Source: Pseudolabrys sp. FHR47 (GTDB lineage: Bacteria; Pseudomonadota; Alphaproteobacteria; Rhizobiales; Xanthobacteraceae). From it: a DNA stretch of 64,000 nucleotides. Under the pieces are notes generated by a model. That model saw nothing but the letters and a program-made list of their open reading frames with translations. It ran no database searches and was not told the DNA's origin. The position numbers and the translations under genes were made by a program. How positions within the stretch are numbered: the first letter of the stretch is position 1; each line of letters starts with the position of its first letter. Shown piece by piece: positions 1 to 64,000 of this stretch. The stretch covers positions 3,661,001 to 3,725,000 of the forward strand of contig NZ_CP039740.1 in assembly GCF_005153485.1 (NCBI RefSeq). Direction: 5' to 3'.

Positions 1-21
1 GTTCCAACAGGCAGTCGTCGC

Positions 22-300
22 TCAACGCGACATGATGCCGATCGTGCTGCGGTCGAAGAACATCATCAGCTTGCCGTCGTGCATGAAGAAGATGGTGCCG
101 CGCGGCACTTCCTGAGCGCGCGCCATGATGTCGGCGCCCGGCGCCTTCATCGGCGCTTTCATCGCCTTGCCGTCCATGCCGACGAAGTAAGCTTGCCCGG
201 TAGCCAGGCCCCACTCGCTGGCGTCGGAGGCGTGAGCAGCGGCAGCGCCGAGCGACAAGGCCAGGCCTGCCGCGAGTACGGTCTTGGTGAGGATCGACAT
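22..300 (-). CDS. Small exported protein of unknown function
   Basis: This 92-aa protein begins with a clear Sec signal peptide (MSILTKTVLAAG followed by an Ala-rich stretch ending in AHA). The mature part of about 70 aa is rich in Lys, Met and Gly, with repeated KAPMKAP-like segments. I chose the ATG at 300 rather than the upstream one at 351 because the signal peptide starts there and AGGA lies about 8 nt before it. I do not recognise the family. It is probably periplasmic. It is divergent from the redoxin gene that follows. Confidence 0.6.
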   Translation of the reverse strand: MSILTKTVLAAGLALSLGAAAAHASDASEWGLATGQAYFVGMDGKAMKAPMKAPGADIMARAQEVPRGTIFFMHDGKLMMFFDRSTIGIMSR

Positions 301-500
301 TGTGTTGGTCCTTGTTTCGCATGAAAATCGCGAGTTTTCTCGCGACGTCATCGGTTGATGACAGCGCGGACCGTAGGGCGCGACCGCCCGGTTGGATAAT
401 GCCGAGATGCTATCGATTTGATAGCCTGACGACGCGCACCCTCGTGATAAAGTTTCGAGACCGCTGCTGTGTTGGCGGCCACGAACCGGCGAGGTTGAGC

Positions 501-1208
501 TTGGACGAAAGCCCCAAAATTCCGGAAACGACGGCGGAAGCGCTTTCGCTTATCATCGGCATGCCCGGCGAACTCCGCGATCAACTCGCGGCCTATGTCG
601 GACACAGCAGACGCCTGCAACCGGCTATTGCCGCCGCGTACGACCGGCTGATCGGACATTTGATGGCCGTCTACTCCGGTCAGATCGGCCCGGCGGTTGG
701 CGACCCGATGCCGGATTTTCTGCTATCGGACCAGAACGGTCATCTGATGGCGCTCGATCGCTTTCTCGAAGACGGGCCGCTGGTCATCAGCATGAATCGC
801 GGTCATTGGTGTCCGTTCTGCAAGATCGATCTGCGGGCGCTGGCAAAAATCGCGCCGGAAATCAGGCGACGCGGTGCGCAAGTCGTTTCGATCATGCCGG
901 AGAAGGCCCGCTTCACCAAACAATCGATCGCCGATAACGCCCTGCCCTTTCCAATCCTCAGCGATGTCGACCTTGCTTACGCGTTGTCGCTCGGCATGGT
1001 CTACTGGGTTGGTACCGAGGTCAAACAACTATACGAGGACCTCGATCTCGACCTCGAGCGGTTTCAGGGCAACAGCGGCTATTTCCTGCCAATGGCCGCC
1101 AAGTTCATTGTGGGTCGCGACGGCATCATCAAGGCACGGCAGATCGACGTCGACTACCGTCAACGTATGGAACCGTCCGTTATTCTGGAGGCGCTGGCAC
1201 GGCTGTGA
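501..1208 (+). CDS. AhpC/TSA-family redoxin
   Basis: A thioredoxin-fold peroxiredoxin-like protein of about 235 aa. The segment PAVGDPMPDFLLSDQNG is the usual AhpC/TSA entry strand. The active site lies in NRGHWCPFCKIDLRAL, with a CxxC motif (WCPFC), followed by PILSDVDLAYA as in bacterioferritin-comigratory and AhpC-type proteins. The reading frame is open back to position 300, but the extra N-terminal residues look non-coding. I chose TTG 501 because GAGG lies 6 nt upstream; TTG 495 and ATG 399 are alternatives. The likely role is thiol-dependent peroxide or disulfide reduction in the cytoplasm; the substrate is unknown. Confidence 0.75.
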   Translation: MDESPKIPETTAEALSLIIGMPGELRDQLAAYVGHSRRLQPAIAAAYDRLIGHLMAVYSGQIGPAVGDPMPDFLLSDQNGHLMALDRFLEDGPLVISMNRGHWCPFCKIDLRALAKIAPEIRRRGAQVVSIMPEKARFTKQSIADNALPFPILSDVDLAYALSLGMVYWVGTEVKQLYEDLDLDLERFQGNSGYFLPMAAKFIVGRDGIIKARQIDVDYRQRMEPSVILEALARL

Positions 1209-1214
1209 CCTGCG

Positions 1215-2126
1215 TCAGGCCTGTCCGGCCGGCCGCGCCACCGGCAGCAATGCCGCCCAGTCCGCCGCGCGCAACAATTTCATCAGTCCGGTCGCCGCCG
1301 CCGATCGGCCTCGCCCGGCCACGGCATAAAGGAAGACAGGACGACGCAACCGCACGCCATCGACCGCGACGCCACGCAGTCCTGAATGACCACGCGCGGT
1401 TTCCGGCATGATAGCGACTCCGACATTGGCTTCGAGCAGGTTCAGCATGTCCTGATCGGAAAGAACATGGTCGCCAGTCTTCTGCTCGATGCCGGCCGAC
1501 CGCAGCAGCGCGTCGAGTTCGTCGGCCTGCTCGCAGTAAGGCCGCGAAATCAGCCTCGTGCCCGCCATTTCGGTTAACGCGATGCGATTGCGCATCGCGA
1601 GGGGATGTGCCTTGTTGACGACGAGTTCGTAGCCTTCCTCGAACAGCGGCCAGGCATCGAGCCGCTCCCAGCTTTCGCCAAGCGGACCTGCGACCGCAAG
1701 CTCCGAACTGCCGGCTTTCAGGCGTTCGGCAATTGCGTGACCGTCACCGCGGAAGAATTGCAATTCAAGTCCGGAAAAAGCCTTGGCAAGTTCGGAGAGC
1801 ACCGGCACGAGCAGCGCGAGATTGACGGTGTGCGACAGCGCGATGCGCAAAGGCGCCGTGGCGCCCTTCTTGTAGGACGCCGCCAGCGCCTTGGCGGCAA
1901 CGGCGCTTTCATGGCACTGCGTCAGCAGCGGCAGCATCATGCGCCCGAGATCGGTGAGATGACTGAGCGCGCGTTCGCGCCGGAACAAGGCGCCGCCGAG
2001 TTCGTCCTCGAGCGCCTTGATGGCGCGGCTCAGCGATGGCTGCGCGACGTTGCAGTCGCTGGCGGCCTGCGTGAAATTGAGTGTCTTCGCTACCGATAGA
2101 AAATAGCGAATTTGATGCATTTCCAT
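1215..2126 (-). CDS. LysR-family transcriptional regulator
   Basis: A 303-aa LysR-type regulator. The N-terminal winged helix-turn-helix is complete (MHQIRYFLSVAKTLNFTQAA, then QPSLSRAIKALEDELGG), followed by a periplasmic-binding-protein-like co-inducer domain. The start at 2126 puts the HTH at the very N-terminus, as is usual in the family; the frame extends to 2195 but the added residues are not LysR-like. The gene is convergent with the redoxin gene, six bases from its stop, so the redoxin may not be its target. The ligand cannot be deduced. Confidence 0.9.
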   Translation of the reverse strand: MEMHQIRYFLSVAKTLNFTQAASDCNVAQPSLSRAIKALEDELGGALFRRERALSHLTDLGRMMLPLLTQCHESAVAAKALAASYKKGATAPLRIALSHTVNLALLVPVLSELAKAFSGLELQFFRGDGHAIAERLKAGSSELAVAGPLGESWERLDAWPLFEEGYELVVNKAHPLAMRNRIALTEMAGTRLISRPYCEQADELDALLRSAGIEQKTGDHVLSDQDMLNLLEANVGVAIMPETARGHSGLRGVAVDGVRLRRPVFLYAVAGRGRSAAATGLMKLLRAADWAALLPVARPAGQA

Positions 2127-2300
2127 CGAGCAACCCGCGACCTGTGCCGCCGGGCGGGATTGTGCACGTCGCGCGGCGTCGCGCAATCGACCCAAGGCCG
2201 CTGTCGGTTATCGAAACCATAGCGCAAAGGCATTGGACCGGACGGCTTTTGAGTGGCTACGCGGGCAAACGGAAAAGGGTGGCGGGCCAGAATTTATCCC

Positions 2301-2329
2301 TTGACTCTTATTCCTATTAGCCCTATATT
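2301..2329 (+). promoter_or_regulatory. Sigma70-type promoter for the DUF305 gene
   Basis: TTGACT at 2301-2306 and TATATT at 2324-2329 are separated by exactly 17 bp, a near-consensus housekeeping promoter. The local sequence is AT-rich within a GC-rich genome. Transcription would start near 2336 and leave a leader of about 195 nt before the ATG at 2532. Confidence 0.6.
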
Positions 2330-2338
2330 CCTATCTAT

Positions 2339-2391
2339 CCCGCCCCAACCGCGAGGGGTGTCTGATCAGCGTCTCCAGACGCTGGGGCGGG
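2339..2391 (+). promoter_or_regulatory. Two-tier hairpin at the start of the DUF305 leader
   Basis: An outer perfect 9-bp stem pairs 2339-2347 with 2383-2391 (CCCGCCCCA/TGGGGCGGG). It partly competes with an inner 8-bp stem pairing 2367-2374 with 2377-2384 (CAGCGTCT/AGACGCTG). The structure begins only a few bases after the predicted transcription start. It could stabilise the mRNA or control read-through. Confidence 0.45.
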
Positions 2392-2531
2392 GAGCGGTGG
2401 CCGGGTTCGGGGCGTCGGAGATGCGGCGCAAATTCCCCTCCCGGCGGTCCAAGCCGCTCCTCCCCCGGAACACGCCCTTTGCCGCCGCGTTGCCCTCCCG
2501 CGAAGCGGCCTTGCGCCGCAAGGAGGTCCCC

Positions 2532-3017
2532 ATGTCCTACATGCGCTTTGCCCTGATGATCGCGGTGTCGACCGTCGTGATGTTCGGCCTGATGTATCTC
2601 AACACCTACGCGCTCGATCACGTCTTCTACAGCCAGACCCGCACATGGATGGCGCTGGTGATGGGCGCGGCGATGGCCGTCGTGATGATGGGCTTCATGT
2701 GGAGCATGTATCCGAACCGGCGCGTCAACGCGGCCATCGTGCTCGGCAGCGTCGTCGTCTTCGCCGCGGCGCTGTGGCTGGTGCGCAGCCAGGCGACGGT
2801 GAGCGACGTCAGCTACATGCAGGCGATGATCCCGCATCACTCCATCGCCGTGCTCACCAGCCGCCGCGCCCATATCCGCGATCCGCGCGTGCGCGAGCTG
2901 GCCGACAAGATCATCGCGGCGCAGCTGCGCGAGATCGGCGAGATGAAGACGCTGATCGCGGAGCTGAAGCGGCAGCCGCCGCCGGCGAACGCGCCGGACC
3001 TGCCGCCGGGGAAGTAG
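2532..3017 (+). CDS. DUF305 family membrane protein
   Basis: This 161-aa protein has three hydrophobic segments in its first 100 residues (about 5-25, 38-60 and 68-85). The DUF305 signature MQAMIPHHSIAVLTS follows, with its paired histidines, and then helices with REL and EIGEMK. DUF305 domains are ferritin-like helical bundles often found with metal or copper homeostasis genes, which is family knowledge rather than something seen here. An ideal AGGAGG at 2521-2526 fixes the start at 2532; the in-frame extension to 2253 is leader sequence. It is convergent with cheR. Confidence 0.85.
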   Translation: MSYMRFALMIAVSTVVMFGLMYLNTYALDHVFYSQTRTWMALVMGAAMAVVMMGFMWSMYPNRRVNAAIVLGSVVVFAAALWLVRSQATVSDVSYMQAMIPHHSIAVLTSRRAHIRDPRVRELADKIIAAQLREIGEMKTLIAELKRQPPPANAPDLPPGK

Positions 3018-3047
3018 GGGGAAGATGGAGCGCGTATCAACGTCACC

Positions 3048-3147
3048 GTCGTCCCGGACACCGAGCGAAGCGAGGTGAGCCGGGACCCATAACCACCGTT
3101 CTATCGAGATGGCACGGCGTATGGGTCCCCGCCTTCGCGGGGACGAC
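3048..3147. repeat. REP/MITE-like palindromic element
   Basis: About 100 bp between two convergent genes forms nested inverted repeats. The outer arms are GTCGTCCC (3048-3055) and GGGACGAC (3140-3147); the inner arms are GGGACCCATA (3082-3091) and TATGGGTCCC (3120-3129). The wording 'CCGCCTTCGCGGGGACGAC' is typical of dispersed palindromes in Rhizobiales genomes. It may act as a bidirectional transcription terminator. Confidence 0.6.
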
Positions 3148-3152
3148 AGATT

Positions 3153-4028
3153 CTACAACGCCCGTCGTTGCACCACGCTGCGCACGGCCGCATCCTGCGC
3201 CGCGAGGTTGGGCGCATAGAGCCCGCGCTTGTCGGGCACCGGCTTGAAGGCGTTCGTGAGCCCGACCACGGTCTCGGCGGCGCCGAGCACCAGATAGCCG
3301 TCCTCGGCGATCTGCGGCGCGAGGCGGTTGAGCACCTGGGTCTTGGTCGGCTGGTCGAAATAGATCAGCACATTGCGGCAGAACACGATGTCGAAACGGC
3401 CGAGCGGCGTGAAGTCGTTGAGCAGATTGAGCGTGCGGAACTGCACCATGCTGCGCAGCTCGGACGACACCTGCCAGGTCTCGCCGACCTGCGTGAAATA
3501 CTTGAGCAGCATCTGAATCGGCAGGCCGCGCTGCACCTCGAACTGGCTGTAGGTGCCGGCGCGGGCGCGCTCCAGCACCTCGCTGGAGAGGTCGGTGGCG
3601 AGAATGTCGATGCGGAAGCCGCTCAGCGCGCCGCCTTTGGCCGAGGCCGCCATCTCCTTGATCGCCATCGCCAGCGAGTAAGGCTCCTGCCCGCTCGAGG
3701 CGGCGGCGCACCAGATGCGCAGGCGGCGGTCGCGGTCGCGCGCGGCGGTGAGCGCGGGCAGCATGGTGTCGCGGAAATGCTCGAACGGAATCTTGTCGCG
3801 GAAGAAGAAGGTCTCGTTGGTCGTCATCGCCTCGACGGTGTCGATGGCGATCGGCGAAGAGGGCGTCATGCGGATACGGGTGACGAGATCGCCGAGCGAG
3901 GTCAGGCCGTGCTTGCGCACGACCGGCATCAGCCGGCTCTCGGCGAGATACAGTTTCTCGGCGGCGAGCACGAGGCCGGAGCGCTCGTGCAGATAGCGGC
4001 GCAGGTAGTCGAAATCGCCGGGGGTCAT
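3153..4028 (-). CDS. cheR: Chemoreceptor methyltransferase CheR
   Basis: A 291-aa SAM-dependent protein-glutamate methyltransferase that methylates chemoreceptor glutamates for adaptation. The N-terminal CheR helical domain carries TNETFFFRD at about 69-77, and the SAM-binding motif I follows in IWCAAASSGQEPYSLAM. Motif FDIVFCRNVLIYFD is the conserved catalytic-core strand. The ATG at 4028 overlaps the cheB stop by four bases (ATGA), which indicates translational coupling. It is the last gene of the cheA-W-Y-B-R operon. Confidence 0.95.
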   Translation of the reverse strand: MTPGDFDYLRRYLHERSGLVLAAEKLYLAESRLMPVVRKHGLTSLGDLVTRIRMTPSSPIAIDTVEAMTTNETFFFRDKIPFEHFRDTMLPALTAARDRDRRLRIWCAAASSGQEPYSLAMAIKEMAASAKGGALSGFRIDILATDLSSEVLERARAGTYSQFEVQRGLPIQMLLKYFTQVGETWQVSSELRSMVQFRTLNLLNDFTPLGRFDIVFCRNVLIYFDQPTKTQVLNRLAPQIAEDGYLVLGAAETVVGLTNAFKPVPDKRGLYAPNLAAQDAAVRSVVQRRAL

Positions 4029-5203
4029 GCGCGCTCCGCGGCGAACAGGCGGTTGAGCTTGGCGCCGATATCGTCGATCGGCAGCACGGCGGAGCAAAGC
4101 CCGGCGAGCGCGACCTGGCCGGGCATGCCCCAGACCACGCTCGAGGCTTCGTCCTGCGCCAGCACATGGCCGCCGGCATGGACAATGTCGTGCGCGCCGG
4201 CGAGGCCGTCATGACCCATGCCGGTGAGAACGAGCGCGAGCGCACGCGGGCCCCAGACGATGGCGGCGCTGGAGAACAGCGGGTCGACCGCCGGCTTGCA
4301 GAAATTGATCGGCGCGGTGTTGGTGATCTCGATGACCGGCACATTGTTGCGCTGGGCCACGGTCATATGACGGCCGCCGGGCGCGAGATAGATAGTGCCG
4401 GCGACGATCTCCTCGCCATGCACCGCCTCGCGCGCCGTATGCTTGCTGAGCCGGCCGAGATGCTCGGCGAGAATGGCGGTGAAGGTCGGCGGCATGTGCT
4501 GGGTGATGAGCACCGGCACGCGCTCGATCACGGCGCCGATGTCCGTCACCAGTTTGTTGAGCGCCTGCGGCCCGCCGGTCGAGGCGCCGATCAGCAGCGC
4601 GCGCGGCGCGACGGTCGGCAGCGGCCGCAGCACGATCGGCGCGTGGGGCGGGTGATAGTGGTGGAGGGCCTTCGCCTGCGGCGCGGTAGGCGGGGCAAGC
4701 GGCGGCGCGTCGGCAACAGGGGTGAGGCTTGGCGCCTTGTGGCCGCGGCGGCCGAGCTGGCGGATTTTCTCGATCAGGTCGCGGCGAAACTCCGGCGCGG
4801 CGCCGACGTCGCTCTGGCTCGACGGCTTGGGGATGTAGTCGGTGGCGCCCAGCGACAGCGCTCGCAGGCTGATCTCGGCATTCCGCCGCGTCAGCGTCGA
4901 CGCCATGATCACGGTGACGCCCGGGCACTTGGCGAGCAGCTGCGGCAGCGCGGTGATGCCGTCCAGTTCCGGCATGTCGACGTCGAGGATGACCACGTCC
5001 GGCTTGATGCGCTCGATCTGCTCGACCGCCTCGCGGCCGTTGCGCAACGACGCGACCAGCGCCATGTCCGGCTCGGCCTCGATCCAGCGCGCGAACAGGC
5101 CACGCACCACGATGGCGTCGTCCGCGATCATGACGCGCAGGCACGGCGCACCGGTGGCGGCCGATGCCGCTTGAAGAGGCGCGAGGGTCAGGTGGTCGGA
5201 CAC
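4025..5203 (-). CDS. cheB: Chemotaxis methylesterase/glutamine deamidase CheB
   Basis: A 392-aa response regulator with methylesterase output, removing methyl groups from chemoreceptors when phosphorylated by CheA. The receiver domain (about 22-140) has the phosphoacceptor Asp74 in VVILDVDMPELDG. A Pro/Ala/His-rich linker (about 160-195) leads to the esterase domain with the triad Ser208 (IGASTGGPQ), His236 (ITQHMPP) and Asp332 (GMGHDG). Spacing to cheY is 22 nt, and the stop overlaps cheR. Confidence 0.96.
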   Translation of the reverse strand: MSDHLTLAPLQAASAATGAPCLRVMIADDAIVVRGLFARWIEAEPDMALVASLRNGREAVEQIERIKPDVVILDVDMPELDGITALPQLLAKCPGVTVIMASTLTRRNAEISLRALSLGATDYIPKPSSQSDVGAAPEFRRDLIEKIRQLGRRGHKAPSLTPVADAPPLAPPTAPQAKALHHYHPPHAPIVLRPLPTVAPRALLIGASTGGPQALNKLVTDIGAVIERVPVLITQHMPPTFTAILAEHLGRLSKHTAREAVHGEEIVAGTIYLAPGGRHMTVAQRNNVPVIEITNTAPINFCKPAVDPLFSSAAIVWGPRALALVLTGMGHDGLAGAHDIVHAGGHVLAQDEASSVVWGMPGQVALAGLCSAVLPIDDIGAKLNRLFAAERA

Positions 5204-5225
5204 GAGCGGGCTCTTTCTGGCGGCG

Positions 5226-5591
5226 TCAGATCAGCCCGACTTCCTGGAACTTGGCTTCGACGATCTCCTTGTCGAAAGGCTTCATGATGTATTCGTTGGC
5301 GCCGGCATGCAGCGCGCGCGCGATATGCGCGACGTCGTTCTCGGTGGTGCAGAACACCACCTTCGGCGCGTCGCCGCCCGGCATCCGGCGCAGCATGCGC
5401 AGGAATTCGTAGCCGTCCATCTTCGGCATGTTCCAGTCGAGCAGGATGGCTTCCGGCAACTTGCGCCGGCACAGGTCGAGCGCCTGCTCGCCGTCCTCGG
5501 CTTCCTCGATGGTGAATTCGAGGCCTTCCAGAATGCGGCGCGCCACCTTGCGGATGACACTGGAGTCGTCGACGACCAGACAGGTTTTCAT
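5226..5591 (-). CDS. cheY: Single-domain response regulator CheY
   Basis: This 121-aa protein consists only of a receiver domain. The acidic pair VDDS at the N-terminus, phosphoacceptor Asp52 in LLDWNMPKMDG, Thr in FCTTEND and Lys in YIMKPFDKE are all present. In the chemotaxis operon it would be phosphorylated by CheA and act on the flagellar switch or serve as a phosphate sink. It lies 42 nt downstream of cheW and 22 nt upstream of cheB. Confidence 0.93.
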   Translation of the reverse strand: MKTCLVVDDSSVIRKVARRILEGLEFTIEEAEDGEQALDLCRRKLPEAILLDWNMPKMDGYEFLRMLRRMPGGDAPKVVFCTTENDVAHIARALHAGANEYIMKPFDKEIVEAKFQEVGLI

Positions 5592-5633
5592 GGTTTCTTC
5601 CTCGTCATCTTGGGTTGCGGTTGTGCGTGGCGG

Positions 5634-6086
5634 TCACGCGGCGACCGCCGGAGCGATATCGAGCAGACGGTCGACATCGAGCACCAACAGCAGGTGATGC
5701 TCGAGGCGATAGATGCCGGACGAAACGGCGGCGAGCTTGGGATCAAGATTGACCGGGTTGCGTTCGAAATCGGCGGCGTCGAGGCTCATGACTTCGCCGA
5801 CCTGATCGATCATCAGCCCGTAGGACTCGCCCTTGAGTTCGACGCCGATGGCCATCGCCGACTCGCTGCGGCGCTCGAGCCCGAGCCGGCGGCAGAGATC
5901 CACGAGCGTGACGATGCGGCCGCGCAAATTGAGAATGCCGGCGATCTCCGGCGGCGCCAACGGCACGCGCGTCAGCCGTTCCGGCACGAACACGTCCTGC
6001 ACGCGACCGATCGGCAGGCCGAACAGCTCGCCGCCCACCATGGCGGTGACGTAGTCGTTGATGGTTTGCTCGGTGCCGTGGGTCAT
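5634..6086 (-). CDS. cheW: Chemotaxis coupling protein CheW
   Basis: A 150-aa CheW-domain protein that links chemoreceptors to CheA. It has the two five-stranded barrel subdomains, with typical segments ELFGLPIGRVQDVFVPERLTR (split by the conserved Pro) and GILNLRGRIVTLVDLCRRLGL. A later segment, YGLMIDQVGEVMSLD, matches the C-terminal CheW strands. The start lies 8 nt after the cheA stop, so it is co-translated with the kinase. Confidence 0.94.
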   Translation of the reverse strand: MTHGTEQTINDYVTAMVGGELFGLPIGRVQDVFVPERLTRVPLAPPEIAGILNLRGRIVTLVDLCRRLGLERRSESAMAIGVELKGESYGLMIDQVGEVMSLDAADFERNPVNLDPKLAAVSSGIYRLEHHLLLVLDVDRLLDIAPAVAA

Positions 6087-6094
6087 GTCGGTGC

Positions 6095-8716
6095 CTATGC
6101 CGCGTCGCCCACGCCGGTCTGCTCCATGAGCGCGGCAATGAGGCCCTGGCGGTCGAACTTGGCGACATAATCATGAAGACCGGCGCGGCGGCCGCGGTCG
6201 ATCAATTCGGCGGACACCTGCGACGACAACGCGATCACCGGCGTCGCCGCGCTTCGCGGATCGGCGCGCAGCGCTTCGGTGAGTTCGAAACCGTCCATGT
6301 CCGGCATTTCGATGTCGGTGACGACACTGTCGAACGTCTTGCCGGACTCGATCAGCGCCAATGCTTCCTTCGCCGAGCCGGCCGCCGTGACGGCATAGCC
6401 CGCCGCTTGCAGCACCGGCATCAGCATGTTGCGGAAGAACGGCGAGTCATCGACCAGCAGAATGCTGCGCTGGCGCTCGCGCCGCGTGCCGTCCTTGCGG
6501 CGGAACCAGTCCTCGAAAGCGAGCGGCAGGAAATGCGCAACGTCGACGATCTCCGTCGCCTGTCCCTTGATGACGGCCGAGCCGAGCACACCGGGGTTGC
6601 CGCTGCCGACCTGAATGTCGAGGCGGTCGTCAACGATATCGACGATCTCGTCGACCACCAGCGCCATCGAGCGCACGCCGTCCGAGAATACGAGCAGCGG
6701 CTGCGCGCCTTCGCTGCGCACGGGCTTGTCGGTCATACTGACGAGCGGCATCAACTGGCCGCGGTACTGTACCATGTGGCGGCCGTTCGACAGTTCGATC
6801 TTGCGCGCGTCGATCTCCTCGAGCCGCGTGATCAGCGACAGCGGCACCGCCTTGGGCTGGCTCGATCCGGCGCGGAACAGGAGCATCGAGGTCGTGTCGT
6901 CGTCCGACTCTTCCGCCTTCTGCGCCTGCGCGCGTTCGGCCGCCGCCACATGCGTCGCAACCGCCGAACCAAGCGAACGGGCGACGCCGTTCGGATCGAC
7001 GATCATGATCACCGAACCGTCGCCGAGAATGGTGTTGCCGGAGAACATCGGGATATCGCGCAGTTTGCTCGACATCGGCTTGACCACGATTTCCTCGGTA
7101 TGGAAAACGCTGTCGACGACGATACCGAAGGTCTGGCTGCCAACCTGGGTGACGACGATATAGGCGCCTTCGATGGCGTCCTTGCCGTCCAAACCCTTCT
7201 TGCCGTCGATGCCAAGCAACTTCGACAACCGCGCCAGGGGCAGCAGCTTGTCGCGCAGTCGCAGCACCGCGGTGTCCTTGATACGCTCGATGCGGTGATC
7301 GCCGCCCTTGCGGGCGCGCACCAGTTCGACCACCGCGATCTGCGGAATGGCAAAGCGGCTGCCGCCGACCTCGACGATCAGCGCCGCAACGATGGCCAGC
7401 GTCAGTGGAATCTTGATGATGAAACTGACGCCCTGCCCCGCCACGGACTTGACGTCGATGGTGCCGCCGATCTGATCGATGTTGTTGCGCACCACATCCA
7501 TGCCGACGCCGCGGCCGGACACGCTGGTGACAGTCTGCGCGGTCGAAAAGCCGGCGGAGAAGATGAATTTGTGAATCTGCGCATCGGAGAGCTTGTCGGC
7601 CTCGGCTTCCGACACCAGCCCCTGCGCGATTGCCTTGGCCTTGATGCGCGCGGTGTCGAGGCCGCGCCCGTCGTCCGACACCTGGATGATGATGTGGCCG
7701 CCTTCGTGATAGGCCGCGAGACGGATGTGGCCCTGCGGCGGTTTGCCGGTGGCGCGGCGTTCGGCCGGCGTTTCCAGCCCGTGATCGGCCGAATTACGCA
7801 GCATATGCGTCAGCGGATCTCTGATCTGGTCGAGCACCTGACGGTCGAGTTCGGTTTCGGCGCCCTGCAGCTCGAGTTCGATTTCCTTGCCGAGATCGTG
7901 GGCGAGATCGCGCACGATGCGCGGGAATTTCTGCCAGGCGCTGCCGATCGGCTGCATGCGCGTCTTCATGACGCCTTCCTGCAGCTCGGCCGTGACATTC
8001 GACAGGCGCTGCAGCGGCGTCTTGAACTCGGAATCGCCGTGCCGCCGCACGATCTCGAGCAGCTGATTACGGGTCAGCACCAGTTCCGAGACCATCGTCA
8101 TCAATTGCTCGATGGTATCGACGGTGACGCGGATCGACTGCGCGGAACTCTTGACGGATTCCTCTTCCTTCAAAGGCTCCTGGGCCGCGGCAGGTTTTGC
8201 CTTTTTGGCGGGACGCGGATCGACCGGTGTTTCCTGAAACGCGCGCTCGAGTTCTTCGAGCGACACTTCGCCGGGGCGCAAGGGCCGGCCGAGCGCCTGC
8301 TCAGTCGTCGCGATCTCCTTGTGCTCCGGCTTTGCCGCGCGCTCGGCAATACTGTGTAGATCGGCGATCAGATCGCTGTCGGAGCCCTCCGGCTCGCGCT
8401 GCTCATGCTCCAGCGAGGCGAGGATTTCCTTGATACGGTCGATGGTGGCGAGGATCACCGAGACGGCTTCATGCGTTGCCGGCATGCCGTCGCGGAATTT
8501 TCCCATCACCGTTTCGGCGGCATGCGCCAGGGCTTCCAGCCGCGGCAGGCCGAGAAAGCCGCAGGTGCCCTTGATGGTGTGGACGAGGCGGAAAATGTTG
8601 TCCAGAATCCGCGCATTATTCGGATCCTGCTCGAAACGAACGAGCTCGACGTCAACCACGTCGAGACTCTCATTGGTCTCGGTGACGAATTCCCGCAGCA
8701 GATCGTCCATGGACAA
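6095..8716 (-). CDS. cheA: Chemotaxis histidine kinase CheA with C-terminal receiver
   Basis: An 873-aa hybrid kinase. The HPt domain has phospho-His46 in FRLVHTIKGTCGFLG. It is followed by a dimerisation domain, an ATPase domain (HMLRNSADHGLETP as N-box, SDDGRGLD and GRGVGMDVV as G-boxes), a first CheW-like domain, and a second CheW-like segment near 600-720. The last 120 residues are a CheY-like receiver (ILLVDDSPFF, then VVTDIEMPDMDGFE). Canonical E. coli CheA is about 650 aa and lacks the receiver. Such hybrid CheAs are common in alphaproteobacterial clusters and may self-limit signalling. Confidence 0.95.
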   Translation of the reverse strand: MSMDDLLREFVTETNESLDVVDVELVRFEQDPNNARILDNIFRLVHTIKGTCGFLGLPRLEALAHAAETVMGKFRDGMPATHEAVSVILATIDRIKEILASLEHEQREPEGSDSDLIADLHSIAERAAKPEHKEIATTEQALGRPLRPGEVSLEELERAFQETPVDPRPAKKAKPAAAQEPLKEEESVKSSAQSIRVTVDTIEQLMTMVSELVLTRNQLLEIVRRHGDSEFKTPLQRLSNVTAELQEGVMKTRMQPIGSAWQKFPRIVRDLAHDLGKEIELELQGAETELDRQVLDQIRDPLTHMLRNSADHGLETPAERRATGKPPQGHIRLAAYHEGGHIIIQVSDDGRGLDTARIKAKAIAQGLVSEAEADKLSDAQIHKFIFSAGFSTAQTVTSVSGRGVGMDVVRNNIDQIGGTIDVKSVAGQGVSFIIKIPLTLAIVAALIVEVGGSRFAIPQIAVVELVRARKGGDHRIERIKDTAVLRLRDKLLPLARLSKLLGIDGKKGLDGKDAIEGAYIVVTQVGSQTFGIVVDSVFHTEEIVVKPMSSKLRDIPMFSGNTILGDGSVIMIVDPNGVARSLGSAVATHVAAAERAQAQKAEESDDDTTSMLLFRAGSSQPKAVPLSLITRLEEIDARKIELSNGRHMVQYRGQLMPLVSMTDKPVRSEGAQPLLVFSDGVRSMALVVDEIVDIVDDRLDIQVGSGNPGVLGSAVIKGQATEIVDVAHFLPLAFEDWFRRKDGTRRERQRSILLVDDSPFFRNMLMPVLQAAGYAVTAAGSAKEALALIESGKTFDSVVTDIEMPDMDGFELTEALRADPRSAATPVIALSSQVSAELIDRGRRAGLHDYVAKFDRQGLIAALMEQTGVGDAA

Positions 8717-8848
8717 AGGCCTTCATCGACGGGCGGTGAACCCGTGCGCAGCTCCCCGTCGGGAGAGCCGGCAGTTTGAGCGATGAAGGGTTTAATTTTG
8801 GTTTCAGAAATCTAAATGGCGCGGAACTTCACGCTTTGTTAACCCGCG

Positions 8849-9484
8849 TCAAACGGCGCTGACCACCACCGCCTCGCCGTCCATCGCGACGGCGGCTTTC
8901 AGGCCGCAGGCCTGCGCGAGCAGGTGCGTATAATAGGGTTGGATCTTGTGGGCATCGACGCCGTCCGGCCCGACCTCGCCCGCAAGCAGCGGCGGCACGG
9001 TCGCCAATACCTTGGCATTAGTGCCGGTCGCGGTGACCTTGAAGCCCATCGCATCGCCCTCGCCCACCGGATCGACGGCGATCTGGCCGCCGCGCGGGAT
9101 CGCCTGGCTAGCGATCAGTGTCATGTTGAGCAATAGCTTGACCCGGTTCTTGCCCATCAGCACGCGCGGAATATTCCAGGTGATCTTGGTCTTGTCGTCT
9201 TCCAGAAAGCCGCGCGAAATCTTCTCGGCATCGCCAGTGTCGATCTGCGAGCCGGCCGAACCGGCGGCGCCGAAAGCGATGCGGCAGAATTGCAGTTTGG
9301 CCGACGCGGTATTGGCGCTTTTCTTGATCAGTTCGAGCGCGAAAGCCCGGGTCTCCTCGTCCTTGTCCTCGGCCAGCACTTCGAGGCCGTTGACGATGGC
9401 GCCGACCGGGCTGATCAGATCGTGACAGACGCGCGAACACAACAAAGCAGCAAGATCGAGCGCTTCGATAGATGAACCGGACAT
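8849..9484 (-). CDS. chpT: Histidine phosphotransferase ChpT
   Basis: This 211-aa protein has a dimeric HisKA-like helical hairpin with His21 in CSRVCHDLISPVGAIVNG, followed by a degenerate ATPase-like fold. This matches ChpT, which relays phosphate from CckA to CtrA and CpdR in alphaproteobacterial cell-cycle control. I placed the start at 9484, where GGAGA precedes the ATG; the frame is open to 9589. It sits 132 nt upstream of cheA on the same strand, so cell-cycle and motility control are physically linked. Confidence 0.85.
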   Translation of the reverse strand: MSGSSIEALDLAALLCSRVCHDLISPVGAIVNGLEVLAEDKDEETRAFALELIKKSANTASAKLQFCRIAFGAAGSAGSQIDTGDAEKISRGFLEDDKTKITWNIPRVLMGKNRVKLLLNMTLIASQAIPRGGQIAVDPVGEGDAMGFKVTATGTNAKVLATVPPLLAGEVGPDGVDAHKIQPYYTHLLAQACGLKAAVAMDGEAVVVSAV

Positions 9485-9628
9485 GAGATTTGTCTCCGCA
9501 CGAGGGTTTCTAATCGAGACGGGCGAATCGCTGTCGCATCGGCTCTTCGTGCGTGATACACCGCACATCTTCGACCGCCAAGGACGCAAAAAGCCCGTCG
9601 ATTAGGGATCCAAGACGCGATTTCGCCC

Positions 9629-10465
9629 GTGCAGGACATCACCCCGCAACAAGCCGAACCGCTCATCGACGAACTCACGGCCATCGCGGCGCGTGCGAGC
9701 GCTGCGACGCTCGCCGTGCCGTTTTCCGCTGTCGAGCAACGCAGCAAGAACGACCTGTCGCCGGTAACCGCCGCCGACGAGGCCGCCGAAGCCATCATCC
9801 TTGAAGGCCTTGCGCGACTTTGTCCGGGCGTGCCCGTGGTGGCCGAAGAGAGCGTCGCCAAGGGCCGTATCCCGGCCGGACTGAGCGGCAGCTTTTTCTG
9901 CGTCGATCCGCTCGACGGCACCAAGGAATTCCTGGCCGGGCGCGACGAATTCACGGTCAATATCGCGCTGATCACGCAAGGCGCGCCCATTGCCGGCGTT
10001 ATCGCCGCGCCGAAGCAAGGATTGCTGTGGCGGGGCGTCATCGGCTTCGGCGCGGCGCGGCTGCGGCTCAAATTGTCCGGCGGCGGCACGGAGACCTGTG
10101 AGCCGAAGGCGATCCATACGAGGTCGGCGCCGGCGCAGCTCACGGTCGCTACCTCCCGTACGCATCTCGACAGCGTGACCGAAGCTTTTATCGGCCGGCT
10201 ACCGATCGGCGAACGTTACATGTGCGGCTCGTCCGTGAAGTTCTGCCACCTGGCAGAAGGCGCGGCCGACATCTATCCCCGGTTCGGCCCGACCTGCGAA
10301 TGGGACATCGCCGCTGGCTCCGCGATCCTGACCGCCGCCGGTGGTGCCGTTCGGGCGCCGTCGGGCGGTACCCTGCACTTCGGCAACAGCGACAGCGATT
10401 TCCGCGTACCGGGGTTCATCGCGATCGGCGACCCGGTCGGGCTACCCGCCTTGCCCGGCGCCTGA
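9629..10465 (+). CDS. cysQ: 3'(2'),5'-bisphosphate nucleotidase CysQ
   Basis: A 278-aa member of the inositol-monophosphatase superfamily. It hydrolyses PAP/PAPS-type 3',5'-bisphosphates made during sulfate assimilation. Metal-binding motifs are present: the acidic pair in VVAEES, the signature FCVDPLDGTKEFL, and the C-terminal CEWDIAAGSAIL. Length and motif order fit CysQ better than SuhB. It is divergent from chpT and convergent with the YHS-domain gene two bases beyond its stop. Confidence 0.92.
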   Translation: MQDITPQQAEPLIDELTAIAARASAATLAVPFSAVEQRSKNDLSPVTAADEAAEAIILEGLARLCPGVPVVAEESVAKGRIPAGLSGSFFCVDPLDGTKEFLAGRDEFTVNIALITQGAPIAGVIAAPKQGLLWRGVIGFGAARLRLKLSGGGTETCEPKAIHTRSAPAQLTVATSRTHLDSVTEAFIGRLPIGERYMCGSSVKFCHLAEGAADIYPRFGPTCEWDIAAGSAILTAAGGAVRAPSGGTLHFGNSDSDFRVPGFIAIGDPVGLPALPGA

Positions 10466-10467
10466 CA

Positions 10468-10998
10468 TTAGCGCGAAATCATATAGGCGACCGAAGGCCA
10501 CTTCTGCCGGGCACGCTCGATAATGCGTTCCGGATCGGCCAGGAATTCGGCGCGCGCAGCTTCGTCATAAAACAGATAAAGACGCTCGTCCTTGATCGTC
10601 CAGATCAGGGGATGGCCGGTGACGGAGGTGTCGCGGCCAATCGCCACCGGATCGTAGCCGCCGAATTGCGGCCCGTAGACTTCCGGTTGATCGGCAAAGG
10701 CGGCGCGGTTGCCCTCGTTCTCAAAGCGCCAGATCACGCCCGCTGCACGGAGTTCGAGTTCGGGCCGGCCCTGAACCGCCTTGCCGCGTGAAAAATAGGC
10801 AACCGGGTCGAAGCCGCTGATAGCCAGGCCGCTGGCGGGATCGACCACGACACGCTCCAGCGGCCCGGCCGCGCCGGCGACAGGTATTCGAATGGGCAGG
10901 ACCAGAAAGACGGCGAAAATAGCCGCGGCGACCCTCTTGGCGACCGAAAAACCCCGCTTTTTTTGCTGCCGCGCTGCCGTCATAGTTCCAAGGGACAT
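10468..10998 (-). CDS. Exported YHS-domain protein
   Basis: About 176 aa. A basic N-terminus and a hydrophobic stretch (AAAIFAVFLVLPIRIPVAGA) form a signal peptide or anchor. The mature domain reads GFDPVAYFSRGKAVQGRPEL and then YGPQFGGYDPVAIGRD, the pattern of YHS-domain proteins such as the TAT-exported YHS family, which are thought to bind metal. The start could be 10998 or 10983; the frame open to 11217 is not convincing upstream. Function is otherwise unknown. Confidence 0.75.
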   Translation of the reverse strand: MSLGTMTAARQQKKRGFSVAKRVAAAIFAVFLVLPIRIPVAGAAGPLERVVVDPASGLAISGFDPVAYFSRGKAVQGRPELELRAAGVIWRFENEGNRAAFADQPEVYGPQFGGYDPVAIGRDTSVTGHPLIWTIKDERLYLFYDEAARAEFLADPERIIERARQKWPSVAYMISR

Positions 10999-11102
10999 AG
11001 AGATCGATTCGAATGCGCTCCCTTGGCCACCATAGGGCCCTGGCGTGAGCGTGACGTTAAGCGCCTTAAACCGGGCCAACAGCCCATGCCATGGAGCCTT
11101 CG

Positions 11103-11753
11103 ATGCGCACCTCGTTGCGGTTTGCAGCCCTGAGCTTCTGTCTTCTTGCTGCCGGCACGGCCCAAGCCCAGCAGGCTGCCCAGGACGCTGCCCAGCAGCC
11201 TCAGGTCCAGCAGGCACAGAATGCGCCCCCGCCGCGGCCGATCCAGCCGGCGCCCCAGCAGCAGCGAGGCGGCACCTTCACCGTCGACGAGATCGTCTCG
11301 ACCGGCCACCAGTTCTTCGGCACGGTGTCGCGCGGGCTCGCCCAAGTGGTGGAGACGGCAGTCGGCCGCTGGGGCCAACCCAATGGCTATATCCTCGGCC
11401 AGGAAGGCTCCGGCGCCTTCATCGTCGGCCTGCGCTATGGCGATGGCACGCTCTACACCAAGAATGCCGGGGACCTCCGGGTGTTCTGGGAAGGCCCGTC
11501 GATCGGCTTCGACACTGGCGGCGAAGGCGCCCGCACGATGATGCTGGTCTACAACCTGCCCGCGACCGACGCGATCTACCAGCGTTTCGGCGGCATCGAC
11601 GGCTCGGCCTATTTCATCGGCGGCTTCGGCATGACGGCGCTGACGGCCAACAACATCGTCGTGGTGCCGATCCGCTCGGGGGTCGGCCTGCGCCTTGGCG
11701 CCAATATCGGCTATCTGAAGTTCACGCCGAAGGCGACCTGGAATCCCTTCTGA
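11103..11753 (+). CDS. eipA: EipA-type DUF1134 envelope protein
   Basis: A 216-aa exported protein: signal peptide ending in AGTAQAQ, a Gln/Pro/Ala-rich low-complexity linker (about 22-58), then the DUF1134 domain. The domain includes the VDEIVSTGHQFFGTVSRGLA and FDTGGEGARTMMLVYNL segments. DUF1134 proteins such as Brucella EipA form a small periplasmic beta barrel needed for envelope integrity and are found almost only in Alphaproteobacteria. GGAG 5-6 nt before the ATG at 11103 supports that start over 11091. Confidence 0.85.
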   Translation: MRTSLRFAALSFCLLAAGTAQAQQAAQDAAQQPQVQQAQNAPPPRPIQPAPQQQRGGTFTVDEIVSTGHQFFGTVSRGLAQVVETAVGRWGQPNGYILGQEGSGAFIVGLRYGDGTLYTKNAGDLRVFWEGPSIGFDTGGEGARTMMLVYNLPATDAIYQRFGGIDGSAYFIGGFGMTALTANNIVVVPIRSGVGLRLGANIGYLKFTPKATWNPF

Positions 11754-11925
11754 CCCTTTCTTAACGCCCCGAATGCTAGGCCCCGCGCATCAGCCCGCGC
11801 GGGACGTTAAGGACGCGCGCCCGGGTTTAGGTTAATGTGTAGCATTGCTGGCATCTCCACCCGGCCGGTGTCATGGTTGGATCGGGGATAGGCGGGCGAG
11901 GCGTTGCGTTCGGAGGCGTCGTTCC

Positions 11926-13212
11926 ATGATTGAACCGATCATGTTTTTCGGGATCGGGTTTTTCGTCGCAGCCCTGGTCGGGCTCGTCGTCGTCCCTCTG
12001 GTGCATAACCGCGCCGTGCGCCTCACCATGCGCCGCCTGGAGGCGGCGACCCCGTTGTCGTTGGCCGAAATCCAGGCCGACAAGGATCAGCTCCGCGCCG
12101 AATTCGCCATGTCGACCCGCCGGCTCGAAGTCGCCGTCGAAGGCCTGCGCACCAAGAGCACCAGCCAGCTTGCCGAACTCGGCAAGAAGGGCGACGCCAT
12201 CAACCGCCTGAAGATCGAACTGGGCGAGAAGACCGCCACGATTTTCGCGCTGGAAGCCCGCGACAAGGCGCTACGCGACCAACTGCGCGTCACCGAAGAA
12301 GAATTCGCGGTCAAGACCAGCGCCATGCTGGAGGCGCAGCGCGCACTGACCGAGAAGGAAGCCGAGGTCGCCCGCGTGCTCGCCTCGTTCGACGAACAGT
12401 CGAGCATCAACGAGGCGCAGAAAGTCGAACTCGTCGCGCTCAAGACCCAGGTCGAAGCGCTCAAGGGCCGCGTCGACGAGGCCAACAACGAATTGCGCAT
12501 CGTCGAGGACCGCCGCGACGCCGAGCGCGTCGAACTCAAGGCGGCGACACAGGAACTCACCGAAGAGCGTGGCAAGGTCGAGAATCTCGGCCGCCGCGTC
12601 GGCGAGCTCGAGCATGCCCTCGTCGCCCAGACCACCGAAGCCGAAATTCTCGGCCGCCGCGCCGCCGACATGGAAAACCGGCTCGGCGAACAGATGCGTC
12701 TCCTCGCCGAGAGCGATGCCGCGCTCAAGCAAATGCGCGGCGAGATGGAAACCGCGCGCAAGACCGAGAGCGATCTGCGCGCCGCCGTCGCCGAACTCGA
12801 CGCCCGCGCCAGCGCCGCGACCCAGCAGCTTCGCACCGAGAACGGCCAGTTGCTGGCCGAGCTTGAAAAGACCCGCGACGAGCGCGACCGCGCGCTGCGC
12901 GAAATGAGCGCGCTCAAGCGCGAGACCGAAGAGAACTGGGCCGCCGAGCGCATCGAGAACTCGTTGATGCGCGAGCGCATCAACGACGTCGCCGCCGAAA
13001 TCGCGCGCCTGGCCTCGGCGTTGGAAGGCCCGAACTCGCCAATCGACGCCATCCTCGCCGCCGAGACCGCGCGCGACCATGCGCCGAGCGCGCCCGGAAC
13101 GCCGAACGCCCTGGGCACGCCAGAGGCCGGCGGAAACCTCGCCGACCGCATCCGCGCATTGCAGACCCAGGCCTCGCGTCTTGCCACCGACGAGCAGAAG
13201 GTGCCGAACTGA
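11926..13212 (+). CDS. Membrane-anchored long coiled-coil protein
   Basis: A 428-aa protein with one N-terminal transmembrane segment (MFFGIGFFVAALVGLVVVPL, residues about 6-25). About 300 residues of heptad-rich, Ala/Glu/Arg/Leu-dense coiled coil follow, to about residue 370. The C-terminal tail is Pro/Gly-rich. No catalytic motif is visible. The layout resembles RmuC or structural scaffold proteins, but the RmuC nuclease domain is missing. The start at 11926 begins directly at the membrane segment. Probably a conserved envelope-associated protein of unknown role. Confidence 0.7.
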   Translation: MIEPIMFFGIGFFVAALVGLVVVPLVHNRAVRLTMRRLEAATPLSLAEIQADKDQLRAEFAMSTRRLEVAVEGLRTKSTSQLAELGKKGDAINRLKIELGEKTATIFALEARDKALRDQLRVTEEEFAVKTSAMLEAQRALTEKEAEVARVLASFDEQSSINEAQKVELVALKTQVEALKGRVDEANNELRIVEDRRDAERVELKAATQELTEERGKVENLGRRVGELEHALVAQTTEAEILGRRAADMENRLGEQMRLLAESDAALKQMRGEMETARKTESDLRAAVAELDARASAATQQLRTENGQLLAELEKTRDERDRALREMSALKRETEENWAAERIENSLMRERINDVAAEIARLASALEGPNSPIDAILAAETARDHAPSAPGTPNALGTPEAGGNLADRIRALQTQASRLATDEQKVPN

Positions 13213-13278
13213 CGGCTGGCGCGGGGCTGATTTGCCCCGTGATTTCAGCGACTTTTCGGCGGGATTGCGCCGCTTCGC

Positions 13279-13307
13279 TTGACACCCCGCCGCCGCCTTC
13301 CTTATAT
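13279..13307 (+). promoter_or_regulatory. Promoter of tRNA-Val
   Basis: A perfect TTGACA (13279-13284) and TTATAT (13302-13307) are separated by 17 bp. Initiation is predicted about 10 nt upstream of the mature tRNA end. Confidence 0.65.
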
Positions 13308-13324
13308 CGCCCGGCTGAATGGTC

Positions 13325-13399
13325 GGGCGGTTAGCTCAGCGGGAGAGCACACCCTTCACACGGGTGGGGTCATAGGTTCAATCCCTATACCGCCCACCA
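13325..13399 (+). tRNA. tRNA-Val(CAC)
   Basis: A complete cloverleaf of 75 nt including the encoded CCA. The acceptor stem is GGGCGGT/ACCGCCC with discriminator A. The anticodon stem CACCC/GGGTG closes the loop TTCACAC, giving anticodon CAC (valine, GUG). The T-loop is GGTTCAATCC. Confidence 0.96.
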
Positions 13400-13427
13400 T
13401 TCGCAGCATTACATCGTTGCTTTCGAG

Positions 13428-13449
13428 GCCCGCGCGAGCGGGCTTTTTT
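13428..13449 (+). terminator. Rho-independent terminator after tRNA-Val
   Basis: The stem GCCCGC (13428-13433) pairs with GCGGGC (13438-13443) around a GCGA tetraloop and is followed by six T residues (13444-13449). Confidence 0.8.
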
Positions 13450-13579
13450 GTTGGCGACTATGACACCACTTGCGACGTACTGCGCACTCTCCACAGGAGC
13501 GACACGCCAAGCGGTTGCCCCCGCAGGCACCCGCAGGCGATAAGCACCGCCCGCTGAATCGTCTTGTCGAGTGTCGTCC

Positions 13580-15913
13580 ATGTCCGAACTGATCTTCCGC
13601 CGCATTGCCACCGAGTTGTCCGTCCGCGTCGAACAGGTGCAGGCGACGGTGGAACTGCTCGACGGCGGCGCCACGGTTCCGTTCGTCGCGCGCTATCGCA
13701 AGGAGGTGACCGGCGGGCTCGACGATGCGCAACTACGCACGCTCGACGAACGCCTCAAGTATCTGCGCGAGCTCGAGGAGCGGCGCGAGGCCATCCTCAA
13801 GTCGGTGCGTGAGCAGGGCAAGCTCGATGCCGCGCTTGAGGCACAGATCATGGCCGCCGACAACAAGGGCCGCCTCGAAGACATCTATCTTCCGTACAAG
13901 CCGAAACGGCGCACCAAGGCCGAGATTGCCAAGGAGGCCGGGCTCGAACCGCTCGCCGACCTGTTGCTGTCGGAGCCGCAGACCGATCCGCAGGTGGCCG
14001 CCGCGTCCTACGTCAACGCCGACAAGCAGGTCGCCGATGCCGCCGCCGCACTGGACGGCGCCCGCGCCATTCTCGTCGAGCGCTTCGGCGAGGATGCCGA
14101 CCTCGTCGGCGCCTTGCGCGAGGCGCTGTGGACGCAAGGGCGTCTGGTCTCGAAGCTGCGCGACGGCAAGGCCGAAGCTGGCGCCAAGTTCGCCGACTAT
14201 TTCGACTACGCCGAGTCCTTCACCAAGCTGCCGTCGCACCGCATTCTGGCGCTGTTCCGCGGCGAGAAGGAAGACGTGCTGAGCCTGCAGTTCGAGGATG
14301 AGCCGGTGCCCACCGCGGCCGGCGTACCGAACGCCTACGAACTCAAGATCATGCATCGCTTCAACGTGTCGGATCGCGGCCGTCCGGCCGATCGCTGGCT
14401 TATGGAGACGGTGCGCTGGGCCTGGCGCACCAAGATCCGCGCCCACATGAATATCGATCTGCGCCTGCGGCTGTGGAACGCCGCCGAGGAAGAAGCCGTG
14501 CGCGTCTTCGCCGCCAATCTGCGCGATCTCCTGCTTGCCGCGCCCGCGGGTCCGCGCGCCACGCTCGGCCTCGATCCGGGCTATCGCACCGGCGTCAAGG
14601 TTGCGGTCGTCGATGCCACCGGACAGGTGGTCGCGACCACCGCGATCTATCCGCACGAGCCACAACGCAAGTGGAACGAGTCGCTCGCCATCCTCGGCAA
14701 GCTGATCGTCGAACATAAAGTGGAGCTGATCGCCATCGGCAACGGCACCGCTTCGCGCGAGACCGACAAGTTGGCCAGCGAACTCGTCAAACTGCTAGGG
14801 CCAGAGCGCAAATTGTCCAAGATCGTGGTGTCGGAAGCCGGCGCATCGGTCTACTCCGCATCCGAATTTGCTTCACAGGAGTTGCCGGGCCTCGACGTGA
14901 CCTTGCGCGGTGCCGTATCGATCGCACGCCGGCTGCAGGACCCGCTCGCCGAGCTGGTCAAGATCGATCCAAAGTCGATCGGCGTCGGCCAGTACCAGCA
15001 TGATCTTAGCCAACACAAGCTGGCGCGCGCGCTCGATGCCGTGGTCGAGGATTGCGTCAATGCGGTCGGCGTCGATCTCAACACCGCCTCGGGCCCGCTG
15101 CTGGCCCGCGTCGCCGGCATCGGCTCAACGCTCGCCGACAACATCGTCACGCATCGCAATGCCAACGGCCCGTTCCGTTCGCGCAAAGGGCTGCTCGATG
15201 TTCCGCGCCTCGGCGCCAAGGCGTTCGAGCAATGCGCCGGCTTCCTGCGCATCCGCAATGGCGACGATCCGATCGACGCCTCCGGCGTACATCCGGAATC
15301 CTACCCAGTCGTGCGCCGTATCCTCGAAGCGACCAAAAGCAACATCCAGGTGCTGATCGGCAACACCACCGAGTTGCGCAAACTGTCGCCCAAGGATTTC
15401 ACCGACGACACCTTCGGTCTGCCGACCGTCACCGACATCCTGCGCGAACTGGAAAAGCCGGGCCGCGATCCGCGTCCCGCCTTCAAGGCAGCCGAGTTCA
15501 AGGAAGGCGTCGAGACGCTCAAAGATCTCAAGCCCGGCATGATCCTCGAAGGCGCGGTGACCAACGTCGCCGCGTTCGGCGCCTTTGTCGACATCGGCGT
15601 GCATCAGGACGGGCTGGTGCACATCTCGGCGATGTCGAAGACCTTTATCAAGGATCCGCGCGAGGTGGTGAAGCCCGGCGACATCGTGAAGGTGAAGGTG
15701 CTGGAGGTCGATGCCGGCCGTAAACGCATCGCGCTCAGCCTCCGCCTCGACGACGAGGCCGGCGCGGCGCGGCCGCAGGGGACGAAGCCCTCCGAGCGCA
15801 ACGACAAAGCGATGCGGAATTTCGCGGCGCGAAAGCCAGCGGAGTCTTCGGGCGGCGGCGCTCTCGCCGAGGCCATGCGCCGCGCGGCGGAGAAAAACGC
15901 CCCGCGCCGGTAG
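13580..15913 (+). CDS. tex: Tex-type S1 RNA-binding transcription accessory protein
   Basis: About 777 aa. The N-terminal helical region ([17 protein letters not shown]) is followed by a YqgF/RuvC-like domain ([20 protein letters not shown]), helix-hairpin-helix repeats ([19 protein letters not shown]) and a C-terminal S1 domain ([20 protein letters not shown]). This is the full Tex layout at normal length. Tex is a cytoplasmic nucleic-acid-binding protein related to eukaryotic Spt6 that affects transcription. ATG 13580 follows an in-frame GTG at 13571, so the start is uncertain by three codons. Confidence 0.95.
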
Positions 15914-16010
15914 CGCGCCACCATGCAACCAATTGCCGCTGCCGCGGTTGTTCCATTCGGAACTGCCGGGCATTGGGTGGCCCGACGTCCGCTATGCGGG
16001 GGCTACCGAC

Positions 16011-17111
16011 TTGGATATTCGCACCGGCGATCGCGACACGGCGCCGAGAGGCAGCGCGCCTGAAGCCCTGCCCGGCTTGTTCGAGGCCGGCGGCTGGGCC
16101 TTTGCGGCGCAGGTCGCGATCTGCGGCATCTTCCTCATCGTCTTCGTCGCCGCGCTCGATCTGGCGCGGCCGGTACTGCTGCCGGTGACCTTCGCCTTCG
16201 TCGTCGGTTGGATGCTCGGCCCGTTGCAGGTGCGCGCCGACCGCTCGGGCGTTCCGATGCTGCTTACGGCGATTTCGCTCTGGCTTCTCGTTATCGTCGT
16301 ATGCAATGGCCTCGTCATGCTGCTGTCGGCGCCAGTGATTGACTGGGTCGACAAGGCGCCGGAAATCGGACGGCTGCTCAAGGAGCGGCTCTACTTTCTG
16401 AACGGCCCATGGGTTGCGCTGCAGGACATCCGCAACGCCATCCTGCCCGAGGATCAGGCCAAAAGCGCCGGTCTTGATCTCATAACCATCGTTCAGCCGG
16501 TCTTGTCGGTGGCGACGCCGGCGCTAGGCCAGGTGCTCATCTTCTTCGCGACCCTGTTCTTCGTGCTGCTCGGACGGTCGGGCCTGCGCCGCGCGCTGGT
16601 CGTGCGTTTCGACGATCATGAATCGCGGCTGCGCACGCTCAGGATATGGAACGACATCGAGCATCAGCTCACGAGCTATCTGAGCGTGGTCGCGATCATC
16701 AATCTGATCGTCGGCCTTGGCGCGGCTATCATCGCCTTCTCCGTCGGCCTGCCCAATGCGTTGGCCTGGGGTGTGCTTGCGTTTATCCTGAATTTCATTC
16801 CCTATCTCGGCGCGGTGATCATGGAACTGATCCTGCTCGGCGTCGGGCTGGTGACCTTCCCAACGCTCACGCATGCGCTGGCGGCGCCGCTTCTTTACCT
16901 GGTCTTCACTACGCTCGAAGGCCACTTCATCACACCGAGCATCATGGGCCGCCGGCTTACCTTGTCGCCGCTGATCGTGTTTCTGGCGCTGGTGTTCTGG
17001 ACCTGGTTATGGGGTCCGGCCGGTGCGTTCCTCGCCGTGCCGTTATTGATCGTCGGGCTCGTCGCCATTCACCACATTTTTCCAAAGCACGAGCCTAACC
17101 TGCCGGGGTAA
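16011..17111 (+). CDS. AI-2E family (PerM/YdiK-like) permease
   Basis: A membrane protein of about 366 aa with around eight hydrophobic segments. Two form an N-terminal pair (AICGIFLIVFVAALDLARPV), a soluble domain follows (about 110-190), and the C-terminal half carries the family motif LNFIPYLGAVI and GRRLTLSPLIVFLALVFW. The family includes the AI-2 exporter TqsA and Na+/H+ antiporters; substrate cannot be assigned here. The N-terminal start is uncertain: TTG 16011 is the best candidate in a frame open well upstream. Confidence 0.8.
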   Translation: MDIRTGDRDTAPRGSAPEALPGLFEAGGWAFAAQVAICGIFLIVFVAALDLARPVLLPVTFAFVVGWMLGPLQVRADRSGVPMLLTAISLWLLVIVVCNGLVMLLSAPVIDWVDKAPEIGRLLKERLYFLNGPWVALQDIRNAILPEDQAKSAGLDLITIVQPVLSVATPALGQVLIFFATLFFVLLGRSGLRRALVVRFDDHESRLRTLRIWNDIEHQLTSYLSVVAIINLIVGLGAAIIAFSVGLPNALAWGVLAFILNFIPYLGAVIMELILLGVGLVTFPTLTHALAAPLLYLVFTTLEGHFITPSIMGRRLTLSPLIVFLALVFWTWLWGPAGAFLAVPLLIVGLVAIHHIFPKHEPNLPG

Positions 17112-17184
17112 CGGGCCTCCATGGAACCAGTCCGGCGGGGCCGGCGTTGAGCCATCAAATCCTGCATCCAGTTCGAGGGAAATT

Positions 17185-17529
17185 ATGTCCACGCGCAGCA
17201 AGATCGCCACAACCGCCGACGAGATCGAAGCCATCAAGGATCTGATGGCCGATTTGGAAAAGCGCCTGCAACGTCTCGGCGGCACGGCCAAGAGCGAAGT
17301 CGCAGGCGGCGCCAACGAGGTTTCCGATTTCGTCAACGACACGCTCGCCGGCATCATGAGCCGCGTTCGCGACAACGCCCAGTCGGTCTCGGAAAGTGTC
17401 ACCGACAAGGCGACCGAGATCGGCGGCGATGCCGTCAAGAAGATCGTCACCGAGGTTGAAACGCGGCCGCTCACCATGCTGGCGATCGCCGCTGGCATTG
17501 GCTTTCTGTTTGGCGTGGCGCGGCGCTAG
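17185..17529 (+). CDS. DUF883 (ElaB/YqjD-like) inner-membrane protein
   Basis: A 114-aa protein with an N-terminal amphipathic coiled-coil region (IEAIKDLMADLEKRLQRLGG), a polar middle, and a C-terminal transmembrane segment (LAIAAGIGFLFGVARR) ending in basic residues. This is the DUF883/ElaB pattern; family members are tail-anchored proteins that can bind ribosomes. It is followed 10 nt later by another small membrane protein gene. Confidence 0.8.
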   Translation: MSTRSKIATTADEIEAIKDLMADLEKRLQRLGGTAKSEVAGGANEVSDFVNDTLAGIMSRVRDNAQSVSESVTDKATEIGGDAVKKIVTEVETRPLTMLAIAAGIGFLFGVARR

Positions 17530-17539
17530 CGAGGGTGCC

Positions 17540-17920
17540 ATGCGGCTGACCGACATCGCCGAAGGCGCTGCAAGCGCTCTGATCACGCGCTACGTCAAGC
17601 GCGCGATCCTTGCCGCGCTGGTCGGCATCTTCGCGATCGTCACGCTTTATTATTTGAGCGCGGCCGGCCTGATGGCGCTGGCCCTCACCTACGGCTCGCT
17701 TTACGCCTATCTCATCATGGCCGGCATCTACGCCGTGGCCGCGCTAAGCGCATTCGCCGTGTTCTACGCTACGCGCAATCGCACTTTTGTGCGCCAAAAT
17801 GCGGTGGGTGATGCCGCGGGATCGATGTCGCCGCGCAATATGCAGATCGCCATGCTGGTCGAAGCAGTGATGCTAGGCTACACGCTGGCGCGCAAGTCCG
17901 GCAACAAGAGCATCATTTAA
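17540..17920 (+). CDS. Small membrane protein of unknown function
   Basis: This 126-aa protein has two central hydrophobic helices (AILAALVGIFAIVTLYYLSA and YAYLIMAGIYAVAALSAFAV) and a polar tail that ends in a third weak amphipathic segment. It is translated from ATG 17540 right after the DUF883 gene with GAGGGT as ribosome-binding site, so the two are probably co-expressed. It resembles the phage-holin superfamily/DUF1469 type of partner often found after DUF883 genes. That resemblance is by layout only. Confidence 0.65.
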   Translation: MRLTDIAEGAASALITRYVKRAILAALVGIFAIVTLYYLSAAGLMALALTYGSLYAYLIMAGIYAVAALSAFAVFYATRNRTFVRQNAVGDAAGSMSPRNMQIAMLVEAVMLGYTLARKSGNKSII

Positions 17921-17923
17921 ACG

Positions 17924-18301
17924 CTAACGCTTCGCCGGCTCGCGCGACAGGCCCTTTGCGGCCAATTCGTCAAGATAGCCCTGCCAGATGCTGTCGCGAT
18001 CGCGACCGAGCCGGTACAAATTCGGCCAATCGTAAATGCCGGTCGAATGCATGTCGTCGAACACCAACCGCACCGCGTAATTGCCGACCTGCAACACTTC
18101 GATGATCTCGACATTGCGCTTGCCCGGCACGGTCACGCGCTCGGCCGGCGAATGACCCTGCACTTCCGCGCTCGGGCTGTTCACCCGCAAATACTCAGCG
18201 GGCAGGTCGAAGCGCGCGCCGTCGTCGAAGGCCACGGTCAGCGTCCGGCGGTCCTTGTGCAGGCGCAATTCGATCGGCCAAGCTTCGGCGGGAGCGGTCA
18301 T
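17924..18301 (-). CDS. DUF971 domain protein
   Basis: A 125-aa stand-alone DUF971 (gamma-butyrobetaine hydroxylase-like N-terminal) protein. Diagnostic segments are IELRLHKDRRTLTVAFDDG, LPAEYLRVNSPSAEVQGH, VGNYAVRLVFDDMHSTGIYDW and the terminal LYRLGRDRDSIWQGYLDEL. DUF971 proteins sit near Fe-S biogenesis and Mrp/ApbC genes in some genomes, but the function is not settled. It is convergent with the membrane protein gene and divergent from kdgK. Confidence 0.85.
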   Translation of the reverse strand: MTAPAEAWPIELRLHKDRRTLTVAFDDGARFDLPAEYLRVNSPSAEVQGHSPAERVTVPGKRNVEIIEVLQVGNYAVRLVFDDMHSTGIYDWPNLYRLGRDRDSIWQGYLDELAAKGLSREPAKR

Positions 18302-18382
18302 GGTGCCCTTCTAATCGCCCCTGCCCCAATGCACAATTCCTGATATAGAACCGGGCGCAATCAAGCCGGAGCCGGACGGGGT

Positions 18383-19324
18383 ATGGGGGAACGGATCGAC
18401 ATCTTGTCCATGGGCGAGCCCATGGTTGAGTTCAATCAGACGCGTGAGGGCGGCGGCAACACCTTCCTGCGCGGCTGCGGCGGCGATTCCTCCAACTTCG
18501 CCGTGGCCGCGGCACGCCAGGGCGCGCGGACCGGCTACATCTCGGCCGTCGGCGCCGATACCAATGGCGCACTACTGCGCCAGCTCTGGAAAAGCGAAGG
18601 CGTCGACGACAGCCATGTGCGCACGTCGGCGGACGCGCCGACCGGCGTTTATTTCGTCAGCCACGGCGCCGACGGCCATCAGTTCGACTTCTGCCGCACC
18701 GGCTCGGCGGCAAGCCGCTACAGCGTCGCGGACTTGCCGCTCGACGCCATCGCGCAGGCCAAAGTGCTGCATCTGTCCGGCATTTCGCTCGGCATATCCA
18801 CCACTGCCTGCGATGCCTGCTACAAGGCCATCGAGCACGCACGCGACAATGGAGTCACAGTGTCGTTCGACACCAATCTGCGCCGCAAGCTGTGGCCGCT
18901 CGGCCGCGCGCGAGCCACGATCTGGGATGTGCTGTCGCTCGCCGACATCTGCCTGCCCAGCTATGACGATGTCATTCACCTGTCCGATCTGAAGGACCCC
19001 GACCATATCGTCGATCGTTGCCTTGCGACCGGCGCGAGGATCGTGGCGCTCAAGCTCGGCGCCGAAGGCACGCTGGTGGCGGATCGGCATCACCGCATCC
19101 GCATTGCACCCTATCCCTGCAACGTCGTCGACGCGACCGGCGCCGGCGACACGTTCGGCGGCGCCTTCGTGGCACGGATCGTCGCCGGCGACGACATCGA
19201 ACAGGCCGGCCATTACGCTGCCGCCGCCGCCGCGCTGTCGACCGAAGGCTACGGCGCGGTGACGCCGATCCCGACCGCGGACAAGGTCCGTGCCCTGCTC
19301 GAGCGGAGCCGGCGTCATGGCTGA
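18383..19324 (+). CDS. kdgK: 2-keto-3-deoxygluconate kinase (PfkB family)
   Basis: A 313-aa ribokinase-fold sugar kinase. The N-terminal glycine-rich substrate region reads [20 protein letters not shown], and the C-terminal signature [13 protein letters not shown] contains the catalytic Asp. Position in a run with a KDPG aldolase points to 2-keto-3-deoxygluconate as substrate, giving KDPG, which Eda then splits. The 3' end overlaps mgsA by 8 bases, so the three genes form one operon. Confidence 0.85.
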
Positions 19325-19709
19325 ACCTCTCAGGATCGCGCTGATCGCGCACGACGCCCGGAAAGCCGACATGGCTGACTGGGCGCACGCCCATGAAGCG
19401 CGGCTGGCCAGATGCGAACTGGTCGCCACCGGCAATACCGGCCTACAATTGATGACGCGCTGTCCGTCGCTCAAGGTCGAACGGCTGCTCAGCGGCCCCT
19501 TAGGCGGCGATCAGCAGATCGGCGCGCGCATCGTCGAAGGCAAGGTCGATGCCCTGATCTTCTTCATCGATCCCCTATCGGCGCATCCGCACGATGTCGA
19601 CGTTAAAGCGCTGGTGCGCGTCGCGGTGCTGAGCAACATCGTCTTTGCGCTGAACCGCACCACCGCCGACACCGTGCTGCTCAGCCTCATGCCGGAGACC
19701 GACCGATGA
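19317..19709 (+). CDS. mgsA: Methylglyoxal synthase
   Basis: A 130-aa protein that converts dihydroxyacetone phosphate to methylglyoxal and phosphate. Family motifs are complete: [12 protein letters not shown] near the N-terminus, [23 protein letters not shown] and [21 protein letters not shown] 19317 overlaps the kdgK stop and its own stop overlaps the eda start by four bases. Its location between KDG kinase and KDPG aldolase is unusual and hints that triose-phosphate overflow is coupled to Entner-Doudoroff flux. Confidence 0.9.
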
Positions 19710-20359
19710 GCGTCAATACGTCGTCAAAGCGCGCGAGAGAGTTGCTGGCGCTGGCGCCGGTCATTCCGGTCATCACCATCGACAGGGCCGCGGATGCCGT
19801 TCCGCTTGCGCAAGCGCTGATCCGCGGCGGCATGCGTGCTATTGAGATCACCTTGCGCACCGACGCCGCCATCGACGCAGCCAAGGCAATCATCGCCAAT
19901 GTTCCCGAGGCCATCGTCGGTCTCGGCACCGTGCTGACACCGGCCGATTTCGGCCGCGCCAAAGACATCGGCGCCGCCTTCGCCGTCAGCCCCGGCTGCT
20001 CACCTGATCTGCTGCGTGCTGCCGCGGGCGGCGACCTGCCCTATGCGCCCGGCATCCAGACGGCCTCCGAGCTGATGGCCTGCATCAACGCCGGCTTCGA
20101 TGTGGTGAAGTTCTTTCCTGCCATGCCGGCCGGCGGCCTGTCGGCGCTGAACGCCTTGGCTGGCCCATTTCCTTCCGTCGCTTACTGTCCAACCGGCGGC
20201 ATCGGCGAGGCCAATGCCGCCGAATGGCTGGCGCATCCGAAGGTCATCGCGGTCGGCGGCTCGTGGATCGCGCCGCCGGCGGCGATCAAGAATGGCGCCT
20301 GGGACGTCATCGAAAGCCGCGCTCGCGCAGCGAACGGGCTGCGACGGAGTCGCGGCTGA
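19706..20359 (+). CDS. eda: KDPG/KHG aldolase
   Basis: A 217-aa class I aldolase, cleaving 2-keto-3-deoxy-6-phosphogluconate to pyruvate and glyceraldehyde 3-phosphate. Catalytic Glu47 lies in RAIEITLRT and the Schiff-base Lys135 in FDVVKFFPA; the phosphate-binding CPTGGI is present. It is the last gene of the kdgK-mgsA-eda operon, with ATGA overlap to mgsA. It is convergent with the TRAP permease gene. Confidence 0.92.
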
Positions 20360-20443
20360 TGGAAGGGCGCACGGCCCGGCGACGACACGCCACATGACAT
20401 TCTGACACTTTGTCGCCCGACAACGCCCCGCCGTAGAGTTCAG

Positions 20444-21751
20444 TTATTTCAACAGTTGGACCGTGTAGAGCGCCAAGTTCGGGAACATGACGAGCAGCGC
20501 CAAACGAACCACGTCGGCGGCAAGGAACGGAACAATGCCCGCGTAAATCTTGCTCAACGGAATATCCTTACGCATGCCATGCACGACAAAGACGTTCAAT
20601 CCGATGGGGGGCGACAGCAACGCGATCTCGACGATGGTGACGTTGATGATGCCCCACCACACGAGATCGTAGCCGAAGTGCTTGATTAACGGCAGAACGA
20701 AAGGAAGCGTCACGACAATCGCCGCGACCTCATCGAAGATAGCGCCGAGAATGAGATAGATCGTCAGCAGGATGACAAGAACCGTTGATCCTGAGAGGTT
20801 GAGCGCACTGATCGCCTCGATCATGCGCTCCGGGGCATGGGCGACCGACATGAAGTAGGAGAACAGCGACGCGCCGATGATCATCACATAGATCATCAAT
20901 GTTGTAGCGCTCGCTTCGGCAAGCACGCTGAAGAAACCTTTCCAGGTTATCTTCCGGCGGCCAACGGCAAACATCAGAGCAATGGTAACGCCGACGGCGG
21001 CTGCCTCGTTGACCGTGAATATGCCGCTATAGATTCCGCCGAGGACCACGGTCGCGAGAACGAGAACGCCCCAGTTGGACTTGACGACCTGCCAACGTTC
21101 AGCCCACGGCACGCGCGGGCCCGGCGGCCCGGCATTTGGGCTGATCACATGCACATAAACCATCGTGGCAATCATGTAGAACGACACCGCCATGATCGCC
21201 GGAATGATCGCGGCAATGAACAGATCCACGATGAACTGTTCACCAAGAATGGCGTAAATCACCATGATTGACGACGGCGGGACGATGATGCCGAGCGTGC
21301 CCCCGGAGGCCACGACACCCGCGGCCAGTGACGGCGAATAACCGCGTTGCAACATCTCAGGCAACGCGACGCGGCCGAAAGTAGCAGTTGTGGCAATCGC
21401 GGAACCGCACACGGCGCCGAAACCGCCTGAGCCGCCGATGGTGGCCAATGCCAGGCCGCCCTTGCGATGGCCGACAAAGGCATAGGCCAGTTTGTAGACG
21501 TCGGAAGCGAGCCCCGCCGACGCGGCTAGGCTGCCCATCAGCAGAAACATCGGTATCACTGCGAGATCGAGATTGGTGAATACGCTGGCCGGCTCGCTGG
21601 CGAGCAGCGACAGCGCCGGCTTGACGCCGACCAGCATGGCAAATCCGCCGGCGCCGACGACGCCCATCGCGATGCCAATCGGCACATGCAATGCCATCAG
21701 GGCAAACATCGCAACGAAGCCTAGGCCCGCCAGTACCAGTGGATCCGACAT
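20444..21751 (-). CDS. dctM: TRAP transporter large permease (DctM)
   Basis: This 435-aa polytopic protein has about twelve hydrophobic segments and DctM motifs such as GSGGFGAVCGSAIATTATFG and SGGTLGIIVPPSSIMVIYA. It forms the sodium-coupled translocation channel of a TRAP carrier with the small permease immediately upstream (28-nt gap). It ends the operon FAH-BKACE-dctQ-dctM. The matching substrate-binding protein is encoded about 6 kb away at 27389-28417 on the same strand. Confidence 0.94.
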   Translation of the reverse strand: MSDPLVLAGLGFVAMFALMALHVPIGIAMGVVGAGGFAMLVGVKPALSLLASEPASVFTNLDLAVIPMFLLMGSLAASAGLASDVYKLAYAFVGHRKGGLALATIGGSGGFGAVCGSAIATTATFGRVALPEMLQRGYSPSLAAGVVASGGTLGIIVPPSSIMVIYAILGEQFIVDLFIAAIIPAIMAVSFYMIATMVYVHVISPNAGPPGPRVPWAERWQVVKSNWGVLVLATVVLGGIYSGIFTVNEAAAVGVTIALMFAVGRRKITWKGFFSVLAEASATTLMIYVMIIGASLFSYFMSVAHAPERMIEAISALNLSGSTVLVILLTIYLILGAIFDEVAAIVVTLPFVLPLIKHFGYDLVWWGIINVTIVEIALLSPPIGLNVFVVHGMRKDIPLSKIYAGIVPFLAADVVRLALLVMFPNLALYTVQLLK

Positions 21752-21779
21752 GTGCTTTCTCGCGGTGCGGAGAAGAAGG

Positions 21780-22289
21780 TTAGATGTCTTGGTCCGCGCG
21801 GAAAGCGCGAGAGAAATCGAACAGAACGACGACGAGCTGAACCGGCACGCTGATCAGCAGCAACACGGTGGCGATCCACCAGCCGGGCGCGATCGGGAGC
21901 TTGAGCACCCATGTCGTCTGCCCCGACTGCGTCACCTCCATGGAATAGGGAATGAATTGCCACGCCATGAGCGCGATGAACGCTAACGTGAACAAGCCGC
22001 CGAAGCCGTCGAGAAACGCCTTGCCGCGCCGACCGAGCATGTTTCCAAGAAACTCGACAGTGATGTTCTGGCGCGCTGCTAGATTCGCGGGAACGCAAGC
22101 CGCGATCACAATGGCCATAACGATGGCGCTAACGTCATTGACACCGTGAATCGGCAAACCAAACAACCACCGCGAGGTAATGTCGATGCTCGTCATCAGC
22201 GCCAGGATCAGCAGCCCGAGGAAGCCGATCAGCGCCATGGCGCGGCTGACCTTGAGCATTCTTTGCCAGTAAACATGGTCCTCACCCAT
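21780..22289 (-). CDS. dctQ: TRAP transporter small permease (DctQ)
   Basis: A 169-aa membrane protein with four transmembrane helices, typical of DctQ. The second helix region holds DITSRWLFGLPI, which matches the conserved RxxF/W pattern after helix 1-2. It starts one base after the BKACE gene stop, so translation is coupled. It pairs with DctM in the TRAP membrane complex. Confidence 0.9.
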   Translation of the reverse strand: MGEDHVYWQRMLKVSRAMALIGFLGLLILALMTSIDITSRWLFGLPIHGVNDVSAIVMAIVIAACVPANLAARQNITVEFLGNMLGRRGKAFLDGFGGLFTLAFIALMAWQFIPYSMEVTQSGQTTWVLKLPIAPGWWIATVLLLISVPVQLVVVLFDFSRAFRADQDI

Positions 22290-22290
22290 A

Positions 22291-23205
22291 CTAGCCTCCT
22301 GTCACCGAGGCGGCCCGGCCAATGGAACGCGGCACAAGCCTAAGGATTTCTCGCGCGTCTTCCGGTGTCGCCACTTTTCGATCGAGCTGTTCGATGATGG
22401 CGACGGCGCGTTCGACAAGGGCTGCATTGTGCGGCGCCGGTACGCCCCGGCGCAGATAGAGATTGTCCTCGAGGCCGACGCGGACGTGACCTCCGAGGAG
22501 CACGGCCTGCGCCACCATGGGAAACTGCGTTGCGCCGATGCCAAAGGCGGCCCATTCAGCGCCTTCCGGCAACTCATCACGCATTGCCATCATCACTTCC
22601 GGCGTCGCCGGAGCGCCCCAGGGAATGCCGAGACAGATCTGGAACAACGGAGGCGCTTCGATCAATCCCTGCTCGATGAGATGCTTGGCGAGCCGAACGT
22701 GGCCAAGCTCGAATGTCTCCATTTCGGGCTTTACGCCAGCCTTGCGGATGGCCTCGGCCATCTTCGCCAGATCGGCCGGCGTATTGATGAAGACGTGCTG
22801 ACCGAAATTCATGCTGCCGACGTCGAGGCTGCAGATGTCGGGCTTGAGTGCTTCAATATGCTCGACGCGTTTCGGCCACAACGCCAGCGTCGATGTCGGA
22901 TCGCCGATGCGCGGCTCGTCGCGGCCGGGAATAAAGCGCGCGCCAGGACCAGTCGTCAGATTGATCAGAATGCCACAGTCCGCTTGCCGGATGCGCTCGA
23001 CCACTTCCTTGTAAAGCTCGAGGCGCATGCTTGGCGCGCCGCTTTCCGGATCGCGCACATGAATGTGGGCGATAGCCGCACCCGCCTTTGCAGCGTCGAC
23101 TGCCTGACGCGCTATATCGGCCGGCGTCACGGGTACCGCCGGGTTCTTTCCCGAGAGTGCCGCGCCGCCGGTCAACGCGCATGTGAGAATGACGGGCTTT
23201 GACAT
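22291..23205 (-). CDS. BKACE-family 3-keto-acid cleavage enzyme
   Basis: A 304-aa TIM-barrel Zn enzyme of the beta-keto acid cleavage family (DUF849), founded by 3-keto-5-aminohexanoate cleavage enzyme. It condenses a beta-keto acid with acetyl-CoA to give acetoacetate plus a new CoA ester. Motifs include ALTGG near the N-terminus, IAHIHVRDPESG (metal-binding His pair) and CSLDVGSMNF. ATG 23205 is used; an in-frame TTG lies 7 codons earlier. Its neighbours suggest it processes a keto acid from the aromatic or organic-acid pathway of this cluster. Confidence 0.88.
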   Translation of the reverse strand: MSKPVILTCALTGGAALSGKNPAVPVTPADIARQAVDAAKAGAAIAHIHVRDPESGAPSMRLELYKEVVERIRQADCGILINLTTGPGARFIPGRDEPRIGDPTSTLALWPKRVEHIEALKPDICSLDVGSMNFGQHVFINTPADLAKMAEAIRKAGVKPEMETFELGHVRLAKHLIEQGLIEAPPLFQICLGIPWGAPATPEVMMAMRDELPEGAEWAAFGIGATQFPMVAQAVLLGGHVRVGLEDNLYLRRGVPAPHNAALVERAVAIIEQLDRKVATPEDAREILRLVPRSIGRAASVTGG

Positions 23206-23271
23206 CGTCCTGGCAATCCTCCCCAAACTTTTATTCGCTGCCGCGTTCGTTGACGCGGCTTGTCGCCGGCT

Positions 23272-24120
23272 TCAGGACTTCTCGTCTTCGATCGGATTTC
23301 TCAAGATGCCAATCCCCGAGATGTCGACTTCCACGGTGTCCCCCGCCTTCATCAGGAGTGGCGGGTTGCGCTTGAAGCCCACCCCGCCTGGCGTTCCTGT
23401 GGCGATGACGTCCCCCGGCACCAATTCGCTCCACGCGGAAACGTATTCGATGATCTCCGGGATCGAGAAGATCAGGAGGTCCACGGTCGCGCCCTGCACG
23501 GTCTGACCGTTGAGCCGCGTGACAAGCGATAGCTTGGTCGGGTCGGGTATTTCATCGGCCGTGACAAGCCACGGCCCGAAAGCGCCGGTCGCGGGAAAAT
23601 TCTTTCCGGGAGTCCACTGTGATGTGTGCCGTTGCCAATCGCGCAGCGAGCCGTCGTTGTAGCAGGAATAGCCCGCGATATAGTCAAGCGCCTTGTCGCG
23701 AGAAATGTGGCGACCACGTTTGCCGATAACGACCGCGAGCTCGCCTTCGTAGTCGAACTGCGTCGAAACGGTGGGGCGGATCATCGGCTGGCCATGCCCG
23801 ATCTGGCTCGCGGCGAGGCGCAGGAATATCACCGGCTTCTCCGACTCCGTGCGGCCGGTCTCCTCAACATGCGAACGATAGTTGAGGCCTGCGCAGAAAA
23901 TCTTGTCGGGGTTCGGAATGACCGGAAGAAACTTCACTTCGTCGATTGAAAGCTTCGACGCCTGGCTTCGCAGTTTCTCAAGAAGGTCCGGCCCCGCCGT
24001 CAGGAGCGATTTCAGGTCGGGATACTGCGCACCGATCTGTTTTCCGACGTCGACAATATGATCGCCCTGGACGATGCCATAAGACGCGCGACGGACATGG
24101 CTGAAGCTTGCAAGCCTCAT
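23272..24120 (-). CDS. Fumarylacetoacetate hydrolase family protein
   Basis: A 282-aa FAH-superfamily enzyme. The signature NPDKIFCAGLNYRSHVEE leads to the metal-binding acidic set in the QFDYEGELAVVIG region, and the C-terminus has GDVIATGTPGGVGF. Family members split acylpyruvates or hydrate/decarboxylate meta-cleavage products. It is the first gene of the FAH-BKACE-dctQ-dctM operon and is divergent from the IclR gene, which probably controls it. Confidence 0.92.
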   Translation of the reverse strand: MRLASFSHVRRASYGIVQGDHIVDVGKQIGAQYPDLKSLLTAGPDLLEKLRSQASKLSIDEVKFLPVIPNPDKIFCAGLNYRSHVEETGRTESEKPVIFLRLAASQIGHGQPMIRPTVSTQFDYEGELAVVIGKRGRHISRDKALDYIAGYSCYNDGSLRDWQRHTSQWTPGKNFPATGAFGPWLVTADEIPDPTKLSLVTRLNGQTVQGATVDLLIFSIPEIIEYVSAWSELVPGDVIATGTPGGVGFKRNPPLLMKAGDTVEVDISGIGILRNPIEDEKS

Positions 24121-24235
24121 TCCCCTTCACTCCCTAGACTGTGTGCGGCGCTCGCCGCCTGTTGCGAATAGTTATTGACATCACCGGTATCTTTGCAAAA
24201 TCATCCGACCCATAGTTCACTAGGCGGACAGATAA

Positions 24236-24994
24236 ATGGGCTCGTTTAGCAGCGTCCGCTCATTGGAGCGGGGACTTAAGGTCCTGGAGGCGCTCAATCG
24301 CTGCCACGGCTCCGGCGCCCAGCAACTGGCGCGCATCGTCGAATTGCCACGACCGACGGTTTATCGGCTGCTCGAGACGATGGAAGGACTTGGCTATGTC
24401 ACACGGAGCGGCGATTGCTGGGCTTTGACCGCACAGGTCAAGGCGCTCAGCGCAGGATTTCACGACGACGTCTGGGTGACGCGAGTTGCAGCGCCGGTCC
24501 TGCATGAACTCGGACGCGAAGTGTTATGGCCGGTCGATCTCGTAACCTTCGAAAATGATGCCATGATCATCCGCGAGACTACACACGCGGAAAGCCCGTT
24601 CTCGATCGACCGCGGCATGGCCGGTACGCACCTGCCGGTGCTGCAAACGTCGGGCGGCCGCGCCTATCTGGCGTTCAGTCCGGCGGACGAGCGAGAGGTC
24701 GTTCTCACTCGTTTGAGACAGTCGGGAAAGCCCGGCGACGCGCTGGCGCATGATGAACAGTTCGTCGAGCGCATCCTGGCCGAGACCCGCCAGTCAGGCT
24801 ACGGATTCAGAACCGACGGCTTCAATCCACATACCGCCAGCATTTCCTTGCCCATCCTGATCGGTGATCGCGTACTCGCATGTATCACGATGATATGGAT
24901 CGCGTCGGCTCTGACCTTCGAGGAAGCGGTGTCCCGCAATCTGGGCGCCATCAAGCGCGCGACCACACGTATTCAGGCCCTTCTTCAGGCGTAA
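24236..24994 (+). CDS. IclR-family transcriptional regulator
   Basis: A 252-aa IclR regulator: N-terminal winged HTH (SVRSLERGLKVLEALNRC, QQLARIVELPRPTVYRLLET) and a GAF-like effector domain. Its sequence style (VTRVAAPVLHELGREVLWPVDL) is close to MhpR-type regulators of phenylpropionate catabolism. It stands in the middle of the cluster, divergent from the FAH operon and convergent with the FAD hydroxylase gene, so it is the likely local regulator. Confidence 0.92.
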   Translation: MGSFSSVRSLERGLKVLEALNRCHGSGAQQLARIVELPRPTVYRLLETMEGLGYVTRSGDCWALTAQVKALSAGFHDDVWVTRVAAPVLHELGREVLWPVDLVTFENDAMIIRETTHAESPFSIDRGMAGTHLPVLQTSGGRAYLAFSPADEREVVLTRLRQSGKPGDALAHDEQFVERILAETRQSGYGFRTDGFNPHTASISLPILIGDRVLACITMIWIASALTFEEAVSRNLGAIKRATTRIQALLQA

Positions 24995-25004
24995 GACGAC
25001 ACTC

Positions 25005-26615
25005 TCAGGCCGACATACGCTGCGGCATCCGGCTATGGAGGATCTCTTGAAAGCGCTCGGCGAACGCATATTCGTCGGCCGCAAAGAAAGCGCCGGCGAC
25101 ATAACGATCCGGGCGCACGAGAATGATCTGGTCGCGATGGGTGCGCAGCGGGCGAACAAAGCCATCCGCAGCCGTAACGCCGACGACCGAGCCGGCGCCG
25201 GGCACACTTGTGTCGCCGCTGCCGAGATGGACGAGCGCCGGCTTGAGCTGACGCCACAGAGGATGACTTAATGCGGCAAGCACAGCGGCATCGCTCTCGT
25301 TCTGCGCAATGAGCGCAAATCCGGGCCCGAGCACGTCATCGAGCCGCACAGTCTTGCCCGATGAGATTTTGACGAGCGGTTGCGGAATCATCTGGCCCAC
25401 CAGCGACGCTTCATAAGGCTGACGGTCGATATCAACGAAAAGGCCGCTGTCGTAGCGCGGCGCGGGCTTAAACCTCATCTGCAGGAAGTAGTCCTGCGCG
25501 CCAGGGAATGCTTCCAGCATCTTCAACAACATGCCGCGTAGCGCAATCTGGTCAGCACCTTTCGGCATCACCACCTGCCCCATCGCGACCGCGAGCTGAA
25601 TCATCGACCAGGCGGGCTTACGACGCTCCTCGTCGTAGCTGTCGAGGACCGAGGCGTCGGCATGTCCCTTCAAGAGCATACTGAGCTTCCATGCGACATT
25701 GTGCGCGTCGCGGAGGCCCGCATTCATTCCCTGACCGGCAAATGGCGGCGTGAGGTGCGCGGCATCCCCCAGCAGCAACACCCTCCCTTGCCGCATTCGC
25801 GAGGCGATTCGCGCATGGAACGTATAGATGGCACGGCGGATCACGTCGTCCTTGCGAAACTCCCTATATGGGGAGAGCAAGCGCGCGATCGAATCGTCGG
25901 TCAGCATTTCGGCGCCAGTTTCACCGTCAAGCAACATGAACTCATAGCGCCGGCCGCCGCGCGGCGCCGGCACGCTGACGGCCGGACGCGCCGTGCTGCA
26001 GAAGAAGCGCGAATGGTTCGCGTGATCGGGATCGGTCTTCAGGTCGAGGACAATCCAGTCCTGCTCATAGGTCGAGCCGACAAAATCAATTCCAAGCCAT
26101 TGGCGGATATTGCTGCGGCCACCATCGCAGGCAAGCAGCCAGTCACAGCGGACGGTCCTGGGGCCGTCCGACGTGTCACACGCAAGGGTAACGCCCGACT
26201 TATCCTGATCAATACCGGTCACGTTCCAGTTGAAACGCAAGGTCGCGCTAGGAAACCCCTTCAGGTTCTCGACGAGAGCGACCTCAAGTTCGGGCTGATA
26301 CATGAAATGACGCTTGGCAAATCCATAACTGCGCGGTCCTGCGCCGACCACGCCGAAGCAGTGACCACCGTCGTCGAAGTAGCGCGCGCCGTCACCTTCG
26401 ATGGTGTGGCGGAGAAAGGCGTCGACCGCGCCAAAGGCCTGCAATGTTCGGGCGCCTTCATCGTCGAGAACGATGGCGCGAGGGTGGTCGACCGTCGCGG
26501 AATTGCGCTCGACGACGAGAACATCGACACCGTCCTGACCGAGCAGATTCGCGACTGCCAGACCGACCGGCCCGGCTCCTACGACAACAACGGGTACATG
26601 CAAATTTTCGGACAT
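25005..26615 (-). CDS. MhpA-like FAD-dependent aromatic hydroxylase
   Basis: A 536-aa class A flavoprotein monooxygenase. The N-terminal FAD Rossmann motif is VVVGAGPVGLAVANLLGQ, with a DG-type middle segment (LLACDGGRSNIRQWLGI) and the ribityl-binding LLGDAAHLTPPFAGQGMNAG. The C-terminal thioredoxin-like domain (about 400-536) is typical of MhpA and phenol hydroxylases. It would hydroxylate a phenolic substrate such as 3-(3-hydroxyphenyl)propionate to a catechol. The dioxygenase gene nearby supports this. Substrate is inferred. Confidence 0.88.
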   Translation of the reverse strand: MSENLHVPVVVVGAGPVGLAVANLLGQDGVDVLVVERNSATVDHPRAIVLDDEGARTLQAFGAVDAFLRHTIEGDGARYFDDGGHCFGVVGAGPRSYGFAKRHFMYQPELEVALVENLKGFPSATLRFNWNVTGIDQDKSGVTLACDTSDGPRTVRCDWLLACDGGRSNIRQWLGIDFVGSTYEQDWIVLDLKTDPDHANHSRFFCSTARPAVSVPAPRGGRRYEFMLLDGETGAEMLTDDSIARLLSPYREFRKDDVIRRAIYTFHARIASRMRQGRVLLLGDAAHLTPPFAGQGMNAGLRDAHNVAWKLSMLLKGHADASVLDSYDEERRKPAWSMIQLAVAMGQVVMPKGADQIALRGMLLKMLEAFPGAQDYFLQMRFKPAPRYDSGLFVDIDRQPYEASLVGQMIPQPLVKISSGKTVRLDDVLGPGFALIAQNESDAAVLAALSHPLWRQLKPALVHLGSGDTSVPGAGSVVGVTAADGFVRPLRTHRDQIILVRPDRYVAGAFFAADEYAFAERFQEILHSRMPQRMSA

Positions 26616-26715
26616 CGGCAGGCTGACTCCGGGCAATCATTCACGCTCTCAAGGATCGCGGCAAGGCGTCGCGAAAACTACGGTTATCTCGTCGGTGTTC
26701 ATTCGGCGGACAATG

Positions 26716-27312
26716 TCAGTCCTGCATGAGCCATTCGCTGTAGCGACGATACAGCGCATCGGCTTCGGCGCTGGCATTGACAACAATGGGGGATGCTAGC
26801 GTGCGGCCGGCACTGACCAGTCGATACGCCAGGTAACGGTAGGCCTCCGGATAGGCGGAGAAATCGGTTTCCGCCATGAACCGATTGAATAATTCGCTTG
26901 GGATGACGGGATCGATACGATCCTTCTCGTAAATCGCCACCCGCTCGGTGATACGCCAGTGCCCATTGCGACGCTCCAGCCGGTCGAGAAAGCGGCCATA
27001 CGAAATATTGTCGACGAGGATGCCGGCCAAGCTCGCGCGGCCCAGGATTGCAATGCTGGTCTCGGCCATCGCGCGATCACCCCGCAGCGACACCAGCGGC
27101 CAGCCGATCTGGTGTTTCGACAGGGATTTTGAATTTGCGGCGGCTTTTCTCGAGGCTTCGACGAAGTCGACAAACGCACCTTTGAACCACGTAACCGCGA
27201 TCGTGCCGTCGGGATGGAAGGTGTCGAGCAGTTCGGCCCAACGGCCCTGGTCTCGATAGAAGGCCCAGGCCTGGATGAGGTCCATGCAGTCGAGACGATC
27301 GGAAGTATTCAT
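26716..27312 (-). CDS. SnoaL/NTF2-like protein
   Basis: A 198-aa protein whose first 130 residues look like the SnoaL-like alpha+beta cone fold (AFYRDQGRWAELLDTFHPDG, then HWRITERVAIYEKDRI near the end of the domain). Such domains act as isomerases, dehydratases or hydroxylase partners. It lies in the order dctP-this gene-hydroxylase on the minus strand, about 100 bp upstream of the hydroxylase. ATG 27312 begins the recognisable domain; the frame is open to 27417. Confidence 0.75.
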   Translation of the reverse strand: MNTSDRLDCMDLIQAWAFYRDQGRWAELLDTFHPDGTIAVTWFKGAFVDFVEASRKAAANSKSLSKHQIGWPLVSLRGDRAMAETSIAILGRASLAGILVDNISYGRFLDRLERRNGHWRITERVAIYEKDRIDPVIPSELFNRFMAETDFSAYPEAYRYLAYRLVSAGRTLASPIVVNASAEADALYRRYSEWLMQD

Positions 27313-27334
27313 TGACGGCCTTTTCAACATTCTA

Positions 27335-27360
27335 GTCGCCGGATCGGGTGATCCGGCGAC
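27335..27360 (-). promoter_or_regulatory. Perfect 11-bp intercistronic hairpin
   Basis: GTCGCCGGATC (27335-27345) pairs perfectly with GATCCGGCGAC (27350-27360) around a 4-nt loop, in the spacer after the dctP stop. No U-run follows on the minus strand, so it is more likely an mRNA-stabilising element favouring dctP than a terminator. Confidence 0.6.
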
Positions 27361-27388
27361 GAGGTCGAGAATGCGACTTTGGGAGACG

Positions 27389-28417
27389 CTATTTCTTCTC
27401 GGACTGGATGGCGGCAATCTCGTCGCTGAATGCCTTCAGAAGCTTGTCGCCGCCGGGCATCGTCTTCTTCCACTCATCGATCGCCGGCTGCACCGCAGCT
27501 TTCCACGGCGCCTGCTGTTCGGCGGTCAGCACCGTGATCGTGCGCTTGGCATCTTTCTTGGCCGCCTGGAAAACGGCGGCGTTGTTCTCATCGAACTTCG
27601 CGCCGAAGAACTTGGCAAAGACTTCGCCCGAGTTCTTGTCGAGCGCCGCCTTTGCCGCCGGGGGCAGGCTTTCGTACTTCGCCTTGTTCATGATGACCAT
27701 CAGAGACGTCGAACCGAGCGGCACGATGATCTGATGCTTGGCGACGTCGAGGACACGGAATGTCTGCAGCGCGTTCCATTCGTTAAGCGTCGCGTCGATC
27801 ACGCCGCGCGACAGACTTTCGGCCAGAGATGGACCGGTGATGCCGCCGATCGGCACGCCGCCGAGCGACTTGACAACGTTGAGCGACACCGGGCCCGCCG
27901 CACGGAAATTGTGGCCCTTGAGGTCTTCCAATTTCGTCGCAGGAAAAGTCGTGTTCACGAAGATCGGGTTGTTGGCGCAAACGCAGAGGAATTTCACGTC
28001 GTTGAAGCCGCCGCCGCTGAGCAGACCCTTTTCGAAAACCCGTGTCAAAGCGAGGGAACCGGTGTAGGCGTCCGGAACGACAAATGGCAACTCGACGACC
28101 GTGGCCGCGTCGAAACGGCCCGGCGTATAGCCGGGAACGATCCAGGCAATGTCGGCAACGCCGTCGAGGACGAGCTTCAACTGGGCGGCCGGATCGCGCC
28201 CGAGTGTACCGCCGGGATACATCTCGATCTTCAGAGTCCCTTGCGACTCGGTCGTGACCTTTTGCGCCCAAGGGGTGAGGATCTTGCTGGTGATGAAAGC
28301 TTGCGGCGGCTCGAAACTGGAAAAGCGCAAGGTCACCGGATCGGCAGCCATTGCGCCGGTTGCGGCGCCAAGCGCGACCGTTGAGACAAAGGCAGCGGCA
28401 AGTATGCGATGAAACAT
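27389..28417 (-). CDS. dctP: TRAP transporter substrate-binding protein (DctP)
   Basis: A 342-aa periplasmic protein. The signal peptide (MFHRILAAAFVSTVALGAATGAMA) is followed by a DctP fold with VTLRFSSFEPPQAF, GTLKIEMYPGGTLG and the ligand-binding region LKGHNFRAAGPVS, where the conserved Arg usually binds a carboxylate. GGAGG lies 8 nt before ATG 28417. It presumably serves the DctQM permease encoded at 20444-22289 and binds an aromatic or other organic acid. Confidence 0.93.
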   Translation of the reverse strand: MFHRILAAAFVSTVALGAATGAMAADPVTLRFSSFEPPQAFITSKILTPWAQKVTTESQGTLKIEMYPGGTLGRDPAAQLKLVLDGVADIAWIVPGYTPGRFDAATVVELPFVVPDAYTGSLALTRVFEKGLLSGGGFNDVKFLCVCANNPIFVNTTFPATKLEDLKGHNFRAAGPVSLNVVKSLGGVPIGGITGPSLAESLSRGVIDATLNEWNALQTFRVLDVAKHQIIVPLGSTSLMVIMNKAKYESLPPAAKAALDKNSGEVFAKFFGAKFDENNAAVFQAAKKDAKRTITVLTAEQQAPWKAAVQPAIDEWKKTMPGGDKLLKAFSDEIAAIQSEKK

Positions 28418-28593
28418 GCTGGGTCCTCCCTGAACTCGCGGCATAGACGCCGTCGCTATTCTTGTGCTTGTGTCGAATGCCGCCGCGCCACGGCTTAATC
28501 AATTGCTTTCGGACAGGCGTCCGCACTGTGAACGCAGACGGTGCCCATAGCAGAGCGTCCATGCAGTGAACGTTGCTGCAAGTCTCGTTGCGC

Positions 28594-28628
28594 GTGCACT
28601 GCACACTTCAATATCGAGAATGTAAAAT
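28594..28628 (+). promoter_or_regulatory. Possible promoter/operator upstream of the dioxygenase gene
   Basis: The palindrome GTGCACTGCAC (28594-28604) overlaps a weak -35 (TGCACA, 28600-28605). A TAAAAT -10 follows 17 bp later (28623-28628). The layout suits a regulated promoter, perhaps bound by the IclR protein; the assignment is tentative. Confidence 0.3.
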
Positions 28629-28679
28629 ACGGGTCGCAATGGCTTGCGCGATCGCCGCGACCACTTAGGAAGGAAGCAA

Positions 28680-29684
28680 ATGATGGAAGTTCAAGCGCTG
28701 GGCTACGTTGGCCTGCCGACCGCGGCCATCGAGGACTGGGCCGACTATGGCAGCAAGTTCCTGGGCATGCAGCTCGTCGATCGCACCAGGGATTACCTGA
28801 CCTTCCGCATGGACGATCGCCGTCAGCGGCTGGTCGTAAGCAACGACAGCGCCGACCGCTCCGGCTTTTTCGGCTGGGAAGTTGCCGATGCACGCGCACT
28901 GAACGCCATGGCCGCACGTGTCGAAGCCGCCGGCGTTGCTGTTGAACGTCTTCCCGGCATCATCGCCAGCCAACGTCGCGTCAAGGAAGCAATCGCTTTC
29001 AAGGACCCGGTCGGCAACCGACTCGAGGTCTTCTACGGCGCCGAGATCGCGACTGATCCGTTCGTGCCCGGCCGATCGATTTCCGGCTTCCGCACCGGTC
29101 CCCTCGGCATGGGACACGCTGTTCTCCATGTCGAGCGCATCGACGAAGCGCTGGCCTTTTACACCAAGGTGCTTGGCTTGCGCGTCAGCGATTTCTTCAC
29201 CGTGCCTTATCGGGCCTACTTTTTTCACGTCAACCCGAGACACCATAGCTTCGCCATGATCGAGACCGGTCGCAATGGCATTCATCACCTGATGATGGAA
29301 CTGACGATGCTCGATGACGTCGGTCAGGGCTACGATCTCGCGCTCGGCGAGAAAGGCCGTGTTGCGACGACGCTTGGCCGGCATATCAACGACCAGATGG
29401 TATCGTTCTATGCCCGTACGCCGTCGGACTTCTTTGTCGAATATGGCTGGGGTGGTCGTTCCATCGAACCATCGACTTGGCAACCGGAGGAGATCACCTA
29501 CGGAGCCAGCCTGTGGGGGCATGACCGCGACTGGCTCGGGCCGGAGCAGACGGCAGCTGCGCGCGCCCTCAAGCTCAAGGCCGCGGCCGACGGCCTCCGT
29601 GCGCCTGTCAATGTGATGGAGGGCAATCACACCGTCGCGCCCGGTCAATGCATCTGGTGGGATTCGATGAGAAAGACTGGCTGA
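28680..29684 (+). CDS. Type I extradiol dioxygenase (VOC family, BphC-like)
   Basis: A 334-aa two-domain vicinal-oxygen-chelate dioxygenase that cleaves a catechol ring beside the hydroxyls. The C-terminal active domain keeps the Fe(II) ligands: His146 in MGHAVLHVERIDEAL, His202 or 203 in IHHLMMEL, and Glu254 in FFVEYGWGG, at nearly the same positions as in BphC. AGGAAG lies just before ATG 28680. Together with the FAD hydroxylase and FAH-type hydrolase this makes a plausible meta-cleavage route. Confidence 0.9.
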   Translation: MMEVQALGYVGLPTAAIEDWADYGSKFLGMQLVDRTRDYLTFRMDDRRQRLVVSNDSADRSGFFGWEVADARALNAMAARVEAAGVAVERLPGIIASQRRVKEAIAFKDPVGNRLEVFYGAEIATDPFVPGRSISGFRTGPLGMGHAVLHVERIDEALAFYTKVLGLRVSDFFTVPYRAYFFHVNPRHHSFAMIETGRNGIHHLMMELTMLDDVGQGYDLALGEKGRVATTLGRHINDQMVSFYARTPSDFFVEYGWGGRSIEPSTWQPEEITYGASLWGHDRDWLGPEQTAAARALKLKAAADGLRAPVNVMEGNHTVAPGQCIWWDSMRKTG

Positions 29685-29722
29685 CCCGTTTCCCATTCGA
29701 ACTGTCACATCGGTTTCGCATT

Positions 29723-30739
29723 ATGTCGCGTACCCAGCATGCCGTCGTGATTACTGCGCCGGGCGGACCGGATGTCCTTGCCGTAAAGAACGACTGGCCT
29801 GTGCCGGCTCTCGGCGACGATGACGTGCTCATCGAAGTCAAAGCCGCGGGGGTCAATCGCCATGACTGCAACCAACGCCGTGCCGGGCCGAGCCATGAGC
29901 CGAATCCAGTGCCGGGCCTCGAAGCGGCGGGCCGGATCGTGGCCTTCGGCAAGAACGTTCCGGCGCGTCGTGTCAGCGAAGCCGTCATGACGCTGACGGA
30001 CGGCGGCTCGTACGCTCAGTTCGTCGCAACGCCTTCCGAACTCGCGCTGACCAAGCCGGATGGTCTCGACTGGATTTCGGCCGCCGCCCTGCCCGAGGCC
30101 CTCTTCACCACCTGGTACAATTTCTTCGACCTGATGGCGCTGAAACCCGGCGAAAGCGCCCTCATTCACGGTGCGACCAGCGGCGTCGGGTCCATTGCGG
30201 CGCAACTACTCAAGGCGCTCGGACATCCGGTCTTTGGCACGGCAGGAACAGCGGACAAGCGCAAAGCCGCGCTCGCTTTCGGCTACGACGCGGTGTTCGA
30301 CTATAATGCGCCCGACCTTCCCTCGCAGGTCAGGCAGGCAACCGGCGGTCGCGGCGTCGACGCCATCCTCGATATGTCCGCGGGGGCGCACCTGGCGGCG
30401 GATTTGGCCATGATCGCGAGTGACGGCCGCATTGCCCATCTCTCCGCCGGCGGCGGCAAGGATCTGGCGGTGCCACTCCGGCAGTTGATGGGCAGGCGGG
30501 TGCGCATCACCGGTGCATTTCTCAGAGCCACACCGGTTCAAATGAAGATCGCCGTCGCGCGTCAATTAAGGGAAAAGGTCTGGCCTCTGTTGGGGAAGGC
30601 GATCATCCCGCATGTCGCGGCGACCTATCCTCTCAACGGGGCTGCCGATGCGCACCGGCATCTCGAAGAAGGCCGCCAAGTCGGCAAGATCGTCCTGGCA
30701 TTGGACGCGATGGCCGGATGTCGAACAGCGCGCGTGTAG
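29723..30739 (+). CDS. Quinone oxidoreductase-like MDR protein
   Basis: A 338-aa zinc-independent medium-chain dehydrogenase/reductase of the QOR/PIG3 type. It has the GroES-like N-terminal domain (VLIEVKAAGVNRHD) and the NADPH-binding motif SALIHGATSGVGSIAAQL. The zinc-ligand Cys/Glu set of alcohol dehydrogenases is absent. It follows the dioxygenase gene by 38 nt and is likely co-transcribed, perhaps reducing an unsaturated or quinone intermediate. Confidence 0.85.
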   Translation: MSRTQHAVVITAPGGPDVLAVKNDWPVPALGDDDVLIEVKAAGVNRHDCNQRRAGPSHEPNPVPGLEAAGRIVAFGKNVPARRVSEAVMTLTDGGSYAQFVATPSELALTKPDGLDWISAAALPEALFTTWYNFFDLMALKPGESALIHGATSGVGSIAAQLLKALGHPVFGTAGTADKRKAALAFGYDAVFDYNAPDLPSQVRQATGGRGVDAILDMSAGAHLAADLAMIASDGRIAHLSAGGGKDLAVPLRQLMGRRVRITGAFLRATPVQMKIAVARQLREKVWPLLGKAIIPHVAATYPLNGAADAHRHLEEGRQVGKIVLALDAMAGCRTARV

Positions 30740-30748
30740 AGAACAAAT

Positions 30749-31984
30749 TCAGACAGGCGTCAACTTGGCGCACGCCGCCGCGATGCGGCGCAGCGCCTCG
30801 GTCAGTTCCGCTTCCGAGGTCGCATAGGAAATGCGGAAGTAAGGCGCGAGGCCGAAGCATGAGCCGGGCACCATCGCAACATCGGTGTCCATGACATAGG
30901 CACAGAAGTCGCCGTCGGTCCGGATCGTACCGCCACCCGGCTTCACCGCGCCGATCAAACCTTCGCAGCTTGCCAGAACATAGAACGCGCCCTCCGGCCG
31001 GATGCAGGCGACCCCACGGATGGCGTTGAGACCATCGACGACCAGATCGCGCCGCTTTTGGAACGCCAGCCGGCGCTGCGCGACGATGTCCTGCGGACCG
31101 TCGAGCGCGGCGATCGCCGCCGCCTGGCTAATCGAGGACGGACACGAGGTCGACTGGCTCTGCACGATCGACATCGCCTTGATCAGCGGCGCCGGGCCAC
31201 CGCCATAGCCGAGCCGCCAGCCGGTCATCGCGTAAGCCTTCGACACGCCATTCACCGTCAACGTGCGATCTTTCAGATCGGGCGCGACTTGGGCGAAAGT
31301 GGCGAATTCGAAATCGTCATAGACGATGTGCTCGTACATGTCGTCCGACATCACCCAGACATCGGGATGACGTCGCAGCACATCGGCAAGCGCGGCAAGA
31401 TCCTCGCGGCGATAGGCGGCGCCGGTCGGATTTGACGGCGAATTGAGCAGCAGCCAGCGCGTCTTTGGCGTGATCGCGGCCTCGAGTTGCGCCGGCATCA
31501 GGCGGAAACCGGAGTCGGCGCCGCACGGCACCGTCACCGCGACGCCGCCGGCGATTGCGACGATATCGCTGTAGCTGGTCCAGTATGGCGCCGGGATGAT
31601 CACCTCGTCGCCATCGGCCAAAGTCGCCATGAAGGCATTGAACAGCACCTGCTTGGCGCCAGCGCCGCAGGTGATCTCATCCTGCGCAAAGACCAGCTCG
31701 TTCTCGCGCGCGAACTTGCGCCGCACCGCCTCTTTAAGTTCGGGCGAGCCGTCGAGCACAGTGTAGCGCGTCTGGTTGTCGGCGATCGCCCGTACCGCCG
31801 CATCCTTGATGTGCTGCGGCGTGTCGAAATCCGGCTCGCCAGCGCCGAGGATGATCATCGGTCGCCCGGCCTTCTTAAGGGCGCCGGCCTTGGCGGTAAT
31901 CGCCAAGATTTCGGAAACCCCCATCGTGGCCAGCCGCGGCGCCACGCGAAACGCCGGTTTGGCTGTGCTCGTCATCATGTTCAT
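30749..31984 (-). CDS. Class I/II pyridoxal-phosphate aminotransferase
   Basis: A 411-aa fold-type I aminotransferase of the AspC/aspartate subgroup. NSPSNPTGAAY carries the conserved Asn-Pro substrate motif, the Schiff-base Lys lies in VNGVSKAYAMTGWRLGY, and the C-terminus has the usual Arg (FRISYATSE). Several start codons are possible (GTG 31990, ATG 31984, 31978, 31975). It is the third gene of an oxidase-aldehyde dehydrogenase-aminotransferase run with 15-nt gaps, pointing to amino-acid breakdown. Confidence 0.9.
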   Translation of the reverse strand: MNMMTSTAKPAFRVAPRLATMGVSEILAITAKAGALKKAGRPMIILGAGEPDFDTPQHIKDAAVRAIADNQTRYTVLDGSPELKEAVRRKFARENELVFAQDEITCGAGAKQVLFNAFMATLADGDEVIIPAPYWTSYSDIVAIAGGVAVTVPCGADSGFRLMPAQLEAAITPKTRWLLLNSPSNPTGAAYRREDLAALADVLRRHPDVWVMSDDMYEHIVYDDFEFATFAQVAPDLKDRTLTVNGVSKAYAMTGWRLGYGGGPAPLIKAMSIVQSQSTSCPSSISQAAAIAALDGPQDIVAQRRLAFQKRRDLVVDGLNAIRGVACIRPEGAFYVLASCEGLIGAVKPGGGTIRTDGDFCAYVMDTDVAMVPGSCFGLAPYFRISYATSEAELTEALRRIAAACAKLTPV

Positions 31985-31999
31985 GCGCACGAACCCACT

Positions 32000-33511
<1,512 letters not shown>

Positions 33512-33527
33512 GGCTTGGCCTGCTCGC

Positions 33528-34811
33528 TCAAAAATGCGCACCAGCGGCATGGGCCACCTGCGCTCCAACCTCGTAGTAGATTTCCTTCGCCGCGCGCAAG
33601 GACGCCGCCTGCGGCTCGCTTACCGGCAGCGGCAAATCGCCGTCGCCAGTCCGGCCCAGCATCAGATCGGCGAGACAACAGCCGAACACCGTGCCCGGCG
33701 CGATGCCGCGGCCGTTATAACCGCTGAACGAAATGACATTGCGGCCGAGACGGTGGAAGCGCGGCAGGTTGTCAGCGGTCATGCCGATCCAGCCATACCA
33801 TTCGCTCTCGAAGTCGATGCCCTTGAGTTGCGGAAACAGCTTGGTCATGGCGCGGCGACCCCAGCCGCGATGCACCGGTCCACCTGTTCCTCGCAAGGCG
33901 CCGACACTGCCGAAGACAAATCGGCCTTCCTTGTCGAAGCGGAAGGAGCTCAGAATCTCTTTTGTATCCCACGCGCCCTGCCGCTCCGGCAGGATGGAGC
34001 GGCGCAGATTGTCGGATAGCGGCGGCGTCGCCATGTTGAAATACGGCAGATGCACCAACTCGGCGCGAAGCTGTGGCCACAAGGTCGTGGTGTAGGCATT
34101 GGTCGCGACAATGACTTTTGGCGCAACGACGGCACCGCCGGGCGTTGTCAGCCGCCACAGTACGCCATCGTCTTTTGCCGCCATCACCGGGCTCGATGTG
34201 TAAATCGTCGCGCCAGCGCGCACCGTGGCATGAGCCAGCCCGCGTGCATAAGCGAGCGGCTGGATGGTGCCGGCGCGCTCGTCGAGCAGCGAACCGGTGT
34301 AAGCCGACGTCCCGACCTTGCGCGCGGTCTCACCGGCATCGAGCAGCCGCACGGCCGCGCCGCGCGCCTGCCATTGCCGCGCGCGCTCCTTGATTTCGGC
34401 AAGGCCATCCTTGCCGACCGCGCAATGCAGCGTGCCCTGCCGCTCTGCTTCGCAGGCGATATTGTGTTTGTCGATAAGATCGAACACCGCGCGCGGCGCG
34501 TTGCCGAGGAGGTCGAGCAGCCGCGCGCCATAGACATCGCCGAGCACTGCCGGCAGTTCATCCGGCATCACCCACATGCCGGCATTGACCAGCCCGACAT
34601 TGCGGCCCGAGCCGCCGAAGCCGGCCTCGACCGCTTCGAGCACGACGACCTTGGCGCCACCTTCGGCCAGATGCAGCGCAGCCGACAGGCCGGTGAAACC
34701 GGCGCCGATGATCGCGACATCGGCCTTCATTTCGCCGGCGAGCGGCGCCGTGACGGGTGGCGGCGGCGCGCTGCGCTCCCAAAGACCGTGGCTGCGCGGA
34801 TCGTCTTTCAT
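33528..34811 (-). CDS. DAO-type FAD oxidoreductase (AmaA/PuuB-like)
   Basis: A 427-aa D-amino-acid-oxidase-fold flavoenzyme. The FAD-binding strand is VAIIGAGFTGLSAALHLAEGG, followed by GFGGSGRNVGLVNAGMW, the GSGRN/GxVNAG motif typical of gamma-glutamylputrescine oxidase and L-pipecolate oxidase. The C-terminus has FSGYNGRGIAPG. The most likely reaction is oxidation of a cyclic or secondary amine to an imine, whose aldehyde is then oxidised by the next gene product. ATG 34811 follows AAAGGG. Confidence 0.85.
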   Translation of the reverse strand: MKDDPRSHGLWERSAPPPPVTAPLAGEMKADVAIIGAGFTGLSAALHLAEGGAKVVVLEAVEAGFGGSGRNVGLVNAGMWVMPDELPAVLGDVYGARLLDLLGNAPRAVFDLIDKHNIACEAERQGTLHCAVGKDGLAEIKERARQWQARGAAVRLLDAGETARKVGTSAYTGSLLDERAGTIQPLAYARGLAHATVRAGATIYTSSPVMAAKDDGVLWRLTTPGGAVVAPKVIVATNAYTTTLWPQLRAELVHLPYFNMATPPLSDNLRRSILPERQGAWDTKEILSSFRFDKEGRFVFGSVGALRGTGGPVHRGWGRRAMTKLFPQLKGIDFESEWYGWIGMTADNLPRFHRLGRNVISFSGYNGRGIAPGTVFGCCLADLMLGRTGDGDLPLPVSEPQAASLRAAKEIYYEVGAQVAHAAGAHF

Positions 34812-35173
34812 TGGGGCCCTTTCAACCGCCGGGTCGGAGCTGACATCGGCGACCGGGATGTTGCCATTCACCCTGGCAACGACGTCCGGAAAGGCACCAT
34901 ACCATGGCACCTCCGATCAATACATTTATGGCATGGCTTTCGGAAACTGTCCTTACATTCCCTGAGCTGGAGCGCGCCATCGAGATCACCGACCAAAACT
35001 TTAACTATATGATTCTCATTGAATTTTTGTCGGCAAACGATCCCGCCACGTAGCCAGTGTCGCGTTTCTTGTTCTGGATGCAAACGAAGTTATCGCCTAA
35101 CATTATGAGAAATCCGAATGATCTCAACGCCCGACAATCCCGCCGCGGCCGGCAACCTATTTCGAGAACCGAC
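34812..35173. other. Divergent control region of the amine-oxidation operon
   Basis: This 362-bp region between two divergent genes has no convincing ORF. It is AT-rich towards 34990-35040 and should contain the promoters of the oxidase operon and the LysR gene. I see no unambiguous T-N11-A operator. Confidence 0.5.
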
Positions 35174-36115
35174 ATGGCGATCCCGAGACGTTTTCTGCCA
35201 TCGATGTCGTTACTCTATGCGTTTGAAGCCGCAGCGCGCGCCGAAAACTTCACGGCAGCAGCTATCGAGCTGAACCTGACGCAAAGCGCCGTCAGCCGGC
35301 AGATCCGCGCATTGGAGGAGATGGTCGGCTGTTCGTTATTTCTGCGCGAACGCCAGACCGTGAAGCTCACGGCCGCGGGCGAGGCCTACGCCGAACAAAT
35401 TCGCGAGGCGCTGCGCCACATCGGCGATGCCACCCTCGGTTTGCGCGCCAATCCCGCCGGCGGCAGCCTCAATCTGGCGATCCTGCCAACCTTCGGCACA
35501 CGGTGGCTTGCCCCGCGCCTGCCCGGTTTTCTCGCTGCGAACCCGGGCATCACAGTCAACCTGACGACGCGAATGGCGCCATTCGACTTTCAGTTCGATC
35601 AGGTCGATGCCGCCATTCATTTTGGCGCGCCGGACTGGTCCGGCGCGGAACTCGAACTGCTGATGGGCGAGACCGTCGTGCCGGCCTGCAGCCGCGAATT
35701 GCGCGACCGGCTCGGCATCGCCGGGCCGGAAGACCTCCTGCGCGCGCCGCTTTTACACCTCGTCTCCCGTCCCGACGCCTGGGAGCGCTGGTTCGAAGCG
35801 AAAGGCATCAGGGCGGATCACATCCACGGTATGCTGATCGATCAATTTGCCACAGCCGCTCAAGCGGCGATGGCCGGCATGGGCGTCGCGCTATTACCAA
35901 CATTCCTCATTGATACGGAGCTGGCGCGCGGCGATCTCGTCGCGGCGGTTGACGGTGCGATGACCAGTACGGGACATTATTATCTCGCCTGGCCGCCCAA
36001 GCGCACAACCCATCCCCCACTGCAAGCGTTTCGTTCGTGGCTCAGAACGCAACTCGCAGCGCCGCCACTCGATGTTCAAGCGTCGAGCACGACATCCGAC
36101 AAAGGAACAGCCTGA
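35174..36115 (+). CDS. LysR-family regulator (GcvA-like)
   Basis: A 313-aa LysR regulator with a GcvA/AmpR-type start (PRRFLPSMSLLYAFEAAARA). The HTH segment ELNLTQSAVSRQIRALEEMVG is intact. It is divergent from the oxidase-ALDH-aminotransferase operon and probably controls it. Its 3' end overlaps the 3' end of the convergent molybdopterin oxidoreductase gene by 40 bases. Confidence 0.9.
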   Translation: MAIPRRFLPSMSLLYAFEAAARAENFTAAAIELNLTQSAVSRQIRALEEMVGCSLFLRERQTVKLTAAGEAYAEQIREALRHIGDATLGLRANPAGGSLNLAILPTFGTRWLAPRLPGFLAANPGITVNLTTRMAPFDFQFDQVDAAIHFGAPDWSGAELELLMGETVVPACSRELRDRLGIAGPEDLLRAPLLHLVSRPDAWERWFEAKGIRADHIHGMLIDQFATAAQAAMAGMGVALLPTFLIDTELARGDLVAAVDGAMTSTGHYYLAWPPKRTTHPPLQAFRSWLRTQLAAPPLDVQASSTTSDKGTA

Positions 36116-39100
36116 CAGGTCAGACAATAGCCGTCCTCGAGATCGGCGCAATCGATCAGATGTTTGACCTGGCCTGACTGCACGCGCACGACACAACTCT
36201 CACATTGGCCGACGCGGCATCCGCTCGGAATATCGAGCCCCGCCATTTCGGCGGAGGCCAGAATGCTGATGCTCGATCCTTCCGGCGTCCAGGTGACATC
36301 GCGGCCCGAGCGGGCAAAGCGGATGCGGCGCGGCGCAAGCCCGTCGAGCGCCGGGGGCTCAGGCGAACGAAAGCGTTCCTTAAAAATCTCAAAGGTCGGA
36401 ACACCGCGCTCTTCGAGCCCCGTGATGACCTCATCCATCATTTTGTCGCTGGCACATACATAAAAGCGTGCGCGCTGGCGCAGCAATTCCTCGTCGACAT
36501 CGGTCGCGCTGAAGCGACCGCGGCGGTCGAAACGGTCCGCGTCCCGGGGCCAGCTCAAATGCGTGACCAGCGTCAAATGCGGCAACCGCTGCCGCAACGC
36601 CTCGAGCTTTTGTCGGAAGGGCTGCGTATCGCCATCGCGGCAGCCATAGTGCAGCATGACCCGCGGCTCGCCCGCATCGCCCTGCAGCGTCTCGAGATAT
36701 GACAGAAACGGCGTAATACCGATGCCGCCGGCGATCAGTACGATCGGGAACTCGTTGCGCAGCGGCAAGACGAAGCCGCCATGCGGCGCCTGCGCCTCGA
36801 TCATATCCCCGACATTCATGTCGCGCTGGATCGCGACCGACATGGCGCCACCGTCTATGGCGCGAACCGCGATACGATAGGCATCCGGCGTCGCCACCGC
36901 GGGACCGATCAAGGAATAAGAGCGAACAACGCCGCCCCAACGCAAGCCGATATACTGCCCTGGCCGGAAAGCCGGCAACGAACCGTCATCGGCGGGCTTG
37001 AGCGCGAGCACCGTCACGTCTCGGCCTTCGGCGTATTTCTCTGCAACCCGAAGGGTGCGCCAGCCAGCCCAGGCCGCGCTTTGCTCTTTTTCGACGTCGC
37101 AGGAGAAAGACCGCAGCGGCAGTGAGCCGCTCAGCGGATCGCGCTGACGTTCGTCAATAAGAGCATTGTAACTCGAACCCAGCGTTCGCTCATCATCTGC
37201 AACGTAACCCGGCAGCCCCAGATCCGGCGCCGGCTGCCACCAGCCGTAATCGCTCGCCACAGTGTCTTCGGCCAGCGCATCGTTGAGCGCGGCACGCAGG
37301 CGAATGCGTCCTTTGCGGCTGCGCAGGATCATCCAGTCGCCCTCGGCGATGCCTTTCCGCCGCGCCAGCGCGGGATGAATTTCGGCCACCGGCTCGGTGC
37401 GCTTGCGGCGCAAAGTGTTGATGCCGCGTTGCTGGCTGTGACAGAAGTAGCCGGTGCTGTATGAGAACAGCTTCAACGGATATTCATCCGTCGGCGCCTC
37501 GACCGGCGCGATATAGCGCGGCACCGCCGGATAGCCGTGCCGATGCAGCAGTTCGGAATAAAGCTCGACCTTACCGGTCTGCGTTGCAAATCCTGTCTTC
37601 TCGTATTTGCGGTGCGCGTGCGGCAACGGAACGCGAATGCCTTCAGGTTTGGCCCGCAGCTTTTCGAGATCGAGGCCCAGCGGCTCCAGCAGATAAGAAA
37701 AGCCTTTCTCGACATCGCCGTCGAAGAACAGCTCGCCCATGCCCAGACGCTTGGCCAGTTGGAAGACGATCCACACGTCCGACTGCGCATCGCCACGGCG
37801 CGGGATGATCTGCTGCCGCAGTTGAACGAGTTCCTGAGCCTTCGGCGATATTTCAAAACCCAGCCGTAGCGCTTCATGCTCCCAGGGGCTCGACACCGGA
37901 AGAACAATGTCGGCCATTGCCGCGGTGGGATTCATGAACAGGTCGCAATGCACCTGGAACTCGAGCGCTTGCAGCGCCTCGCGACCGCGCTCGGGTGCGG
38001 GATGTGACACCAAAAGATTGGAGCCGAACCCAAACAGCGCACGGACGCGGTAGGGTTTGCCGGTCAGGACCGCATCGTAGAGATCGCTCGACGTGATCCA
38101 GCCATCCGCCGGCGGCCCGAGTGGACGCTCGGCCAGTCCAAGCGTACGAGCGCGCGTTTCCTCCGGGATCAGCGCCATCGAATGCAAAGGCGGTGCCGGC
38201 AGCACCGGCATGCGGACATTGCCACCCGGCGCGTCGAAACTCCCGGTCAGCGCGTAGAGCGTTGCCACAGCCCGTTCCGTCTGCGCGGCATTGGTGTGCT
38301 GCCCGATACCGGTCCAGCCATGATAACAGACCGAGCGCGCGGCCCCGATCATCGCTGCCAGTTCTTCGACCTGCGCGGCGGGAACGCCGGTCAAGCGTTC
38401 GACCGTTTCCGGATCGTAGGGCGCCGCCGCCTCGATGAAATGATCGAACGCGGTACGGCAGGATACGGTGTCCGCCGTAACAACGTCGAAGCGGCCGCGC
38501 AGCGCCGCCGATGCTAGCCCATCGCGAGCCGGTACAGCGCGGCCCGCTGCCGCGTCCCAGACCAGAAAATCATCGCCGTCGCGCTGGAACAGACCATTGT
38601 CCTCGCGCACCAAATAAGCGGCATTTGTCCAGTGGCGTACGAAGTTCGCATCATAGGCTTCGTTGGCGATCAACCAGCGCGAAACGCCGAGCGCCAGCGC
38701 CGCGTCGGTGCCGGGCCGAACGCGCAGCCACAAATTGGCATCACGCGCCGATCCGGTGCGGCGCGGATCGATCACGACGAGCCTGGCACCCTTAGCACGC
38801 GCAGCGCCGATCGCTTCGGCTTGCGCCAGCCAGACATTCGCCGGGTTGTGCCCCCAGAGAAGGATGAGGTCGGCATTGCGATAATCCGCGACCGGCAAGC
38901 CGCAGCCGAAGGTGAAGGCGTGCGCATGGTCCTTGTGCCAGTTGCACACTTCCGTCGAGAAGCAATTATTGGGGCTGCCGAAGCCGCGGATGAAGCGTTG
39001 CACCCAGTCGAGACTGTCCGACATCGACGACGACGAACCGGAAGTCACGGCAAAGGCCACCGACTCCGGCCCGCTTTCGGCGCGATAGCGGTTCAGCCGC

Positions 39101-39372
39101 TCGGCAATTTCACTCAACGCTTCGTCCCACGAGATCGGCACGAAGCCCGGATCGGCCGCTCCCTTGGGCGCGGTGCGCTTCAAGGGTGTCGTCAGGCGGC
39201 GTGCCGAATGCGCGATCTCCGGCGCGGCGCGTCCCTTTGGGCATAAGGCCTTGCCGGTCGGATGCGCGGGATTGGGTTTAACCGCGATAAGCCTGTCGTT
39301 CTCGACGACATTGATCGTTCCGCAGCGTGACCGGCACAAAGTGCAGAAGCCAACCTTTTCGATGGTGGCCAC
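36076..39372 (-). CDS. Molybdopterin oxidoreductase fused to a flavin/2Fe-2S reductase
   Basis: About 1098 aa. Residues 1-60 hold a [4Fe-4S] site (CTLCRSRC and later LCPKGRAA), followed by a bis-MGD catalytic subunit of the nitrate reductase/formate dehydrogenase family to about 700. The probable Mo ligand is Cys in FSTEVCNWHKDH. From about 760 to the end there is a ferredoxin-reductase-like FAD/NAD(P) module (PGQYIGLRWGGVVRSYSLIG, IVLIAGGIGITPFLSYLE) and a plant-type 2Fe-2S domain (CRVGQCESC). The protein thus carries a whole electron chain in one chain, with NAD(P)H or an organic substrate as donor. GTG 39372 follows AGAGGATAA; substrate unknown. Confidence 0.88.
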   Translation of the reverse strand: MATIEKVGFCTLCRSRCGTINVVENDRLIAVKPNPAHPTGKALCPKGRAAPEIAHSARRLTTPLKRTAPKGAADPGFVPISWDEALSEIAERLNRYRAESGPESVAFAVTSGSSSSMSDSLDWVQRFIRGFGSPNNCFSTEVCNWHKDHAHAFTFGCGLPVADYRNADLILLWGHNPANVWLAQAEAIGAARAKGARLVVIDPRRTGSARDANLWLRVRPGTDAALALGVSRWLIANEAYDANFVRHWTNAAYLVREDNGLFQRDGDDFLVWDAAAGRAVPARDGLASAALRGRFDVVTADTVSCRTAFDHFIEAAAPYDPETVERLTGVPAAQVEELAAMIGAARSVCYHGWTGIGQHTNAAQTERAVATLYALTGSFDAPGGNVRMPVLPAPPLHSMALIPEETRARTLGLAERPLGPPADGWITSSDLYDAVLTGKPYRVRALFGFGSNLLVSHPAPERGREALQALEFQVHCDLFMNPTAAMADIVLPVSSPWEHEALRLGFEISPKAQELVQLRQQIIPRRGDAQSDVWIVFQLAKRLGMGELFFDGDVEKGFSYLLEPLGLDLEKLRAKPEGIRVPLPHAHRKYEKTGFATQTGKVELYSELLHRHGYPAVPRYIAPVEAPTDEYPLKLFSYSTGYFCHSQQRGINTLRRKRTEPVAEIHPALARRKGIAEGDWMILRSRKGRIRLRAALNDALAEDTVASDYGWWQPAPDLGLPGYVADDERTLGSSYNALIDERQRDPLSGSLPLRSFSCDVEKEQSAAWAGWRTLRVAEKYAEGRDVTVLALKPADDGSLPAFRPGQYIGLRWGGVVRSYSLIGPAVATPDAYRIAVRAIDGGAMSVAIQRDMNVGDMIEAQAPHGGFVLPLRNEFPIVLIAGGIGITPFLSYLETLQGDAGEPRVMLHYGCRDGDTQPFRQKLEALRQRLPHLTLVTHLSWPRDADRFDRRGRFSATDVDEELLRQRARFYVCASDKMMDEVITGLEERGVPTFEIFKERFRSPEPPALDGLAPRRIRFARSGRDVTWTPEGSSISILASAEMAGLDIPSGCRVGQCESCVVRVQSGQVKHLIDCADLEDGYCLTCQAVPLSDVVLDA

Positions 39373-39379
39373 GGCGGCG

Positions 39380-40366
39380 TTATCCTCTGGCTCTCGGCGC
39401 GGCGGCGCGCGATGTCTCCGCCACCGGACCCGCGCCGGATACCAGGAGGCTCGCCGCCGCCAGATCCTCGATCGCGGCACCGACCGATTTGAACAATGTG
39501 ATCTCGGTGTCGTCGCGGCGGCCCGGCAACGCGCCGGTCGTCAGTTCGTGCAGATCGGCGCGGATCGCCTCCGGCTTCAGAAGACCCGCGGCGATCGGCT
39601 GCAAAATGTCGCCGGCTTCAGCGAGCGCCCCGGCGCGGGTGTCGACATAAGCGCTGGCGCGCAGCACCGCCTCGTCGTCGCTTTCGCGCATCTTGGGTGT
39701 GAAGGCGCCCGTGAGATCGACATGGGTGCCGGGACGCAGATGCCGCCCCTTCACCAGCGCTTCCGTCGATGTCGTCGCACAGCTCACAATGTCCGCCTGC
39801 CCCAGGGCCGTCTCGAGATCGGCGACCGCTTTCGCCGCGAGCCCCTTCTCGTTCAGCTTCGCCACCAGCGCGGCGGCGCGCTCACCATTGCGGCCCCACA
39901 CCAGCACTCTCTCGATCGGCCGCACGGCGGCATGGGCTTCGGGCAGATGATGCGCGAGATGTCCGGTGCCGATCATCAGCAGCGTCGTGCTATCGGGGCG
40001 CGACAGATAGGTCGAGGCCAGCGCCGACGCCGCGGCCGTGCGCCGGTTGGTCAGCGCCTCGCCATCGATCAAAGCGCGCGGCACACCGGTTTCGCCATCG
40101 AACATGACGTACAGCGATGACACCGCGCCAAGGCCCCGCACCGCATTCTGCGGAAACACCGTCACCAGCTTCACGCCGAGCGCCTTGCCGCGCTCCCAGG
40201 CTGGCATGGTCAGAAGATGCGCGGGCGCACCATTGAAACCGACCTCGTAGCTTTGACGGACCGGCATCGCCTCGTGGCTGTGCCTGAACGCAGCACGAAG
40301 GGCCTCGACCAGGGACGGATAGTCGAGAGCCGCATGAACCTCATCGGCGGAGAAACTGCGCAGCAA
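39380..40366 (-). CDS. Ornithine cyclodeaminase/mu-crystallin family protein
   Basis: A 328-aa NAD(P)-binding enzyme of the OCD/mu-crystallin family. The N-terminal SFSADEVHAALDYPSLVEAL, the substrate Lys region GVKLVTVFPQNA, and the Rossmann motif MIGTGHLAHHLPEAH fit. Members deaminate ornithine, or reduce cyclic ketimines such as piperideine-2-carboxylate. The TTG at 40366 (after GGGGA) is chosen because upstream residues overlap the regulator gene. It lies 7 nt before the molybdopterin oxidoreductase gene. Confidence 0.85.
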   Translation of the reverse strand: MLRSFSADEVHAALDYPSLVEALRAAFRHSHEAMPVRQSYEVGFNGAPAHLLTMPAWERGKALGVKLVTVFPQNAVRGLGAVSSLYVMFDGETGVPRALIDGEALTNRRTAAASALASTYLSRPDSTTLLMIGTGHLAHHLPEAHAAVRPIERVLVWGRNGERAAALVAKLNEKGLAAKAVADLETALGQADIVSCATTSTEALVKGRHLRPGTHVDLTGAFTPKMRESDDEAVLRASAYVDTRAGALAEAGDILQPIAAGLLKPEAIRADLHELTTGALPGRRDDTEITLFKSVGAAIEDLAAASLLVSGAGPVAETSRAAAPRARG

Positions 40367-40379
40367 GTTCGGTCCCCGG

Positions 40380-41057
40380 TTACTCGAAGGCGGTCGCGCC
40401 GGTACAAACCCAGAGTATCTCGGCGTCGTCACGGCTTGTCGACACGACCGCATGGCCCATCTTGCTGTCGAAGTAGATGCTGTCGCCGACATCGAGCGTA
40501 ACCGGCGCATAGAATTCGGTGAAAACCTGAACCTGCCCGGACAGTACCCAGAAGAACTCCTCGCCGTCATGGCGCGTCCAGCCGCCAAAGTCGTCGAGCG
40601 AGCGCGCCGAGACCTTCACCTTGAACGGCAGAATCTGTTTCTGCGACAAATCGGTCGACAGCACTTCATAGTTATAGGTTGGCGTCGGATAGAACTTGCC
40701 CTCGCCCTTCCGCGTGACGCTCCGGCGGCCGAAAGGAACATTCTGGCGAGGCGCCTCGAACAATTCCACAAGGTCGAAGTTGGCGCCCCGGGTAATGCGC
40801 TGTAGCACGTCGTAGGTCGGCGACATCTGGCCGTTTTCGATCTTCGACAGCGTGGAGCGCGCGACGCCTGTCTTCTGGCTCATGTCCTCCAGTGTCCAGC
40901 CCCGGTCGAGCCTCATGCGCTTGACCCTCTGGCCGAGACTCGCCGTATCGTCCTGCGGCTTCGTATCGGCGGCAAAGCGCGCCGGAATGACGACGCCCGT
41001 CGCCGCGGCCGCTTCGCCCGGACCAGTCAATACAGCATTCTTCTTCGGCACCGGCAT
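40380..41057 (-). CDS. XRE-family regulator with cupin domain
   Basis: A 225-aa two-domain regulator. The HTH is RVKRMRLDRGWTLEDMSQKT plus STLSKIENGQMSPTY, and the C-terminal cupin contains the barrel strands HDGEEFFWVLSGQVQVFTEF and LDVGDSIYFDSKMGHAVV. Such proteins (PuuR-like) sense small molecules, often amino-acid derivatives or polyamines. It sits inside the Liv transporter-OCD run and is a good candidate for its regulator. Confidence 0.9.
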   Translation of the reverse strand: MPVPKKNAVLTGPGEAAAATGVVIPARFAADTKPQDDTASLGQRVKRMRLDRGWTLEDMSQKTGVARSTLSKIENGQMSPTYDVLQRITRGANFDLVELFEAPRQNVPFGRRSVTRKGEGKFYPTPTYNYEVLSTDLSQKQILPFKVKVSARSLDDFGGWTRHDGEEFFWVLSGQVQVFTEFYAPVTLDVGDSIYFDSKMGHAVVSTSRDDAEILWVCTGATAFE

Positions 41058-41111
41058 CTTCCTATTTCATAGGCCTAAGGGCGGCGCCCGTGGACGCCGC
41101 CCTGAGGGTCT

Positions 41112-42341
41112 TTACTTCTTTACCAGCGAACACTCGCTCTCGGACAGCGGCAGAGCCGTCTGTTCCGCCGGAATAGTCGCCAGCAGATTATAATAATCCC
41201 ACGGCTCCTTCGATTCGGAAGGTTTTTTCACCTGGACCAGATACATATCGTGGACCATCCGGCCGTCTACCCGGACAGTTCCGTTCTTGGCCAGGAAATC
41301 GTTGACCGGCAGTTCACGCATCTTGGCCGCGACGGCCTTGGCTTCGTCGGTGCCGGCCGCCTGGATCGCCTTCAGGTAATGCGTGATCGACGAGTATACG
41401 CCGGCCTGGAGTTCGGTCGGCATGGCCTTGTGTCGCGCGAAAAACCGCTTGGCGAAGGCACGGGTCTCATCGTTGAGATTCCAGTAGAAGCCCGTCACGA
41501 AGGAGATGCCTTGGCCGGCGGCGAGCCCGAGCGCGTGAACATCGGTGAGAAACACCAGCGGCGCCACGATGGTCTGTCCGCCGCTGGAAATACCGAACTC
41601 CGATGACTGTTTGATCGCCGTCGTCAGATCCTTGCCGGCTTCGGCAAGAAAGATCACGTCCGCCTTGGAAGCCTGGGCTGGCAACAGGAAGGGTGACATG
41701 TCGGCCGCGCCAAACGGATTGCGCGTGCCGCCGAGCACCTTGCCGCCACCCTCGCCGATCACCTTGGTCGCCACTTTCTCCAGCGAAGTGGCGAATGCTA
41801 GATCTGCCGTTACGAAAAACCAGCTCTTCTTGCCCTGCGCGAGCAGCGCCTTTACCGGGCCGACGGTGTTCGAGTAATTGTCATAGACCCACTGAAAGCC
41901 CGTCGGCGAGCATTCCTTGCCAGACAAATCGGTCGAGCTCGGCGATGAAAACAGCGCGATACGGTTCGATTCGCGCGTCAATCGCTGCACTGCCAGCGCG
42001 ATGGCGCTGTTGGTGACATCCGAAATCGCATCGACACCTTCGCTCTCGATCCAGCGCCGCGCAATGCCGGAGCCGACATCGACCTTGAGCTGATGGTCGG
42101 CACCGATGATTTCGATCGGCTTGCCGAGCACTTTGCCGCCGAAATCCTCGGCCGCCATCTGCGCCGCAGCGAGCGAGCCCGGACCATTCATGTCCGACCA
42201 CTGACCCGACATATCCGTCAGAACGCCGATCTTGACGACATCGCCGCTGACCTGCGCCTGGCTCGGAGAGATCGAAGCAAACGCCATGAGTCCTATCGTG
42301 CCGGCCAGCGCCAGCCATTTCATCGAACCAGAAACTTCCAT
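41112..42341 (-). CDS. ABC transporter substrate-binding protein (LivJ type)
   Basis: A protein of about 409 aa with a signal peptide (MKWLALAGTIGLMAFASISPSQA) and a type I periplasmic binding fold (VKIGVLTDMSGQWSDMNGPGS). The typical branched-chain amino-acid/amide binding motif DAISDVTNSAIALAVQ is present. Starts at 42353, 42347, 42341 and 42323 are possible; GGAG 6 nt before 42341 favours that one. It serves the adjacent permease and ATPases. Confidence 0.9.
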   Translation of the reverse strand: MEVSGSMKWLALAGTIGLMAFASISPSQAQVSGDVVKIGVLTDMSGQWSDMNGPGSLAAAQMAAEDFGGKVLGKPIEIIGADHQLKVDVGSGIARRWIESEGVDAISDVTNSAIALAVQRLTRESNRIALFSSPSSTDLSGKECSPTGFQWVYDNYSNTVGPVKALLAQGKKSWFFVTADLAFATSLEKVATKVIGEGGGKVLGGTRNPFGAADMSPFLLPAQASKADVIFLAEAGKDLTTAIKQSSEFGISSGGQTIVAPLVFLTDVHALGLAAGQGISFVTGFYWNLNDETRAFAKRFFARHKAMPTELQAGVYSSITHYLKAIQAAGTDEAKAVAAKMRELPVNDFLAKNGTVRVDGRMVHDMYLVQVKKPSESKEPWDYYNLLATIPAEQTALPLSESECSLVKK

Positions 42342-42423
42342 CGCCATCTCCATGCTGTTGAACTACCCGGAACACCGTTGGCCGTTGATACGCTCGGTCC
42401 GGACAGGACCCGCGGTTCCACGC

Positions 42424-44376
42424 TCAATGACTGCTTGAGGCAATCGCCATATCTTTCGTCATCGCTTGTTGTCGGCCCGGCCCGGAAGGGGACGCGGCCC
42501 CGGCATCCGGTGCTCGCGATCCGCGGTCACGAAAACGACGCCACTGTCCAACGATCTCGCCGAGAATGCCGCCGCGAAACCAGAGAACGCAGACGATGAA
42601 AATGAGACCGTGAATGACCGTAACCCACTGACCGAGCGCGGACAGATAGTTCTGCATGGTCACGACAATGGCCGCGCCGATTACCGGACCGAACAAGGTG
42701 CCGGGCCCGCCAAGAAAGGTCATCAACAGCGCTTCGCCCGACATCGACCAATGAGCGTCGGTAAGCGAAGCCAGCTGGCTGACAATCGCCTTGAGCGAGC
42801 CAGCCAGTCCCGCAAACGCCGCCGATAGCGTGAATGCAACGAGCTTGAAGCGCGCGCTTTCATAGCCGAGCGACTGGGCCCGCATCTCGTGTTCGCTGAT
42901 GCCGCGCAGGATGCGGCCGTAAGGCGAACCCACGATTCGCATGATCAGCACAAAGCTGCCCAGGAAGACCGCGAGCACGAAGGCGTAGAGCATGGCCGGC
43001 TTCGACAGGTCGATGATGCCGAACAGCACGCCACGCGGAATGCCCTGCAAGCCGTCTTCGCCGCCGGTGAAGGGCGCCTGTAGCGCGACGAAATACATCA
43101 TCTGCGCGAAGGCAAGCGTCACCATCGCGAAGTAGATGCCGCTGCGGCGGATCGCGAGCCAGCCCGTCGCCAAGCCGAGCAGGGCGGCGACGCCGGTGCC
43201 GGCCAGAATCGCGAGTTCGGGAGGCAAGCCCCAGACCTTGGCGGCGTGGCCGCAGACGTAGCCGGCGGCGCCGAGAAACATCGCATGACCGAAAGACATC
43301 AGCTTGCCGTATCCGGCAATGAGATTGTAGGCGCAGGCAAACAGCGCGAAGATCATTACCTTCATGAGGAAGCCGGGATAGATCGCGGCCGGCGCCACGG
43401 CGAAGAATAACGCCATCACCGCGAGCGCGATCATCTGGCCGCGCGACGTAAAATCCGGCGTGACATGATTCGTGGCGCTATGAGTTGCCTCCGGCTTCGA
43501 ACCGAACAGGCCGGCCGGACGCAGTAAAAGGACAATCGCCATCACCACGAAAGCGACGGTGGTCGACCCTTGCGGGTAGAAGGCCTTGGTCAAACCCTCC
43601 ACGATGCCGAGCGAAAAACCGGTCACGATCGAACCCATGATCGAGCCCATGCCGCCGATCACAACTACGGCGAACACGACGATGATGAGCTCGTCGCCCA
43701 TCGTCGGATTGACCTGATAGATCGGCGCCGCGAGCACACCGGCAAGTGCCGCGAGCGCGATGCCGGCGGCGTAAGTCAGCATCACCATGCGAGGCACGCG
43801 GATGCCGAAGGCCTGGGTCAGCAGCGAATCTTCGGTCGCGGCGCGCAAATTCGCACCGAGGCTCGTGCGCTCTATGACGTACCAGGTCGTCAGGCAAACG
43901 ATCAGCGATACGACAATGACCCAGGCGCGGTAATTCGGCAGATACATGAAGCCGAGATGATGGCCGCCGGTCAACAATGCCGGGATCGCATAAGGCTGCC
44001 CGGCCGAGCCGATCCACGCACTCATCAGGCCCTGCACGACGAGCGCCAGGCCGAAGGTCAGCAGCATGCCGTAGATGTGGTCGAGCTTGTATACGCGCTG
44101 GAGCATCAGGCGTTCGATCACGATATTGACCGCGCCGACGACGAGCGGCACCACTACAAGCGCCACCCAATAGCTCGCACCGAAGTAAGTGAGCAGCAGC
44201 CATGCACCGGCGGCACCGAGCATATATTGCGCGCCGTGCGCAAAATTGACGATGTTCATCATGCCGAAGATGACAGCCAGACCAAGGCTGAGCATCGCAT
44301 AAAAGGCGCCGTTGATCAGACCAAGCAGTAGTTGGGCATAGACCAGTGCGCCGGGGACGCCAAAGATGGTGCTCAC
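42424..44376 (-). CDS. Fused LivH-LivM branched-chain-type ABC permease
   Basis: A 650-aa protein joining two permeases normally encoded separately. Residues 1-290 form a LivH domain (LINGAFYAMLSLGLAVIFGMM, VVFAVVVIGGMGSIMGSI). About 310-620 form a LivM domain (LIAGYGKLMSFGHAMFLGAAG, MTFLGGPGTLFGPVIGAAIV). A polar C-terminal tail follows. Both halves keep the EAA-like cytoplasmic loops. It lies between livJ and livF genes on the same strand. Confidence 0.93.
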   Translation of the reverse strand: MSTIFGVPGALVYAQLLLGLINGAFYAMLSLGLAVIFGMMNIVNFAHGAQYMLGAAGAWLLLTYFGASYWVALVVVPLVVGAVNIVIERLMLQRVYKLDHIYGMLLTFGLALVVQGLMSAWIGSAGQPYAIPALLTGGHHLGFMYLPNYRAWVIVVSLIVCLTTWYVIERTSLGANLRAATEDSLLTQAFGIRVPRMVMLTYAAGIALAALAGVLAAPIYQVNPTMGDELIIVVFAVVVIGGMGSIMGSIVTGFSLGIVEGLTKAFYPQGSTTVAFVVMAIVLLLRPAGLFGSKPEATHSATNHVTPDFTSRGQMIALAVMALFFAVAPAAIYPGFLMKVMIFALFACAYNLIAGYGKLMSFGHAMFLGAAGYVCGHAAKVWGLPPELAILAGTGVAALLGLATGWLAIRRSGIYFAMVTLAFAQMMYFVALQAPFTGGEDGLQGIPRGVLFGIIDLSKPAMLYAFVLAVFLGSFVLIMRIVGSPYGRILRGISEHEMRAQSLGYESARFKLVAFTLSAAFAGLAGSLKAIVSQLASLTDAHWSMSGEALLMTFLGGPGTLFGPVIGAAIVVTMQNYLSALGQWVTVIHGLIFIVCVLWFRGGILGEIVGQWRRFRDRGSRAPDAGAASPSGPGRQQAMTKDMAIASSSH

Positions 44377-44391
44377 GATCAGCGTCCTTCC

Positions 44392-45105
44392 TTACAGGCC
44401 GAGATAGGCAGTCAGCGCACTTTCGCGGTTCGTCAGTTCCGCGGCGGGAATTTCCTCGACGACACGGCCGAGCTCGACCACGTAATGGCGATCGGCCAGC
44501 GTCGAGACGAAACCCACGTTTTGTTCGATCAGCAGGATGGTGAAGCCGAGCTGCTTTAGCGTCGTGACCGCCCTCGCGATCTGCTGAATGATGATCGGCG
44601 CGAGGCCTTCGGTCGGCTCGTCGAGCAGAAGGATGCGGGCGCCAGTGCGAAGTACGCGCGCCAGAGCCAGCATCTGCTGTTCGCCGCCGGACAATTTGGT
44701 GCCCTGGCTGTCGAGGCGTTCCTTCAGATTGGGAAACAGCGACAAAATATCGTCGACCGTCATGCCGCCATCGGCGAGCTTCGGCGGCAGCAAGAGGTTC
44801 TCGCGAACGCTCAGACTCGAAAAGATGCCGCGATGATCCGGGCAATAGCCGACGCCCTTGCGGGCAATATCGTAAGGCGGCGCTGCGATCGTTTCGTCGC
44901 CGTCGAATTTGATGGAGCCGGTCCGCCGCTCGATCATGCCCATGATGGATTTGACGGCCGTCGTTTTGCCGGCGCCGTTACGCCCGAGCAGCGTGACGAC
45001 CTCTCCGGCCCGCAGGTCGAAATCCATGCCATGCAGCACCTTGGACTCCCCGTACCAGGCTTCGAGTCCGCGGACGCTGAGGTTTTGAGCAGTGGCTTCA
45101 GGCAT
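44392..45105 (-). CDS. livF: ABC transporter ATP-binding protein (LivF type)
   Basis: A 237-aa ATPase with Walker A GRNGAGKTT, signature LSGGEQQMLALARVL and Walker B LLLDEPTEGLAP, the wording typical of LivF. ATG 45105 overlaps the end of livG by 8 bases; a longer frame to 45186 lies inside livG. It energises uptake with LivG and the fused permease. Confidence 0.94.
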   Translation of the reverse strand: MPEATAQNLSVRGLEAWYGESKVLHGMDFDLRAGEVVTLLGRNGAGKTTAVKSIMGMIERRTGSIKFDGDETIAAPPYDIARKGVGYCPDHRGIFSSLSVRENLLLPPKLADGGMTVDDILSLFPNLKERLDSQGTKLSGGEQQMLALARVLRTGARILLLDEPTEGLAPIIIQQIARAVTTLKQLGFTILLIEQNVGFVSTLADRHYVVELGRVVEEIPAAELTNRESALTAYLGL

Positions 45106-45886
45106 GACCTTGCCCTGTGTAAGCGGCGATGACATCGGGGCGCACCGAGACTTCGGCATAGGTCCCTTCGGCGAGCACCTCGCCACGCACCATCACCGTG
45201 ATCTTGTCGGCGAGTTCGGCGACGACCTTCATGTTGTGCTCGACCAGCAGAACGGTGCGGCCGACGGCAAGCTCACGAATAAGCCGCGTGATCCAGCCGA
45301 TATCTTCACGGCCAAGACCGGCCATCGGCTCATCGAGCAGAAGGACCTTCGGTTCCAGCGCCAGCGTGGTGGCGAGCTCGAGGACGCGTTTGCGGCCGTA
45401 AGGCAGGTTGGCCGCAGCGACGTCGGAATAATCGGTCAGACTGAAACGGTCGATTAGTGCGGCGGTCCGCTCGGTCACCGCGCGATTGCGGGCAATCGTG
45501 CCGAGACAATCCCACGACAGCCCCTGCTCGCGCAGCAACGCCAGTTCGATGTTTTCACGGACCGTCAGGTTGCCGAAGACCGCGGAAATCTGGAATGAGC
45601 GCACGACGCCGCGCTTGGCCATCGCTGGCATACCGATGCGCGTTACATCGACACCGTTATGAAGAATGCGCCCGGCGGTCGGCGCCAGTTGCTTGGTCAG
45701 CAGATTGAACAATGTGGTCTTGCCGGCGCCGTTCGGGCCGATCACGGCATGCACACAGTGCGCGGCCAATTGAAAGTTGACATCCCGAAGAGCGTAGAAC
45801 CCGCCGAACGACCGGCTGAGCCCGCGCGCCTCCAAGGCAAATGCAGTGTCCGACATGGCACTATTCGACATGGCGCTATCCGACAT
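45098..45886 (-). CDS. livG: ABC transporter ATP-binding protein (LivG type)
   Basis: A 262-aa ATPase with Walker A GPNGAGKTTLFNLL, the LivG-type signature LPYGRKRVLELATTLAL and Walker B VLLLDEPMAGLG. The N-terminus contains three near-identical copies of a Met-Ser-Asp-Ser-Ala pentapeptide with three in-frame ATGs (45886, 45871, 45856), so the exact start is ambiguous. It is the first gene of a seven-gene co-directional run ending at the molybdopterin oxidoreductase. Confidence 0.93.
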   Translation of the reverse strand: MSDSAMSNSAMSDTAFALEARGLSRSFGGFYALRDVNFQLAAHCVHAVIGPNGAGKTTLFNLLTKQLAPTAGRILHNGVDVTRIGMPAMAKRGVVRSFQISAVFGNLTVRENIELALLREQGLSWDCLGTIARNRAVTERTAALIDRFSLTDYSDVAAANLPYGRKRVLELATTLALEPKVLLLDEPMAGLGREDIGWITRLIRELAVGRTVLLVEHNMKVVAELADKITVMVRGEVLAEGTYAEVSVRPDVIAAYTGQGHA

Positions 45887-45975
45887 GGCGCTGACGCCCT
45901 CCGTCGCTTGCGGCCTCAGAAAATCCAGCGAGGACCATCAGAGTTCAAAAGTTTCCTATCGTCAACTTATTCTTC

Positions 45976-46002
45976 TTAGGCAAATGTTTCTATTTTAGGC
46001 AA
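45976..46002 (-). promoter_or_regulatory. Direct-repeat operator candidate upstream of livG
   Basis: TTAGGCAA occurs twice, at 45976-45983 and 45995-46002, 19 bp apart (about two helical turns), in AT-rich DNA about 90 bp before livG. A related CCTAA-containing sequence lies before the cupin regulator gene near 41065-41085. It may bind that regulator. Confidence 0.35.
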
Positions 46003-46204
46003 CAGAATGGCGCGATATGCGGCAATGCCGCCGGCGCGCGCCAGACGCACCCGTCGCTGAAAAATCGAAAGGCTGAATGTAGAATTTGCAGGGTGGGATG
46101 ACGCGAAGGCCGTTCGACGCCAGCGCGCGCCGACAATCCAAAGCGCTGGCGCAAGCCGCTGATGGTACAGGGCCTGTAATCAGATCAGCATGTTGATGAG
46201 GATT

Positions 46205-46221
46205 TGGCGCTCCCTAGGGGA
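46205..46221. repeat. Left attachment site (attL) of the tRNA-Glu island
   Basis: TGGCGCTCCCTAGGGGA is identical to 60672-60688, the 3' end of tRNA-Glu. The match is exactly 17 bp, ending with mismatches on both sides. Confidence 0.85.
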
Positions 46222-46436
46222 AACGCCATCTTCTCTCCGAACTCATTGAACTTACGTAAGTTTTTGGCCACCCACTGCTGCTCTGTGTAGCAGAAAATGG
46301 CACGTCGGTCGAGTAGACCGCATGGGCGTGGAGCCAACGGCCCATCCCGGCACAAAGTTAGCGCCAATTCAGGCTGAACGAATCTGCTACTACTACTTCT
46401 AGCTGCCGTGTCTGCTCTCGCGTCTGGGCAATAAGG

Positions 46437-47480
46437 ATGCGTTTCGGAAGAGGCTCCACAAGAACGGTACCGCGTGTTCGGAGCCGTGTAACTGGCACCC
46501 TTCAATGGGAGGCCGCACGAGCAATTCCAATCCTGCAGGTAGCGCGGAGACTTGGCCTTAAGGTCAGAGGCGTATCTGCGATATGCCCGTTGCACGGCGA
46601 CACCGAACCTAGCCTGCACTTCTATCTGAAGACTAACAGTTGGCATTGCTTCGGATGCTCTAACGGCGGCGGCACCATTGAACTAGTTGCGGCGCTTACC
46701 AGGACCGACAAAAGAGGCGCCCTACAATGGCTGATGGGAGCGGGTGCTATCTCAGCGGCGCCTTCGAACACGCCAGTCGTTGCCACCCCCATTCAAGAGG
46801 CTAAGCGAGTCGGGAATAGTGACATATTGAACTGGCTCATGGATTCGAGCCCGCTGAGACCGCGCGGGATCAATTATCTGACGGGCCGCGGATTTTCTGA
46901 GGTGATCTTACGCCGTTTCGGAATTGGCCAAGTTGAAAGCGCGTCCGCACTTTTAGAAGCTGCTCAATTACGATGGACCTTAGACGAACTGAAACAGACG
47001 GGTCTTGTTACAGATACATATGGTCAAGCGCGCCTAATCTTTCGCAACCACACCATTCTGTTTCCTTTTCTAGACCAAGGTGCCATTCGTTACGTGCAGG
47101 GACGGGCGGCAAATGACAGTGATAAACCGCGCTGGATCAATCTGGCGGGAATTCAAAAGCCATTATTCAACGTCGATGCGATCAAGAGCCACCCGCGCTC
47201 GGATTTTATCCACCTCTGCGAAGGCATTACCGACACGATCGCCGCTGCTCAACTGGGCCTTACAGCAGTCGGGGTCCTAGGCGCTCATTCACTTACACCG
47301 GACCACGCTGAACTTTTTTCTGGTATGAAGGTGACGCTGCTTCCCGACGGCGACCGAGGCGGCGATCAATTTGAAAGACATGCCCTCGCCCTTCTCCGCA
47401 GATTTAACGCAAACGTCAGCGTCCTAAGGGTTCCGCGAGGAACTGACATTGCGGATCAGATTCGGCCGAAAAAGGATTAA
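46437..47480 (+). CDS. Compact DnaG-type primase (CHC2 zinc ribbon plus TOPRIM)
   Basis: A 347-aa protein with DnaG order but about half the length. The zinc ribbon is Cys50-x2-His53 and Cys71-x2-Cys74 (AICPLHG ... WHCFGCSNGG). A linker and DnaG-like core follow (RGFSEVILRRFGIG; ILFPFLDQGAIRYVQGR). The TOPRIM part has catalytic Glu262 (LCEGITD) and Asp304/Asp306 (LPDGDRGG). No helicase-binding domain is present. It is the first gene of the reverse transcriptase operon, ending 6 nt before it. A role in making RNA or DNA primers for the reverse transcriptase is inferred. ATG 46437 is the only clear start. Confidence 0.85.
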   Translation: MRFGRGSTRTVPRVRSRVTGTLQWEAARAIPILQVARRLGLKVRGVSAICPLHGDTEPSLHFYLKTNSWHCFGCSNGGGTIELVAALTRTDKRGALQWLMGAGAISAAPSNTPVVATPIQEAKRVGNSDILNWLMDSSPLRPRGINYLTGRGFSEVILRRFGIGQVESASALLEAAQLRWTLDELKQTGLVTDTYGQARLIFRNHTILFPFLDQGAIRYVQGRAANDSDKPRWINLAGIQKPLFNVDAIKSHPRSDFIHLCEGITDTIAAAQLGLTAVGVLGAHSLTPDHAELFSGMKVTLLPDGDRGGDQFERHALALLRRFNANVSVLRVPRGTDIADQIRPKKD

Positions 47481-47486
47481 TGCGTC

Positions 47487-50400
47487 GTGTCGTTATCAGC
47501 CTGGGACCGTTTATTACTGAGAGAAAATCTCTTCTGGGCTTGGCAAAAAGCCGCGTCCCTATATAGCCGGACTGAAGGGCTGCATAGTCAGTCGGACGTT
47601 GCTGCCTTTGATTTAGATTTGGAAGCAAATCTCGAGTCCATACAACAAGACTTCGCTCAGGGTACTTACACACTTCAGCGAATGACTCTGCTTCCCCAAC
47701 CTAAATCACCAGACGGTGATCAGCACCGTATGCGACAGAGCTTCCATGTGTCCGTTCGCGACCAAGTCGCCTGGATAGCGGTTGTTAACGCGGTTGGGCC
47801 GACGCTAGACATTGAGATGCCACCTTGGAGCTATGGGCATCGCCTTCATCGCTCAGCTTGGGTGCCAGATACATGGGAAGAAGATCAATCCACACGCATT
47901 GGGCCATATCGCCATAGCAGCGCTCAGCTATTTCGAAAATTTCGTCAAAGCTGGCCTCTGTACCGAAGACATATTGTGCTGACCGCCCGACAACTCGGTC
48001 ATGGCGCTATTAAAGAAGAGGAATTAGACGAAGGAGAGCGACGCGCCCTGAAGGCCGAACGCAGTCCGCTAAACAGAAGCAAACTACCATATCTAAACCC
48101 GGGATACTTTGGTGCGATTCGGCAGGGGCCGGGCGACGTGTATTACGGCTCACTAGACCTACAAAAGTTTTATCCCAGCATTTCGGTCGGAACCGTCCTT
48201 CAGCAATTTATAAAATACAGTGATGAAGTTAGATCGGACACGCGCATAGCCCAACTCGTCGAACGAATGCTGAACTTTAGCGTAAGCACTCATGGACTCT
48301 CTCCTAAAATGCGTGTGTGCGAGCCAAGAACCCCATCTGGCCGGTTCAATGGAGTACCGACCGGCCTAATGGTTGCAGGCTTCCTCTCGAATGTCGCGAT
48401 GTTGAGCGTTGATAAGCAGGTTAACCAGGAAATCCCGTATAAAGGCATTGCTCATTTCCGCTTCGTTGATGACCATACCTTCTTGGCACCTGACTTCGAT
48501 GTTCTGCTGGATTGGATGGCACGATACAATGTCATCTTACGAAATCATCTTGATGGCGTTTATGTAAACGATGAGAAATACCAACCTGAAGAACTTAAAG
48601 CGCTTCTAACTCGGAAGGGCCGCAAGAGCGGTCGCGCGATAGAAAAATTAAGAGAAAGCGCAAAGTCTGCCTGCAAAGTCGATCCAGTCTATCCACGGCC
48701 GCTTCTTACCCGAACTCTTGCTCAGCTCTCTCTACTCGGCAGTATCGATTTCGACACGCTCGACGATGAGGGCCAACACGGTCAAATCGAGCAGATAATA
48801 ACCCTTATGTTGACGGCCCTTCCTGATACTGAGCTTAGGGAGGACACACGGAAGACATATGCAGCCGCGCGACTAACAGCTCTCGTTCCGAAATTACGCG
48901 AGAATGTCGATCAGTGGGCGAGCAAAGCGAGAGACCTCAATAATGTTCGAGAAAAGAAGCGGAGCTTGGAAGAACGAAAACGGATATTGCAGAGTGGCAC
49001 AGCAGCAGCATCCGAACTCACCGCGATTGATACGGCGCTAGCCCTCCTCCATGCGCACGAGACCGAGCTCGAAAAGGAATCGCTCGCTGCGCAACAGAAG
49101 CTGCTAAAGGAGCGCCAATTCTCACACCGGAGAGCGTTCGAGCTTCTTTTCGAAGCATTCTGCGAACACCCATACAAAGGACGCCTGCTGGAACTTCTCT
49201 TTAGGTTCTGCAGCAGCACGGGCTATCCTGGACTGGGAGCAATTTTTAAGAAGATCGGTGAGCTGCAACAAGAATCATATCAGCTTGGAACCTATTTGAG
49301 AGCGTCGTCATTCCATGCTCTTGGATACTTAATAGCTCGTGCCGCTCTGGGCCTAGTTGACATCCATTCGAGTGAGAGACGTCGCGAGGCGTCGAAGATT
49401 TTTCTTACAAGCGTTGCCGCGCTCGGGCGTGACACATTTAGGTCTGATCCCGAATATTTTTCTCAGGATGCGCTGTCCTTTCTGGGCATTGGAGCGGCAA
49501 CGGCAGCATTTACGCTCGAAGAATATTTCACGCTCCATCCTGCGGACACAGCCCTTGGCGCCAAGTTAGCGCAGCTCACTTCTGACTCGGAAGACATCTC
49601 GGCGAAGCCCGCGCAGCGCTTCAAGACAATTGCAAAGGATAAGCTCGCGAGCTGGCTCTTTTGGGCAGACGGAGTCAGTTTACCGAAAGGCAGTACGGAC
49701 CCGAGCCCGCAATGGAGCTCTTTGGTCACTTCGCTCGATCCAAAAAAGAAATTGGACTGGAACGTGCTTCGTAGATATCCAAAGCAACTGCCCGATAGCG
49801 CCATTGCGTATTTGCAAGCTAATGGCCGCTATCTCGATGCCCTTGATCAAGGTTGGTTATACGACGTTCTTAGGGCGCGAAATGATGGGACCGCACTCCC
49901 ACGAAGGATGGCTCGCGTGCGTAACGCAGCCACGCAGCCAATAGGTCGCGCAGACTTGGTCGCATGGGCGGAGACAGCCAGGACGATTCACAGCACCGAT
50001 CCCTTCGACCCTCGCGCATCGGAGTGGACGGCCCTTGAGATACTCAACCAAGTTTTAGCGGCGATCGAAACATTCCAGTTGGGACCACGCGTATCGCTTT
50101 GCCACCCGACGAATTACACCGTTCCGGCAAGCTGGCTAAAGCCACCCCCGGACCCATGGAGTCGCTCATCGAAGATTTGGACGTGGGAAAGCTGGAAGAA
50201 TTTTGCGCGAGAGAAGCAAAGCCTCAAAGCAAGGCCTTCACGATCGTTAATTACTGACTATCGGTACAAAGAAGGCGCGGATTCAAAGGCTGAAGATGCA
50301 CTCCGAGCCGAGCTAATTGCTTACGGTCTATTACTCTTCGGTCTTTTGAGGCGCAGCTTCAACTGGCCATCTCTTTGGAATATTCGTGGACAGGAACGTT

Positions 50401-50768
50401 CTCACGTTTGGCTCGCCGGGATGGAATCACAAAGACTCACGATCTCTTCAGAAACGTTAGCCATACTTGACGGGCTCCTTCGACCAAGATCTTGGGAAAC
50501 CGTCTTGCTATTTGAAACAGCGCCGGGGTTTACCGGCTTTTCCAAGGCCGAAGATGTCACGAAGGGCGTTGTCCCCGATACGGCCCTGGATGTAACTCCT
50601 TTGACCACCCCTCGGCAGCTTAGGCATGCAATTGCGACGGCTCAACGTGCACTTGAAGCCGGGCAGGTTGCAGGATTTGAAAATCGCCCAAGGCAACTTG
50701 TGCCTGTCAATATTCGACACCTTGCTGCCACGGAAATTGCGGGCCAACCGCAGGACGACGAGGACTAA
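47487..50768 (+). CDS. Large reverse transcriptase, likely UG/DRT defence type
   Basis: 1093 aa. The RT core lies in about residues 50-370: N-terminal RT motif region (VRDQVAWIAVVNAVGP, MPPWSYGHRL), motif A SLDLQKFYPSI with Asp224, motif B PTGLMVAGFLSNVAM (291-305), and motif C FRFVDDH with Asp328/Asp329. An insertion rich in Arg/His sits between motif 2 and A (about 130-200). No maturase X or intron HNH domain is visible. A coiled coil at about 465-540 leads into some 550 residues of helical sequence I cannot assign. It starts with GTG 47487, lies between the primase and nitrilase genes (12-nt gap to the latter), and matches the style of unknown-group reverse transcriptases of DRT systems. 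Confidence 0.88.
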   Translation: MSLSAWDRLLLRENLFWAWQKAASLYSRTEGLHSQSDVAAFDLDLEANLESIQQDFAQGTYTLQRMTLLPQPKSPDGDQHRMRQSFHVSVRDQVAWIAVVNAVGPTLDIEMPPWSYGHRLHRSAWVPDTWEEDQSTRIGPYRHSSAQLFRKFRQSWPLYRRHIVLTARQLGHGAIKEEELDEGERRALKAERSPLNRSKLPYLNPGYFGAIRQGPGDVYYGSLDLQKFYPSISVGTVLQQFIKYSDEVRSDTRIAQLVERMLNFSVSTHGLSPKMRVCEPRTPSGRFNGVPTGLMVAGFLSNVAMLSVDKQVNQEIPYKGIAHFRFVDDHTFLAPDFDVLLDWMARYNVILRNHLDGVYVNDEKYQPEELKALLTRKGRKSGRAIEKLRESAKSACKVDPVYPRPLLTRTLAQLSLLGSIDFDTLDDEGQHGQIEQIITLMLTALPDTELREDTRKTYAAARLTALVPKLRENVDQWASKARDLNNVREKKRSLEERKRILQSGTAAASELTAIDTALALLHAHETELEKESLAAQQKLLKERQFSHRRAFELLFEAFCEHPYKGRLLELLFRFCSSTGYPGLGAIFKKIGELQQESYQLGTYLRASSFHALGYLIARAALGLVDIHSSERRREASKIFLTSVAALGRDTFRSDPEYFSQDALSFLGIGAATAAFTLEEYFTLHPADTALGAKLAQLTSDSEDISAKPAQRFKTIAKDKLASWLFWADGVSLPKGSTDPSPQWSSLVTSLDPKKKLDWNVLRRYPKQLPDSAIAYLQANGRYLDALDQGWLYDVLRARNDGTALPRRMARVRNAATQPIGRADLVAWAETARTIHSTDPFDPRASEWTALEILNQVLAAIETFQLGPRVSLCHPTNYTVPASWLKPPPDPWSRSSKIWTWESWKNFAREKQSLKARPSRSLITDYRYKEGADSKAEDALRAELIAYGLLLFGLLRRSFNWPSLWNIRGQERSHVWLAGMESQRLTISSETLAILDGLLRPRSWETVLLFETAPGFTGFSKAEDVTKGVVPDTALDVTPLTTPRQLRHAIATAQRALEAGQVAGFENRPRQLVPVNIRHLAATEIAGQPQDDED

Positions 50769-50779
50769 CGGGCAACGCC

Positions 50780-51664
50780 ATGCACGAATACCTAAGAGTA
50801 GGAATAGTCCAGTCTACGCTCGACTATCGAAGCGCATGGCGCTCATCTCCCAAGATGGATAGTCTGGAGGAAAAGAAAGCGGAAAACGAAATTGACCGAT
50901 CAATGAACTCATTCGCGGCAGAGACCAATAGACCCCAAATTATCGTCGCGCCTGAATTGGCCGCCCCACACTTTATGATAGCGAAATTGCAGCGCCATGC
51001 TGATAGACTTGAAGCAATCGTTGTAGCCGGAATGGATTATCGTCTATCGGATTTGGGGGGCCGTCTAACAGCGTCGAACGAAGCAATCTTGTTCGTACCA
51101 AAGCGGTGGTTGGGCAGCCGCACACGTTCCCCCCGAACGAGAAGGGTGATTGGCAAGACATATCCTTCGGATGCCGAGAAGCGAGCCCTTAGCGGCTTTT
51201 CGCGCGAATTTTCCGGCGACCCTTTTGTTTGGTTATTTGATGGCGGCGACATAGGACGATTCGCTATTGCCATCTGCTATGACTTTCTCGACCTCGAGCG
51301 TCTGGCGATGTATCGCGGACGCATTCATCATTTTTTCGTTTTAGCTTACAATCGCGACGTAAATTCGTTCTACTACGTAGCGGAGGCGTTCGCTCGCATG
51401 GCCTGCTGCAATGTGGTTGTATGCAATACGGGATATTTTGGCGGGTCTCTAGCTGTGTCGCCGTACCGAGAACCTTTTCGCAGAACGATATATCGGAGCG
51501 AGGGAGCTAAACTGTTTACGTCGCAAATTGTTGAGCTACCTGTCGAAAGCCTGGACAAACATCAAAAGGCGCCAACCGCAGATAAGAATGCCGAGTTCAA
51601 AGGGCTCCCTCCCGGGTACACCGAGCATCAAGTCTTGTTGAAAAAGGAAACTCCATTATTCTAG
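50780..51664 (+). CDS. Stand-alone nitrilase-family amidohydrolase of the RT operon
   Basis: A 294-aa carbon-nitrogen hydrolase. The Glu-Lys-Cys triad is complete: Glu59 in VAPELAAPHF, Lys126 in VIGKTYPS, Cys166 in AIAICYDFLDLERL. The strand CNVVVCNTGYFGGSLAVSP matches the C-terminal half of the fold. No signal peptide. In DRT type 1 systems a nitrilase domain is fused to the reverse transcriptase; here it is a separate gene 12 nt downstream. Substrate unknown; it may act on a nucleotide or amide metabolite or on the RT product. Confidence 0.85.
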   Translation: MHEYLRVGIVQSTLDYRSAWRSSPKMDSLEEKKAENEIDRSMNSFAAETNRPQIIVAPELAAPHFMIAKLQRHADRLEAIVVAGMDYRLSDLGGRLTASNEAILFVPKRWLGSRTRSPRTRRVIGKTYPSDAEKRALSGFSREFSGDPFVWLFDGGDIGRFAIAICYDFLDLERLAMYRGRIHHFFVLAYNRDVNSFYYVAEAFARMACCNVVVCNTGYFGGSLAVSPYREPFRRTIYRSEGAKLFTSQIVELPVESLDKHQKAPTADKNAEFKGLPPGYTEHQVLLKKETPLF

Positions 51665-51707
51665 CCGCAGTTTTGCGCAATTTCATTTGGCCATTTTGTG
51701 GCCAATG

Positions 51708-52679
51708 CTAACTTTTTAGGCTGCGATTAGAAAATCTAGTCATTGCGTCAAATCTTTCAACATAAGGCACGACGTCGCGACCGTAAATTTTGGTTCGGAG
51801 ATACTCGACTTCGCTATCATATAAATTTTCATCAACATCGATATACCAAGATTTCGGGCGGCCGTCGCTGCCGTCATTCCATCGATACCGACGTCGTTTC
51901 AGCTCCTCTTTAAAGTCAAAAGCAGCACCTTCCGCCCAAATACGGATGGTCTTACGCCGCGCCTGCTCAAGCAGCGCACCAAAGGCCGGACGTCCTGTTT
52001 TAGGTAATTTTGCGGCAAGAACTTCAAGAAGAGCGTCACAGTCATCTATCGCGCGATGGGCCGTGTGAAAGAGGCCGATTTCGCTGAGTAAATATCCAAG
52101 ACGCGACCCTTCGTAGCCTTGAGAACGCCAATCAATCTGGGTTGCCGAACATGCCCAAGGCTTTGACCGAAACTCAAGCCAGTAGCGTTCGGCAAATTCG
52201 CGGTCAAACTGAGCGTTGTGCGCAACAATAATTGCTGCGTCGGATATGAATGAACTGACTTTTTCTGATTCAATCCGATGACCAATTACCATTTCCGAAG
52301 TGATACGGGTTATGGCGGAAACATCTTCAGGAATCGGTTTGGATGGTTCATTAAATGAAGTGAACCTATCTATTACACCGGCAATCTGCCCGTCGGGGAA
52401 GTAGGAAAGCTTGACCATTCCTAGTTCTATGACCTCATCAGTAGCTGCATCCAGCCCCGTCGTTTCAACATCCAAAATTATCGCGATCTTTGTTTGTGTA
52501 TCGCCCTCAACTCGCGTGCAAATGTTTCTCGGCTTTAATCGCCGGAGAACGCGGTAGTCGCCGGTTGCCTCCAACAGGCGAACCATTTCAGTAGCGTCGA
52601 GACTGAGTTCTTGTTCCAAGCTTTGACTCCCCGGGGGTCGGCTGGGCTGTGGAGTAGCGAGATTTCCGTCAGGATACAT
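51708..52679 (-). CDS. DnaQ-like DEDDh 3'-5' exonuclease
   Basis: A 323-aa exonuclease. Exo I is AIILDVETTGLD (Asp70, Glu72), Exo II is VAHNAQFDREFAE (Asp159) and Exo III is HRAIDDCDALL (His208, Asp213), so all catalytic residues are present. The first 60 residues are an unassigned N-terminal part, and the C-terminal 100 residues form a second domain (KRRRYRWNDGSDGRPKSWY) often seen in accessory-region exonucleases. It is convergent with the nitrilase gene, 43 nt apart, and shares its low GC. Whether it belongs to the RT system is open. Confidence 0.88.
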   Translation of the reverse strand: MYPDGNLATPQPSRPPGSQSLEQELSLDATEMVRLLEATGDYRVLRRLKPRNICTRVEGDTQTKIAIILDVETTGLDAATDEVIELGMVKLSYFPDGQIAGVIDRFTSFNEPSKPIPEDVSAITRITSEMVIGHRIESEKVSSFISDAAIIVAHNAQFDREFAERYWLEFRSKPWACSATQIDWRSQGYEGSRLGYLLSEIGLFHTAHRAIDDCDALLEVLAAKLPKTGRPAFGALLEQARRKTIRIWAEGAAFDFKEELKRRRYRWNDGSDGRPKSWYIDVDENLYDSEVEYLRTKIYGRDVVPYVERFDAMTRFSNRSLKS

Positions 52680-52840
52680 CTTGGGGTCAAAAACGCGAAA
52701 CGTGACCTCCTAGCGGCGGCTACGCAAAATCCCCCCGTGCCCTCTCCCGATTAGGATTCACCGACCTCGGCGGCGGGTTTCCTGCCTCACCTCGCACAGT
52801 CTCGAAGAAAACGACATTGCGGCCCAGCAGCCACCCCGCC

Positions 52841-52857
52841 TGAGTCACTTTGACTCA
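52841..52857. promoter_or_regulatory. Palindrome 1 upstream of the small recombinase
   Basis: TGAGTCA-CTT-TGACTCA is a perfect 7-bp inverted repeat with a 3-bp centre, very similar to the site at 53066-53082. It may be an operator or a recombinase binding site. Confidence 0.55.
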
Positions 52858-53065
52858 TACACATATCGCCAAACGCACCTTTGGCAATTCGTGTTCAATG
52901 CCATTTCCCGCACCTCAAAAATGCCTGGGCATTTCGAATGGTTCGCAAATGCGTGACGTGATGTCGTGCGGCGGCCCCCGGCGCTTCCCCCCGTATGGCT
53001 GGGTCCTTTCGCAATGACATAAGGCTCACGTCAAACGGCGGCCGCCCACAAGCGCAAGACACGGG

Positions 53066-53082
53066 TGAGTCGTTTTGACTCA
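53066..53082. promoter_or_regulatory. Palindrome 2 upstream of the small recombinase
   Basis: TGAGTC-GTTTT-GACTCA is a perfect 6-bp inverted repeat in the same 17-bp format as 52841-52857 (15 of 17 bases identical), 225 bp away and 71 bp before the recombinase start. Confidence 0.55.
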
Positions 53083-53152
53083 TGGTGGCTTTCGTACTGT
53101 TCGTTAAATGTGCCTTGTTCGGACAGTCTCTCCATGAGGAGCCCTGAAGACA

Positions 53153-53776
53153 ATGCCCAAATCTCACCTGAAGCTCGTCGCTCCAAGCGCCATTAATCGA
53201 ACAGTTACCCCGAGACGCCTTCCCAACAAGGCCTTGCGCACCCGTGAGCACCTGACGGAAGCCGAAGTTGAGATGCTCATGGAAGCCGCCAAGGACAACC
53301 GTTGGGGCACCCGTGACGCCACCATGATGTTGCTAGCCTACCGCCACGGCCTGAGGGCTGCCGAGTTGGTTGACCTGCGTTGGGATCAAGTCGACCTACC
53401 TACGGCGACCCTCCACGTCCGTAGAGTCAAGCATGGCACCCCCAGCACTCATCCCATCATGGGTGACGAACTACGTGCCTTGCGTCGGCTAAAACGCGAG
53501 CAAAACCCTAAGTCACCTTTCATGTTCATCTCCGAGCGCGGGGCGCCATTCAGCACCGCTGGGTTCGCCCGCATGGTTGAACGTGCAGGCCAAGAGGCTG
53601 GGCTACCATTCAAGGCACACCCTCACATGCTGCGTCACGCATGCGGGTACGCATTGGCCAACAAGGGTCACGACACGCGGGCCCTTCAAGCCTACCTGGG
53701 TCACAAGAACATCCAGCACACCGTTAGGTACACTGAGATGTCTCCGACACGGTTCAAGGGCTTTTGGACGCGCTAG
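53153..53776 (+). CDS. Core-only tyrosine recombinase (FimB/FimE-like size)
   Basis: A 207-aa protein consisting almost only of the catalytic domain of the phage-integrase family. Catalytic residues are visible: Arg in YRHGLRAAEL, Lys in VRRVKHGTP, HxxR in HPHMLRHACG, His in LGHKNIQ and the nucleophile Tyr in TVRYTEM. The arm-binding and full core-binding domains are missing, as in FimB/FimE-type inverters. The gene is alone, downstream of paired palindromes. It could invert or resolve a local segment, or be a reduced integrase. Confidence 0.9.
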   Translation: MPKSHLKLVAPSAINRTVTPRRLPNKALRTREHLTEAEVEMLMEAAKDNRWGTRDATMMLLAYRHGLRAAELVDLRWDQVDLPTATLHVRRVKHGTPSTHPIMGDELRALRRLKREQNPKSPFMFISERGAPFSTAGFARMVERAGQEAGLPFKAHPHMLRHACGYALANKGHDTRALQAYLGHKNIQHTVRYTEMSPTRFKGFWTR

Positions 53777-53999
53777 GCAACACCTCATTTGGGATGAACC
53801 CATAGTCTCACTATCGAGTACCTCGCCGCATGCGCGGCTAACTACGCGCTATCACTTCGAAGCAGCACGCTCAGGGCGTGTTGCACGAGAACAACGCCCC
53901 ACCGGGCTCAATGAAAGCCGCCCTTAAGGGATTGTTGATTTCAGATTTTATGTGTCTAGTTTGATTGTCCACATCGCATCTTTCACATGGAGAGTGGAC

Positions 54000-54481
54000 A
54001 TGAAGATATTTCTGCGGACATCCTCAAGGCCGGGAGGTTTCAACCAGACCGATATTGAATATAAAATCGAGGATGGACGGAGTGTAAAGATCGAGGAGGA
54101 CCTTACCGAGACGCTCGCTTTGCTAAGGTTTGCTACTCTGGCTGCTGTCAATTTAAAGACAGGCAGCTTGATGGAGGTATACTCGGCACCTAACGCACTC
54201 ACAAACCCGTTCATCGAAAAATGGATTGAAGACTGGAGGCGGGACGGTTTTTTTCACGCCCGCGAGAACACCGAGAAAAGTGGAAGCAATTCGACGGACT
54301 GCTTCAGAGCCGTGGAATTCAATTGGTGCCACATTCTCTGACCAAGGCCGAACTTAAGAAGGTCTTCGAAAAGAAATCATACGTTGCGCCCGGGACCCCG
54401 GAGGAACATCCCTGGGACGCGCCCGAAAGTGTCGAAGATATGATCCGACGAGCTTTGGCAAAGCGAGATAGGTCTGACTGA
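54000..54481 (+). pseudogene. RNase H-like protein gene with a -1 shift on a T7 run
   Basis: The frame starting at ATG 54000 (GGAGAG upstream) encodes KIFLRTSSRPGG, ETLALLRFATLAAVNL and FIEKWIEDWRRDGFF, then closes at 54341 with unrelated residues. Shifting by -1 at the seven-T run 54248-54254 gives a continuous product (REKWKQFDGLLQSRGIQLV) ending at TGA 54479-54481, 4 nt before the next gene. The layout and WxxxDxxLQ-type helix resemble RNase HI folds, but the usual catalytic Asp residues appear absent. It is either a decayed gene, a sequence error, or a programmed frameshift (T TTT TTT is an ideal slippery site). Confidence 0.6.
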
Positions 54482-54485
54482 AGTC

Positions 54486-55235
54486 ATGGCATCGGCCTCT
54501 CAACGGCATCGCCGGGTGCGCCGGCTGAGGGCGCGGATTGTCAGCGACTCAAACAACTATTTGCCCATCTGCTCGATTCCTGGGTGCTCGCGTCCCACCA
54601 CGCGTGCAGCCAAAGTTGGGCTTGATAGCTTCACTTGCCGCTACCACCAGCAGCACAAGCAGCGGCACGGCTCACATTGGTGCAAGAGCCCATCTGGTCC
54701 AATACTCAGCCCCTATGTCTCCGCCGCGCTGAAGGTCATTCATTCTAATTGGGAAGCGCCTTTCGTGGCGGCCGCCGTAGCTGGTCTTGGTAGCGGCATG
54801 TCAACGGCAGGGCCTGCGGAGCCTGCTACGCGCTTAAGGGGCCTTCCACCCGAACGAAGGGCCAAGATCGCTCTAGCGCGGCTCCGCGAGGCGGGCGTTA
54901 AGCCCGAGCGCCTCCTTTCCATTGCGCTGGCCGTACATGCGCTAATCGCCGACGCACCCGAAAAGTGCCACCGGGTCTCGGAGTGGCGCATCGTAGCCGT
55001 CGCCAAGGCTGCTCACCGGCTCGCATCCGGCACTCACCGTCAATGGCCGCTCCATCAACCGGACGGGCGCGTGAAACACATCGTCTTGCACGCTTACCCA
55101 CGGTCCTCTGGGCGTGTCCTCCGGCACCTGGGAACGATGATCGAAAAGGAATGCGAGTGGGTCATTGAGCGGCATTTGGCGGAAGTGGTTGCCCTGAAGC
55201 GGGCCACTGAGCCGCCCACCAACGCTGCGGTCTGA
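54486..55235 (+). CDS. Putative zinc-binding island protein, unknown function
   Basis: A 249-aa basic protein. The N-terminus carries a Cys/His cluster (CSIPGCSRPTT, then FTCRYHQQH and HGSHWC), likely a zinc site. The middle contains helical segments (RRAKIALARLREAGVKPERLL) and the end a KHIVLHAYPRSSGRVLRHLG motif. I do not recognise the family. It follows the RNase H-like gene by 4 nt and precedes the polymerase-like gene by 116 nt, so the three probably form one transcription unit concerned with nucleic acids. Confidence 0.65.
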   Translation: MASASQRHRRVRRLRARIVSDSNNYLPICSIPGCSRPTTRAAKVGLDSFTCRYHQQHKQRHGSHWCKSPSGPILSPYVSAALKVIHSNWEAPFVAAAVAGLGSGMSTAGPAEPATRLRGLPPERRAKIALARLREAGVKPERLLSIALAVHALIADAPEKCHRVSEWRIVAVAKAAHRLASGTHRQWPLHQPDGRVKHIVLHAYPRSSGRVLRHLGTMIEKECEWVIERHLAEVVALKRATEPPTNAAV

Positions 55236-55351
55236 GAGATTTTCGCTATGCCTCTCTTGCGAGATATCAGGTCTGGGCTTGGCGGGGCGCACATGTTGGG
55301 CTTTCCGGTCACTCCGCGCCTGCAGTACGAAGCTCACAGGCGGGCGCTACG

Positions 55352-56665
55352 TTGAACAGTGGCAAAGTCATTCGGCGATTTGATCCATGCGTCCGCGCGG
55401 CGGATAACGGATTGAGGCGAGATATAGCCGCCTTCACGGCCTACCTTGAAGCCGAAGAGACCAAGTTGCAGCGACGCACTCGGGAACGCAAGTTGGCCGA
55501 CCGGGAGAAGATGCACTTGGCCGTCGAAGCGCTGGTCTGCAATCTGATTGCCGCCTATCAGATTGGCTCTACGGCGCTGCTCCACATACCCCTCGCCAAC
55601 GATGTTCTGCGAGGCACTCCCCGCTATCGGTCTCCCGTCTACGGCGTGCACTTTCGCAACCTGATCGCGCTACTGGAAAGCCTGGGCCTGATTAGATTCG
55701 TGACCAAAGGGTACAATGTTCGCAAATGGCGGCGGCGCGAGATCACGACCATTCGGCCGACCACTGCGCTTCGTAAGGCGTTTCCGGCGCTCGTCACCGA
55801 GAAGCCCGGCTCCTTGACCCAGGTCGATCCGGCCGAAACTGTCGTCTTGAAGGACCAAAGCGGTCGACTGGTTGCTTATCCCGAGACCCACTCTACGCGA
55901 CGATGGCGGGTCGAAATGAGAGCAATCAATGCCAGCCTGCGTAATGCGTCTATCTCGCTGGCCGGCCGAAACCGCGTGATCGATGACGACGGCTTCGCGG
56001 CCCGTCTTAACGCCAGAACTCTTCGGCGCATTTGGAACAATGGCGACTGGGAGCAGGGCGGGCGGCTATACGACGGCTTTTGGCAAACGATGCGGCGCGA
56101 GGAGCGGCTACCGGCTATCCGCTTGAACAACACACGCGTCGCTAATGTTGACTTCTGCCAGTTCAATCTCCGGCTAGCGTATGCGCTGGCAAAGGTGACG
56201 CCTCCGCGCGGTGACCTTTATGACGTGAGCGGAACGGACTCCGTGAGGCGCGATTGGAAGCAACTACGCGAGGGCCGCAAGAAGCTGACTAACGCGATGT
56301 TCAACGCGAAAGCGCCATTGCGGCGTTGGCCGGGCAAGACCGAACGGGAGCGCCAAGCGGTGGCGTCTTTCTTCCCGGCGGGAATCACAGCCACGGACGC
56401 AACAGAAGCGATACGGGCTAAACATGCCGCCGTGGCGGGCTACTTCGAGAGGGGCTACGGGCTCCGCTTCATGCGCATAGAGTCTGACATTCTGGTCGCG
56501 GTGCTTCTCGACCTCATTAAGCGGGGCATTACAGCCCTACCGCTGCACGATGCGGTTCTTGTGCAGGAACGCAATGCGAAGACCGCCAAACGGACTATGG
56601 AGCGAGAAGCAAAGAGGCGCATCGGAACGGTTATTCCAGCGCAGATCACAATGGCGTTGTGTTGA
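55352..56665 (+). CDS. Minimal family-A DNA polymerase-like protein
   Basis: 437 aa, TTG start. The C-terminal 200 residues carry the order of PolA palm and fingers motifs. Motif A is VANVDFCQFNLRLAYAL (Asp267), motif B is RKKLTNAMFNA (Lys310/311, in the O-helix position), a QGTxAD-like RIESDILVAVLLDL follows, and motif C is LPLHDAVLV (His399, Asp400; the usual Glu is Ala). There is no exonuclease domain and no thumb of normal length. The N-terminal 200 residues are helical and unassigned. A template-dependent or protein-primed polymerase role is inferred; activity is uncertain. Confidence 0.65.
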   Translation: MNSGKVIRRFDPCVRAADNGLRRDIAAFTAYLEAEETKLQRRTRERKLADREKMHLAVEALVCNLIAAYQIGSTALLHIPLANDVLRGTPRYRSPVYGVHFRNLIALLESLGLIRFVTKGYNVRKWRRREITTIRPTTALRKAFPALVTEKPGSLTQVDPAETVVLKDQSGRLVAYPETHSTRRWRVEMRAINASLRNASISLAGRNRVIDDDGFAARLNARTLRRIWNNGDWEQGGRLYDGFWQTMRREERLPAIRLNNTRVANVDFCQFNLRLAYALAKVTPPRGDLYDVSGTDSVRRDWKQLREGRKKLTNAMFNAKAPLRRWPGKTERERQAVASFFPAGITATDATEAIRAKHAAVAGYFERGYGLRFMRIESDILVAVLLDLIKRGITALPLHDAVLVQERNAKTAKRTMEREAKRRIGTVIPAQITMALC

Positions 56666-57399
56666 GCGCGCCGGCGGGAGGGGCTTGCGTGTCCTCTAAT
56701 GCAATAAGGAGCTATGCTAAGGGAAGTCCACAATGGCGCGGCCTTAGTGTCGCTCCTGAAGCCCGCCGGCCTGAATGTGGTCTTCCGGTGAGCCCGCTAA
56801 GGGGACAGGATTGCCGAGGCAGTCCCTCCATTCAGAGCTCACCTTCCGTGGGGCTTGATGGCCTGCCTTAGCAAGGTCCTTCAGCCACCCTCCCGTCTTG
56901 GAACTGATCACAAGCCGACCTTTGTGCTGGGGTGATCCACGAGTCCCACCTCCGCTTTGAGGCCAGTCCGCAAGGACGAACCCCTGAGGCTCTCCGGTGC
57001 TACTTCTTCCGCCGAGCTTAGTGGCCTACCTTAAGGGACCAGCTATTGGGTGCCGTTGTGCAGCATGGTGCGAGGCTGAGATGACATCATTAAGCTGCGC
57101 GGAGGGGTGACCCGCCCAACCCTTCGTGGTGGATATGCAGCGGGCTCTAGTGGGTGCCATCAAGCCTGCCCTGGGATGGTCAATACCAGTCCACCGGAAC
57201 CAGATGCAGGCATAGCGACGCAGCCTCCCGGCACCCGGTAGGAAGCGCCGCCATGGCTAGTCCCACCTGATAGGTAGCTCTGTGGTAGACGTCTTTCCGG
57301 ACTGGTATGAGGCCTTAACGGTGCGCTTTGCTAATCATAATAAATATGGAGTGCGTGCTACACTGAGTGCGGGCCCTCAGCAGAAGACGGATAGGGGTG
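56666..57399 (+). ncRNA. Candidate large structured non-coding RNA
   Basis: More than 700 bp with no supported ORF. Two long-range perfect helices can form: 56852-56862 with 57156-57166 (11 bp, GGCTTGATGGC) and 57183-57192 with 57299-57308 (10 bp). A GTCC-GCAA-GGAC hairpin with a GNRA tetraloop lies within 'CAGTCCGCAAGGACG'. This points to an ornate RNA of at least 460 nt. It sits directly upstream of an HNH endonuclease gene. Strand is inferred from the neighbours. Not matched to a known class by eye. Confidence 0.45.
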
Positions 57400-57960
57400 A
57401 TGCTCTATATCAAGACGAATCGCGGATGGCGGCCGCTACACAAATCAAATTATAGGATTGCAGATACCTGGCAGCGAGATGGCTTGAACATCGACGAAAA
57501 GGTCGCCGCGCTGAATGCTCATCAGTACTGGTTCACCGAACGTAACTATAACTCTTGGGAAGTCAAAAACCGACTTCTCAATAGCGCAAAGCACCGAGCA
57601 AAAAAATCTTCACTAAAATTCAGCATCGGGCCGGCCGACTTTGACATTCCACTGCTTTGCCCCCTTAGGCACGTTCTTCTCAAAGTCGGCAATGAACAAC
57701 ACACCGAGGATTCTCCCACGCTCGACCGCAAAGACCCCCGTTTCGGCTATATAAAAGGGAACGTTTGGGTCATTTCGCACAAAGCAAATCGACTAAAGGG
57801 GAATCTGACTCCGGATGAGCTAAGGACGCTTTGCGAAAATGTGCTGGCGCTCAATTGGGTCACTTGGACGAGCGACGATGAGCATGCGACTCGGAAGCAA
57901 GAGAATGCCAAGCAGAAAGCTCGATGGTGGGCTCTGTGGGGCAAGGGTCCGAAATCCTAG
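57400..57960 (+). CDS. Phage-type HNH endonuclease
   Basis: A 186-aa protein with the recognisable C-terminal block DSPTLDRKDPRFGYIKGNVW followed by VISHKANRLKGN. This is the signature of small phage-type HNH/His-Me endonucleases, where the Asn and His after the GYIKGN turn complete the site. The single CPLRH motif precedes it. I used ATG 57400; GTG 57367 is an alternative. It directly follows the candidate non-coding RNA, a layout reminiscent of mobile introns or HNH-linked RNAs. Confidence 0.75.
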   Translation: MLYIKTNRGWRPLHKSNYRIADTWQRDGLNIDEKVAALNAHQYWFTERNYNSWEVKNRLLNSAKHRAKKSSLKFSIGPADFDIPLLCPLRHVLLKVGNEQHTEDSPTLDRKDPRFGYIKGNVWVISHKANRLKGNLTPDELRTLCENVLALNWVTWTSDDEHATRKQENAKQKARWWALWGKGPKS

Positions 57961-58016
57961 AAATGCTCGCCCACTAGGTGTCTTCGAAAAACCGGACGCC
58001 CTGCCGAAATAAAGAC

Positions 58017-58253
58017 TCAAACTCGATTCTTCCGGAGCGGCACTAAAAGGCGATCCGGCGAGGTCTTCAAGGCGTGCGCGATCCTAGCAAGCACGACGAC
58101 GGTCACATTGCGCTTACCCCGTTCGACCTGTGAAATGTAGGTCCGATCAAGCCCAGCCTCAAACGCCAGCTCTTCCTGAGACAGCCCAGCAGCCTTCCGC
58201 TCGCGCTTCACGCGTTCAGCCACGACCCCGATAATGCCCGTCTCGTCGTCCAT
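58017..58253 (-). CDS. XRE regulator resembling restriction-modification C proteins
   Basis: This 78-aa protein is a single HTH domain: RVKRERKAAGLSQEELAFEA and the recognition part LDRTYISQVERGKRN. Length, the RTYISxxERGKRN wording and the neighbouring GACTATAGTC palindromes all match controller (C) proteins of restriction-modification systems. No methylase or nuclease of such a system lies next to it. It is divergent from a small membrane protein gene and probably controls both itself and that gene. Confidence 0.85.
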   Translation of the reverse strand: MDDETGIIGVVAERVKRERKAAGLSQEELAFEAGLDRTYISQVERGKRNVTVVVLARIAHALKTSPDRLLVPLRKNRV

Positions 58254-58290
58254 GGCGACAAGAGGGCCGCCATGATGACTTTTGGTCCAC

Positions 58291-58336
58291 GGACTATAAG
58301 TCCCATCTCGACATGAGAGACATGATGACTATAGTC
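58291..58336. promoter_or_regulatory. Pair of C-box-like operators
   Basis: GGACT-ATA-AGTCC (58291-58303) and GACTATAGTC (58327-58336, perfect palindrome) share the GACT...AGTC core of C-protein boxes. They lie in the 133-bp divergent promoter region. An exact CATGATGACT repeat (58271-58280 and 58321-58330) overlaps the area. Confidence 0.55.
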
Positions 58337-58386
58337 TACAGAAAGACGCTTTTGATCTCATGTATGGCGGCTAGGTAGAGGTGGCG

Positions 58387-58698
58387 ATGCGTACCATTAG
58401 GCTGACCCTGTTGGGGCTATTGCCAGTACTGGCAATTGCCGCACTGATGGTCCTCGCCCAGCGGCTGGCGGTCGAGGCGTATTGGGAGATACATCCTGAG
58501 GCCAAGCTGGAGGCAGAGGTTAGACGCCCGACAGTTGAACAGGCTCTTTCCGGCCTTCGAGAGCGGCGTCAAAAGGAGGCTCAGCGGGCGCTAGCGTTGG
58601 AGAAAGCGCTGGAGCCATTTGGCCTGGCAAAATCTCAACAGAAGGAAAGTCCATCTCCTTCGGGTGCTTCCCCGATAAGGGCTGAAACCCGCAACTAG
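58387..58698 (+). CDS. Small membrane protein of the island
   Basis: A 103-aa protein with one strong N-terminal transmembrane segment (LLGLLPVLAIAALMVLAQRL), then an amphipathic Glu/Arg-rich helix (about 40-85) and a Ser/Pro tail. GAGG 5 nt before ATG 58387 fixes the start. It is divergent from the C-protein-like regulator, with the operators between. No family recognised. A toxin or phage-exclusion role is possible but unsupported. Confidence 0.6.
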   Translation: MRTIRLTLLGLLPVLAIAALMVLAQRLAVEAYWEIHPEAKLEAEVRRPTVEQALSGLRERRQKEAQRALALEKALEPFGLAKSQQKESPSPSGASPIRAETRN

Positions 58699-58730
58699 TT
58701 CTCGCGCCCGGTACGATGACCTTTGTGGCG

Positions 58731-60572
58731 CTATTCCAGCCACCTCAGCGCAGAAAGATCAATCGGCGCTTCGACCCTGTCCAACGCATCAGCAAGCGGG
58801 TTCACCGACATTCCTTTGCCGTAGCCGCGACCAACACCGCCGTTTGACGTGTGGCCCGTGAGGGCGTCGTGAACCTCCTCGGGCAGGCCCGCGTCTCGGG
58901 TCATCCGCTTAAAAGTATGCCTAAAAGAATGAAAGACCTTGGCACTATCTGAGACGCCGCACTTCTCTCTCAGGTAGCGCCCGAACCACTTTGACCATGC
59001 TGCCGACCGTGGTCGTTTCCCTTGGGCCTTTACGTTCGGCCACAAGCTCTGATCTTCGTCAGCCGATCCGCTGACAAGTCCTTTGCGATATCGAAGCAGC
59101 CCAATCCGCTCCAACTCACGATGAACTGGCACATGGCGGATTGACGAAACGGTTTTTGTTGATCGACCGCCACTCTTGCCAACATCGAAGTACCACCGCC
59201 CTGTCTCCTCATCTTGAGCCAAATCCCGTATGCGCAACTGAGCAATTTCATCAAGACGCATGCCCGAGAGGAACCCAATCAAGGGAAACCAAAATGCGGC
59301 CTCACATCCTCCGCCCACGGGGCGAACACGATCGGCGAAGACTGGCGAGCCGAAGATCGCCCTGAGGTCATCCCTGCTGAAGAAGGTACGCTCAGCTTCA
59401 CGCTCTTGAATGAGAAATCGAATGCCCTTCCCAAACGGATTTGCAAACCCTGCCACCTTGTCTAGATGCCCATCGCGCTCCGCTTGCGAAATTATCGCGC
59501 CAATGAGCGTCAGCATCTTGTTGACGGTGGTGGCACTGCGCGGCTGGTAAGGCGAGAGGTCGCGGGCCAACAGCTCTTTGAGAGGCAGCCTGCGGAGGCT
59601 CCTCGGGAGCGACCGGGGCACCCGAGCGACTTCATCGCGGAATTTTCGGGCAATCTCTCTGGTGATGTCCCCTAGACGTAGGTCTCCATGAAGCTCCTTG
59701 AAGTAGCGGATGACCTGCTCTGCTTCGACGATCGTATTGGAGTTCGGCCTCTTGGCCCCTTTTGCGCCACCTCCCGCACACCACCGTTCGAAAGCCTCCG
59801 ACAGCTTCGGGCCCCTATCCTTCACATGCTTTGGCGTCGGAACGATCTTGCCACGCTGCCGCTCGCTCATCGTGTCGTAGGCACGGACATGCGCCTCCAG
59901 CACCTTCATGGCGACCGCGCGAAACCAAGGAGCGGTTCGGTCCAGTGGAACCCCACGGCGCTTGAGAGCAATGCTCGTTTCCGCAAAGACAATCGTGGGA
60001 TCACGCCGAGCGAATGCCTCGCGGTACTCGTCCTCGAACATCGCAAGCGCATGGCCGTAGGCGTGGAAGTGGTCCTTCGCCATGCCCTTGGCGTTTGGAC
60101 CATGCGCCACCGCCATCGGAAGGCCGGGTACTGGAGGAATCGCCTCGCCCAAGTCCGGCCACAGCGCCCTTTCCTTCGCGTCCTGAAGGCGCCGCCGGTC
60201 GTCCCCGTCCTCGCGTTCCATCGCGTCGGCGGTCAGAAGTTCGACATGGACTTCGTCGGCAATCTCCTGAAGGTCGGCATCCGTCAGAACGTCCGAACGT
60301 GGCTCGCCAGCCAACGCCCTCACCGCGTGTTCGAACAGTTGCGTGGCCCGAAGCGCCTCTTGATGATCACGCCGCTTCGCCTGCTTGAAGTCTTTCGTCT
60401 GGAGCGAGCGCACGAGTTCGCGCTTGAAGCATCCCGTCTTGGCGTTGATCAGGTCGCCAAACGGCTCGCGCATGTGCGCCGGAGCCTCCTTGCCTGCAAG
60501 GCTTTCCGGCAATCGCTTTCGAAATTCGTAGGTGCCCGAAACACGCCGCTGCATGTAACTCAAAGCCGCCAT
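58731..60572 (-). CDS. int: Tyrosine integrase of the tRNA-Glu island
   Basis: A 613-aa site-specific recombinase. The long N-terminal half starts with a SYMQRRVSGTYEFRKRLPESL module of the DUF6538 type, with an arm-binding-like core region to about 380. The catalytic domain contains Arg in IGFLSGMRLDEIAQL, the HxxR in FHSFRHTFKRM, His in LTGHTSNG and Tyr near GRGYGKGM. It is transcribed away from the tRNA-Glu whose 3' end forms the right attachment site. AAGGGTGG precedes ATG 60572; the frame is open to 60608. Confidence 0.93.
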   Translation of the reverse strand: MAALSYMQRRVSGTYEFRKRLPESLAGKEAPAHMREPFGDLINAKTGCFKRELVRSLQTKDFKQAKRRDHQEALRATQLFEHAVRALAGEPRSDVLTDADLQEIADEVHVELLTADAMEREDGDDRRRLQDAKERALWPDLGEAIPPVPGLPMAVAHGPNAKGMAKDHFHAYGHALAMFEDEYREAFARRDPTIVFAETSIALKRRGVPLDRTAPWFRAVAMKVLEAHVRAYDTMSERQRGKIVPTPKHVKDRGPKLSEAFERWCAGGGAKGAKRPNSNTIVEAEQVIRYFKELHGDLRLGDITREIARKFRDEVARVPRSLPRSLRRLPLKELLARDLSPYQPRSATTVNKMLTLIGAIISQAERDGHLDKVAGFANPFGKGIRFLIQEREAERTFFSRDDLRAIFGSPVFADRVRPVGGGCEAAFWFPLIGFLSGMRLDEIAQLRIRDLAQDEETGRWYFDVGKSGGRSTKTVSSIRHVPVHRELERIGLLRYRKGLVSGSADEDQSLWPNVKAQGKRPRSAAWSKWFGRYLREKCGVSDSAKVFHSFRHTFKRMTRDAGLPEEVHDALTGHTSNGGVGRGYGKGMSVNPLADALDRVEAPIDLSALRWLE

Positions 60573-60671
60573 TGTGGACCACCCTTGTGGGCTACATTTG
60601 TGTAGCAAGGCGGCCTTCCTAAGCTCATGAAAGCTCAGGTTTTTCGTCTTTTCAATGGCTTGGCAAGATGC

Positions 60672-60688
60672 TGGCGCTCCCTAGGGGA
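60672..60688. repeat. Right attachment site (attR), 3' end of tRNA-Glu
   Basis: The 17 bp cover the end of the T-arm, the 3' acceptor strand, the discriminator and the CCA of tRNA-Glu, and are identical to 46205-46221. Confidence 0.85.
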
Positions 60689-60747
60689 CTCGAACCCCTG
60701 TTTTCGCCGTGAGAGGGCGACGTCCTGGGCCGCTAGACGAAGGGAGC
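60672..60747 (-). tRNA. tRNA-Glu(CTC)
   Basis: A 76-nt cloverleaf with encoded CCA. The acceptor is GCTCCCT/AGGGAGC with discriminator G. The anticodon stem TCGCC/GGCGA closes the loop CTCTCAC, giving anticodon CTC (glutamate, GAG). The T-loop is TTCGAGT. It is intact although the island is integrated into its 3' end. Confidence 0.96.
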
Positions 60748-60826
60748 TTAGGCCAGGAAAGAGCCCACGAGATAGCCGCGATCGGCCGCCGGCGCAAGCG
60801 CGGTGCCGCGTGGCCCCGCACGGCGG

Positions 60827-61192
60827 CTATGGCTGCGGCGCCAGCCGCAGCCGGCCGAGTGGGCGCAGCGTGTCCGGATCGTAGGTGCGCAACTCGATCG
60901 CGCCGCCCACCTCGATAGTCACCACGATCTGGGCTTCGCCGATCGCCGTGCCGACGACGCGGGCGCCGGGCGGCAGGCTGTCGACGGCTTCAATCAAGCT
61001 GCGGGGCGCGCCGGCGTCGGCCGCGGGGCGGTCGCCCGACGTGTAGACCTTGTAGCCAATGACGCCGAACACAGCGGCCATGCCGACCACCAGAGTCGCC
61101 GACGAAATCATCATCAACCGGCGCACCTTGGCGACGGCCGCTTCCTGCTCTGGGGTTAACGGCTTTTCCTGGTCGGGATCGGTGTCGGACAT
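60827..61192 (-). CDS. DUF6476-like single-pass membrane protein
   Basis: A 121-aa protein with an acidic N-terminus, one transmembrane segment (LMMISSATLVVGMAAVFGVIGY, about 27-48) and a periplasmic domain with LPPGARVVGTAIGEAQIVVT and the terminal IELRTYDPDTLRPLGRL. This pattern is common and unnamed in Alphaproteobacteria next to rluA-type and rpoH genes. GAAGG 5 nt before ATG 61192 supports the start. It is divergent from the pseudouridine synthase gene. Confidence 0.75.
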   Translation of the reverse strand: MSDTDPDQEKPLTPEQEAAVAKVRRLMMISSATLVVGMAAVFGVIGYKVYTSGDRPAADAGAPRSLIEAVDSLPPGARVVGTAIGEAQIVVTIEVGGAIELRTYDPDTLRPLGRLRLAPQP

Positions 61193-61240
61193 CGGCGCCT
61201 TCGGTTTCACGCGCACTCTTACTCTCTATATAAAGACAAC

Positions 61241-62259
61241 ATGAACAGCAGCACCGAAAAAGTCAGCGTCGCCGCCGAGGACGCCGGCGCGCGGCTCGAT
61301 CGCCTGCTGGCGACGCGCATTCCGGCGCTGTCGCGCTCGCGGCTGAAAGCCCTCATCCTTGAAGGTCAGGTCAGCGTCCAGCCTGCCGGCGTCAAAAGCG
61401 CGGAAGCGGCGCGCACCATCCTTGATCCGTCCGCGCAGGTCAAATCCGGCGATACCATCACGGTCACGCTGCCGCCGCCGGAAGACGCCCGTCCCGCCGG
61501 CGAAGATATCCCGCTCACCATCGTTTACGAGGACGACGATCTCATCGTCATCGACAAGCCGGCCGGCCTTGTCGTGCATCCGGCGGCGGGCCATGCCACC
61601 GGCACGCTGGTCAATGCGCTGATCGCGCATTGCGGCGACAGCCTGTCGGGCATCGGCGGCGTCAGGCGCCCCGGCATTGTGCACCGGCTCGACAAGGATA
61701 CCACCGGGCTGATGGTGATCGCCAAGAATGACAAAGCCCACCATGCGCTGTCGAAACAGTTTGCCGACAAGCTGGAGAGCGGCCTGACGCGCGGCTATCT
61801 CGCGCTGGTGTGGGGCGCGCCGGACCGGCCGCGCGGCACCATCGACGCGCCGCTCGACCGCCATCCGACCGCGCGCGAGAAACAGGCGGTGCGCAAGAGC
61901 GGCCGAGAGGCGATCACGCACTGGGAAGTGCGCGAGCGTTTCGACGACGCTGATGGTAAACTGGTTGCCAGCCTGGTCGAATGCCTGCTGGAGACCGGCC
62001 GGACCCACCAGATCCGCGTCCATCTCGCTCATATCGGCCACCCGATTCTGGGCGACGAAACCTACGGCACCGGATTCAAGACCAAAGCCGCCCGGCTGTC
62101 GCCGCCAGCCCGCGCGGCGCTCGACGCCCTCGGCCGCCAGGCGCTGCACGCGGCGATTCTCGGCTTTACTCACCCGATGTCGGGGACCGGCTCGAATTCG
62201 AAGCCCCCCTGCCGGCCGATATGGCCCGGCTCGCCGACGCGCTGCGCAAGGGCGGCTAA
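61241..62259 (+). pseudogene. rluD: RluA-family 23S rRNA pseudouridine synthase with 3' frameshift
   Basis: The N-terminal S4 domain (RLDRLLATRIPALSRSRLKALI) and catalytic core are intact: VIDKPAGLVVHPAAGH, GIVHRLDKDTTGLMVIAK (catalytic Asp) and ETGRTHQIRVHLAHIGHPILGD. After GFTHPMSG the reading frame leaves the family and runs to 62482. Adding one G to the GGGG run at 62182-62185 restores DRLEFEAPLPADMARL and a normal stop at 62257-62259. Only the last 25 residues are affected, so the enzyme may still work, or the base was lost in sequencing. It modifies U1911/1915/1917-type sites by family. Symbol tentative. Confidence 0.8.
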
Positions 62260-62522
62260 GCCTCTCCTCTCGCAGGCTTTTTTCCGCTCGCCTCTTGAAT
62301 TGGCGCCAGCCATTCTTATTTCATGTCTCGTGAGCGACCCCACATCTGCAAATCCGCCTGAAAACATCCGTTCCGCCCGGAACGGCGCGGTGAATTGCGG
62401 CGTTACCGTGTTGCGAGCGCCGTCCAACGGCGCCCGATCTCCGGCGGCGCGTCAAAAATTACCTGACAAAACAATGGCTTGATGCCGCGCCAAGGGGTCA
62501 CGGGGACGTGACGGCGCAACGC

Positions 62523-62551
62523 TTGGCGTCGCCGGCCTCAAACCGTTATGC
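62523..62551 (+). promoter_or_regulatory. Possible rpoH promoter
   Basis: TTGGCG (62523-62528) and TTATGC (62546-62551) are separated by 17 bp. The start would be near 62558, leaving a structured leader of about 110 nt. Confidence 0.4.
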
Positions 62552-62589
62552 TGCAAGCGCGTCCGTTGGAGAGAGCGGACGCATCTTAG

Positions 62590-62631
62590 GATGCGCACCG
62601 TCGGCTCGGGGAGCGACGGTGACAACCGCCT
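62590..62631 (+). promoter_or_regulatory. Hairpins in the rpoH leader
   Basis: A short stem joins GCATC and GATGC near 62581-62595. A second pairs ACCGTCG (62598-62604) with CGACGGT (62614-62620 region) around a purine-rich loop. Such structures could tune rpoH translation with temperature, as known for rpoH in enteric bacteria, but no base-pairing with the ribosome-binding site is evident. Confidence 0.3.
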
Positions 62632-62667
62632 GCCGATCCGTCGGGGGCATATTATAGGAGGGCGCTT

Positions 62668-63588
62668 ATGGCCCGTTCTACTGCTATCCCGGCACTCAGT
62701 GCCGAATCCGGTCTTTCACGCTACCTCGAGGAAATCCGTCGGTTCCCGATGCTGGAACCGCAGGAGGAGTACATGCTCGCCCGCAGCTGGCGCGAGCACG
62801 GGGACCGTGAAGCCGCCCACAAGCTCGTCACCAGCCATCTGCGACTCGTGGCCAAGATCGCCATGGGCTATCGCGGCTACGGCCTGCCGATCTCGGAAGT
62901 CGTGTCCGAGGGCAATGTCGGCCTGATGCAGGCGGTGAAGCGCTTCGAACCCGAAAAGGGCTTCCGCCTGGCCACCTACGCCATGTGGTGGATCAAGGCG
63001 GCGATCCAGGAGTACATCCTGCGCTCATGGTCGCTGGTGAAGATGGGCACCACCGCCAACCAGAAGAAGCTGTTCTTCAACCTGCGCAAGGCCAAGAGCA
63101 AGATCTCGGCGCTGGAGGAAGGCGATCTTCGCCCCGAACACGTCAAGACGATCGCGACCCAGCTCGGCGTCACCGAGCAGGATGTGGTCGATATGAACCG
63201 CCGTCTTGGCGGCGATGCTTCGCTCAACGCCTCGATCCGCGACGACGGCGAATCCGGCGAATGGCAGGACTGGCTGGTCGACGACGCGCCGAGCCAGGAG
63301 CGCATCCTCGCCGACAGCGAGGAAAGCGATAACCGCCACAAGGCGCTGATCGGCGCGCTCGATGTGCTCAATGAGCGCGAGCGCCGCATCTTCGAGGCCC
63401 GCCGCCTCGCCGACGACCCGGTCACGCTCGAGGAGCTGGCCGCCGAGTTCGGCGTGTCGCGCGAGCGCGTGCGCCAGATCGAGGTGCGCGCCTTCGAGAA
63501 GGTTCAGAAGGCAGTGAAGAACTCGATCGCTTCGCTTGAGGCGCCGAAAGTCGGCGCTCAGGCGCAGGTCACCTCCGCGGCGATGTAA
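62668..63588 (+). CDS. rpoH: Heat-shock sigma factor RpoH
   Basis: A 306-aa sigma-70 family member that directs RNA polymerase to heat-shock genes. Region 2 is complete (NVGLMQAVKRFEPEKGFRLA, TYAMWWIKAAIQEYI). The RpoH box NQKKLFFNLRKAK separates it from other sigma factors, and region 4 ends with EFGVSRERVRQIEVRAFEKV. AGGAGGG 5 nt before ATG 62668 is a strong ribosome-binding site. Alphaproteobacteria often carry several rpoH copies, so this may be one of them. Confidence 0.97.
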   Translation: MARSTAIPALSAESGLSRYLEEIRRFPMLEPQEEYMLARSWREHGDREAAHKLVTSHLRLVAKIAMGYRGYGLPISEVVSEGNVGLMQAVKRFEPEKGFRLATYAMWWIKAAIQEYILRSWSLVKMGTTANQKKLFFNLRKAKSKISALEEGDLRPEHVKTIATQLGVTEQDVVDMNRRLGGDASLNASIRDDGESGEWQDWLVDDAPSQERILADSEESDNRHKALIGALDVLNERERRIFEARRLADDPVTLEELAAEFGVSRERVRQIEVRAFEKVQKAVKNSIASLEAPKVGAQAQVTSAAM

Positions 63589-63618
63589 TTACGCCTGCCG
63601 CGATAGATGAATGAGGAA

Positions 63619-63644
63619 GGCCGGGCTTTCAGCCCGGCCTTTTT
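63619..63644 (+). terminator. Rho-independent terminator of rpoH
   Basis: GGCCGGGCT (63619-63627) pairs perfectly with AGCCCGGCC (63631-63639) around TTC and is followed by five T residues. Confidence 0.92.
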
Positions 63645-63711
63645 CGTTTGCCGAGGGCCGTTCGGAACTTTTGCGGTTCGCCACGATTGTCGGCGAAACA
63701 TGGAGGAACCG

Positions 63712-64000
63712 ATGAAGACCCCGAAGGCCTTGAGCGATGTCGAACATAAGGCCGCACGGCAGCTCGACATGCTGATGCGCGCGGTGAAGAAACAATATCG
63801 CCGCTTTGTTTCGACCGGCTCTCGGACCCGCCCGCAAACGGCCGAACGGCGCTACATCCGGGCGGCGGAAGAAACAATCGTCAGTGCCGAGAAGATCATC
63901 GCCCGGCTCAAGCCGCGCATCGCAGCGGCCAAGCGCTCACTCGGAGTCTCGGAGACAAGAGCCAAACGCAAGGTCAAGCGGAAGACGGCGCGGGCTGCGG
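63712..64000 (+). CDS. Basic helical protein, partial at the window edge
   Basis: An open frame starts at ATG 63712 with GGAGGAAC just upstream and runs off the right edge after about 96 codons. The product is very rich in Lys, Arg and Ala (KTPKALSDVEHKAARQLDML, later AAKRSLGVSETRAKRKVKRK). It looks helical with a histone H1-like basic tail, suggesting a nucleic-acid-binding protein. The end is missing, so family and length are unknown. Frames on the opposite strand here are shadows. Confidence 0.6.
   Translation, partial: MKTPKALSDVEHKAARQLDMLMRAVKKQYRRFVSTGSRTRPQTAERRYIRAAEETIVSAEKIIARLKPRIAAAKRSLGVSETRAKRKVKRKTARAA

What the first reader, a model, noticed from the sequence alone, without database searches (positions are those of the whole stretch)
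46437..51664. Three-gene primase / reverse transcriptase / nitrilase operon, candidate new defence system
Three genes sit 6 and 12 nt apart: a CHC2-TOPRIM DnaG-type primase, a 1093-aa reverse transcriptase with intact FVDD motif, and a nitrilase with intact Glu-Lys-Cys triad. Nitrilase domains are fused to RTs in DRT type 1 (UG1), and an unrelated AEP-type primase accompanies RTs in the UG10 group. A split nitrilase together with a TOPRIM primase in one operon looks like a distinct architecture. All active sites are intact, it lies in a mobile island, and its GC is low. A working model: the primase supplies primers, the RT makes DNA in response to phage, and the nitrilase acts as effector or modifies a product.
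Basis: partly seen in the sequence, partly recalled or inferred. Interest (0 to 1): 0.95.

Follow-up and report, generated by a model that had tools for sequence, protein, structure and literature searches.

The report
Reverse transcriptase operon with exonuclease partner
A bacterial genomic island carries primase, reverse transcriptase and nitrilase genes in a row, with a predicted 3'-5' exonuclease gene beside them, a kind of neighbour that recurs next to the same trio in many related loci; together they likely form a virus-defence system of an already catalogued but apparently untested group (UG6), in which the exonuclease would hold the system's own DNA product in check.

Summary
In detail: three intact genes (DnaG-like primase, 1093-aa RT, nitrilase) lie 6 and 11 nt apart. 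The RT is not a new group: it matches PADLOC's RT_UG6 over nearly its whole length (1066 bits), and PADLOC already lists such partners as RTasDnaG-like and RTasNitrilase. Its nearest solved relative is DRT1 (9YFD), for RT and nitrilase. The trio is rigid: all three genes, same order and strand, in 42 of 46 related loci. Primase and RT are fused in two distant lineages.

A DEDD-type 3'-5' exonuclease abuts the trio in 19 of 46 loci, in three subfamilies (PRK09182-like, SbcB-like, PolB-exo2-like) and on either side. The window has the first kind 43 nt away, on the other strand. The island is 14.5 kb, bounded by a 17-bp tRNA-Glu repeat beside a tyrosine integrase.

Likely mechanism (inferred): primase-assisted DNA synthesis by the RT, trimmed by the exonuclease, gates the nitrilase effector; phage upsets the balance. 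Defence was not tested; one relative lacks the primase, and the exonuclease is absent outside one clade.

The parts
46205..46221 (+). att-like repeat, left end of the island (TGGCGCTCCCTAGGGGA)
   Evidence: exact 17-bp copy of the tRNA-Glu 3' end at 60672-60688
46437..47480 (+). DnaG-like primase (CHC2 zinc ribbon + TOPRIM, ends after TOPRIM)
   Evidence: RTasDnaG-like 345 bits; 2au3 E 9e-14
47487..50768 (+). UG6 reverse transcriptase: RT domain about 1-420, then a long alpha-helical region
   Evidence: RT_UG6 1066 bits; pLDDT 89
50780..51664 (+). stand-alone nitrilase, DRT1-nitrilase-like (E59, K126, C166)
   Evidence: (RTasNitrilase 365 bits)
51708..52679 (-). DEDDh 3'-5' exonuclease (PRK09182 type), proposed fourth component; D70, E72, D159, H208, D213 kept
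   Evidence: (390 bits, cut-off 207)
58731..60608 (-). tyrosine integrase (DUF6538 + Phage_integrase) of the island
60672..60747 (-). tRNA-Glu (CTC), integration site; its 3' end 60672-60688 is the right repeat

Best explanation
This is a UG6-group, DRT1-like cassette on a tRNA-Glu island whose primase, reverse transcriptase, nitrilase and adjacent exonuclease are predicted to act as one phage-triggered abortive-infection machine. Inferred mechanism: the DnaG-like primase starts (or helps start) DNA synthesis by the RT. The resulting short DNA assembles or gates the nitrilase, as the protein-linked DNA does in DRT1. The 3'-5' exonuclease continually trims that DNA so that the complex stays dormant. 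When a phage disturbs the balance (helicase, DNA-binding protein or nuclease inhibitor), the nitrilase is released and hydrolyses an essential amide-bearing metabolite, stopping growth before phage release. Shown here: gene content, intact catalytic residues, conserved order, natural primase-RT fusions, and recurrent adjacency of exonucleases of different subfamilies. Not shown: any enzymatic activity, defence, the trigger or the substrate.
For: RT: RT_UG6 profile 2-924 of 925 positions; profile comparison with five DRT1 proteins 99.1% probability, E 6.7e-19 over RT residues 4-489, weaker with two UG5 proteins (95.7%, E 9.5e-9); nearest PDB sequence 9YFD DRT1 for the RT (E 6.6e-10) and for the nitrilase (E 2.7e-10). 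Trio in one order and strand in 42 of 46 loci. Primase fused to RT in P0088 and in L031, which sit in distant parts of the RT tree. Catalytic residues invariant. Distances of the three proteins correlate at 0.89-0.94 over 37 rows, 0 of 2000 permutations as high (shared species history not removed). Exonuclease: 21 DEDDh hits in 19 of 46 loci; 18 of the 21 overlap the trio or lie within 102 nt of it (measured between open frames), all 18 on its strand, although the first 1.2 kb on each side is only 17.9% of the 591,192 flank bases. In L002, the window's nearest relative, a PolB-exo2-type frame begins right after the nitrilase frame. That makes 19 of 46 loci (18 of 45 without the twin L024): 14 PRK09182-like, 4 SbcB-like, 1 PolB-exo2-like. 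In the 25-row clade holding the window, 18 of 22 scored rows have one (L022's is 762 nt away), and the tree needs at least 8 changes of neighbour type. PADLOC already has an RT-associated SbcB model, matched by 5 flanking ORFs. The window genome has no second PRK09182 match over the cut-off. Precedent: DRT1 makes protein-primed DNA that both activates and restrains its nitrilase (PMC13275509, sections read); ExoI holds DRT9 DNA and RecBCD holds DRT3 DNA in check (PMC13174585, passages).
Against: No function tested. L041 has RT, nitrilase and SbcB-type exonuclease but no primase found in the 8 kb upstream, so the primase is not always needed. Outside the window's clade none of 16 scored rows has a DEDDh exonuclease beside the trio, so it is accessory; within the clade 4 of 22 lack one. 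In the window it lies on the opposite strand, convergent, so it is not in the operon. DRT5 proteins make covalent DNA without DRT1's serine (PMC13275509), so the missing serine does not prove primase priming. A protein-priming residue in UG6 is not excluded (Y141 in a conserved loop of low predicted confidence, 98 of 101; T408, T410, S415 in 101 of 101).
Confidence: 0.4

Rival explanations
1. Protein-primed, template-free synthesis exactly as in DRT1: the RT primes on its own residue, and the primase is a sensor or partner of phage replication forks, not the primer maker.
For: DRT1 and DRT5 are protein-primed (PMC13275509, section 5). UG6 shares the DRT1 RT core. Invariant hydroxyls exist (T408, T410, S415 in 101 of 101 rows; Y141 in 98 of 101). 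L041 lacks the primase.
Against: The stretch aligned with the DRT1 S402 region (about D399-V401) has Ser/Thr/Tyr in at most 12% of rows, and no position 366-403 exceeds 38% (the alignment is weak there). T410 aligns with a Thr kept in all five DRT1 proteins compared, and residues 409-419 are a predicted helix. Primase catalytic residues are invariant in 44 of 44 rows, which a mere scaffold would not need.
Confidence: 0.25
2. The exonuclease is only island cargo or a proofreading helper for the RT, and the trio alone is the system.
For: No DEDDh exonuclease beside the trio in 16 of 16 scored rows outside the window's clade; convergent orientation in the window; a preprint title says that a PrimPol-RT hybrid has its own proofreading exonuclease (reference seen, paper not held).
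Against: 18 of 21 DEDDh hits abut or overlap the trio, all 18 on its strand; three subfamilies take the same place; distances of PRK09182-like exonuclease and RT correlate (r 0.83, 12 rows, 0 of 5000 permutations; shared species history not removed).
Confidence: 0.25
3. Not defence: a DNA-synthesis module used by the mobile island itself (for example replication or repair of the element).
For: Primase, polymerase and exonuclease are replication-type enzymes; the island has two integrase genes.
Against: PADLOC files all three as DRT parts; the nearest solved relatives are a proven antiphage RT and its nitrilase effector (PMC13275509); a nitrilase has no evident role in replication (inference).
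Confidence: 0.07

Closest known systems
UG6 reverse transcriptases (PADLOC RT_UG6; partner models RTasDnaG-like, RTasNitrilase, RTasSbcB; UG6 in myRT, PMC8934634, passages)
   Same: RT matches the profile over nearly its whole length (1066 bits); both partner models match (345 and 365 bits); myRT lists a UG6 RT beside a nitrilase
   Different: PADLOC's RT-associated exonuclease model is SbcB; the window and 14 other loci carry a PRK09182-like one, for which the window's and L004's proteins hit no RT-associated model. No functional study of UG6 found in the library searched
DRT1 (UG1; RT-nitrilase; PDB 9YFD)
   Same: homologous RT core and homologous nitrilase with shared ICYD, AYN and NTG-GGS stretches; a long helical region after the RT domain in both (PMC13275509)
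   Different: nitrilase is a separate gene here; a primase and an exonuclease are added; no clear counterpart of priming serine 402
UG5 / DRT5 RT-nitrilase
   Same: RT core with the SYGNRL-like motif, nitrilase
   Different: nitrilase fused in UG5; weaker similarity (95.7%); our primase hits no UG5 model
DRT7 / UG10 primase-RT
   Same: primase joined to an antiphage RT (PMC13213688, part 1 of 2 read)
   Different: UG10 has a primase-polymerase (AEP-type) domain, here a DnaG/TOPRIM primase of unrelated fold

Membership tests
UG6 RT group | full-length match to the RT_UG6 profile | tested here: met
   1066 bits, positions 2-924 of 925
UG6 RT group | RT-associated DnaG-like primase and nitrilase genes adjacent | tested here: met
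   that these PADLOC partner models were made for UG6 follows from adjacency here, not from a paper read
Class 3 UG/Abi RT | RT and nitrilase or phosphohydrolase in one multidomain protein (wording of PMC13275509) | tested here: not met
   nitrilase is a separate frame in the window and in all 44 loci where it was found
DRT1 | RT-nitrilase fusion | tested here: not met
DRT1 | conserved priming serine 402 | tested here: inconclusive
   no conserved hydroxyl in the aligned stretch, but the alignment of this loop is weak
DRT1 | homologous RT core and nitrilase | tested here: met
DRT7/UG10 | primase-polymerase (AEP-type) domain fused to RT | tested here: not met
   the primase is Zn_ribbon_DnaG, DNAG_N and Toprim_2, on its own gene
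Defence-associated RT (any) | protects against phage, dependent on RT activity | not testable with these tools
   needs phage challenge
DRT1-like mechanism | DNA product gates the nitrilase | not testable with these tools
   needs biochemistry

The most novel reading that the evidence does not exclude
A self-guarded DRT: an RT that makes its DNA from primers laid by its own DnaG-type primase and carries its own exonuclease as the brake, where DRT3 and DRT9 rely on host RecBCD or ExoI. Phage attack on exonucleases or DNA ends would release the nitrilase killer. The brake has been swapped several times between exonuclease subfamilies, so what matters is the 3'-5' trimming, not the particular protein.
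Probability: 0.3. Interest if true: 0.82.

Novelty: new variant of a known kind. Interest (0 to 1): 0.58.

Why it matters
Recent work shows that host nucleases decide when DRT DNA becomes toxic (PMC13174585, passages). If UG6 systems carry their own replaceable exonuclease, that guard principle is built into the cassette and can be tested by single gene removals. A DnaG-type primase serving an antiphage RT would be a second route, unrelated to the AEP type of DRT7, for starting non-genomic DNA, and the separate nitrilase offers a clean way to find the unknown DRT1-type substrate.

Tried and rejected
New RT group: rejected, RT_UG6 fits over nearly its whole length. ncRNA-templated (class 2-like) system: at E up to 0.5 Rfam gave only the tRNA and one match far below its gathering score in 45800-61000; the genes leave no room between them; upstream of the primase, conservation among six betaproteobacterial loci fades within about 150-200 columns and looked like promoter and ribosome site by eye in seven; an ncRNA is not excluded. 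UG29 as a relative with a fused primase: PADLOC's RT_UG29 profile matches our primase at the profile's N-terminus, but the genome search with it rang on DnaG-like proteins, also in 4 of 14 control genomes, so it was dropped. Empty site: of 30 relatives searched I fetched 8 stretches of 3.5-16 kb; tRNA-Glu stays near the pseudouridine synthase gene in 8 of 8, none with an island gene, but the left flank is not syntenic, so no empty site was shown. Priming at T408/T410/S415: argued against above, not settled. Foldseek on the RT model gave group II intron, DGR and DRT RTs; 9YFD did not appear, and the library stops in April 2026. PADLOC flank tally: DEDDh 10 and RTasSbcB 5 of 121 ORFs, other listed families 1-3 each, so no general defence-island claim is made.

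Rows dropped or not covered: the 121 flanking ORFs are those up to about 600 aa of the 163 selected; L017, L043, L044-L046 have none among them, L024 and L047 were left out beforehand, and ORFs overlapping the trio by more than 60 nt were not selected. L009, L030, L036, L038, L047 (RT hits in two frames) are missing from the RT residue counts and the tree; L024 (twin of L005) and, L031 were dropped too; L037, L044, L017, P0082 and P0088 are unscored for the exonuclease. The tree is a quick one with long-branch warnings. In one search I labelled L023 (PDDEXK_1) and L025 (DUF2779) 'other nuclease', the latter without evidence that DUF2779 is a nuclease, and L020 (YhcG nuclease upstream), L026 and L028 (NERD-domain genes upstream) 'none'; the 8 changes depend on these labels and include presence or absence. 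Only the window's exonuclease was scanned with NCBIfam; 'PRK09182-like' for the others rests on E under 1e-100. UG5 loci with stops inside (L089, L091) and DRT1 loci L085-L087 were not used.

Literature: Mestre et al. 2022 (the UG/Abi survey) is not held; what it says on UG6 I could not check. That UG6 function is unpublished rests only. DRT7 preprints not held. PMC13275509: outline, abstract and sections 4-7, 9, 10; PMC13213688: part 1 of 2; PMC8934634, PMC13174585, PMC12632851, PMC12489045, PMC12483538, PMC13314766: passages only.
Full report
What is there. Three + strand genes, 46437-47480, 47487-50768 and 50780-51664, lie 6 and 11 nt apart. They encode a zinc-ribbon/TOPRIM primase, a 1093-aa reverse transcriptase and a 294-aa nitrilase. 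The primase stops right after the TOPRIM domain; the match to DnaG 2au3 ends at residue 331 of that 407-residue chain, so the last part of the polymerase domain and the helicase-binding part of ordinary DnaG (recalled) are missing. The genome keeps a normal DnaG elsewhere (413.8 bits, over the cut-off), so this is an extra primase.

The island. A 17-bp sequence at the 3' end of tRNA-Glu (60672-60688) is repeated exactly at 46205-46221, just upstream of the trio. A tyrosine integrase (58731-60608) sits beside the tRNA. GC is 51-54% over the trio and 59-68% in the window outside the island. This marks a 14.5-kb integrated island with the trio at the far end from the integrase. In 8 of 8 stretches fetched from relatives the tRNA-Glu lies near the pseudouridine synthase gene with no island gene found; the left flank differs, so a clean empty site was not seen.

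Which family. PADLOC's RT_UG6 model fits the RT almost end to end (1066 bits), far ahead of Drt1a (62 bits); the primase and nitrilase match RTasDnaG-like (345 bits) and RTasNitrilase (365 bits). So the group and both kinds of partner were catalogued by 2023. In the papers held, the UG6 RT group turned up only in a classification paper (PMC8934634), which lists one UG6 RT beside a nitrilase; searches for a functional study found none. The nearest solved protein is DRT1, for the RT (E 6.6e-10) and for the nitrilase (E 2.7e-10); a profile comparison with five DRT1 proteins covers RT residues 4-489 (99.1%, E 6.7e-19), with two UG5 proteins more weakly. The RT model (pLDDT 89, pTM 0.91) shows an RT domain to about residue 420, then a long helical region, as described for DRT1 (PMC13275509, section 7).

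Conservation of the trio. A scan of one genome per species gave 46 related loci. Primase, RT and nitrilase all occur, in that order and strand, in 42 of 46. The four exceptions: L037 and L044 are cut by contig ends, L047 holds an RT in pieces without partners, and L041 has no primase found although 8 kb upstream is held. Hosts include Alphaproteobacteria, Betaproteobacteria, Bacteroidota, Campylobacterota, Chlorobiota, Elusimicrobiota, Verrucomicrobiota and Acetivibrio (titles). Two natural fusions of primase to RT exist (P0088, 1423 aa; L031, an open frame of 1480 aa), in far-apart parts of the RT tree. Catalytic residues are invariant: primase 44 of 44 rows, RT 42 of 42, nitrilase 45 of 45. 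The system is rare: 1 of 385 genomes of the class at E up to 1e-50, the window's own.

The missed fourth gene. The gene 43 nt beyond the nitrilase, on the other strand (51708-52679), is a DEDDh 3'-5' exonuclease of the PRK09182 type (390 bits against a cut-off of 207). Among 121 flanking ORFs of the related loci, the commonest family in both Pfam and PADLOC is this exonuclease fold (10 ORFs); five ORFs match PADLOC's RTasSbcB, so an SbcB neighbour of such RTs was already known to PADLOC. A dedicated search found 21 DEDDh hits in 19 of 46 loci; 18 of the 21, in 18 loci, overlap the trio or lie within 102 nt of it (between open frames), all on its strand, 11 after the nitrilase and 7 before the primase. 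The first 1.2 kb on each side makes up 17.9% of the 591,192 flank bases, so chance would put about 4 of 21 there. The closest relative, L002, has a PolB-exo2-type frame directly after the nitrilase. Thus three subfamilies of 3'-5' exonuclease fill the same place: 14 PRK09182-like, 4 SbcB-like and 1 PolB-exo2-like in 19 of 46 loci. In the window's clade 18 of 22 scored rows have one (one of them, L022, 762 nt away and on the other strand); outside it none of 16 scored rows has a DEDDh exonuclease, though L023 and L020 have other nuclease genes there. The residues D70, E72, D159, H208 and D213 are kept in 20 or 21 of 21 rows.

Mechanism. Known precedent: DRT1 makes template-free, protein-primed DNA; the DNA drives tetramers and filaments that both prepare and restrain the nitrilase, and phage infection is proposed to release it (PMC13275509, abstract and sections 4-7, 9, 10). 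ExoI keeps DRT9 DNA, and RecBCD keeps DRT3 DNA, below the toxic level; phage inhibitors such as Gam lift the RecBCD brake (PMC13174585, passages). For UG6 I infer: the primase provides or assists the start, the RT extends, the exonuclease trims, the DNA-bearing complex holds the nitrilase dormant, and phage tips the balance. The DRT1 priming serine has no clear counterpart in UG6: at positions 366-403 no column has more than 38% Ser/Thr/Tyr, and the aligned stretch D399-V401 at most 12%; the alignment in that loop is weak, and DRT5 also lacks the serine. All functional steps are untested.

Verdict. The claim of a new system does not: it is UG6. What is new here, as far as my calls reach, is that the exonuclease beside the trio recurs in the window's clade and is interchangeable between subfamilies, the two primase-RT fusions, and the island ends.

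Noticed in passing
46205-46221 and 60672-60688: Exact 17-bp direct repeat of the tRNA-Glu 3' end marks a 14.5-kb island.
   Followed up: yes
53153-53776: A second, short tyrosine recombinase gene (207 aa) lies inside the island.
   Followed up: no
54486-55235, 55352-56665, 57367-57960: Three island ORFs (249, 437 and 197 aa) without Pfam or PADLOC matches.
   Followed up: partly
L041:6870-7481 and L025:1465-2223: An SRAP (SOS response associated peptidase) gene lies upstream of the RT in L041, where no primase was found, and upstream of the primase in L025.
   Followed up: partly
window 47487-50768, residues 122-153 of the RT: A strongly conserved stretch around GPYRH has pLDDT under 50 in the model; a possible priming or partner-binding loop.
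   Followed up: no
L023:12192-12950 and L020:5782-6933: A PD-(D/E)XK nuclease directly after the nitrilase in an Elusimicrobia locus, and a YhcG nuclease directly before the primase in a Bacteroidales locus: perhaps further substitutes for the exonuclease.
   Followed up: partly
PADLOC RT_UG29 profile: RT_UG29 (2280 positions) begins with a DnaG-like primase stretch; a possible second primase-RT lineage.
   Followed up: partly
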